From Steroidobacter sp. (lineage in GTDB: Bacteria > Pseudomonadota > Gammaproteobacteria > Steroidobacterales > Steroidobacteraceae), in the NCBI GenBank assembly GCA_025929585.1, contig JAICPY010000040.1, forward strand, positions 1-33,981: a DNA stretch of 33,981 bases. The letters are read 5' to 3'. The translations under genes were made by a program, and so were the position numbers. The notes beneath the pieces were generated by a model, which worked only from the letters and a program-made list of their open reading frames with translations, had not been told where the DNA came from and did not search any database. Positions 1 through 33,981 of the stretch are shown piece after piece (position 1 is the stretch's first letter; every line of letters starts with the position of its first letter).

Positions 1-746
1 ACGATATCGAGCGGCATCAAGCGATCCTCAGTGCCGACGAGAATTAGAATCGGAGCCTGAATCGGAGCGATGTTGGATCGAACCACCTCGGCATCCAGTT
101 TCATGCTCGCATAGTCCGGACGTTTTGCGTCGGTCGGCACTGTAAATCCCAAGAACCAGATTGGTGCCGGCGCACCTGCGATGACAGCTTTCAATGTCGG
201 CACCTTCGATGCCAGAAACATCACCAGATTGCCGCCTAGGCTGACGCCGTAGAGGCTGACCTGCTTGGGATCGACATAGGAAAGTGAGCTCACCTGCTCG
301 ATCACAGCAATGCCGTCGTCGATTGCCGTGACGAGCCCCTGCTGCGAAGGCACATTCATCAAGTTGTATTCTCCGCCACGATAGTCGGCCACGGCGACGA
401 CGAAGCCTTCTTGCAGAAAGCGCTCCCACACCGGACCGCCGTGATCGCCGCGCGACCACCCGACAAGCTGTTCCATGCCGCGACCACCCGGCGCACCGTG
501 AAACACGATGATCGCGGGAAACGGACCGTCGCCTTTCGGTTTGCGGATGGCTGCTGCGATATAGACACCATCCTTCGCCTTGGTATAGGTCTGCTGAACA
601 GGCGATACCTTTTCGCTTACGACATGAATGTATTCGTCATGCGGCACAGCATCAGCGCTTCCTTCGTAGCGCACGATTTCCGCGTGCGCACCAGCACTGC
701 GGAATGCGAAGAACGCAATGAGCGAGATGAACGAGAGAGCTTTCAT
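1..746 (-). CDS. Exported alpha/beta hydrolase, 3' end outside window
   Basis: The frame stays open from an ATG at 746 to the window edge, giving 248 residues of an incomplete protein. Residues 1-22 look like a Sec signal peptide (hydrophobic run, then AGAHA). The alpha/beta-hydrolase signature is visible: an oxyanion-hole segment HGAPGG at about 83-88, the nucleophile elbow GVSLGG with Ser169, and a likely acid Asp241 in the GTEDRLMPLD segment. The catalytic His should lie beyond the edge. This fits the dienelactone hydrolase/prolyl oligopeptidase-like class of periplasmic esterases or peptidases; the substrate cannot be told. There is no clear Shine-Dalgarno; a short AT-rich dyad (AAAAATC/GATTTTT, 751-765) lies just before the start. 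It lies downstream of the enolase-superfamily gene on the same strand, separated from it by the heptad array. Confidence 0.85.
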   Translation of the reverse strand, partial: MKALSFISLIAFFAFRSAGAHAEIVRYEGSADAVPHDEYIHVVSEKVSPVQQTYTKAKDGVYIAAAIRKPKGDGPFPAIIVFHGAPGGRGMEQLVGWSRGDHGGPVWERFLQEGFVVAVADYRGGEYNLMNVPSQQGLVTAIDDGIAVIEQVSSLSYVDPKQVSLYGVSLGGNLVMFLASKVPTLKAVIAGAPAPIWFLGFTVPTDAKRPDYASMKLDAEVVRSNIAPIQAPILILVGTEDRLMPLDI

Positions 747-792
747 ATGGAAAAATCCGATTTTTAGGAAAGCCGCTTAGTTGAGCAGGCAC

Positions 793-880
793 GTTGACTG
801 TTGACGGTTGACAGCCGGAGCAAGACTCTTGTCTGACCGTCAACGGTCAACGGTCAACCGTCAACGGTCAACCGTCAACC
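793..880. repeat. Inverted heptad array 1 (GTTGACN / GTCAACN)
   Basis: The left arm holds three tandem GTTGACN heptads (793-813). After a spacer of about 25 bases the right arm holds six tandem GTCAACN heptads (839-880), the reverse complement of the left unit. The seventh base varies (T, G, A on the left; G or C on the right). The array sits between the stop of the enolase-superfamily gene and the start of the hydrolase. It can form several alternative hairpins in register steps of 7. Confidence 0.9.
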
Positions 881-891
881 GCCAACCAAGT

Positions 892-2187
892 CTACAGAGA
901 CGTCACAACTTCCTGCTTCACGATCTTGGTTTCATCGAGCTCGATGCCGAAGCCAGGTTGCTCGGGAAGCGTGACCAACCCATTCGTGGGACTGAAGGCA
1001 TTTTTCATGAAATGCAGTTTCTCCGGAACGTAGTTGATCAGGTATTCACCCATCGGACAGACCGAGGGCGACTGGCTTGCGACGATATGCAATGCCGCGT
1101 GAACATTGTGACAGTGAGGAATGACCTTCACGCCGTGCGCGGAGGAGAGCGTACAAATCTTCATGACTTCGCTGACGCCGCCGCACCACTCAGGATCGGC
1201 CTGTACGTAATGGAGCGCATCGGCTTTGAGAAATTGCTCGACTTCCCACCGATTGTAGAAGTGCTCGCCGGTTGCGATCGGAATGGATGTCGCTTTGCTC
1301 AAACGAGCGAAACTTTCGACATCCGCTACGGGAACGGCTTCTTCTAGGAAGTACGGATGGAACCGCTCGACTTGGCGGCACCAGTCGATCGCGTACTGTA
1401 GATCCCAGCCTTGATAGGCATCGAACATGAGCGCGACGTCATCGCCGACGGCCTCGCGAAGCGAGCGTACCAATGCGACGTTCAGATCCATGCCTTTCGC
1501 CCCGTCGCTCGGACCGTAACCCAGAAACCACTTCTGATGGATGTAACCTTCGCTCTTGAGCTGTGCAGCTCGCTTGGCAGCTGCCTCGGGTTCGATCGAA
1601 AATCCCAAGCAACTACCGTACACGCGCACGGGCTTCTGAGTCGGCCCTCCCAGCAGCCGGAATACCGGAGTATTGAAATAGCGCGCTCGCAAGTCCCATA
1701 GAGCGTTGTCCAGATAGCTGATCGCCATCATGTAGTGGCTGGCGCGCGAATGACGATTGGAGCGATACATCTGATCCCATAGTCGCTCGACTGCCAATGC
1801 ATCTTGACCGATCAATAGCGTTCGTAGTGGCCCCAAGATCACTGGCAGCGCTTCCTTGTCCACCATTCCGTACAGGCCTTCGGCACCGCCTTTGGTGCGG
1901 ATGCGAACATAGTACTGCGTCAACGATGCTTGCTCGCTACGTGGATTAGGCGCATCGCGGTACACGGGTGGCCGTCGGTCTTCGTAGAGATGAAGAGGCT
2001 GTACCTGATGCTGGCGATTTCTGCCCCGCGTGACTTGGTGTGTGCCGGTCAGGCGAAGAATCTCGACTTCGCTGATGACCAGGTCTGCCGATGAGAAGGA
2101 CGCTGCGAAAAGGTCTTGGAGATACAGCGGCAAGCAGCTCAGGGCGGAAAAGGTAGCGGCGTTGTGCAGGAAACTGCGACGGTCCAT
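892..2187 (-). CDS. Tat-exported enolase-superfamily (mandelate racemase/sugar-acid dehydratase-like) enzyme
   Basis: This 431-residue protein has the two-domain fold of the mandelate racemase/muconate lactonizing group. These enzymes abstract a proton alpha to a carboxylate and usually dehydrate or epimerise sugar acids. Likely Mg ligands are Asp256 (MFDAYQG), Glu282/283 (LEEAVP) and Glu308 (GEHFYN). His358/His360 (PHCHNVH) and Lys219 (HQKWF) are candidate acid/base residues. The N-terminus, MDRRSFLHNAATFSALSCLP, has a twin-arginine motif followed by a hydrophobic stretch, implying folded export to the periplasm. The ATG at 2187 is preceded by an AGGA ribosome site. The exact substrate is unknown; galactonate, rhamnonate and related dehydratases are the nearest classes by motif. 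A dyad at 2227-2259 lies just upstream. Confidence 0.85.
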   Translation of the reverse strand: MDRRSFLHNAATFSALSCLPLYLQDLFAASFSSADLVISEVEILRLTGTHQVTRGRNRQHQVQPLHLYEDRRPPVYRDAPNPRSEQASLTQYYVRIRTKGGAEGLYGMVDKEALPVILGPLRTLLIGQDALAVERLWDQMYRSNRHSRASHYMMAISYLDNALWDLRARYFNTPVFRLLGGPTQKPVRVYGSCLGFSIEPEAAAKRAAQLKSEGYIHQKWFLGYGPSDGAKGMDLNVALVRSLREAVGDDVALMFDAYQGWDLQYAIDWCRQVERFHPYFLEEAVPVADVESFARLSKATSIPIATGEHFYNRWEVEQFLKADALHYVQADPEWCGGVSEVMKICTLSSAHGVKVIPHCHNVHAALHIVASQSPSVCPMGEYLINYVPEKLHFMKNAFSPTNGLVTLPEQPGFGIELDETKIVKQEVVTSL

Positions 2188-2226
2188 TGTTTTCCTTCAG
2201 GGCATCGTGATGTCAGACCGCCGAAG

Positions 2227-2259
2227 CTTGTTTGATGTTAGCCGGACTAGTCAAACAAG
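2227..2259. promoter_or_regulatory. Dyad in divergent intergenic region, candidate operator
   Basis: CTTGTTTGA (2227-2235) and TCAAACAAG (2251-2259) are perfect inverted 9-base arms, 24 bases apart centre to centre. They lie between the divergent starts at 2187 and 2356. The placement suits a dimeric repressor controlling one or both genes, but no regulator gene is adjacent. It could also be a chance hairpin. Confidence 0.4.
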
Positions 2260-2355
2260 AAATCTGAACGGGAGGGAGCGGTGATAAAGTGCCGCGGTAG
2301 TGACGGAACAACAGGATTCCGAAAGACCCTAAAGCCTCAGCGGAGAACGATCGAT

Positions 2356-3156
2356 ATGACCCGTATCTTTTGCTTTGTCCTCTTGACGGTCTTGGCTCAG
2401 ATGAGCCGGGCGGACGGATTTGTCTGGCCGAACGGAGCTCGAGGCGCGGTCAGTCTCTCCTATGACGATACGCTCAATAGCCAGTTGGACAATGCCGTCC
2501 CTGTGTTGGATAAACATGGTATCAAAGCATCGTTCTATCTCATCTTGTCCTCTCCCGTGTTGTTCGATCGGCTCGATGAATGGCGAGCGTTGGCGAAGAG
2601 CGGCCATGAGTTAGGCAATCATACGATCTACCACCCATGTTCCGCGTCCCGGCCGGGAAACGACTGGGTGCGGCCTCACAACGACATGGACAAGCGCACG
2701 GTCGAACAGATGCTCGATGAGGTCCGAACGGCGAACACGTTCCTGAAGGCCATCGATGGACGAACGGAACGTACTATGACGCTTCCATGTGGAGACGTGG
2801 TGACCAGCGATGGCAGCTACGTGCCGGCCGTGAAAAACATGTTTGTAGCCATCAAGGGGGCTGAAGAGAACCTGCCCGCCGGATTCTCTATCTATGATGT
2901 GCCGAGTGGCTTGAGCGGCAAAGAGTTGATCGCGATCGTACAGCGTGCTGCAAAAAACGGCGGTATGGCGAATATCATCTTTCACGGCATCGGCGGTGAC
3001 CATCTTTCGGTGTCCGCTGAGGCCCATCAGGAGCTGGTGGCGTATCTGAGCGCCAATCGACAGACGTACTGGACGGACACGTACCTCAACATCATGAAGT
3101 ACGTCCGGGATCGGATGCCGCGGGCCAAGAACCAAACTCCGCTGTCGGCCAACTAG
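2356..3156 (+). CDS. Secreted polysaccharide deacetylase (NodB-like)
   Basis: The start at ATG 2356 is chosen over an upstream in-frame GTG at 2281. It opens a clean signal peptide (MTRIFCFVLLTVLAQMSRA, then DGFVW) and has GGAG about 10 bases before it. The 266-residue product carries NodB-type metal motifs: SYDDT at 35-39 (catalytic base Asp37, metal Asp38) and GNHTIYHP with His89 and His93 as metal ligands. LPCGD and IIFHGIGGDH near the C-terminal half match later NodB motifs. Family members remove N- or O-acetyl groups from polysaccharides such as chitin, peptidoglycan or exopolysaccharide; the substrate here is unknown. It is followed on the same strand by an envelope protein. Confidence 0.82.
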   Translation: MTRIFCFVLLTVLAQMSRADGFVWPNGARGAVSLSYDDTLNSQLDNAVPVLDKHGIKASFYLILSSPVLFDRLDEWRALAKSGHELGNHTIYHPCSASRPGNDWVRPHNDMDKRTVEQMLDEVRTANTFLKAIDGRTERTMTLPCGDVVTSDGSYVPAVKNMFVAIKGAEENLPAGFSIYDVPSGLSGKELIAIVQRAAKNGGMANIIFHGIGGDHLSVSAEAHQELVAYLSANRQTYWTDTYLNIMKYVRDRMPRAKNQTPLSAN

Positions 3157-3324
3157 GGGCATAGCCGGCGCCGATCAGAAAACCCTTGAACTGGGACCTG
3201 GTTCCCCCCTGCTGACGGACGCCTTCGATTTAATCAGGGTATGACTGCGGAACCGCGCGCCCGCCTTTTTCCTTTTGTAAGGAGAGGATGTGGTGCTCTC
3301 GGTATTCTGCGACAGGAGAACTCT

Positions 3325-4383
3325 GTGCCGTGGGCGGCCAAGAAGATCTATTACGGGGTCGTTTTGTTATGGATCATCGGTTGCTGGAGTCAAGTGGCCG
3401 CCGAGGATCTGTTATTGCCGAACGCTTCGCTCGAGGAGACAGCGGAACCAGAATCGGCCGTTGAACCCCCGCAAGATGCTTGGGCCGATCGTGCTCACGG
3501 AAAGCTGCACAAGTTCTTGTGGCGTTCAGCCATGGAGGTGGACAGCTGGTTTGGTGCGAACGAACCTGAGCAGGTTTATGCCGACGAAACGCTCGGCACG
3601 ATCACGCCTATCGTCCTGTGGGACGAGTACAACGGTTTCAGTCAACGCTTTCGCTTTCGGGTGAAGATGCCGCTGCCGCACTTGGATGAGCGCTATAACG
3701 CTTTCATCGGCACGTTCGGCCGCGACGAGTTCGTCACCGAACGCGATCCGCAGTCCGGCGCCATACCTCGCCAGCGTACCGGCGGTGGAATCGAGGAAGA
3801 TCAAACATTGCTTGGTATTCAGTACCGGCAGCGCGAGGAGGGCGCCCGCTTCGAAGCCGATGCCGGCATTCGCATTCGATCGCCTGTCGATCCATTCGTG
3901 AAAGGCGGCTACCGATTCGAGTTCGATGCGCCGAACCATATCCTGGTGAGCTTGCGAGAGACAGGCTTCTGGCAGAACAGCGAAGGCTTCGGGCTCACTA
4001 GCCGGGTGGATGTGGAACGCGCATTGGCTATCGATTCGCTCATTCGCTGGACGGCGTCCGGCACGATCTCACAAGAGTCAGAAGGTGTTCGCGGTTACAC
4101 GGCATTGACCCTGTATCGAGCGTTGCCGCGCGAGCGGGCGATCGCAGGTCAAATCTTCACCTCCGGCGAGTTCGATGCCGCCGTACCGCTAGGGGAATAT
4201 GGAATCCGAGTCGCGTACCGTCAGCGCCTGTTCCGCGATTGGCTCGTCGTTGAATTGCGCCCAAGTGTTACGTGGCCGAAGGATCGTCCCGAGGAACCGC
4301 GCAAGCCGAGCTGGGGTTTGGGCATCGGCTTCGAGATGTCATTCGGTCTGGATGAATTCCAAGCCCGCCCAGTAACGTTCTGA
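3325..4383 (+). CDS. Envelope protein of unknown function, beta-strand rich
   Basis: I do not recognise the family. The GTG at 3325 is preferred over an in-frame ATG at 3241: AGGAGA lies 6 bases before it, and the product then begins with an export signal (VPWAAKKIYYGVVLLWIIGC). The signal can be read in two ways: a lipobox IIGC with Cys20 (outer-membrane lipoprotein) or signal peptidase I cleavage after QVAA. The 352-residue product has many alternating polar/hydrophobic stretches (for example FSQRFRFRVKMPLP and the C-terminal GLGIGFEMSFG), suggesting an outer-membrane barrel or porin-like sheet. It lies 168 bases after the deacetylase and converges with the aldo-keto reductase gene only 13 bases away. 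Confidence 0.7.
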   Translation: MPWAAKKIYYGVVLLWIIGCWSQVAAEDLLLPNASLEETAEPESAVEPPQDAWADRAHGKLHKFLWRSAMEVDSWFGANEPEQVYADETLGTITPIVLWDEYNGFSQRFRFRVKMPLPHLDERYNAFIGTFGRDEFVTERDPQSGAIPRQRTGGGIEEDQTLLGIQYRQREEGARFEADAGIRIRSPVDPFVKGGYRFEFDAPNHILVSLRETGFWQNSEGFGLTSRVDVERALAIDSLIRWTASGTISQESEGVRGYTALTLYRALPRERAIAGQIFTSGEFDAAVPLGEYGIRVAYRQRLFRDWLVVELRPSVTWPKDRPEEPRKPSWGLGIGFEMSFGLDEFQARPVTF

Positions 4384-4396
4384 CACCACGAGCCAA

Positions 4397-5281
4397 TTAA
4401 TTCACTGCTTTCAGCCTAAGGCTGGCCGCCGCAACATTCTCTTCGAGATGATCGATCGAGGAGGTGCCCGGGATCGGCAACATCACCGACGAGCGTGCGA
4501 GCAACCAGGCGATGGCCGCTTGCGCGGCGCTGACCTTATGATCTCGTGCGAGCTGCGCAAGCTCCGCGAGCTTAGGAGTGTTCGCACTGGCGTGATCGCC
4601 TGCCGCTAGCGGATACCATGGAATGAAGGCAAGCCCATTTTGCTCGCAGTAGTCGATCACATCGTCGTAGCGCCTGTCGCTCGCGTTGTAGCGATTCTGC
4701 ACCGACACGATGGGGACGACATTTGCGCCTCTTTGCAAATCTGAAACGCTGAAATTCGAGACGCCGACGTGGCGGATCTTGCCTTCGAGCTGAAGCTTGG
4801 CCAGCTCGCCGAGCGAGTCCTCGAGCGGTACGTTGTGATCGATGGCATGCAGCTGATAGAGATCAATCCGTTCCACGCGCAGGCGGCGCAGACTGGCTTC
4901 GCATGCCTGCCGCAAATGCCCAGGCGTCGCGTTGCGCACCCATTCGTTCGGCCCAGGACGAGTAAGTCCGCCCTTCGTTGCGACGATGAGATCGCGTGGG
5001 TACGGATGCAAGGCTTCCGCAATCAATTGCTCGCTGATGTCCGGTCCATAGGAATCGGCGGTGTCGATGAAGTTCACGCCAAGCTCGACGGCGCGACGCA
5101 AAACTCGAACGGCGGCGGTGCGATCTTTCGGCTCACCCCACGCACCTGATCCAGTAATGCGCATCGCACCGAAGCCCAAACGGCTCACGGTGATATCGCC
5201 TCCGATGGTGAGGCTGCCGGCTGCATTTGCCGAAGCGGCGGGTTGCTGCATGCATTGGAATCCCTCGATCTGCCCCATCAT
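4397..5281 (-). CDS. Aldo-keto reductase
   Basis: The 294-residue protein is an NADPH-dependent aldo-keto reductase of the (beta/alpha)8 type, reducing aldehydes or ketones in the cytoplasm. The catalytic tetrad is visible as Asp73 and Tyr78 (DTADSY), Lys103 (ATKGG) and His145 (QLHAID). The cofactor-binding end is seen in the IPGTSS segment near the C-terminus. Its ATG at 5281-5279 overlaps the TGA of the upstream FMN reductase (5280-5278) as ATGA, so the two are almost certainly translationally coupled. A second ATG follows immediately (5278) and a third ten codons in. Substrate unknown; pairing with a flavin reductase suggests a carbonyl or quinone detoxification role. Confidence 0.9.
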   Translation of the reverse strand: MMGQIEGFQCMQQPAASANAAGSLTIGGDITVSRLGFGAMRITGSGAWGEPKDRTAAVRVLRRAVELGVNFIDTADSYGPDISEQLIAEALHPYPRDLIVATKGGLTRPGPNEWVRNATPGHLRQACEASLRRLRVERIDLYQLHAIDHNVPLEDSLGELAKLQLEGKIRHVGVSNFSVSDLQRGANVVPIVSVQNRYNASDRRYDDVIDYCEQNGLAFIPWYPLAAGDHASANTPKLAELAQLARDHKVSAAQAAIAWLLARSSVMLPIPGTSSIDHLEENVAAASLRLKAVN

Positions 5282-5838
5282 TGGCCGCCTAAGTGATCAC
5301 GCACCCATGCGATGTATTGATCGAGCCAACCCTGCAAGAACTTGCGCGATTCCGCGTTGGCGATCGCGCCGGAAGGATCAAAGAACGAATCGTCCACTTT
5401 GAGGAAGACTTCCGGTTGACCGAGCGTCGGCATGTTGAGGTAGGCCAAACTGTTCCGCAGATGCTGCTGCGAGACAGCAGTGCCGATTTGGCCGATGGAG
5501 GCACCTAGCACTCCTGCTGGCTTACCGTCCCATGCACTCTGACCATAGGGCCGCGATGCGTGGTCGATTGCATTCTTCAACACACCAGGAACCGAGCGAT
5601 TGTATTCGGGCGTAACGAAGATCACGCCGTGTGAGGCTTTGATTTCGCTTTTGAGCCGCTTCACGGACTCTGCCTGATTCGCATCATCGTCTTGGTTGTA
5701 CAACGGCAGATCGTCGATCTTCAGTTGCTTGAAGGCGACCTCTTGTGGCGCGAGCTTGGTCAGCGCGCCGGCGAGTTTCAGGTTGTAAGAATCGCGACGA
5801 AGACTGCCGACGAGAACGGCGATCTGGTACTGGCTCAT
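5278..5838 (-). CDS. NAD(P)H-dependent FMN reductase (ChrR/YieF-like)
   Basis: The 186-residue protein has the flavodoxin-like fold of the NADPH-dependent FMN reductase family, with the FMN-phosphate loop GSLRRDSYN at 11-19 and the PEYNRSVPG motif followed by LKNAIDHAS. E. coli YieF/ChrR has the same motifs; those enzymes reduce quinones, chromate or FMN by two-electron transfer. The ATG at 5838 has an AGGAGA ribosome site 6-7 bases upstream. It is the first gene of a two-gene unit with the aldo-keto reductase. The upstream region holds a heptad array, an octad array and a GGTAT/ATACC cluster. Confidence 0.9.
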   Translation of the reverse strand: MSQYQIAVLVGSLRRDSYNLKLAGALTKLAPQEVAFKQLKIDDLPLYNQDDDANQAESVKRLKSEIKASHGVIFVTPEYNRSVPGVLKNAIDHASRPYGQSAWDGKPAGVLGASIGQIGTAVSQQHLRNSLAYLNMPTLGQPEVFLKVDDSFFDPSGAIANAESRKFLQGWLDQYIAWVRDHLGGQ

Positions 5839-5877
5839 GACTGTCTCCTGGACACCAATGCCGCTATTTATGCGGCG

Positions 5878-5951
5878 GGTGACGGTTGACAGTTGACGGT
5901 TGACGGCCGGCGTTGGCGCCTCATCGGACGGTCAACCGTCAACAGTCAACT
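5878..5951. repeat. Inverted heptad array 2 (GTTGACN / GTCAACN)
   Basis: The left arm is GGTGACG (5878-5884) followed by three GTTGACN heptads (5885-5905). The right arm is three GTCAACN heptads (5931-5951). The spacer is 25 bases. The edge GCCGG after the left arm is shared with array 1, so homology extends slightly beyond the heptads. The leading GGTGACG links this unit to the GTGAC-type array at 31058. Confidence 0.9.
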
Positions 5952-5984
5952 CTCTAACTACGGGCGGCTACTTTTTAGGCACCG

Positions 5985-6010
5985 GGTATATTGAATACCT
6001 TGATCGGTAT
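5985..6010. promoter_or_regulatory. GGTAT-ATACC-GGTAT cluster, candidate operator
   Basis: GGTAT (5985-5989), ATACC (5995-5999) and GGTAT (6006-6010) form two overlapping inverted repeats with 5- and 6-base spacers. The cluster lies about 150-170 bases upstream of the FMN reductase start. Overlapping dyads of this type occur at operators of redox-sensing repressors, but no regulator gene is adjacent, so this is tentative. Confidence 0.3.
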
Positions 6011-6027
6011 GGAGGTTCCGTAGAGGG

Positions 6028-6122
6028 AGGTGATCAGGTGATGAAGTGATGAGCGACAGAAGGCCGTGCCGCGAATCTTCCGCTGTCCATATCACTTTAT
6101 CACCTTATCACCTCATCACTTT
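6028..6122. repeat. Inverted octad array (AGGTGATN / ATCACCTN)
   Basis: The left arm is three tandem octamers AGGTGATC, AGGTGATG, AAGTGATG (6028-6051). The right arm is four tandem octamers ATCACTTT, ATCACCTT, ATCACCTC, ATCACTTT (6091-6122). The spacer is 39 bases. The architecture matches the heptad arrays but the word length is 8 and the core is GTGAT. Confidence 0.88.
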
Positions 6123-6305
6123 CCGTCTCACCCACACTCGCATCCCGTCTCACACGATCCATTGCAGGTCGTGTACAAGCGGTAGCGAAGAAATAGACAA
6201 TGAGGATCGAAGCCGGTGAAACGATCCCGTGCCGGTTGCGGTGTGGAATCGGTGATAGATAGAGCTGAAGCCGAGATTTCAGGCGAGTCACGCATGGCGA
6301 GCATC

Positions 6306-6360
6306 TCAAAGTGATAGGGGTGGACCTATCACTTGAGTAACGCGAAGGCAGCTCCGCGTT
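6306..6360 (-). terminator. Two adjacent hairpins after the EthD-like gene
   Basis: Reading on the minus strand past the EthD-like stop, the first stem is AACGCG/CGCGTT (6339-6360). The second is a perfect 10-base stem AAGTGATAGG/CCTATCACTT (6309-6334) with a 6-base loop. Neither has a long T-run, so they may be weak or factor-assisted terminators, or mRNA 3'-end protectors. Confidence 0.4.
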
Positions 6361-6392
6361 TCACTTCGAGGCTATTCGATGTGCGGCGCGTC

Positions 6393-6701
6393 TCAGGCTG
6401 GCTTCGAGTCGAACATCAACAACTCCACGCCGGCTTGCGCGAAATTTGCCAAATCGCCGGCGGCCGCTTGTCCTTCAGGAGAGCCTAGGCCCCGCTTCAG
6501 GGCATCCAGCGAATCGAAGGTCAATACGGCCACGAGCTCGTAAGATGAGTCGCCTTGAGGCGTGGAGACCGGACCTGCGCTGATTCGATAGTCGCGTAGT
6601 CCAGGGATTTTCTTCGCCAACGGAGCATGGGTAGCACTGTAATGGGAGTGGAACGCGGCTGTGTTCTGCGCCTTCTTATAGAGCACCACGAGCTGAGCCA
6701 T
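6393..6701 (-). CDS. EthD-family small protein
   Basis: The 102-residue protein resembles the EthD/dimeric ferredoxin-like fold family, with an N-terminal beta strand (QLVVLYKK), the HYSATHAPLAKKIPGLRDY segment and a C-terminal strand (GVELLMFDS). EthD proteins are small dimeric barrels found beside oxidation pathways; their biochemical role is poorly defined. The ATG at 6701 has AGGAGAG about 8 bases upstream. It follows fdsD by 71 bases on the same strand, so it may be the last gene of the formate dehydrogenase transcript or have its own promoter. Confidence 0.78.
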   Translation of the reverse strand: MAQLVVLYKKAQNTAAFHSHYSATHAPLAKKIPGLRDYRISAGPVSTPQGDSSYELVAVLTFDSLDALKRGLGSPEGQAAAGDLANFAQAGVELLMFDSKPA

Positions 6702-6772
6702 CTGAATCTCTCCTTAGCTTTAGAGTTGTTGAAGAATCGAGCAGGTATTGGAAGTGCTCGAGCAGATTTCCG

Positions 6773-7006
6773 CTATTTTCCTTGCGCGGCCGCTTCTTGG
6801 GCGAGTGCCTCCACCGCGGAGCGAACGATGCCGTTCAACCCTTCGCCGCCCGCGCGATAGTGCGCAATGATTTGTGCGCGCATGCGCGGATCCCAGAATC
6901 GTTTGATGTGCGCCAATATGTGCTGCGTGGCTTCGTTCTGATCAGGCTCCGCTGCGAAGAAATGGCCGATGTCATTCGCCATGCGGACAAGGTATTCGCT
7001 GTGCAT
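6773..7006 (-). CDS. fdsD: NAD-dependent formate dehydrogenase, delta subunit
   Basis: This 77-residue protein matches the small delta subunit of soluble NAD-dependent formate dehydrogenases. Its features are MANDIGHFF, the ATQHILAHIKRFWDPRMRAQI segment typical of the family, and an Ala-rich tail. The delta subunit is needed for assembly or stability of the FdsABG complex. It is the last of the five fds/fdhD genes, 22 bases after fdhD, in the usual order G-B-A-C-D. The start is ATG 7006; an internal ATG at 6982 also fits, as no clear ribosome site separates them. Confidence 0.9.
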   Translation of the reverse strand: MHSEYLVRMANDIGHFFAAEPDQNEATQHILAHIKRFWDPRMRAQIIAHYRAGGEGLNGIVRSAVEALAQEAAAQGK

Positions 7007-7028
7007 AGTGCAACGTACTTAGGTGATG

Positions 7029-7832
7029 TTAGGTAATCAGGCGCGAAGGGTGGGCGTAAATCACATGTTGGTTCTGGCGTGCAAAGCCGATGAGCGTAAG
7101 TCCCGCGGCTTGCGCGAGGCGAACCGCGAACGCAGTCGGCGCCGAGACCGCAACCAATAAGCTGACGCCGACTGTCGTCGTTTTCTGGACCATCTCGTAA
7201 CTCGCGCGGCTGGTGATCAGAAACCAACCCTTCGATGGATCTTCTCGTTTGCGGATCAACGCGCCAATCACTTTGTCCAGTGCGTTATGGCGGCCAACAT
7301 CCTCACGCACGATCTGAATGCCTTTGCCGGGTACGACCCAGGCGGCTGCGTGCACACTGCCGGTCTGCGCGTTTACGCGTTGATGCGCTCGCAAATCCTC
7401 GAGGGCGGCATGGAGCTCGACGCTCGTGAGCTCGATGCCTTGCGACACGTTGACGGGGTCACGAATCGCTTCCTCAACAGTGGCAGCCCCGCACAGGCCA
7501 CAACCTGTTCGTCCGCTGATGTTGCGCTCGCGTCTTAGCAATCCCGAGAAGCGTTCCGCCGTGATGCCGATACGCACTTCGAATGAACCATCGTCGCGTT
7601 CCTGCATCTCGACCGACCTGATTTCCTCGGGCGTGCCGACAATGCTCTCACTGAGCGTGAATCCCGCCGCTAAGTCTTCCAAATCCGCCGGGGTCGCCAG
7701 CATCACGACGTGCGACACGCCGTGATACGTGAGCGCCACCGGCACTTCTTCGGCGACCCGATCGATGACGTGCTCTAGCTTGTCATCTCGCCAACGATCG
7801 ACCTCGACATCGCGGCTGCTTGGGACCCTCAT
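7029..7832 (-). CDS. fdhD: Formate dehydrogenase accessory sulfurtransferase FdhD
   Basis: FdhD (FdsC in this operon type) carries sulfur from a cysteine desulfurase to the molybdenum cofactor of formate dehydrogenase. The conserved CxxC is present as Cys111/Cys114 (GCGLCG). The family motif IVREDVGRHNALDKVIG and the ITSRASYEMVQK segment follow. The ATG at 7832 gives 267 residues and starts 13 bases after the fdsA stop; a GTG at 7865 would add 11 residues and overlap fdsA. I prefer the ATG, though neither has a strong ribosome site. It sits between fdsA and fdsD. Confidence 0.93.
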   Translation of the reverse strand: MRVPSSRDVEVDRWRDDKLEHVIDRVAEEVPVALTYHGVSHVVMLATPADLEDLAAGFTLSESIVGTPEEIRSVEMQERDDGSFEVRIGITAERFSGLLRRERNISGRTGCGLCGAATVEEAIRDPVNVSQGIELTSVELHAALEDLRAHQRVNAQTGSVHAAAWVVPGKGIQIVREDVGRHNALDKVIGALIRKREDPSKGWFLITSRASYEMVQKTTTVGVSLLVAVSAPTAFAVRLAQAAGLTLIGFARQNQHVIYAHPSRLIT

Positions 7833-7845
7833 GCAATGTCGGTGT

Positions 7846-10698
7846 CTACTGCACGCGTCCCACACCAGCGCGCCGTTTGATGCGTTGCTGCGCCGTGATT
7901 TCGTGATAGCGCTTCTGCCACTCCGAGGGCTGCGTGACTTTGATGACTTGCACCGCGGTCACTTTGTATTCGGGGCAGTTCGTTGCCCAATCCGAGTTGT
8001 CGGTCGTGACGACGTTCGCGCCCGATTCCGGGAAGTGGAAGGTCGTGTAGACGACGCCGGGCTGCACGCGTTCGGTGATGATTGCGCGCATGACCGTCTC
8101 ACCCGCGCGGCTTGCAATGCCGACCCAATCGCCATCAGCGATTCCTCGGGTATCCGCATCGTGAGGATGAATCTCCAATCGGTCTTCATCGTGCCAGAGC
8201 ACGTTATGTGTGCGCCGCGTCTGGGCTCCGACGTTGTACTGCGTGAGGATACGGCCCGTCGTCAGCAATAGCGGGAAGCGCGAGGTTGTGCGCTCTTCGG
8301 TAGGCACATACTCGGTCACATAGAACTTGCCCTTGCCGCGCACGAATTCGCCCACGTGCATGGTCGGCGTGCCTTCCGGCGTCTGTTCGTTGCAAGGCCA
8401 TTGGATGCTGCCGAGGCGATCGAGCTTGTCGTACGTGACGCCTGCAAAAGTCGGCGTGAGACGAGCGATTTCATCCATGATCTCGGAAGGATGGCTGTAG
8501 CTCATCGGATAACCCAGAGCATTCGACAACAACATCGTGACTTCCCAGTCCTGATATCCGCCTAGGGGCGCCATGATCTTGCGGGTGCGAGAAATACGGC
8601 GCTCGGCATTCGTGAAGGTGCCGTCTTTCTCCAGGAACGAGGAACCCGGCAAGAAGATATGCGCGTACTTCGCAGTCTCATTCAAGAATAGGTCTTGAAC
8701 GATCACGCATTCCATGGCCGTGAACGCCGCGATCACATGTTGTGTATTGGGATCGGACTGAGCCATGTCTTCGCCCTGGATGTATAGCGCCTTGAAGCTG
8801 CCATCCATCGCGGCCTCGAACATGTTCGGAATTCGCAGCCCCGGCTCGGATTCGAGCTGCACGCCCCAAGAAGATTCGAAGAGGGCGCGAACTGCATCGT
8901 CCGAGACATGACGGTAGCCGCTGAACTCATGCGGGAAGGAGCCCATGTCACAGGAACCTTGCACGTTGTTCTGGCCGCGCAGCGGATTGACGCCTACGCC
9001 TTCGCGACCCAGGTTGCCGGTCGCCATAGCGAGATTGGCGATGCCCATTACCATCGTCGTGCCCTGACTGTGTTCGGTGACGCCGAGGCCATAGTAAATG
9101 GCGCCATTGGACGCGCTTGCGTACAAGCGTGCGGCACCGCGCACCAATGATGCGGGCACGCCGGTGATCTCCTCGGTTGTCTCGGGAGAGTTCTTCGGAT
9201 CCGAAACGAATTTCTTCCAATGCTCGTACGACTCAGCTTCGCAGCGATCGTGGATATAGGCATCCTTAGCGAGGCCCTCGGTCACGATGACATGTGCGAG
9301 CGCATTGATGATGGCTACGTTCGTGCCGGGACGAAGCTGTAAGTGATAATCAGCCGAGACATGCGGTGAACGAACCAGCGAGATCTCGCGCGGATCGATC
9401 ACGATGAGCTTCGCGCCTTGACGCAGCCGGCGCTTCATTTGCGATGCAAATACCGGATGACCTTCGGTCGGGTTGGCGCCGATCACGACGATGGCATCGG
9501 ACTTCATCACCGACGCGAATTCTTGAGTACCCGCCGATTCGCCAATCGTGTGTTTCAGGCCATAACCGGTCGGAGAGTGGCAGACGCGAGCGCACGTATC
9601 GACGTTGTTGTTGCCGAGCGCAGCGCGGACGAGCTTCTGCACCAGGAACGTTTCTTCGTTCGTGCAACGTGAAGAAGTGATGCCGCCGACGGAATCCCTG
9701 CCGTAAGTGGCTTGAATGCGCTTGATCTCGGATGCCGCGTAGGAAATCGCTTCTTCCCAGCTAACCTCGTGCCAAGGATCGCTGATCTTTTTGCGGATCA
9801 TCGGCTTCAAAATGCGATCGGCATGCGTCGCGTAGCCGTACGCGAAGCGGCCTTTCACGCACGCATGCCCTTGGTTCGCACGACCATCGCGGTTCGGCGC
9901 CATGCGCACGACCACCTCGTCCTTGATCTCTGCGCGGAAGGTGCAACCGACGCCGCAGTAACCGCATGTGGTGGTCACGGTCTTCTCGGGTTGTCCGAGT
10001 GCAATCAAGGATTTCTCGGACAACGCGGCCGTCGGGCATGACTCCACGCAGGCGCCGCAAGAGACGCATTCGGATGCCAAGAACGACTCGTCCTGGCTGG
10101 CAGCGACTTTCGAGTCGAATCCGCGCCCGTCGATCGTCAGCGCGAATGTTCCTTGCACCTCATCGCAGGCTCGTACGCATCGAGAGCAAACGATGCACAG
10201 ATCCGGATCGAAGGCGAAGTAAGGATTGCTGATGTCCTTAGGGGTGTCCTGATGGGTGCGTCCGCCCTTGACGCTGTATCTCGATTCAGTGACACCGACG
10301 ACCTCCGCCATATCCTGCAACTCGCAATGCCCATTGCCGGGACACGTATCGCAGTCGAGCGGATGATCCGAGACGTACAGCTCCAGAACGTTCGTTCGGA
10401 GTTGCTCGATCTTCTCGCTATGCGTGCGCACCTTCATGCCTGAGGCGACTGTCGTGGTGCATGAAGCGGGATAACCTTTACGCCCTTCGATTTCGACCAG
10501 ACACAGTCGGCAAGACCCGAACGCCTTCAATGTGCCGGTCGCGCAGAGCTTGGGAATTCGATTCCCGAGCATCGAGGCGGCGCGCATGATGGACGTGCCT
10601 TCCGGCACCGTCACTTCTTGGCCATCGATCTCTAGCGTGACCGACTGCGTTTCTGTGCTTTCCGGCGTGCCCGGATCGATGTAGTCAATGGCGTACAT
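7846..10698 (-). CDS. fdsA: NAD-dependent formate dehydrogenase, catalytic alpha subunit (Mo/bis-MGD, Fe-S)
   Basis: This 950-residue subunit oxidises formate to CO2 and passes electrons through Fe-S clusters to FdsB. Visible in order: an N-terminal [2Fe-2S] domain (Cys52, 63, 66, 80), a His-Cys3 cluster site (His112, Cys116, 119, 125), two [4Fe-4S] ferredoxin motifs (CIVCSRCVRAC at 168-178; CVSCGACVESC at 211-221), and the molybdopterin-proximal cluster (Cys245, 248, 252, 280). The active site is CHSPTG with Cys373-His374, so the Mo ligand is cysteine, not selenocysteine. The C-terminal molybdopterin dinucleotide-binding domain includes YTTFHFPE. Length agrees with known FdsA (about 950-960). 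It lies 66 bases after fdsB; no strong ribosome site precedes ATG 10698. Confidence 0.97.
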   Translation of the reverse strand: MYAIDYIDPGTPESTETQSVTLEIDGQEVTVPEGTSIMRAASMLGNRIPKLCATGTLKAFGSCRLCLVEIEGRKGYPASCTTTVASGMKVRTHSEKIEQLRTNVLELYVSDHPLDCDTCPGNGHCELQDMAEVVGVTESRYSVKGGRTHQDTPKDISNPYFAFDPDLCIVCSRCVRACDEVQGTFALTIDGRGFDSKVAASQDESFLASECVSCGACVESCPTAALSEKSLIALGQPEKTVTTTCGYCGVGCTFRAEIKDEVVVRMAPNRDGRANQGHACVKGRFAYGYATHADRILKPMIRKKISDPWHEVSWEEAISYAASEIKRIQATYGRDSVGGITSSRCTNEETFLVQKLVRAALGNNNVDTCARVCHSPTGYGLKHTIGESAGTQEFASVMKSDAIVVIGANPTEGHPVFASQMKRRLRQGAKLIVIDPREISLVRSPHVSADYHLQLRPGTNVAIINALAHVIVTEGLAKDAYIHDRCEAESYEHWKKFVSDPKNSPETTEEITGVPASLVRGAARLYASASNGAIYYGLGVTEHSQGTTMVMGIANLAMATGNLGREGVGVNPLRGQNNVQGSCDMGSFPHEFSGYRHVSDDAVRALFESSWGVQLESEPGLRIPNMFEAAMDGSFKALYIQGEDMAQSDPNTQHVIAAFTAMECVIVQDLFLNETAKYAHIFLPGSSFLEKDGTFTNAERRISRTRKIMAPLGGYQDWEVTMLLSNALGYPMSYSHPSEIMDEIARLTPTFAGVTYDKLDRLGSIQWPCNEQTPEGTPTMHVGEFVRGKGKFYVTEYVPTEERTTSRFPLLLTTGRILTQYNVGAQTRRTHNVLWHDEDRLEIHPHDADTRGIADGDWVGIASRAGETVMRAIITERVQPGVVYTTFHFPESGANVVTTDNSDWATNCPEYKVTAVQVIKVTQPSEWQKRYHEITAQQRIKRRAGVGRVQ

Positions 10699-10764
10699 GG
10701 CAATACTCGAAAATTAAAGCTGCAAGCACCTATTAACGGCCGAGGAACGAGATAAGTCACGTGC

Positions 10765-12306
10765 TCATTGCACGCTACGGCGAAAATCCTCGGGGAAATA
10801 CTTCATCGCGCTCTGCACGGGGAACGGCGTCATACCACCCAAGCCGCAAAGAGATCCGTGCAGCATCGTCTCGCAGAGCTCATCGATCAGCTGCAGATTG
10901 CGTTCGCGATCCACGTTGGCAAGGATTCGGTCCATGAGTTCCACGCCCCGGGTGGACCCGATGCGACAGGGCGTGCATTTGCCGCAGGATTCCACCGCAC
11001 AAAATTCCATCGCATAACGCGCCATCTTCGCCATATCGGCCGTGTCATCGAAGGCGACAACGCCACCGTGACCGAGCAGTGCGCCGATTCCCGACAAAGC
11101 TTCGTAGTCGATTGCAGTATCGAATTGAGACTCGGGGATATAAGCGCCCAACGGTCCGCCGACCTGGACGGCTCGGATCGGACGGCCTGTCGCAGAGCCC
11201 CCGCCGAAGTCATAAAGCAACTCTCGTAAAGTCATTCCGAAGGCGCGCTCATACAAGCCGCCGCGTTTGATGTTGCCTGCGAGCTGCAAAGGAATCGTGC
11301 CGCGCGATTTGCCCACGCCGAAGTTCTTGTAGAACTCCGCGCCTTTGTGAAGGATGACGGGCACGCTGGCGAGCGAGATCACGTTGTTCACGATCGTCGG
11401 CTGTCCAAACAATCCCTTGATGGCGGGCAGAGGAGGGCGCACGCGCACTTCGCCGCGTTTGCCTTCCAAGCTTTCGAGCATCGAGGTTTCCTCACCGCAG
11501 ATATAGGCTCCGGCGCCGAGGCGGACTTCCAGGTCGAAAGTCTTGCCGGAGCTCAGAACATCCCGGCCGAGATAGCCGGCTTCATACGCCGCCGCGATCG
11601 CCTCGTTGAGTGCGCGATGTGCGTGTGGATACTCCGCGCGCAAGTAAATGAAACCACGCGTCGCACCGACAGCAATACCCGCAATCGTCATCCCTTCGAT
11701 GAGCATGAAGGGGTCGCCTTCCATTAGCATGCGATCTGCGAACGTTCCCGAATCGCCTTCATCTGCGTTGCACGTGACGTATTTCTGCGCGGCGGATTGA
11801 TCGTGCACCGTTTTCCACTTGATGCCTGTGGGAAACGCTGCTCCGCCCCGACCGCGCAATCCTGAATCCGTGACGGCTTGAACGATTTGCGTCGGCGCCA
11901 TCTCCAGCGCGCGGCGAAGTCCCGCGTAACCATCGTGCGCTTGATAGTCCTCGAGGCTCACCGGATCGATGACGCCTACGCGCGTGAAGGTCAGGCGCTG
12001 CTGACTCTTCAAATAGGAAATCTCCTCCGTAGGCCCAAGGTGCAGCGGGTGGGTACCGGCGGCGAGAAAATCCGAGTTGAATAAGCTCTCGACATCTTTC
12101 GGCGTGACTGGCCCGTATGCGTGACGACCCTGCGCAGTGGCAACCTCGACCAGCGGCTCGAGCCAATTCAGTCCGCGCGTGCCGTTGCGAATGATGCGAA
12201 TCGGCAGATCTCGTTTGGTCGCCTCGGCTGCAATGGCCGCAGCGACAGCCTCAGCGCCGTTCGAAAGAGCGGCCGCATCACGAGGTACGTACACCGTTGT
12301 TCGCAT
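10765..12306 (-). CDS. fdsB: NAD-dependent formate dehydrogenase, beta subunit (NADH/FMN site)
   Basis: FdsB is the diaphorase subunit that reduces NAD+. After an N-terminal thioredoxin-like region, the NuoF-like part shows GLRGRGGAAFPTG (149-161) and the FMN/NADH loop YVTCNADEGDSGTFADR (about 176-192). AGAYICGEETSMLESLEG and the [4Fe-4S] motif CGKCTPC with Cys441, 444, 447 and 487 follow. ATG 12306 is chosen (513 residues): it follows the fdsG stop by two bases and has AAGGA upstream. A TTG at 12312 would overlap fdsG and add two residues. It is coupled to fdsG and precedes fdsA. Confidence 0.96.
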   Translation of the reverse strand: MRTTVYVPRDAAALSNGAEAVAAAIAAEATKRDLPIRIIRNGTRGLNWLEPLVEVATAQGRHAYGPVTPKDVESLFNSDFLAAGTHPLHLGPTEEISYLKSQQRLTFTRVGVIDPVSLEDYQAHDGYAGLRRALEMAPTQIVQAVTDSGLRGRGGAAFPTGIKWKTVHDQSAAQKYVTCNADEGDSGTFADRMLMEGDPFMLIEGMTIAGIAVGATRGFIYLRAEYPHAHRALNEAIAAAYEAGYLGRDVLSSGKTFDLEVRLGAGAYICGEETSMLESLEGKRGEVRVRPPLPAIKGLFGQPTIVNNVISLASVPVILHKGAEFYKNFGVGKSRGTIPLQLAGNIKRGGLYERAFGMTLRELLYDFGGGSATGRPIRAVQVGGPLGAYIPESQFDTAIDYEALSGIGALLGHGGVVAFDDTADMAKMARYAMEFCAVESCGKCTPCRIGSTRGVELMDRILANVDRERNLQLIDELCETMLHGSLCGLGGMTPFPVQSAMKYFPEDFRRSVQ

Positions 12307-12308
12307 CT

Positions 12309-12818
12309 TCAATCGTGTTCCTTCGCGGCGCTCTTGGCCGCGATCAGCGCGTCGAACTTTTCTGCATCGACTCGACCATGCAGCTCCGTGTCGATCATCA
12401 AGGCGGGCGAATTAGCGCAATTGCCCAGGCAGTAGACAGGCTCGAGCGTAAATTGTCCGTCGGCGGTGGTTTGATGAAACGAAACCTTCAAGCGTTGCTT
12501 CGCATGTGCATTCAGCTCATCGCCACGCATCGCTTTGCAGGATTCAGCCTGGCAAATTTGAACGATGTGCTCGCCCGGCGGGTGCCGGCGGAAATAGTGA
12601 TAGAACGTGACGACACCGTGCACTTCCGCGCGCGACAAGTTGAGCGCGGTAGCGATGATCGGTATCGCGGCGTCCGGAATGTATCGGAGCCTGTGCTGCA
12701 CCGCGTGCAGAACTTGCAGCAGGGGGCCCGGCTGAGATTGATACTGTGCTAGCGCGAGATCGATCTGCTCGCGAGTGTGTGCGTCCAGTAGTTCAGGTCG
12801 TGCAGGCGTGGTGTTCAC
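12309..12818 (-). CDS. fdsG: NAD-dependent formate dehydrogenase, gamma subunit ([2Fe-2S], NuoE-like)
   Basis: The 169-residue protein is a NuoE-type thioredoxin-like [2Fe-2S] subunit that works with FdsB in electron transfer to NAD+. Cluster ligands are Cys89 and Cys94 (CQAESC) and Cys130 and Cys134 (CLGNC). The helical N-terminal domain includes VHGVVTFYHYF. The start is GTG at 12818; no clear ribosome site is visible, so the exact start is uncertain. It heads the fds operon, with the repeat-rich 12819-13062 region upstream. Confidence 0.93.
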   Translation of the reverse strand: MNTTPARPELLDAHTREQIDLALAQYQSQPGPLLQVLHAVQHRLRYIPDAAIPIIATALNLSRAEVHGVVTFYHYFRRHPPGEHIVQICQAESCKAMRGDELNAHAKQRLKVSFHQTTADGQFTLEPVYCLGNCANSPALMIDTELHGRVDAEKFDALIAAKSAAKEHD

Positions 12819-12914
12819 GACAATGGTTATTCGACAGCGGATGGGAGGTCGGGGTCAAGCAGTGGAATCCCGGTGAATGCCGTGAGGGTACGCACGGCGC
12901 AATCGACAAAGTTC

Positions 12915-13020
12915 GCTGACGGTCGACGCTGGCACGTTTGGCAAGAGAGGGGAAAGCTGCTCTAGCCTCAAGAATCGTCCCAAGATCGTCTCAAGAATCG
13001 TCCAAGCGTCGACCGTCAAC
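12915..13020. repeat. Inverted GACGGTCGACG dyad related to the heptad arrays, plus tandem 12-mers
   Basis: GCTGACGGTCGACGC (12915-12929) and GCGTCGACCGTCAAC (13006-13020) are inverted arms matching at 14 of 15 positions, 76 bases apart. The GTCAAC and GTCGAC words relate them to the heptad family. Inside the spacer are three tandem copies of CAAGAATCGTCC-like words (12969-13003, the middle one a base shorter). It lies between gfa and fdsG. Confidence 0.7.
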
Positions 13021-13022
13021 TT

Positions 13023-13070
13023 CATCAACCTCGAGTGGCATCAACCTCGAGCGGCATCGACCTCAAGCGG
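13023..13070. repeat. Three tandem 16-base repeats reaching into the gfa 3' end
   Basis: CATCAACCTCGAGTGG, CATCAACCTCGAGCGG and CATCGACCTCAAGCGG follow one another exactly (13023-13038, 13039-13054, 13055-13070). The last copy contains the gfa stop codon (13063-13065) and the final two alanine codons, so the array may have grown out of the gene end. Confidence 0.85.
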
Positions 13071-13635
13071 CCAGAACGCCCTTGGCCTTCGCCGTATGGG
13101 TGGCGATCAGGTCCATCAAGGCCGGCGACAAGCAATCGTACGGTTCCAGCTTCAGCTCTTTGAGCCGTGCACGTACCGCACCCATCTGCTCGGGCTTCGC
13201 TCCGGCTTCGATAATCGAAGACACGAACGCCGCAAACTCAGGGGCTGACCAGCCTTTCTCTTGCGACAGCTCGACATGAACGAAATCCAATCCGTAGAAC
13301 GGATGGTTCTTGTTCTCGATCCGGCCGTACATGTGCACACCGCATCCCGTGCACGCGTAGCGCTGGATCACGGCCGCAGGATCGGCGATCTTCAGCTTCT
13401 GCGCATTCTGGGTCACTTTCACTTTGTCGCGGGAAATCACGGCGACGACGGAAAACAGTGCGCCCTGAGGCTTCCAGCATTTCGTGCAGCCGCAAGCGTG
13501 ATTGAACGCGACATTGCCGTCCAGCTGGACGACGACCGGCGATTCTTTGCACAAGCACTTGAGAGTGCCGCCCTTGAAGTTTGGATCCCCTGGCTGCACG
13601 CCGTTATCGATCGAGGGATGAAGTGAGATGCTCAT
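13063..13635 (-). CDS. gfa: S-(hydroxymethyl)glutathione synthase (glutathione-dependent formaldehyde-activating enzyme)
   Basis: Gfa promotes condensation of formaldehyde with glutathione to S-hydroxymethylglutathione, the substrate of FrmA. The 190-residue protein has the family's Zn-binding cysteines: CLCKE (about 28-32), CGCTKC (about 48-53) and [13 protein letters not shown]. Length is as expected for the family. ATG 13635 has GGAGAA about 8 bases upstream. It lies 46 bases after frmA and is the apparent last gene of the xox unit. Formaldehyde also condenses with glutathione spontaneously, so the in vivo need for Gfa is debated. Confidence 0.93.
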
Positions 13636-13681
13636 AAATGAATTCTCCGTTGTTTCGACTTGAAGCCTTTCGCACCCGTCT

Positions 13682-14791
13682 TTAGAACATCACAACGCTG
13701 CGAATCGACTCGCCCTTGTGCATCAGATCGAAGCCATCGTTGATCTTCTCCAATGGCATGGTGTGAGTGATGAGATCGTCGATATTGATTTTCCCTTCCA
13801 TGTACCAGTCGACGATCTTCGGTACGTCGGTGCGACCGCGAGCACCGCCGAATGCCGTGCCTTTCCATACGCGGCCGGTGACCAATTGAAACGGCCGCGT
13901 CTTGATTTCCTGGCCCGCACCGGCGACGCCGATGATCACGGAGACACCCCAACCGCGGTGGCAGCACTCCAATGCCTGGCGCATCAAATCTACGTTGCCG
14001 ACGCACTCGAAACTGTAGTCTGCGCCGCCATCGGTGACGTTTACCAAGTGGGCAATCAGATCGCCGCCGACTTCTTTGGGATTGACGAAATGAGTCATGC
14101 CGAATTTTTCGGCAAGCTCTTTACGACGCGGATTGATGTCCACGCCGACGATCTTGTTCGCGCCTGCAAGGCGCGCGCCTTGGATGACGTTCAGGCCGAT
14201 GCCACCCAAGCCGAATACCACGACGTTCGCGCCTGGCTCGACTTTTGCGGTGTTGATCACGGCACCGATGCCGGTTGTGACACCGCATCCGATATAGCAG
14301 ACCTTGTCGAATGGCGCGTCCTCGCGAATCTTTGCAACGGCAATCTCGGGCAGCACCGTGAAGTTCGAGAACGTCGAGCAACCCATGTAGTGGTGGATCA
14401 AGTCCTTGCCGATAGAGAACCGACTCGTTCCATCGGGCATCAGCCCTTTGCCCTGGGTCGCGCGGATCGCGGTGCACAGATTCGTTTTGCGTGACAAACA
14501 AGATTTGCACTGGCGACATTCAGGCGTATAGAGCGGAATCACGTGATCGCCCTTGCGAAGTGAGGTCACGCCTGGACCGACATCGACGACGATGCCTGCG
14601 CCTTCGTGGCCCAGAATGGCGGGAAATAAGCCTTCCGGGTCAGCACCCGAGCGAGTGAACTCATCCGTATGACACAGGCCGGTCGCCTTGATCTCGACCA
14701 GAACTTCACCTGCGCGTGGGCCGTCGAGATCGACAGTCGCAATCTCAAGTGGTTTGCCCGCGGCGTAAGCAACGGCTGCCTTGGTTTTCAT
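13682..14791 (-). CDS. frmA: S-(hydroxymethyl)glutathione dehydrogenase / class III alcohol dehydrogenase
   Basis: FrmA (AdhC) oxidises S-hydroxymethylglutathione to S-formylglutathione with NAD+ in the cytoplasm. The 369-residue medium-chain dehydrogenase has catalytic Zn ligands Cys40 (GLCHTDE) and His62-Glu63 (GHEGAG), structural Zn cysteines 92, 95, 98 and 106, and the nucleotide-binding [13 protein letters not shown] segment. Length matches class III ADH. ATG 14791 has GAGGA 6 bases upstream. It follows xoxJ by 24 bases and precedes gfa. The next enzyme of this path, S-formylglutathione hydrolase, is not in the window. Confidence 0.96.
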
Positions 14792-14815
14792 CGTAATCCT
14801 CGAACTTCGCTTCGC

Positions 14816-15760
14816 TTATGGAGATTCGTGTCGCTTGGAGACCAGTTGCGAGAGGCTGCGCTCCTGCGGGCTTCCGGCATGTGCGATGTCTTGCGTCGGA
14901 AATCCCGAGGCGAGCTTCCCGCTTTCATCGAGCAGCGGAATGCCGAAGCTGATCAATATTTCATCGATGCGTTGACGGTGAGTTGCGATCCACTGATCTA
15001 GCGAATCCTTCCATTCCTTCTCGCCGTATCGCACGCCCATCGAAATCTGAAAATCGAATTTGATCTGGGAATCTCCGGTGAATGCGACCGCTCGCCACAC
15101 TGGCGTGCCTGAATGCTTGCGAACCAGATGGGCCGCGATTGGGCCCCATACGATCGCGGCATCGATGTTGCCGGCTTTGAGCTCGCGCTCGATGATCGAA
15201 TTCGGATTCTCATCCGGATCGCCGCTTTGCTGCGCATACGACACTGCTTGCTGCAGCATTCTGTTTCGCAGCAGCCAATCCGCACCGGGTGATTGCACGA
15301 ACACACCGATACGAAGCGAATGCAGTTGCTTCTCCGGCAGCGCGAGTAAGTCATCCGGACTGCGCAGGTTCTCCAGACCCTTTTGAACAGGGAAGACCAG
15401 CGCGTACGTGGAGCGCATGTAGGGCTTAGTCGTCGCCGTAAGCTCGTAGCCTGCGGGCACACCGATGATCACGTCGCACGCAAATTCCCGCGTGTTTGGG
15501 TCTTGCTTGCGCAAGGTGTTGCGCACGAAGCCCATGCGTTGAGGAAAGTACGTGTATTCGAGCTTGCGCCCCAGATCGCGTGCGAGCTCTGCCGCGATCT
15601 TGTTCTCGTAACCTTCGCCGCTGCGATGAGACAAAGGAAGATTATTCGGATCGGAACAGACCTTCAGCACAGCTTCGTCGGATTGCGCGGCGAGCGCGCC
15701 GGCGGCGAGTGCGCCACACAGCGTAAGAATCGTAACAAACGTTCCATATCGTTTCGCCAT
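14816..15760 (-). CDS. xoxJ: XoxJ-type periplasmic binding protein of the methanol dehydrogenase system
   Basis: This is the MxaJ/XoxJ-like solute-binding-fold protein associated with PQQ dehydrogenases. The 314-residue product has a signal peptide (MAKRYGTFVTILTLCGALAAGALA) and a type-3 substrate-binding fold beginning LKVCSDPNNLPLSHRSGEGYENKIA, with RIGVFVQSPG and DAAIVWGPIAA later. Known XoxJ/MxaJ proteins are thought to help activate or mature the dehydrogenase, not to feed a transporter; no ABC permease is nearby. It starts 14 bases after the xoxG stop, with AGGA upstream. Confidence 0.9.
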   Translation of the reverse strand: MAKRYGTFVTILTLCGALAAGALAAQSDEAVLKVCSDPNNLPLSHRSGEGYENKIAAELARDLGRKLEYTYFPQRMGFVRNTLRKQDPNTREFACDVIIGVPAGYELTATTKPYMRSTYALVFPVQKGLENLRSPDDLLALPEKQLHSLRIGVFVQSPGADWLLRNRMLQQAVSYAQQSGDPDENPNSIIERELKAGNIDAAIVWGPIAAHLVRKHSGTPVWRAVAFTGDSQIKFDFQISMGVRYGEKEWKDSLDQWIATHRQRIDEILISFGIPLLDESGKLASGFPTQDIAHAGSPQERSLSQLVSKRHESP

Positions 15761-15774
15761 CGCATCGAATCCTG

Positions 15775-16212
15775 CTACTTACCGATTTCAGTCAAACGGC
15801 CGGGTTTGATCTTGCCATCCGAACGGCCCTTCAGATAAGCGTACAGGCCTTCCCAGTTCTTCTGCATCATCGCGCTGCCGTTGAAAGGCGGCATTCCCTT
15901 TTCGATTCGTCCATTCATGATCGTGCTGTGGAAGTCTTCCTTAGAGAGCACTTTCATGGAGGCGATCAGTGAAGGGCCGACCATGCCTTCTTGCTCCGCG
16001 CCGTGACAGCGCTCGCATGCAAGCGCGCGCCATGTCTTCCAGCCGGCAAGAGTTTGTGCATCGACCTGCGTGCCATCGCCCTCCACTGTGTAGATGGCAC
16101 CTGTCTTCGCTTCGTCTTTCGAGGAGGGTGCAGCGTTCTCAGAAAACACTGCGGTGGAAATCGCGACCGTTACTGCGAGCAAAGGCAGCGCACCGGTATA
16201 TCGTCGCATCAT
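15775..16212 (-). CDS. xoxG: XoxG-type periplasmic cytochrome c
   Basis: The 145-residue protein has a signal peptide (MMRRYTGALPLLAVTVAISTAVFS) and one class I haem c site, Cys66-Glu-Arg-Cys69-His70, with Met107 (KGMPPF) as the probable sixth ligand. Its place directly after xoxF and before xoxJ identifies it as the electron acceptor of XoxF. It is shorter than typical XoxG, so family assignment rests on context as well as sequence. Either of two adjacent ATGs (16212, 16209) can start it. A strong hairpin (16234-16265) separates it from xoxF. Confidence 0.88.
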   Translation of the reverse strand: MMRRYTGALPLLAVTVAISTAVFSENAAPSSKDEAKTGAIYTVEGDGTQVDAQTLAGWKTWRALACERCHGAEQEGMVGPSLIASMKVLSKEDFHSTIMNGRIEKGMPPFNGSAMMQKNWEGLYAYLKGRSDGKIKPGRLTEIGK

Positions 16213-16233
16213 GTGGCCTCGTCAGTTGGGACG

Positions 16234-16265
16234 CGTATGCCGGGCGGCCAAGCGCCCGGCATACG
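16234..16265. promoter_or_regulatory. Perfect 13-bp hairpin between xoxF and xoxG
   Basis: CGTATGCCGGGCG (16234-16246) and CGCCCGGCATACG (16253-16265) are exact inverse arms with a 6-base loop. In the xoxF-xoxG transcript the hairpin lies 58 bases past the xoxF stop and 21 bases before the xoxG start. No T-run follows on the minus strand, so mRNA protection or attenuation is likelier than full termination. Confidence 0.75.
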
Positions 16266-16323
16266 GTTGTTTGATATCACAGCGAACTAGGACCGCTGTG
16301 CTCTGCGTATGTTCAGATCCGAT

Positions 16324-18129
16324 TTACGGAACTGCGAACACGAACAGAGATCCACCGAGAGTCGTGTACTTCGCAAGATCTTTGTAACCGCCGACGGCGC
16401 CGAGGCCTTCGGTGGATTCAGTAAGACCTGCTGCCATACCGATGCCGGCCCAACCGCCGATACCGGAGTAGACGCCTACGTACTGCTTGCCGCCGAACTC
16501 GTAGGTGAACACGTTACCGATGATTCCCGATGGAGTCTTGAACTTCCACAACTCCTTGCCGTCCTTCGTGCTCACGGCTTTGATGTAGCCTTCGAGCGTG
16601 CCGTAGAACACTACATCGCCTGCAGTCGTCAATGCGCCTGACCACACCGAGAAGCGCTCTGGCTTCGACCAGACGATCTTGCCGGCAGAAGGATCCCATG
16701 CGATGAAGTTACCCATGCCGCCGTGGCTGCCTGGTGCTGGATACATCGTCAATGTCGCACCGACATACGGTTGACCTGCGGTGTATTCCACTTCGAATGG
16801 CTCGTAGGTCATGCACACATGATTCGTCGGAACCATGATCAGACCTGACTTGCGATCGAAGCTTGCTGGTTGCTGATCCTTCGATCCCAGTGCCGCTGGG
16901 CAGATGTCTTTCACGTTGACATCCGGACCTGTGGTACCCGGCGAGTACTTCTTGTCGACGATCGGACGACCCGTCTTCATGTCGACCTTCGAGGCCCAGT
17001 TCACTTTTGGATCGTACTTCTCTGCGACGAGCAACTCGCCCGTGGCACGATTCAAGGTGTACCCGAAGCCATTGCGATCGAAGTGGACGACTGCCGGCAC
17101 TTGCTTGCCCTTGTGGTTGATGTCCACGAGCAAGTTTTCGTTCACGCCGTCATAGTCCCATTCATCGTGTGGCGTCATCTGGTAGGCCCATTTCGCCATG
17201 CCTGTATCCAGGTCACGTGCGAAGAGGGTCATTGACCATTTGTTGTCGCCAGGACGCTGGGCAGGATTCCAAGTACCCGGGTTGCCGGTGCCGTAGTACA
17301 CCAGGTTGAGCTTCGGATCGTAGGAGAACCAGCCCCAGGTGGTGCCGCCGCCCAACTTCCATTGGTCGCCTTCCCAAGTCTTGATGGATGAATCCTTGCC
17401 GACGGGCGCCAGCTTGCCGTTCACCCAAGTCATCGTCTTCTGTGGGTCGACGAGCAACTCGTTGTCAGGGCCTGTGCTCCATGCTGTCCACACCTTCTTG
17501 CCGGTGTTGACGTCGTAGGCGATCAAGCGACCACGTACGCCGAACTCACCGCCGGAGATACCGGTGATGACCTTGTCCTTGAAGACGTGCGGAGCGTTGG
17601 TGTTGGTCTCGCCGATCTTCGGATCGCCATTCTTGGCAGTCCAAACGACCTTGCCGCTGTTCGCATCGAGCGCGACCAGAGTCGTATCCGCCTGCTGCAA
17701 GAAGATCTTACCGTGGCTGTATGCCAAACCGCGGTAGACCGTATCGCAGCACATCACAGGTATCACGCTCGTGTCCTGTTTCGGCTCGTATTTCCATTTG
17801 AACGACTGATCCTTCAGATTGACGGCGTACACATTGTTCGGGAACGGAGTGTGCACGAACATCGTATCGCCGATGACGAGCGGTGATCCTTCGTGTCCGC
17901 GCAATACGCCAGTGGACATCGTCCATGCGACTTGCAAATTTCCGACATTGCTTGCATTGATTTGTTTGAGCTCGCTGTAGCGGTGATTGGCGTAATCGCC
18001 CGCTTGCGCTGCCCAGTTGGAGGACTTGGCCATGGCATCTTCAAGGTCTGTTGCCATGGCAAGGTTTATCGAAGCGCCCGTAACGGACGCCGCGATCGCG
18101 ACTAGAATCAGATGACGCTGAGAGTTCAT
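16324..18129 (-). CDS. xoxF: Lanthanide-type PQQ methanol/ethanol dehydrogenase XoxF
   Basis: XoxF oxidises methanol and similar alcohols in the periplasm with PQQ and a lanthanide ion, passing electrons to XoxG. The 601-residue eight-bladed propeller protein has a signal peptide ending LAMA. It also has the vicinal disulfide Cys127-Cys128 (VMCCDTV), metal ligands Glu195 (GGEFG) and Asn283 (GTGNPG), and the active-site segment HDEWDYDG. There Asp325 is catalytic and Asp327, two residues on, is the extra Asp that marks lanthanide enzymes; MxaF has Ala there. ATG 18129 is chosen because GAGG lies 8 bases upstream; upstream in-frame starts (18135, 18171) fit less well. A sigma-54 site lies at 18197-18212. 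Confidence 0.97.
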
Positions 18130-18189
18130 ATCCATTTCCTCATGCTCACGTGAAATGAGGCCTGATGACACATCAAAGGGAGACTATGC

Positions 18190-18576
18190 ATGCTAATGCA
18201 ATCCTTATGCCACGCTCGAACTGCACTCGCCTTGCTCGGTGCGATCACGCTTTATGCGTTCTCGCCACTTGCGATCGGTGAGGAGCAGACCAAACACGAT
18301 TACCCGACGCTGGCGCGTGTCGAGTACGTGCAGGAGTGCCTCACCAAAAGCGATGGCAAGCTCGCGAGCCTTTATCAGTGCTCGTGCGTGATCGATGAAA
18401 TCGCAAAGAGGTTGAGCTACGACGAATTCGTCGAAGCTTCCACGTTTTCTCGTTATGCCTCGTTGGCTGGGGAGCGCGGCGGGTTGTTTCGCGATCCGGA
18501 GCACGGCAAGAAGATGGCCAAGGATTTCAAGGCGCTCGAAGGCGAAGCCTCGAAGCACTGCGGGATCTCCCAGTAA
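18190..18576 (+). CDS. Small exported cysteine-containing protein beside xoxF
   Basis: I do not recognise a named family. The 128-residue product has a signal peptide (hydrophobic 11-28, likely cut near AIG-EE) and four cysteines in the mature part: Cys50, Cys64 and Cys66 (CxC in YQCSCVIDEI) and Cys124. It is predicted mainly helical after that. ATG 18190 has AAGGGAG 7 bases upstream. It is divergent from xoxF (60 bases between starts) and converges with the YVTN gene. Its first codons overlap the sigma-54 site driving xoxF. Location suggests a periplasmic helper of alcohol oxidation, which is inference only. Confidence 0.8.
   Translation: MLMQSLCHARTALALLGAITLYAFSPLAIGEEQTKHDYPTLARVEYVQECLTKSDGKLASLYQCSCVIDEIAKRLSYDEFVEASTFSRYASLAGERGGLFRDPEHGKKMAKDFKALEGEASKHCGISQ
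18197..18212 (-). promoter_or_regulatory. Sigma-54 promoter for xoxF
   Basis: On the minus strand the sequence is TGGCATAAGGATTGCA, matching the TGGCAC-N5-TTGCW consensus with the GG and GC exactly 12 bases apart. Transcription would start near 18186, about 57 bases before the xoxF ATG. It lies inside the first codons of the divergent small gene. A closely matching site precedes the porin gene. Confidence 0.75.
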
Positions 18577-18587
18577 AAGACGCGCCA

Positions 18588-19640
18588 TCACGATTTATTC
18601 TGCGCAGCGGGGGTGGGGCCAAGGACGACGCCCCACGGCGTCTTGCCAACGGCGATGCGTTTGATGACCGTGAGGTTCTTCGTATCGACGACGCTGATAT
18701 CGTTGGATGGGCCGTTCGCCGTATATAAGAAGCGGCCGTCCTCACTCATGGCCATTCCCCAGGGCCGAGTGCCTACTTCGATTTCTTTGAGAAGCTTCGA
18801 GCTCTTCAAGTCGATGACGGCCACGGTTCGCCCGCGACCCGTCGTCATGTAGATCCTGTTTCGTGGGGTATCCAAGATCACAGCCATCGGTCGCGCTTCC
18901 TTGCGCATCTGTAGCACTCGCTCGACGGGCTCACCTTCCGGCACCGCCATGCGATACAACGACGCATCGAATTCACCTGAAACGTAAGCGGTTTTACTGT
19001 CAGGCGTGAATGCCGCATCGCGCGGACGATGCCCCACTTTGACGGAGCGCAGCACCTTCAGAGTGGATGCGTCGATGATCGACACGGCGTTGTCGGACTC
19101 GTTGGTGACTAGAACCCACCGACCATTCGGGGATACGACGACGCCTTCGGGTTCCTTTCCGACCGCCACGCGCTCGATGACTTCGCCGCTCCCGGTATCC
19201 ACGACGGAAGTCGTCGCGATATCTTCGTTCGCCACGAACATCCGCTTGCCGTCTTTGCTCAAATCGAACTGCTCTGGATCCGAGCCTGCTTTGAGCACCT
19301 TCAATAGTTTGTTCTGGCGCGTGTCCACAACGGCGATGCCGTCAGCGGCGAGATCGCGCTCGAGCTTTGCGCATTCCTCATCTGGAACGGTGGGCGGACA
19401 TTTCGGTAAACCGCTTACCGCGACATACAGGAGAGTGCCGTCCGCATTGAGTTTCAGCCCCCGCGGACGTTTGCCTACTGAGATCGTGGCGATGACTTCA
19501 GCTTTGTCAGTGTCGAGGACCGAAACGCTCTGGCCATCCTCGTTGGAAACATAGGCTCTGCCCGCGTGTGCTGACAACGCGGGCAGAGCGAGGAGGAGGA
19601 AACAGGCCAGTGCAGATCGTCGTCGAATCGCGAAGGTCAT
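18588..19640 (-). CDS. YVTN-repeat beta-propeller protein (PQQ-pathway associated)
   Basis: The 350-residue exported protein has a signal peptide (MTFAIRRRSALACFLLLALPALSAHA) followed by repeated YVTN-type blades, for example RAYVSNEDGQSVSVLD, RMFVANEDIATTSVVD, WVLVTNESDNAVSIID and FLYTANGPSNDISVVD. This matches the class of beta-propellers found beside PQQ-dependent alcohol catabolism genes, whose biochemical function is unknown. A CPPTVPDEEC insertion breaks the second blade. It starts 14 bases after the porin stop, so the two probably share the sigma-54 transcript. It converges with the small gene at 18576. Confidence 0.87.
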   Translation of the reverse strand: MTFAIRRRSALACFLLLALPALSAHAGRAYVSNEDGQSVSVLDTDKAEVIATISVGKRPRGLKLNADGTLLYVAVSGLPKCPPTVPDEECAKLERDLAADGIAVVDTRQNKLLKVLKAGSDPEQFDLSKDGKRMFVANEDIATTSVVDTGSGEVIERVAVGKEPEGVVVSPNGRWVLVTNESDNAVSIIDASTLKVLRSVKVGHRPRDAAFTPDSKTAYVSGEFDASLYRMAVPEGEPVERVLQMRKEARPMAVILDTPRNRIYMTTGRGRTVAVIDLKSSKLLKEIEVGTRPWGMAMSEDGRFLYTANGPSNDISVVDTKNLTVIKRIAVGKTPWGVVLGPTPAAQNKS

Positions 19641-19654
19641 TACTCGATAGGTCC

Positions 19655-20896
19655 TCAGAACGAAAAGTACGCGCCGATATTGAAATTATTACTGTCATTC
19701 TCGATGCCACTATGCGCCTCGGCATTGACGTCGGTGAACTCAGCCAGCAGCGTGAAGTTCTCTGTCAGTGAATGGTAGGCGCCGAGTGTGTACTTCTTAT
19801 TTGTTTTGACAAGATCGGAAAGTGCCTCTCCCGAGGCGAGATCGAGGTTGCTCTCACCATAGTTGAGGCCGAGCTTGGTGTTGCCGAGCTTGTAGGTGAT
19901 TTGCGCAAGAAAGCCGTCCGAGTCTCTCTCATTACCCGCACGATCATCCGAGTTCAGAAACAGCGCAGTCGTGCCCATTCCTTCGCCTTGGTAGTACCAC
20001 GCAAGAAATTCGAACGCGCCGAACGTCACCTTGCCGCCGACATCGAAACCGAAGCTATCGAAGTCTTGCGCATCGGTTGCGCCTTCATGCTGCTGCGTGA
20101 TGAATGTCGCCGACAAATAAACCGGGCCTGTCGTGTAGGCGACTTTGCCGTGAAAACCAGGGCTGGATTCCGGTACCGCGACGTTTTGCACGATTGGCTC
20201 TAGTGGATCGAAAATGCCGATCGTGAACTTCAACCCATTGAAGTCGGGCGTCGTGTAATTGATCTGCCCGAGCCAATCCGTGTAGATATAGCCCAACCCG
20301 ATCGAACCCAACGAGGTGTTCGAAGGAGTCGCGTAGTTGCCGTTTGCTGCGCCTACGCCAGGCAAAGTCATGTCATTCAGAATTGCATCTGCACCGAACA
20401 ACCCGATGTTACGGCCGAGCATGAAGGTGCCCATGTCGTCGTTGCCAAACGTCATGAACACTTGACGAATATCCAATCCAGTCGTACCCAGCGCAGTGTT
20501 TCGAAGCGCAGCGCCCTGGCCGAGATTCGGACTGCCGTCGTTCGTGCTGATTCCGGGATAAAAACCGAACGTCACGCCGATGTCGTAGCCGTTTTGCGTG
20601 GTCGACACGCCCAGTGCCAACGCAGCCGGCAACAGGCCATTGCTGATCGAGGAGGTGTCGTCTTCCCCGGCAGTGCCGATACACGCTAGGCCACCGCCGA
20701 CTGGATCAGCTGTGTCGCTCTCGCAGCTTGCGCGAATGTAATGGACGTTGACGTTACCGTTCGCTGTGAACTTCCAATCACCTGCGGTCACCTCGACGGC
20801 TTCCGCAGTCGCGCCCAGGCTTAGCGCGCCCAGCATCGCGGTAAATGCGTATGCTGTTGAGTGGTCAAGCCCGTTCTTCCGTTGTTTCGCCGGCAT
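19655..20896 (-). CDS. Outer-membrane porin
   Basis: The 413-residue product is a Gram-negative general porin-like barrel. It has a signal peptide ending ATAEA, then VEVTAGDWKFTANGNVNVHYI as the first strand, many alternating strands, and a C-terminal FNIGAYFSF ending in Phe as porins do. ATG 20896 is chosen because GGGAG lies 8 bases upstream and the signal follows directly; an in-frame start at 20953 would add 19 non-signal residues. It shares a transcript with the YVTN protein. A role in letting alcohol or other substrates across the outer membrane is inferred from the shared sigma-54 promoter type. Confidence 0.88.
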   Translation of the reverse strand: MPAKQRKNGLDHSTAYAFTAMLGALSLGATAEAVEVTAGDWKFTANGNVNVHYIRASCESDTADPVGGGLACIGTAGEDDTSSISNGLLPAALALGVSTTQNGYDIGVTFGFYPGISTNDGSPNLGQGAALRNTALGTTGLDIRQVFMTFGNDDMGTFMLGRNIGLFGADAILNDMTLPGVGAANGNYATPSNTSLGSIGLGYIYTDWLGQINYTTPDFNGLKFTIGIFDPLEPIVQNVAVPESSPGFHGKVAYTTGPVYLSATFITQQHEGATDAQDFDSFGFDVGGKVTFGAFEFLAWYYQGEGMGTTALFLNSDDRAGNERDSDGFLAQITYKLGNTKLGLNYGESNLDLASGEALSDLVKTNKKYTLGAYHSLTENFTLLAEFTDVNAEAHSGIENDSNNFNIGAYFSF

Positions 20897-20980
20897 GGAG
20901 CTGCTCCCTGAAGCAGGTACCTCCCGCATCAGCGATGGAGAGGCACGTGGCATGTGGATGTAAGTGGGGCGCCGAGGTCA

Positions 20981-20996
20981 AGCAAGCGTTATGCCA
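20981..20996 (-). promoter_or_regulatory. Sigma-54 promoter for the porin operon
   Basis: The minus strand reads TGGCATAACGCTTGCT, with GG and GC 12 bases apart and a TGGCATA start identical to the xoxF site. Transcription would begin near 20970, about 74 bases before the porin ATG. Confidence 0.78.
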
Positions 20997-21107
20997 GTAG
21001 GTTTTTTTGCGCGACATTTGCAGCATGCCGGCCATCGGCTCGGCGTTTGTATGTGCAAGATTCCGTGAAGGGAGGAGGGCGTGCTCGCTCGTCCGAGTCG
21101 CCCTGCA

Positions 21108-21139
21108 GCGAGAGTGTGCGAAACGCATGACACTGTCGC
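21108..21139. promoter_or_regulatory. Dyad, candidate upstream activator site
   Basis: GCGAGAGTGT (21108-21117) and ACACTGTCGC (21130-21139) are inverted arms matching at 9 of 10 positions, centres 22 bases apart, or two helical turns. They lie about 140-170 bases upstream of the predicted porin start, a usual place for sigma-54 activator binding. I could not find a clear copy upstream of xoxF or pqqD, so this is tentative. Confidence 0.4.
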
Positions 21140-21255
21140 GGCGCACGTGGTACAGGTGGTACAGTCGGCAAACACGGTTGGGCGTGTATAGAATGCGCGC
21201 AGGCTCACAGGAAGTGGGCGCCGATATGAACGGATAGAACCGAAGAGCAGGGTCG

Positions 21256-23316
21256 ATGGTGACCCACGAGGCCGGGGGAATGCAGGAGCCAACTGCCACA
21301 CAGCATGCTGCGGACGTGCTGCGCTTCGTGCGCGGAGCGGACAAACAATCGTCCTCGCGAAACGCCGCGCTGAGCTCTGCGATCGCGAAATCCTGGCGTC
21401 GTTGCGTCGAGGATTACGAGCTCGATCCCGCACAAACTCAGCCGGCCTCAGTGGTCGATTTGCATGTGCTGAAGGATTTGCGAGAGCGGCACGCCGAGCT
21501 CGTGCAAATCGCCTCCGCGGAAATCGATTGGCTCTACGAACACATCGCCGGATCCGGATATGCATTGCTGCTCACCGACGCGAGCGGAATCATCCTCTAC
21601 GAAAAAGCCGAGCCGACGCTTGCCAGAACTTTTCATTCCGCGGGCCTGCTGATCGGCGCGGACTGGAGCGAGCCTTCGCAGGGCACGAACGGTATGGGCA
21701 CATGCATCGCCGAAAAGCGCGCGATGACCGTGCATCTCGATGAGCATTTTCAAGGCTGCCACATCGGTCTTTCCTGTTCGGCGGCTCCGATCTGCGATCC
21801 TTCCGGTTCATTGCTCGCGGTTCTAGATGCATCGACGCTGGATGCTCGCGATACGCGAGTGAGTCAGGCTCACACGATGGCGCTCGTGAATCTGTCGGCG
21901 CGGTTGATCGAGAAATGCGTTTTCCTGCGTCATTTTCGCGAAACGACGATACTGCGTTTTCACGCGCGACCCGAGCTCGTAAACCTTCAACACGACGGTG
22001 CGATCGCTCTAGGGTGTGATGCGAAAGTCCTTTCGGTCGATGGCACGGCGGTGCGCCTGCTCGGGGCGAGACATCGCGACGAGCTGATCGGTCGTCGAAT
22101 CGATGAAGTCTTCGATATTCGTCCCGATGAAATACTTGGAGCCGAGTACGCCACTCGCAACGGATTGCTGACGGTGCGCGATACATTCTCGGGACGACGC
22201 TTCTTCGCGAGTCTGGGTCACGACGTCGCGGCTCGACCATCCGTCGCCCTGTCGCGATCGAGCGCGGCGGCTCATTCCGTGCTTCAGTTGGCGCCGTCGA
22301 TTGCTCGCAAGAGCGCCCTGAAGTTGGAAGAATTGGCAGGCGATGATCCGCAGATGCTTCGCAACGTGCGCAGTGCTCGCCGGGTCGCATCCTCACAAGT
22401 GCCAGTGATGATTCAGGGACCTACAGGCGCAGGAAAGGAAGCATTCGCGCGTGCGCTACACGCTGCAAGCGGAAGAGCCGACAAGCCGTTCGTCGCGTTG
22501 AATTGTGCGGCGATTCCAGAATCTCTGATCGAAAGCGAGTTGTTCGGCTATCGGCCCGGAGCTTTCACCGGCGCACGCAAGGAAGGCATGAAAGGCAAGA
22601 TCCTTCAGTCTTCGGGCGGCACGTTGTTCCTGGATGAAATCGGCGACATGCCCCTGCTGTTGCAAACCCGCCTGTTGCGGGTGCTAGAGGAGCAAGAAGT
22701 CATGCCCCTCGGCGCAGAAACACCTTTGAAGGTCGATTTGCATGTGATCTGCGCATCGCATCAAAACTTGCGAGGGATGATTCAGCGTGGGACCTTTCGC
22801 GAGGATTTGTACTATCGCTTAAATGGCATCACGCTCGAGCTCCCGCCGCTCGCACAGCGTACGGATAAAGAACGTTTGATTCGTGAGTTCCTGGCCGCCG
22901 AGACGAGCGATGGTCGGCCCGCTGCTATCGAGATGGATGCTTTCGAATGTCTCCTCAGCTATTCCTGGCCGGGCAATATTCGCGAGTTGCGCAATGTGAT
23001 CCGAACTGCCTTGGCGATTTGCGATGGCGGCGTCGTACGACTGTCAGACCTTCCGAGTGAAGTGCGCAGCAACGCCGTTGAATCAAGAGACTCGCATCGG
23101 GATACGAGCGCCAGTTCAGCGGCACCCGAGATCGGCGCGAAATCCGGCTGCGATGCGTTCGACATCGCCGAGCGTGAGGTCCTGTTGCGCGCGATTCGCG
23201 ACAGCCATGGAAACATGTCTCACGCTGCCAAGAGTCTTGGTGTGAGCCGCAACACGCTATACCGGCGCTGCAAGCGTTTAGGGCTAGCAGTGCAGCGATC
23301 TCATCCAGTACTTTAG
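21256..23316 (+). CDS. Sigma-54-dependent activator, AcoR type (GAF, AAA+, Fis-type HTH)
   Basis: The 686-residue regulator binds upstream sites and remodels sigma-54 RNA polymerase by ATP hydrolysis. It has an N-terminal sensory part with a GAF-like domain (about 75-225) and a possible PAS-like segment (about 240-310). The AAA+ domain carries Walker A GPTGAGKE (388-395), the sigma-54-contact motif GAFTGA (435-440), and Walker B GGTLFLDEIGD (about 454-464). A C-terminal Fis-type helix-turn-helix (GNMSHAAKSLGVSRNTLYRRC) follows. The architecture is that of AcoR-type regulators, several of which control alcohol or acetoin catabolism. The ligand is unknown. Start ATG 21256; ATG 21280 also has a G-rich site. 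Sigma-54 sites flank it at the porin, xoxF and pqqD genes. Confidence 0.95.
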   Translation: MVTHEAGGMQEPTATQHAADVLRFVRGADKQSSSRNAALSSAIAKSWRRCVEDYELDPAQTQPASVVDLHVLKDLRERHAELVQIASAEIDWLYEHIAGSGYALLLTDASGIILYEKAEPTLARTFHSAGLLIGADWSEPSQGTNGMGTCIAEKRAMTVHLDEHFQGCHIGLSCSAAPICDPSGSLLAVLDASTLDARDTRVSQAHTMALVNLSARLIEKCVFLRHFRETTILRFHARPELVNLQHDGAIALGCDAKVLSVDGTAVRLLGARHRDELIGRRIDEVFDIRPDEILGAEYATRNGLLTVRDTFSGRRFFASLGHDVAARPSVALSRSSAAAHSVLQLAPSIARKSALKLEELAGDDPQMLRNVRSARRVASSQVPVMIQGPTGAGKEAFARALHAASGRADKPFVALNCAAIPESLIESELFGYRPGAFTGARKEGMKGKILQSSGGTLFLDEIGDMPLLLQTRLLRVLEEQEVMPLGAETPLKVDLHVICASHQNLRGMIQRGTFREDLYYRLNGITLELPPLAQRTDKERLIREFLAAETSDGRPAAIEMDAFECLLSYSWPGNIRELRNVIRTALAICDGGVVRLSDLPSEVRSNAVESRDSHRDTSASSAAPEIGAKSGCDAFDIAEREVLLRAIRDSHGNMSHAAKSLGVSRNTLYRRCKRLGLAVQRSHPVL

Positions 23317-23342
23317 CTCGAGCACATTCCTCCTACGCCTGC

Positions 23343-23358
23343 TGGCACGCAATCTGCT
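23343..23358 (+). promoter_or_regulatory. Sigma-54-type promoter for pqqD-pqqU
   Basis: TGGCACGCAATCTGCT keeps the perfect TGGCACG -24 element, with GG and GC 12 bases apart. The -12 box is CTGC instead of TTGC. Transcription would start near 23369, about 58 bases before pqqD. It begins 27 bases after the activator stop. Confidence 0.6.
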
Positions 23359-23426
23359 TCTGTTCCCTGATCCAGGGAAGCTCTGTGCGGGCTTCATCGT
23401 CACGCATTGGGTTGTGTGAGGGATGC

Positions 23427-23768
23427 ATGGTGGCAGATCGCGGCCAGCGGCGGATTGCCAGAACTGAAAGCAGAAGACGGGCTCCGAAACCTACGTCGTA
23501 CGGCGTGCAACTCGCTGTGGGTGTGCGGCTTGCGCGCGCGAGCGCGCAGCAGAAACCTCCCATGCTGATTTTCAAAGGCGCAAAGATTCAGTTGAACGAA
23601 GGTGCTCACGCAATCCTGGCTCTATGCGATGGCTCGCGCTCTCGAGAACAAATTATTGCGGAAGCCTCGCAGCGTGCGCCGGATGGTGCGTTGGCAGCCG
23701 ATATCAGTGCCTTCCTCGATGCAGCACAAACCCGAGGCTGGATCATCGACAAAGGCAACCAGCAATAG
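23427..23768 (+). CDS. pqqD: PqqD-like PQQ biosynthesis peptide chaperone
   Basis: PqqD binds the PqqA precursor peptide and presents it to the radical SAM enzyme PqqE during PQQ synthesis. The 113-residue protein has the winged-helix RRE fold pattern: strands in PPMLIFKGAKIQL, then NEGAHAILALCDGSRSREQIIAEASQR and a C-terminal DISAFLDAAQTRGWI helix. Canonical PqqD is about 90-95 residues; the extra 20 or so Arg-rich N-terminal residues may reflect a later real start. ATG 23427 has GAGGG about 5 bases upstream. No pqqA, B, C or E is in the window, so it is either an outlying copy or part of a split set. Confidence 0.8.
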   Translation: MVADRGQRRIARTESRRRAPKPTSYGVQLAVGVRLARASAQQKPPMLIFKGAKIQLNEGAHAILALCDGSRSREQIIAEASQRAPDGALAADISAFLDAAQTRGWIIDKGNQQ

Positions 23769-23854
23769 GAGCGATTGATACTCCCGATCACGCTGCGCCA
23801 GTTTGCGTACCATACTTGCGAGTTTCAGCGTTTCTATTAAGGACGAGTTGCCAA

Positions 23855-25924
23855 GTGATATTGAACGAACGATTGAGCAGTGTGATTTTTGCCGTCCTAC
23901 TGTGCGCGGCGGGTGCGGCGAGTGCCGCAGAGCCCGCGAATACCGTCGTCGTCACGGCGACGCGAACGAGTCAGTCAATTTTCGAGGCGCCGGCCGCTAT
24001 CGATACCATCGATGGCGCTACGCTCAGCGAACACAAGCTGCGCGTGAACTTGTCCGAAAGCCTTGGGCGGGTTCCGGGCTTGGTAGTGCAAAACCGGCAG
24101 AACTATGCTCAGGATTTGCAAGTCTCCTCGCGCGGGTTCGGTGCTCGGGCTTCATTCGGGGTGCGCGGAGTGAGACTTATCCAAGACGGCATTCCGCTGA
24201 CGATGCCGGACGGCCAAGGCCAAACGGGTCTATTCGACTTAGATGGGGCCGCGCGAGTGGAGGTCTTGCGTGGACCTTTCGCCGCACTGTACGGCAATTC
24301 TTCTGGCGGCGTGATCCAAATCGTCAGCGACGACCAAGTCGAACAGGGCGGTTTGGAGCTCAGCACGACCTACGGCGAGGATGGATTCCGCCGATACGGC
24401 TCGCAGTTTGCGGCTCGGCTCGGGGCGGCTCAGTTGAGCGGAAATCTCTCACGCTTCGATACCGACGGGTATCGCGAGCACAGCGCTGCCCGACGAGACG
24501 TGGCGAATTTGCGGTTACGCGTGGCGCCGGATGAACGTTCATCGTTCACGGCGATCGCAAATTTTCTCGATCAACCGGATACGCAAGATCCGTTGGGACT
24601 GACCCGTGAACAGCTGGAGGAAGATCCATCGCAGGCGGGCAGGAATGCGCTAGCACTCAATACTCGCAAGTCGACTCGTCACGTGCAGGGCGGCGCTTCG
24701 TATGAGCGTTCCTTGTCCGATCGAAATCGCATTCGCGTAATGGGCTATTACGGCGATCGCGACCTCACGCAATTCCTAGCCAATCCCAGCGACGCGCTGA
24801 CCGGCTCGGGCGGTGTCGTTGATCTTGCTCGCAAGTTCGGCGGTGGCGCAGTGCAATGGGATAACGAAGGTGAACTGGCTGGTGCGCCTTACGAGTTGAC
24901 CTTGGGCGTCGAGTACGATCGGATGAAAGAGAGACGCCTAGGTTTCGTCAATGTAGGCGGTGTGCGCGGGGATCTGCGCCGTGATGAGGACGACACGGTC
25001 TACAGTGTGAATCAGTATTTGATCGCGCAGTGGCGGCCGATCGAGCGATGGATGTTTTCCGGCGGCGTGCGGCACAGCGAGGTGCGTTTCGAGATCGACG
25101 ATGATTTCATCGTTGGTCCGAATCCCGATGATAGCGGCAGGCTGAGTTATGAAAGCACTCAGCCTGTCATCGGGCTTTTGTTCGAAGCCACGCCCAGTGT
25201 CAATCTATTTGCGTCGGCGGGCCGCGCATTCGAGACGCCGACGTTCAGTGAGCTTGCCTACCGACCAGATGGCTCGCCCGGACTGAACTTTGAGCTGGAT
25301 GCGGCGATCAGCACCAACTACGAAGCCGGTGTGAAGGCGTTCGTGGGTGAGAAGACCCGGCTAACAGCGACGCTATTCAGGTCTGACACGAAGGACGACA
25401 TCGTGACGGGTCCGCCGCCATTTCCAGGCCGCAATACATTCGTCAATGCGGCCAAGACTCGACGCGAGGGTGCGGAGCTCGCGGCCCAATATGCGACGTC
25501 GCACGGTTTGGATATGGGGCTTGCTTATACCTATACCAGCGCGCGGTTCGAGGATTTCATCAACTTCAGCGGTGTTGATCTGAGCGGTGCTCGGCTCCCC
25601 GGTGTTCCGCGGCAGTCACTCTATGCGGACTTATCTTGGCGTCACGCGCCTAGCGGCCTGTTCACAGGCCTGGAAGCGCGCTGGACGGATGAGGTGTATG
25701 TGAACGATGCGAATTCGGACTTCGCAGATAGCTACAGCGTGCTCAATCTGCACGCCGGACTCAACCGCGGGCTTGGCGATTGGGATTTGAATGGTTTCGT
25801 CCGCATCGACAATGTGACAGATGAGAACTACGTCGGCTCTGTAGTAGTGAATGGCGCCAGCGATCGATTCTTCGAGCCCGCACCGGGCCGCACGTACTAC
25901 GTCGGCATCACGGCCGGCTTTTGA
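23855..25924 (+). CDS. pqqU: TonB-dependent receptor resembling YncD/PqqU (PQQ uptake)
   Basis: The 689-residue outer-membrane receptor has a signal peptide ending AASA, then a plug domain (NTVVVTATRTSQSIFEAPAAI as TonB-box region). The plug motifs NLSESLGRVPGLVVQNRQ, NYAQDLQVSSRGFG, DGIPLTMPDGQGQ and EVLRGPFAALYGNSSGG match E. coli YncD closely as I remember that sequence. So do AAGRAFETPTF-type, NAAKTRREGAEL and FVRIDNVTDENYVGSVVVN segments in the barrel. YncD is the PQQ importer PqqU. GTG 23855 is chosen because AAGGA precedes it and the signal peptide starts there; a TTG at 23861 is the alternative. Nearby pqqD and xoxF fit PQQ uptake; a lanthanophore receptor is less likely. Confidence 0.85.
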   Translation: MILNERLSSVIFAVLLCAAGAASAAEPANTVVVTATRTSQSIFEAPAAIDTIDGATLSEHKLRVNLSESLGRVPGLVVQNRQNYAQDLQVSSRGFGARASFGVRGVRLIQDGIPLTMPDGQGQTGLFDLDGAARVEVLRGPFAALYGNSSGGVIQIVSDDQVEQGGLELSTTYGEDGFRRYGSQFAARLGAAQLSGNLSRFDTDGYREHSAARRDVANLRLRVAPDERSSFTAIANFLDQPDTQDPLGLTREQLEEDPSQAGRNALALNTRKSTRHVQGGASYERSLSDRNRIRVMGYYGDRDLTQFLANPSDALTGSGGVVDLARKFGGGAVQWDNEGELAGAPYELTLGVEYDRMKERRLGFVNVGGVRGDLRRDEDDTVYSVNQYLIAQWRPIERWMFSGGVRHSEVRFEIDDDFIVGPNPDDSGRLSYESTQPVIGLLFEATPSVNLFASAGRAFETPTFSELAYRPDGSPGLNFELDAAISTNYEAGVKAFVGEKTRLTATLFRSDTKDDIVTGPPPFPGRNTFVNAAKTRREGAELAAQYATSHGLDMGLAYTYTSARFEDFINFSGVDLSGARLPGVPRQSLYADLSWRHAPSGLFTGLEARWTDEVYVNDANSDFADSYSVLNLHAGLNRGLGDWDLNGFVRIDNVTDENYVGSVVVNGASDRFFEPAPGRTYYVGITAGF

Positions 25925-25933
25925 CGTGAATAG

Positions 25934-25980
25934 CCGCAGTCTGCAGGCCAGAGCGTTCTGGCCGCAGACTACGGACTTTT
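25934..25980 (+). terminator. Intrinsic terminator after pqqU
   Basis: A long hairpin pairs AGTCTGC (25938-25944) with GCAGACT (25964-25970) and GGCCAGA (25946-25952) with TCTGGCC (25957-25963), loop GCGT. A further CCG/CGG pair sits at the base, and ACTTTT follows. It lies between convergent pqqU and the PRC-barrel gene and may serve both. Confidence 0.85.
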
Positions 25981-25987
25981 CACACGA

Positions 25988-26557
25988 TCAACCCTCATCC
26001 CAATAGTCGGACGCGGCTTGCTTCCATGTGTTCTTCGTTCGATCTCGCCACTGTCCTTGTTGCACTTTCGGCGCGCCCTGTAATTTAGATTCATCGATGA
26101 TGACCTTGCCGCTCTCGATCATCGAGCTTGCAGTTTTGTACGGCACTGCTGCGTTATCGCCTTCACTCGCGATGACGACGTAGTCTGGTTGCCCGCGGGC
26201 ATCGAACACGACATCGATGACCTCGCCGATCGGCGCATTGTCGGGAGAGACCACTTTGGCTCCTACGAGCTCCGGATGCAGCGTCCCGCCAGCGCGTGCG
26301 CGATCGGTTGGCGGAGTGCGGTCGGCAGCAGTGCCTTCGCTCGGATCCGTAGCCGGCCCTGCCTGTGGCATCGCATCACGCGGAGTGCCTCGAGTCGAGG
26401 TTTGGCCTGGCGGTGTAGTGTCGGCGGCGGTTCCTTCAGCCGGACTGGTCGAAGGTGCCGGATTGGGCTGCGCCTGTGGTTCTGTTTGCGTCTGCGCCAG
26501 CGCCGACCCGACGATCGCAACGGCCGCCACGGTGACAACGGTAGATAGCTTGTTCAT
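25988..26557 (-). CDS. Exported PRC-barrel domain protein
   Basis: The 189-residue protein has a signal peptide (MNKLSTVVTVAAVAIVGSALA). A Pro/Thr/Ala-rich linker of about 75 residues follows, carrying a duplicated P(A/S)EGTAAD(T/R)TPP motif. The PRC-barrel domain comes next (ELVGAKVVSPDNAPIGEVIDVVFDARGQPDYVVI onward). PRC barrels are small beta domains that bind RNA, protein or surfaces; a function cannot be assigned here. ATG 26557 has AGGAGA upstream. The low-complexity linker suggests a periplasmic spacer. Confidence 0.85.
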   Translation of the reverse strand: MNKLSTVVTVAAVAIVGSALAQTQTEPQAQPNPAPSTSPAEGTAADTTPPGQTSTRGTPRDAMPQAGPATDPSEGTAADRTPPTDRARAGGTLHPELVGAKVVSPDNAPIGEVIDVVFDARGQPDYVVIASEGDNAAVPYKTASSMIESGKVIIDESKLQGAPKVQQGQWRDRTKNTWKQAASDYWDEG

Positions 26558-26786
26558 GATTGTCTCCTGAGTAAGTGCTCGTCCCTTAGCTACCAGGTGT
26601 CATGCCGGTGAGCGGATCCGGCAAGCGTGCTCAGCTTCGCGCTGGTTGAGCCTGCGAAGAGGTCGCCATTGCGTACGATGGCGAGTCTTAAACCCACGAG
26701 ACGATTCATTCGTTCCCGGTGGATCGGCAGCGCTCATCGTAGAAAGATACGATGGATGGCTCCGGGTGAAGCCGCTGTCACGCAGT
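26558..26786. other. 229-base intergenic region, small hairpin
   Basis: No convincing gene. It contains the perfect 7-base dyad CATCGTA/TACGATG (26737-26756, 6-base loop), beyond the hypothetical gene that ends at 26787, which could be a weak terminator or operator. Short frames on both strands lack recognisable motifs. Confidence 0.45.
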
Positions 26787-27437
26787 TTATAGTCTATCGT
26801 TGCGCGCAATCGGTATGACGGGCGAGGCTAGGAGTGCAGCGACCTCCACACGCGGGCGCACTCGAGTCGCGACAGAGGGACAGCTGAACGAGCGCGTGTT
26901 GAGTTGCACCGCCATCTGGGGGAAGACCTGCTTATTCAGCGCCGCGATCAGCTCGCAGTCCGCGGTAGTCAGGTGAAGCTGCCGATCACGAGTCAACGAA
27001 ACGTTTTCCCAACTCGCTCCAAATCGTTCGAGGTCTGCCGGAGTGGGCAGTGCAGTTTTTCGCACACGACCAACCAGTCTTTCGCGCGCATTGAACGTGG
27101 TCGCCCGATCGATGTTGTCAGCTGTTGCAGCCACGGGAGAGGCGACGTCGATGTTTACCTGTGCGCCGCTCAAGAATTGACCCCGCATACATCCTGCGCT
27201 CACCGCAACGTCGGATCTAGCACCAACTGCTTTGAGGATGTGCGTGATTTTGTGCTCCAGCGCATCGCAAGCGTATCGATTATGAAAGCTGTGAAAGTGC
27301 AGCTGAAGCTGCTGCAGGTGCCAGATAGCTTGTACGTAGCGAGAGTGACTCGCCTCAGTCTGCTCCGCACGAATGTCGTTTACGGTACCGAACAAACTCA
27401 AGGCCAGAATCGCACTGCGCAATAAATTGGTCGCCAT
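26787..27437 (-). CDS. Hypothetical exported protein
   Basis: I do not recognise this family. The start at ATG 27437 (after GGGGG) gives 216 residues beginning with a signal peptide (MATNLLRSAILALSLFGTVNDIRA). An upstream in-frame start at 27473 would place 12 non-signal residues first. The mature part starts with a His/Gln-rich helix (WHLQQLQLHFHSFHNRY). It then has scattered cysteines (for example YACDALEHK, AGCMRGQ, TADCELI, FSCPS) that could pair in the periplasm. It lies 148 bases beyond the recQ stop and shares its strand. Confidence 0.65.
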   Translation of the reverse strand: MATNLLRSAILALSLFGTVNDIRAEQTEASHSRYVQAIWHLQQLQLHFHSFHNRYACDALEHKITHILKAVGARSDVAVSAGCMRGQFLSGAQVNIDVASPVAATADNIDRATTFNARERLVGRVRKTALPTPADLERFGASWENVSLTRDRQLHLTTADCELIAALNKQVFPQMAVQLNTRSFSCPSVATRVRPRVEVAALLASPVIPIARNDRL

Positions 27438-27585
27438 GAAACCCCCGGAGCGAGCATCGCTCTGGAGATACATTGTGCTGAGCTGAAACGATTCGCATGG
27501 TCCATTGGTGCTGGACGCCCTATGGTCTTAGCACTTCAGTGACGCCGCATCCTTTGCGCATCGGGTAGTCCGAAGCGAGTGTCCC

Positions 27586-29457
27586 TTACGCGTGCCGTCG
27601 AATCTCGGCGATGAATCGATCGCCGTAACGCTCTAGTTTGCTCTGACCGACACCCGGGATGGTGAGGAACTGTTCGCGCTCCATCGGCCGCAGCTGGGCC
27701 ATCCGTTTCAAGGTGGCGTCATGAAAGATGATGTAGGGCGGTACTGACGACTCTGTGGCTATCTGCTTGCGCAACGCACGTAGAGATTCGAACACCATCG
27801 CATCGATTTCGCTGAGCTCGCTTGCCTCGGGTTTGCCGCTTGTAGCATTGGAGCTTCTAGCAGTGACGCACACCTGAACCTTCCGCTCACCGCGAAGGAT
27901 CTCCCAGCTTTGCGTGTTCAAGCTCAAGATCGCATACCCGTCCGTCGACTCCACCACGAATGCCTGATGCAATAATGCGCGCGCCAACTCGCGCCAAGAA
28001 GCGACATTTCGATGCTTGCCGATTCCGTACACGCTGAGCTGTGCGTGGCCATTACTTAGAATTCTTTGCGCCTTACCGCCGCGCAAGATGTCTATGACAT
28101 AGCTGGCGCCATATCGCTCTCCTCGTTGCGCAAGTCGCGCGATACAAGAAAGGAATTGTTGTGCTTCGATCGTGCGATCCTCGAGCTCGCGTGGCGTTCT
28201 ACAGTTGTCACACCCGTCGCACGGCGGATCGAAGGTCTCGCCGAAGTAGGCAAGTTGAATCGCACGGCGGCATTCGGTCGACTCGGCGTAGCGCAGCACC
28301 TGTCGCAATTGTTGTCTGGCTATCCGTTGTTCTTCGATCAGCGGTTCGCCGCTGATGGGATCGATCTTCTGCTGGATCAAGAACTCCGCTGTACGGATAT
28401 CCCCGGCGCTGAAATAAAGAACGCACTGCGCATCATCGCCGTCTCTTCCGGCCCGCCCAGATTCTTGGTAGTAGCTCTCGAGTGTGCGCGGCAAATCATA
28501 GTGTGCAACCCAGCGCACATCGGGCTTGTTGATGCCCATTCCAAAGGCAATGGTTGCAACAATCACTTTGACATCGTCGTTGATGAACGCATCTTGATTG
28601 TCGCGCCGCTCCTCGCTGCCTAGTCCAGCGTGATAGGGCAGCGCGGCGATGCCGTCGGCCCGCAGGGCCTGCGTAAGCTCATCCACTCGTTTGCGAGACA
28701 AGCAGTACACGATTCCGGAACCCCGAGAGTTTTGGCAGCGCTGCAGTAAGTCCGCATAACTCTGCTTGTTCTTTGCGTGTACTGAATAGAAGAGATTCGG
28801 GCGATTGAAGCTTGCGATGTGCACCGCGGGGTGCTCGAGGGCTAGCTGCTGTAGCACGTCTTCCCGCACGCGAGCAGTGGCGGTTGCGGTGAAAGCAAGG
28901 ATCGGAATCGAGCTGTGCCGCCGTCGAACGCTCGCCAGTTGGCGGTATTCGCGGCGAAAGTCGTGGCCCCACTCGGACACGCAATGAGCCTCATCGATCA
29001 CCAATGCGCATACGCCTGGGGATTCGACCAATCGCGGTAATACGACATTGAAGAATTCTCCCTGCAATATCCGTTCAGGTGCCAAATAGAGCAGCTTGTA
29101 TTCGCCGGCTCGAGCCGCAGCGATTCGTTTGCTGACTTCCTCAGGAGCTAAACTGGAATTGATGAAGGTCGCGGAGATGCCTTGTGCCTGAAGGAGACGA
29201 ACCTGATCCTGCATCAAGGCAATGAGTGGAGAGACGACGAGCGTCAGCCCTTCCCTAAGGACGGCTGGAAGTTGGAAGCAGAGTGATTTCCCGCCGCCGG
29301 TTGGCATCACTGCCAACACGTCGCGGCCTGCCAAGACATCCGCAACGATCGCTTGCTGACCGGGACGGAAGGCGTCGAATCCGAAATGTGTTTTTAGGGC
29401 ACCGGCTAAATCGAAGTCGATCGCAGACGGGCGATTCTGAGCGCGGATAGGATTCAT
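27586..29457 (-). CDS. recQ: ATP-dependent DNA helicase RecQ
   Basis: RecQ unwinds DNA 3'-5' and acts in RecF-pathway repair and in suppressing illegitimate recombination. The 623-residue protein has motif I MPTGGGKS (51-58), motif II DEAH (155-158), SATFINSS, a helicase C domain with IAFGMGINKPDVRWVAH and SGRAGRDG, and the Zn-binding cysteines of the RecQ-Ct domain (ECRR and CDGCDNC). A C-terminal HRDC domain ends near FLTIPGVGQSKLERYGDRFIAEI. Length is typical (about 610). The start is ATG 29457. The PilZ gene lies 143 bases upstream on the same strand. Confidence 0.96.
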   Translation of the reverse strand: MNPIRAQNRPSAIDFDLAGALKTHFGFDAFRPGQQAIVADVLAGRDVLAVMPTGGGKSLCFQLPAVLREGLTLVVSPLIALMQDQVRLLQAQGISATFINSSLAPEEVSKRIAAARAGEYKLLYLAPERILQGEFFNVVLPRLVESPGVCALVIDEAHCVSEWGHDFRREYRQLASVRRRHSSIPILAFTATATARVREDVLQQLALEHPAVHIASFNRPNLFYSVHAKNKQSYADLLQRCQNSRGSGIVYCLSRKRVDELTQALRADGIAALPYHAGLGSEERRDNQDAFINDDVKVIVATIAFGMGINKPDVRWVAHYDLPRTLESYYQESGRAGRDGDDAQCVLYFSAGDIRTAEFLIQQKIDPISGEPLIEEQRIARQQLRQVLRYAESTECRRAIQLAYFGETFDPPCDGCDNCRTPRELEDRTIEAQQFLSCIARLAQRGERYGASYVIDILRGGKAQRILSNGHAQLSVYGIGKHRNVASWRELARALLHQAFVVESTDGYAILSLNTQSWEILRGERKVQVCVTARSSNATSGKPEASELSEIDAMVFESLRALRKQIATESSVPPYIIFHDATLKRMAQLRPMEREQFLTIPGVGQSKLERYGDRFIAEIRRHA

Positions 29458-29600
29458 CGGTGGATAATGCAGCGCCTCGAAGGGAAATCTGTCGGGAGGA
29501 GGCTGGATTATCGCTGCAGGTATGCGAAAGCGTATGCCCTAATTCAGTCCAATCGCGAAGAAACTCACACAAGCTCGCAGTATCGTCGGGCGAACGGTCC

Positions 29601-29879
29601 TTAACGTGTGCCGGTGAGGCTCTCCATCATCAAACCCGTGCCGCCTTTGGAAACGTGAGCGACAATAGCGGTGCGACGGTGAATCTTCGTTACGACTCCC
29701 AGATTGATCGCGAAAGCCAAATGAACCGTAGCGCCTTTCTTGAGCCCGAGGTTTTCGGTTTCGATGAATACGCCGTTTGCGCTCAGATTTCTTGCGCGGC
29801 AGAGCTTCCCGGCACGTCCCGGTACAGCGACGTAGACCGCCGTGCGTGCGCGATGCCGTGTGTGAAGGCGTCTCTCCAT
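29601..29879 (-). CDS. Single-domain PilZ protein
   Basis: PilZ domains bind cyclic di-GMP or, in degenerate members, act in type IV pilus systems. The ATG at 29879 gives 92 residues beginning MERRLHTRHRARTAVYV. This contains the RxxxR-type motif, followed by NLSANGVFIET (the (D/N)xSxxG motif), so both binding motifs are present. GAGGGG lies 6 bases upstream; in-frame starts further up (to 30002) would add 41 residues with no domain. The HDOD-GGDEF gene about 2 kb away is a possible source of the ligand, by inference. Confidence 0.85.
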   Translation of the reverse strand: MERRLHTRHRARTAVYVAVPGRAGKLCRARNLSANGVFIETENLGLKKGATVHLAFAINLGVVTKIHRRTAIVAHVSKGGTGLMMESLTGTR

Positions 29880-30074
29880 CTTCAACCCCTCAACTCTTCG
29901 TAGTCGTTTTTGTTCAACACCGATGTTCTTTTTTTTGAGAACGCCGACACTCTTTGCAACGGGCGCATTATGCCGCGGGCCGCTGCTGATGCGAAGTGGC
30001 ATTCCGTGGCGTTATGTCGCAACTGTCTATTTAATTCGAGCTTCGCGGACTCTTCTGACTCGTGAGTTGCCATC

Positions 30075-31061
30075 GTGACCAACAATGTGTCGGAACCTTT
30101 GACGATTGAAGAAATTCGGAACGCTGCGAGTGCGCTCGGATCCCGTTTGCATCGAACCCCGATTCATTCCTTGCACGGTACGGAATCACAATCAGAGTTC
30201 GGATTGCAGACCCAGATCCATCTGAAGCTCGAGCTGTTTCAACTCACCGGCACGTTCAAAGCGCGAGGCGCGTTGTTGAACATGCTGCGCTTGACGCGAG
30301 AAGAGGCTGCGCGCGGCGTCACCGCCATCAGCGCCGGCAATCATGCTATCGCGGTGGCCTTTGCTGCACGCGAGTTAGGCGTGAACGCAAAGGTCGTGAT
30401 GTTTTCCGGGGCCAATTCCTTGAGGATTGCGCTGTGCGAGGGATATGGCGCGCAGATCGAGTTTGCACCCAATGCGCACGCTGGGTTCGAGTTGGTCGAA
30501 CGCATTGCTGGGGATGAGGGGCGCACACTGATTCATCCTTTCGAGGGTCGGACGACCGCGATGGGTACCGCGACGCTCGGTCTCGAACTGTGCGAACAGC
30601 TACCCGATCTGGATGCGGTGCTCGTTCCGATCGGAGGAGGCGGCTTGTGCGCGGGCGTCTCTTCGGCGGTGAAGTTGCTGAATCCCGCTTGCCGCGTATT
30701 CGGCGTCGAGCCCGAAGGCGCAGACAGCATGTACCGAAGTTTTCAGGCCGGTGAACCGCGGTCGATAGAACGCGTCGCCACGATTGCCGATAGCTTAGGT
30801 GCTCCGTACTCGCTGCCGATATCTTTCGAGATGTGCCGCCGCAATGTGGAAGAGATCGTGCGGGTTAGCGATGCGCAACTGCGAGACGCGATGCGCTTTC
30901 TATTGCGGAATGCGAAACTTGCCGTCGAGCCCGCGGGCGCTGCAGCGACCGCAGCGTTGCGAGGACCTCTGAAAGCGACCTTATGCGGCAAGCGCGTGGC
31001 GTTGATTGTGTGTGGAAGCAATATCGACGCGGCGACGTACGCAAGATTGATCAGTGAGTGA
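30075..31061 (+). CDS. PLP-dependent threonine/serine dehydratase-like enzyme
   Basis: The 328-residue protein is a fold-type II PLP enzyme of the threonine dehydratase/serine racemase group. Lys62 in GTFKARGA binds PLP, SAGNHA contacts the substrate carboxylate, IGGGGLCAG binds the PLP phosphate, and CGSNID is near the C-terminus. It has no C-terminal ACT regulatory domain, so it is more like a catabolic dehydratase, serine racemase or hydroxyaspartate-type enzyme than feedback-controlled IlvA. It begins with GTG 30075. Its stop codon (31059-31061) lies inside the first heptad of the array that runs into murI. Confidence 0.87.
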   Translation: MTNNVSEPLTIEEIRNAASALGSRLHRTPIHSLHGTESQSEFGLQTQIHLKLELFQLTGTFKARGALLNMLRLTREEAARGVTAISAGNHAIAVAFAARELGVNAKVVMFSGANSLRIALCEGYGAQIEFAPNAHAGFELVERIAGDEGRTLIHPFEGRTTAMGTATLGLELCEQLPDLDAVLVPIGGGGLCAGVSSAVKLLNPACRVFGVEPEGADSMYRSFQAGEPRSIERVATIADSLGAPYSLPISFEMCRRNVEEIVRVSDAQLRDAMRFLLRNAKLAVEPAGAAATAALRGPLKATLCGKRVALIVCGSNIDAATYARLISE

Positions 31062-31154
31062 CAGGTGACGTGTGACGAGTGACGAGTCAGAACATAGAGG
31101 AAATCGGAATGACACATTGCTTGCCCGTCACCCGTCACCCATCACCCGTCACCA
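31058..31154. repeat. Inverted heptad array (GTGACNN / GTCACCN) at the dehydratase-murI junction
   Basis: The left arm has four tandem heptads GTGACAG, GTGACGT, GTGACGA, GTGACGA (31058-31085). The right arm has GTCACCC, GTCACCC, ATCACCC, GTCACCA (31127-31154). The spacer is 41 bases. The left arm contains the dehydratase stop codon; the right arm is read in frame as the N-terminal extension of MurI. Confidence 0.9.
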
Positions 31155-31977
31155 ACTTCCTATAGGAGTTTTCGATTCCGGTGTCGGTGGCTTGACCGTT
31201 TTGCGAGCGTTGCGACAGCAGCTGCCGCATGAGAGCTTTATTTATCTGGGCGACACGGCGCGGCTTCCGTATGGCACGAAGAGCGCAGAGTCGGTCGTTC
31301 GATACTCGGTTCAGGCTGCAAGTTATCTCGTCGCATGTGGCGTGAAATACTTGGTCGTTGCGTGCAATACCGCCTCGTCGGTCGCACTTGCGCCCTTACG
31401 TGAGCGCTTCGCACCGCTCCCCGTGGTCGGTGTCATCGAACCTGGTGCTCAAGCGGCATGTGATTCCTCGCGATCCGGGCATATTGCCGTGATAGCCACC
31501 GAAGGCACGATCCGAGGTGGCGCATATCAACGTGAGATCGCTAGCAGGGCTGCACACACCAAAGTCGTGGTGCAGGCTTGTTCGTTGTTCGTCGCTCTGG
31601 CCGAAGAAGGCTGGACGGAGGGCGAAATTGTGCAGGCCACAGCGCAGCGCTATCTCGGAGAAGTCCTAGCAAGCGATCGCGAAATCGATACCTTACTACT
31701 GGGGTGCACGCATTTTCCCGTGTTGCGCCGGACGCTCGAGAGCGTGGTCGGTCCGAAGATCAAGATCGTCGATTCGGCAGCGACGACGGCTGCATTTCTA
31801 GCTGCCGATCTTCCAGCACGAGCGCTCGCGGCATCAGGATCCGGTTTAGGTTCGATCCGCATGCTTGCAACAGATAGTGCGGAGCGTTTTGCGCGCGTCG
31901 GCAGCTTGTTCTTATCGGAGCCTGTTTCCGCGGATCGAGTCGAACTGATCGATCTAGCCACCAGGCCACTCAGTTGA
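31072..31977 (+). CDS. murI: Glutamate racemase
   Basis: MurI supplies D-glutamate for peptidoglycan. Catalytic elements are FDSGVGG near the start, Cys in ACNTASS and Cys in GCTHFP, with the two-domain Asp/Glu racemase pattern. The core begins at the IGVFDSG segment (about 31162). Upstream in-frame starts are GTG 31072, with AGGTGA ahead supplied by the heptad itself, and TTG 31117, 16 bases after GAGG. Either one adds residues (for example ARHPSPITRH) encoded by the heptad array's right arm. An ATG at 31109 has better spacing but is out of frame and stops after 18 codons. GTG 31072 is used here; the true start is uncertain. Confidence 0.93.
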   Translation: MTSDESEHRGNRNDTLLARHPSPITRHQLPIGVFDSGVGGLTVLRALRQQLPHESFIYLGDTARLPYGTKSAESVVRYSVQAASYLVACGVKYLVVACNTASSVALAPLRERFAPLPVVGVIEPGAQAACDSSRSGHIAVIATEGTIRGGAYQREIASRAAHTKVVVQACSLFVALAEEGWTEGEIVQATAQRYLGEVLASDREIDTLLLGCTHFPVLRRTLESVVGPKIKIVDSAATTAAFLAADLPARALAASGSGLGSIRMLATDSAERFARVGSLFLSEPVSADRVELIDLATRPLS

Positions 31978-31984
31978 TCGGCAT

Positions 31985-32058
31985 GTTGACAGTTGACGGT
32001 GGGCGGTAAGGGGACGTCTTTATTTCGGCCGTCAACCGCCCACTGTCAACCGTCAACG
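31985..32058. repeat. Inverted heptad array 3 (GTTGACN / GTCAACN) between murI and the HDOD-GGDEF gene
   Basis: The left arm is GTTGACA, GTTGACG, GTGGGCG (31985-32005). The right arm is GTCAACC, GCCCACT, GTCAACC, GTCAACG (32031-32058). The odd word GTGGGCG on the left has its complementary GCCCACT on the right, so a substitution has been matched across the arms. It lies between two convergent genes. Confidence 0.9.
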
Positions 32059-32059
32059 C

Positions 32060-33592
32060 CTACCGAGCTGTGGCGGAGTTGCGTCCAGTCGAGGTCAGAT
32101 CCTCGTAGCACTCGTAGCGATTGCGGCCGCACAACTTCGCTGCATAAAGCGCGTGATCAGCCGCTTCGAGCAACGCGAGCGTGCTTGGGAAACGTTGCTT
32201 CGGCGTATAAGTCGCCACGCCGATCGAGGCGGTGATCTTGGCGCCGTTCGCCGTCTCGCCGTGATCGCAGTTCGCAAGTGCTCCCAGCATTCGTTGTGCT
32301 ACTTGTTTGGCGATTTCGCGATCGGCACCGGGCAGTACGATCATGAATTCCTCGCCGCTGAATCGAGCAACCAAGTCGCTTCCGCGGACGCATGCCTGCA
32401 ACACCTGCGCGCAGTTCTTCAGCACCAGGTCGCCTATCTGTGTGCCGAATTTGTCGTTGATTTGTCGGAATCGATCGATGTCTACGTGTGCGACACTCAA
32501 GTCCCGCCCGAATACGACCGCTTGCGTGAACTCGCGATCGAGCATGCGATCGAGCCACGCGCGATTCAGCGCCCCGGTCATCGCATCGCGTCGGCCGGAA
32601 TCCTCGGCTTCCTCCGTGCGTGTCAGCAACACGCTGGTAGTCGCTTGCAGCGCGCTGACTTCTTGCAGTGCATGAAGATTGCGCACGGCCAGCAGCTCGC
32701 GCGCCTCAGCCAGCAGGTTTTCTGCGTCTTCCGCCTGCATGATGCTGGTCTCGTATAGCTCTTCGGTTTCGGGAATGAGCTTCAGAATTCGCGTGACCAC
32801 TTCGTTGAATAGCTCGTGGCTCATGCCCAGAAGAGAGTGAGCACGTTGAGCGAGTGTCCCGACGGCACTGGTCCGATCGGCTCGTAGCACCGCTTCGGCC
32901 AAATCGCTTCCCAAAGCGAGGCATCGCGCGTACTTGCCTTCTTCGGTGCTGGCGCTGAGCACTTGCGGTGTGTGACTGTGTTCCACCGCTTGCCAGATGC
33001 GTTCTGGAAGATTCCAGGATTTGAGGAGCATCGCGGTGTAACCGGCGTGGTCTTTGCCAAGCTGTTGCACCTCGTAGGTAATCCAGTCGGCGTGCGTCGC
33101 CGGCTGCGGAAGTTTGCTATAGAAATCGCGGCAAGCACGATCCAAGGCGAGCACGCCCATGTCTTGGAGCAATCCTGCGAGGAAGATGTCTTCGGCTTGC
33201 CCCACTTTGGCGGATTCGCTGAATGCACGGGCGGCGGTCGCCGCCAGCAAGCAGCGACGCCAAAACCGTGGATAGTCGATGCCTGCTGCGCGAAGGACGC
33301 GCATCGAGTTCACCAACGAGAAACTCAGCGCAAGCGTCAGCGCAGCGTTCAATCCAATGATGACGAGTGCCTGGCGAAGATTCTGGCTAGGACGGCGTTG
33401 CGCGTAAAACGCCGAATTTGCGATGCGCAGAATCTTGGCGGTCATGGCAGGATCGCGGCCCACCGCTTGCGCGACCTTCGCCATCTCGATCTCCGGATCG
33501 CGCGCAAGCGCAATGATGTCCGTGGCTACTTTGGACGGACTTGGAAAGTCGACCTGTGCCTTGAGGCGATTTTCTAAGTCTTGAGAGTTCAT
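32060..33592 (-). CDS. HDOD-GGDEF signalling protein
   Basis: The 510-residue protein combines an HDOD domain (about 10-210) with a GGDEF domain (about 335-495), joined by a helical linker. The GGDEF signature is SGEEF (412-416), with an RxxD inhibitory site at 403-406 (RGSD), five residues before it as in feedback-inhibited diguanylate cyclases. DIDRFRQINDKFGTQIGD shows the Mg and substrate residues. S in place of G at the first position may lower but need not remove activity. No transmembrane segment is visible, so it is cytoplasmic. Its partner and target are unknown. ATG 33592; its stop lies two bases beyond array 3. Confidence 0.9.
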   Translation of the reverse strand: MNSQDLENRLKAQVDFPSPSKVATDIIALARDPEIEMAKVAQAVGRDPAMTAKILRIANSAFYAQRRPSQNLRQALVIIGLNAALTLALSFSLVNSMRVLRAAGIDYPRFWRRCLLAATAARAFSESAKVGQAEDIFLAGLLQDMGVLALDRACRDFYSKLPQPATHADWITYEVQQLGKDHAGYTAMLLKSWNLPERIWQAVEHSHTPQVLSASTEEGKYARCLALGSDLAEAVLRADRTSAVGTLAQRAHSLLGMSHELFNEVVTRILKLIPETEELYETSIMQAEDAENLLAEARELLAVRNLHALQEVSALQATTSVLLTRTEEAEDSGRRDAMTGALNRAWLDRMLDREFTQAVVFGRDLSVAHVDIDRFRQINDKFGTQIGDLVLKNCAQVLQACVRGSDLVARFSGEEFMIVLPGADREIAKQVAQRMLGALANCDHGETANGAKITASIGVATYTPKQRFPSTLALLEAADHALYAAKLCGRNRYECYEDLTSTGRNSATAR

Positions 33593-33692
33593 GGGCTCGA
33601 GATCAGCGCTGCGGCACGGGGCGGCCGCTCCTTAAATATATCGACCGGAGCCGGCGTGACTTAATCAGTCATTCCCTTAGGTGGCTGGATTC

Positions 33693-33806
33693 ATGAACCG
33701 CGTGACAGTTTTGCTTCCGCTCGCTGATTTCGCTCACGCCGATCGTGTCGAGAGGGTTTTGGAGCGTCCGGGGCAGCACTTCGAGGAGCCCGGACTCGAG
33801 AATTGA
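33693..33806 (+). CDS. Possible 37-residue small protein
   Basis: The frame MNRVTVLLPLADFAHADRVE onward ends at TGA 33804-33806. AGGTGG lies 10-15 bases ahead of the ATG. It has no known motif and sits between the HDOD-GGDEF start and the tRNA promoter. It may be chance. Confidence 0.25.
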   Translation: MNRVTVLLPLADFAHADRVERVLERPGQHFEEPGLEN

Positions 33807-33818
33807 TCCAGTTCGCTG

Positions 33819-33848
33819 TTGACACTCAATAGGTTGGCACAGAGAATA
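33819..33848 (+). promoter_or_regulatory. Promoter of the tRNA-Tyr/tRNA-Gly operon
   Basis: TTGACA (33819-33824) is a consensus -35 box. With a 17-base spacer the -10 box is GAGAAT (33842-33847), matching TATAAT at four positions. The GC-rich run AGCCGGCT follows, as is usual for stringently controlled stable-RNA promoters. The start would be about 12 bases before tRNA-Tyr. Confidence 0.6.
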
Positions 33849-33866
33849 GCCGGCTCTTATGTCCGC

Positions 33867-33952
33867 GGAGGGGTACCCAAGCGGCCAACGGGGGCAGACT
33901 GTAAATCTGCTGGCTTATGCCTTCGTAGGTTCGAATCCTACCCCCTCCACCA
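33867..33952 (+). tRNA. tRNA-Tyr (GTA)
   Basis: The acceptor stem is GGAGGGG (33867-33873) with CCCCTCC (33942-33948). The anticodon stem GCAGA/TCTGC encloses loop CTGTAAA with anticodon GTA at 33901-33903. A long variable arm follows, then the TTCGAATCC T-loop region. The CCA end is encoded (33950-33952). The 86-base length and long variable arm fit a class II tRNA-Tyr. Confidence 0.97.
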
Positions 33953-33957
33953 CCTCT

Positions 33958-33981
33958 GCGGGTGTAGTTCAATGGTAGAAC
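33958..33981 (+). tRNA. tRNA-Gly, truncated by window end
   Basis: GCGGGTGTAGTTCAATGGTA is the familiar 5' half of a proteobacterial tRNA-Gly (probably GCC anticodon). It starts 5 bases after tRNA-Tyr and runs off the window edge, so the anticodon is not seen. Confidence 0.85.

Follow-up and report, generated by a model that had tools for sequence, protein, structure and literature searches.

Lanthanide- or calcium-dependent PQQ alcohol dehydrogenases are known to be controlled by two-component or hybrid regulators such as MxaY and PedS2/PedR2. To our knowledge, little has been learned about the control of xoxF outside the classical methylotrophs, and the regulators known are again two-component or hybrid. 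The original prediction had likewise called the known xox regulators mainly two-component or hybrid, which agrees with the titles on MxaY and PedS2/PedR2. A sigma-54 promoter has to be activated at the cost of ATP and is almost silent otherwise, so methanol oxidation placed under one would be a tight on/off trait. Among sigma-54 systems, BmoR, as described in the available part of PMC8899819, is a soluble alcohol sensor that lacks a phospho-receiver and uses an enhancer inverted repeat upstream of a -24/-12 promoter; MmoR, as described in the available part of PMC5874634, is an adjacent GAF-group activator in a sigma-54-controlled C1-oxidation system. In that part of PMC5874634 xoxF is mentioned as background only, and the literature searched gave no paper tying sigma-54 to xoxF.

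Here we analyzed a window of 33,981 nucleotides from Steroidobacter sp. (contig JAICPY010000040.1), in which xoxF, a porin/beta-propeller operon and a pqqD-pqqU pair lie around a gene for a sigma-54 activator (Table 1). In our main reading, to which we give a probability of about 70%, this one-component activator runs the promoters of xoxF, of the porin/beta-propeller operon and of the PqqD-like/PqqU genes together.

Table 1. Features of the xoxF locus, in window coordinates.
Feature	Position	Strand	Basis
xoxJ-like periplasmic binding protein	14816..15760	-	TIGR03871 270.6 bits, cut-off 212.15
Cytochrome c in xoxG position	15775..16212	-	PF13442; TIGR03874 under its cut-off
xoxF, lanthanide-type methanol dehydrogenase	16324..18135	-	TIGR03075 727.6 bits; start ATG 18135 or 18129
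Divergent gene, 128-aa protein	18190..18576	+	First codons overlap xoxF site; orthologues aligned
Putative sigma-54 -24/-12 site of xoxF	18197..18212	-	TGGCATAAGGATTGCA; exact at 10/10 activator-linked loci
Beta-propeller protein, TIGR03866-like, behind porin gene	18588..19640	-	259.3 bits, cut-off 287.3
Gram-negative porin	19655..20896	-	PF13609 74 bits; conserved start 20896, longest ORF from 20953
Putative sigma-54 -24/-12 site of porin/beta-propeller operon	20981..20996	-	TGGCATAACGCTTGCT; kept at 12/14 loci
Enhancer-like repeats	21127..21169		ATGACACTGTCGC palindrome and further TGNNACA-like copies; repeat and matrix scans
Sigma-70-like promoter candidate of activator gene	21165..21194	+	9/12 positions matching
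Sigma-54 activator (GAF-PAS, AAA+ with GAFTGA, Fis HTH)	21256..23316	+	Pfam, motif and structure matches
Putative sigma-54 -24/-12 site of pqqD-like gene	23343..23358	+	TGGCACGCAATCTGCT; one-mismatch site, 8/8 loci
Second, divergent PqqD-like protein	23427..23768	+	TIGR03859 43.7-44.4 bits, cut-off 46
PqqU-like TonB-dependent PQQ receptor	23855..25924	+	6v81 491 bits, 9c4o 487 bits

The coordinates and strands that the original prediction gave for the three sites were right, with GG and GC in the -24/-12 register. It had also put each site 57-74 bases upstream of a start codon, which holds for xoxF (61 or 67 bases, depending on the ATG) and for pqqD (68 bases, from the conserved ATG 23427), but fails for the porin gene, which gives 84 bases from the conserved ATG and 27 from the longest-ORF one; the conserved porin and pqqD starts were judged by eye from the alignment. 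The xoxF and porin sites match the core TGGCAYN5TTGCW exactly, while the pqqD site has one mismatch, with a C where T is expected in the -12 element. Allowing up to three mismatches, the window holds 144 matches against a shuffle mean of 145.7; with the loose motif at this level, the evidence comes from near-exact matches and conservation. Over the whole 5.13 Mb, TGGCAYN6TGCW occurs 55 times and its reversed control 39 times. By Poisson statistics, three occurrences in 5.16 kb have a probability of about 2.7e-5, for a pattern that was itself written to fit these sites. Taken together, the window and 18 related loci (315 kb) hold 25 exact TGGCAYN5TTGCW matches and 47 with at most one mismatch; five dinucleotide shuffles gave 1, 1, 1, 3 and 1 exact matches, and 9 to 20 when one mismatch was allowed.

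The original prediction had proposed scanning relatives for the same sites, and these were found at 10/10 xoxF, 12/14 porin-side and 8/8 pqqD loci, counts that come from related loci and hence not from independent samples. The ten xoxF loci are the window and nine relatives of the Steroidobacter group, among them G007, where xoxF and the activator are linked across a contig break that falls within the porin gene. On the porin side, nine sites are exact and three have one mismatch, and the site is absent in L042 and L051; the eight pqqD loci, with one mismatch each, are those having pqqD directly behind the activator. By contrast, the exact site is absent from all eight xoxF copies unlinked to the activator, among them the second xoxF of the genome itself and the copies of sister lineages G016 and G034, both of which keep the porin and pqqD sites. 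A site with one mismatch accompanies two unlinked copies, both from a single genus. Judged on these comparisons, the three putative -24/-12 sites are more than chance, and sigma-54-type promoters are supported for xoxF, the porin-side operon and pqqD-pqqU alike. The genome has a single rpoN.

Six more fetched loci (L049, L050, L051, L054, L055 and L056) were left out of the counts, save that L051 is a miss in the porin-side 14. L050 has an exact site whose gene lies beyond the contig end; L055 has an exact site upstream of a porin, and tblastn shows the C-terminal part of its activator only; L049, L054 and L056 have more distant activators adjoining other PQQ dehydrogenases.

The activator has Sigma54_activat (PF00158), lid (PF25601) and Fis HTH (PF02954) domains and no receiver domain, and the Walker A and GAFTGA motifs are present in 16/16 activator sequences, window included. 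Pfam gave no family for its N-terminal 348 residues. Its N-terminal part resembles E. coli DhaR(N) by phmmer (3.1e-5), and DhaR(N) is also the best structural match of the predicted fold (Foldseek E 8e-15, TM 0.49/0.57, rmsd 15.1). The full-length DhaR model gave 295.7 bits against an NCBIfam cut-off of 551, so we do not file the activator as DhaR; the label 'AcoR-type' of the original prediction is valid in a broad sense, the nearest structure being DhaR(N). An activator adjacent to the three sites, as predicted, is present, and it co-occurs with the window-type xoxF: from 14 genus genomes, ten have both the activator and the linked xoxF and four have neither. The activators linked to xoxF group together in a single clade (support 1.0).

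Between the porin promoter and the activator gene sits an enhancer-like palindrome, GTGACA-N-TGTCAC, and a pattern written from it has its sole zero-mismatch place in the genome in this repeat region. Of 14 activator upstream regions, a set that excludes L049 and L051, 13 match the palindrome at 10/13 or more positions. The palindrome matrix also matched 12/12 porin/beta-propeller promoters, a result that is partly circular because the matrix was trained on activator upstream regions. Scores above 95% of background were reached by 0/8 pqqD and 1/10 xoxF upstream regions, and the window's xoxF and pqqD promoters have no adjoining palindrome. A palindrome near xoxF was rejected as an enhancer candidate: the matches in some relatives fell within the xoxF coding sequence, and the window had none.

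Regarding the enzyme arm, the xoxF product belongs to the PQQ methanol/ethanol family, is closest to XoxF (nearest solved chain 6oc5, named a lanthanide-dependent XoxF, 929.8 bits) and has DYD in its translation, a motif that we take to provide the second Asp of the lanthanide site. The putative xoxF site overlaps the divergent gene for a 128-aa protein, an overlap missing from the original prediction. This protein has no Pfam or NCBIfam family, and a fold search gave nothing matching at E 0.001.

As for the predicted cofactor-uptake arm, the receptor part stood, since the receptor is PqqU-like, while the pqqD gene is a second, divergent one. Its product misses the TIGR03859 cut-off and reaches that of Pfam PqqD; a canonical PqqD (98.1 bits) is found with pqqB, pqqC and pqqE on another contig, C38, which rules out a sole pqqD gating PQQ synthesis under sigma-54. 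The receptor scores 608 bits with NF041535, below the cut-off of 1200. Taking positions from the available part of PMC12124388, we found by eye that K274, R304, R365, R536, Q84, Q121 and Q308 are kept. Uptake of PQQ by this receptor is thus well supported as a prediction, as it retains most of the residues with which E. coli PqqU contacts PQQ. After the activator, L043, L044, L045 and L047 have a different TonB receptor, and L046 has a convergent pqqBCDE.

The sites, their conservation, the activator domains, rpoN and the co-occurrence are what our computation established. This arrangement suggests a sigma-54 on/off switch that would control enzyme, pore and cofactor uptake jointly. The DhaR/AcoR-like GAF-PAS sensor would sense a small molecule that takes part in the oxidation of alcohols or C1 compounds, perhaps methanol, formaldehyde or another alcohol. 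The activator would then bind the GTGACA-type repeats and, from about 140 bp away, turn on the porin/beta-propeller operon at its divergent sigma-54 promoter; the xoxF and PqqD-like/PqqU promoters might be reached through a DNA loop of about 2-3 kb, or by activator acting from solution. The repeats adjoin the activator's own sigma-70-like promoter candidate, so it could also autoregulate. Given the absence of the palindrome beside the xoxF and pqqD promoters, we infer, rather than read directly, that all three promoters answer to one activator. Of the single regulon in the original prediction, the three sigma-54-type promoters and the adjacent, co-occurring activator hold up; that one activator drives all three stays a prediction, against which stand the confinement of the palindrome to the porin promoter and activator gene and the siteless xoxF of G016 and G034. 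The other unlinked xoxF copies lacking an exact site, the porin-side losses in L042 and L051, and the different neighbors behind the activator in L043 to L047 also count against our main reading. If true, sigma-54 control would couple the xoxF enzyme with PQQ scavenging. Cultured strains carrying the locus include Steroidobacter agaridevorans SA29-B and Peristeroidobacter soli JW-3, in both of which the pqqD-pqqU arm is missing from it.

One could argue that the sites are true sigma-54 promoters and that the neighboring activator acts on the porin-side operon alone, or at most on its own gene as well, leaving xoxF and pqqD to other activators. The genome has 14 PF00158 stretches, and the position of the palindrome and the retained porin and pqqD arms of G016 and G034 would also fit. 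We nevertheless consider this unlikely, because the exact xoxF site separates linked from unlinked loci (10/10 vs 0/8), activator and xoxF presence agrees in 14/14 genus genomes, and the pqqD site comes immediately behind the activator gene wherever that pair occurs.

That the sites are chance look-alikes, with the real starts given by sigma-70 promoters, seems very improbable in view of their in-register conservation at three promoters over related genomes and of the number of exact sites, 25 in the 19 loci where shuffles gave 1-3. A sigma-70 scan of the region gave two candidates against 1.9 by chance, with none at the three gene starts. The background-level loose motif, the C in the pqqD -12 element and the modest genome-wide excess over the reversed control are the points in favor of chance. 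Still less probable is that the xoxF site is conserved because it encodes the N-terminus of the 128-aa protein of the divergent gene, and is no promoter at all. The site does overlap the MxMQx[LV]C start common to all ten linked orthologues, and ordinary coding sequence in the xoxF alignment also gives 10/16 invariant columns in two stretches. However, 12/16 columns of the site are invariant in the ten-locus alignment, against 2/96 upstream, in the remaining signal-peptide region, and 9/80 downstream; the G016 and G034 orthologues, next to a siteless xoxF, keep the mature protein and lose the MxMQx[LV]C start. Both observations disfavor a coding constraint, as does the recurrence of the same -24/-12 letters at two further promoters of the locus.

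To look beyond the genus we scanned a sample of outside xoxF loci, with 30 matches, 27 of which had a fetched locus and were scored. On the coding strand, 1/27 upstream regions had an exact site and 5/27 a site with at most one mismatch (shuffle mean 0.23; 0/1000 shuffles reached 5); the opposite strand gave 2/27, so this excess is kept as suggestive only. In 15 chosen genomes, activator relatives above 380 bits were present in 5/5 with the site and in 3/10 without it. Four of the five have the relative on the xoxF contig, the one in G247 being cut by the contig end, compared with one of the three siteless genomes. G464 shows exact sites at xoxF, formate dehydrogenase genes and a porin, together with full-length activator relatives. 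Comparable sites and activators lie near xoxF in other gammaproteobacterial families as well (G464, G247 and G237), a hint at a wider theme. It is a tentative and rather doubtful extension that DhaR/AcoR-like activators form a lanthanide methanol-oxidation switch in many less-studied gammaproteobacteria, where the Steroidobacter-group enhancer would serve three sigma-54 promoters at distances of 0.14 to 3 kb and enzyme, pore and PQQ import would co-vary, apart from the known two-component or hybrid lanthanide regulators.

By comparison with the described systems, the activator shares its GAF-PAS sensor, AAA+ domain with GAFTGA and Fis HTH with DhaR/AcoR-type one-component activators, but its neighbors are XoxF/PQQ genes and not dihydroxyacetone or acetoin genes. 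Its proposed action is like that of BmoR, compared by description; in the available part of PMC8899819, however, BmoR serves butane monooxygenase through one described promoter, while the window has a lanthanide methanol dehydrogenase, a porin and PQQ import. The likeness to MmoR, also by description, lies in the adjacent GAF-group activator and the sigma-54 control of a C1-oxidizing enzyme, which in the available part of PMC5874634 is the soluble methane monooxygenase. Unlike MxaY and PedS2/PedR2, the window has a predicted one-component sigma-54 activator. Finally, the receptor matches E. coli PqqU along almost its entire length (487-491 bits) and differs by F for Y99 and L for Q310, as judged from the available part of PMC12124388, and its gene, unlike that of E. 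coli, lies behind a sigma-54-type promoter adjoining xoxF.

All three -24/-12 sites that the original prediction had placed around a single AcoR-type activator were found at the claimed positions, and we judge them to be more than chance. Scored against the core TGGCAYN5TTGCW, the xoxF and porin sites are exact and the pqqD site has one mismatch; they lie 61 or 67, 84 or 27, and 68 bases, respectively, from the start codons of their genes. A motif scan allowing three mismatches was uninformative. The window makes up one complete contig (33,981 b, G000:C115) of the assembly. The pattern TGGCAYN6TGCW gives 55 matches in the 5.13-Mb genome (assembly completeness 97.58) versus 39 for its reversed control. 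Near-exact matches are thus rare, so that 0.055 would be expected in the 5.16-kb span, with a probability of about 2.7e-5 for three, a value obtained with a pattern fitted to these sites. Across the window and 18 related loci we counted 25 exact sites versus 1 to 3 in shuffles. Judging from sequence comparison, sigma-54 type promoters at xoxF, porin and pqqD are well supported.

Features of the xoxF-porin-pqqD locus
Feature	Coordinates	Strand	Family match or basis
Formate dehydrogenase, Gfa and class III alcohol dehydrogenase genes	within 7029-14791		reading of translations, not family search
xoxJ	14816-15760		TIGR03871
Cytochrome c, xoxG position	15775-16212		PF13442
xoxF	16324-18135		TIGR03075, 727.6 bits
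Divergent 128-aa protein	18190-18576	+	signal-peptide-like start
xoxF site	18197-18212	-	
Beta-propeller, TIGR03866-like	18588-19640		259.3 bits vs cut-off 287.3
Porin	19655-20896		Porin_4
Porin site	20981-20996	-	
Activator	21256-23316	+	
pqqD site	23343-23358	+	
PqqD-like protein	23427-23768		
PqqU-like TonB receptor	23855-25924		

The sites also recurred in related genomes. We searched 118 genomes for the activator, whose carriers include Steroidobacter and Peristeroidobacter strains, and fetched regions around 18 matches, and more around xoxF. The xoxF site is exact in 10/10 activator-linked loci, counting the window and G007, a genome whose porin gene is interrupted by a contig break that the linkage has to span. 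When these loci are aligned, 12 of the 16 site columns are invariant, versus 2/96 upstream, most of which encodes the signal-peptide region of the 128-aa protein, and 9/80 downstream; elsewhere the mean is 2.7 invariant columns per 16, and two conserved coding stretches reach 10. Of 14 loci, 12 keep the porin-side site (nine exact, three with one mismatch), which is absent from L042 and L051; L042 has, by eye, apparent porin remnants between the activator and the beta-propeller gene, and in loci L043-L047 the site directly precedes the beta-propeller gene. All eight loci with pqqD directly behind the activator keep the pqqD-side site with one mismatch. Within the genus, ten genomes carry both the activator and this xoxF and four carry neither, including among the genomes compared one xoxF cut by a contig end (G005) and one activator with an in-frame TGA (G007).

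Regarding the gene products, the best solved-structure match of XoxF is 6oc5, named as a lanthanide-dependent XoxF (929.8 bits), and its translation contains a DYD stretch, which we take to include the lanthanide-binding Asp. The 128-aa protein has conserved cysteines and is predicted to be all-helical; we found no family for it, and a fold search of the PDB gave no match at E 0.001. Related proteins are encoded no more than about 1.5 kb from xoxF in 11 of 27 loci from other genera, and the protein is a candidate XoxF partner. At 44.4 bits the PqqD-like protein falls short of the cut-off of 46, and a canonical PqqD (98.1 bits) is on another contig (C38) with pqqB, pqqC and pqqE, the first two named from translations. 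PQQ import by the PqqU-like receptor is well supported, because it matches two E. coli YncD/PqqU chains (491 and 487 bits) and keeps, by eye, K274, R304, R365, R536, Q84, Q121 and Q308; it differs from E. coli PqqU in Y99 to F and Q310 to L. The roles of these residues are those given in PMC12124388. In four loci an approximately 830-aa TonB receptor replaces pqqD-pqqU behind the activator (L043:10885-13446, L044:10919-13411, L045:11594-14095 and L047:6418-8910); these receptors share 80-94% identity with each other and about 34% with the one behind pqqD in L042.

The activator carries Walker A, GAFTGA, an AAA lid and a Fis-type HTH. No Pfam family was found for its N-terminal part, which matches DhaR(N) both by sequence (3.1e-5) and by predicted fold (mean pLDDT 75.7; 4lrx, E 8e-15, TM 0.49 over the query, rmsd 15.1). 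No receiver domain was found, and we therefore regard the protein as a one-component activator. The genome has one rpoN copy. PF00158 matches 14 of its stretches, and also matches in all 14 control genomes, and is therefore not specific.

Upstream of the activator gene, 13/14 scanned regions contain a palindrome that agrees with GTGACASTGTCAC in at least 10 of its 13 positions, followed by TGNNACA-like copies (by eye); in the window it lies at 21127-21139, with copies up to about 21169. Genome-wide, an extended pattern derived from this sequence matches without mismatch only there, the next best place having two mismatches; allowing up to three gives 75 places versus 52 for the reversed control. 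Searching with a matrix built from the palindromes gives, in 12/12 loci, a hit 119-334 bp ahead of the promoter of the porin or beta-propeller gene, a partly circular result; the matrix exceeds 95% of background in 1/10 xoxF and 0/8 pqqD upstream regions (600 bp each). Hence, xoxF and pqqD lack a local enhancer of this kind. Sigma-54 activators can act over about 2.9 and 2.2 kb, and activation of the xoxF and pqqD promoters over such distances is possible. A sigma-70-like candidate promoter of the activator gene lies at 21165-21194, with candidates counted at chance level. Of the original prediction, the view that all three promoters are of the sigma-54 type is well supported by the comparison; the single regulon is a likely hypothesis, and we infer that one enhancer may be common to the three promoters.

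Eight xoxF copies stand apart from the activator (L102, G016, G034, three from other families of the order, G030 and G049), and none has an exact site in the 450 bp upstream; two, both from one genus, have a one-mismatch site. L102, the second xoxF of the window's genome (G000:C177:4352-6187), is 81-83% identical and sits by itself on a contig of 7.8 kb; its upstream region has no sigma-54-like site. Because the porin and pqqD sites are retained in G016 and G034, yet xoxF there lacks an exact one, the xoxF arm looks like an addition to a porin-pqqD arm in the Steroidobacter-type lineage. The activator tree fits this picture: the activators linked to xoxF group in a single clade (support 1.0) adjoining the G016/G017/G034 group, with support of only 0.62 for the node uniting them.

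We drew 369 genomes from across the class; 28 of them, counting the window's genome and G013, have xoxF at E 1e-200 or better. From 30 matches outside the genus we scored 27 (400 bp, coding strand): one has an exact site and five an exact or one-mismatch site, with a shuffle mean of 0.23, never five in 1000, and two on the opposite strand. The individual cases are leads picked after looking. In the best of them, G464, xoxF, formate dehydrogenase genes (TIGR01591) and a porin relative are each preceded by an exact site, and another PQQ dehydrogenase has a site with one mismatch; this genome encodes two activator relatives of full length, of which one shares the contig with xoxF. Its formate dehydrogenase site (L199:5924-5939) lies on the contig shared by xoxF and the activator. 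In G247, AGGCATGACACTTGCT precedes xoxF by 78 bases, and an activator relative truncated by the contig end lies on the same contig; in G237 the xoxF site has one mismatch and that of a porin relative is exact; in G356 and G201 the genes next to the activator relative match models for (5-formylfuran-3-yl)methyl phosphate synthase and for dihydropteroate-synthase-like proteins, with scores below the cut-offs. Distant activators also lie near other PQQ dehydrogenases with -24/-12-like sites upstream of them or of the apparent operon (L056:3620-3635, L054:9143-9158 and L208:12721-12736). In Pseudomonas jinjuensis, the closest relative of the activator outside the family (46%) is divergent from a gene that resembles one for an aldehyde dehydrogenase and is preceded by a site with one mismatch (L124:9743-9758).

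In the available text of the mostly non-subscription literature searched, including PMC5623727, PMC12997753, PMC6778391, PMC12403871 and PMC5874634, we found no description of sigma-54 control of xoxF. For Methylosinus sporium 5, PMC12403871 reports RpoN motifs at nitrogen genes. Among the closest systems are MmoR, the activator of soluble methane monooxygenase (PMC5874634), BmoR, whose enhancer lies 193 bp upstream (PMC8899819), and the EBP regulons of Clostridiales (PMC6615313).
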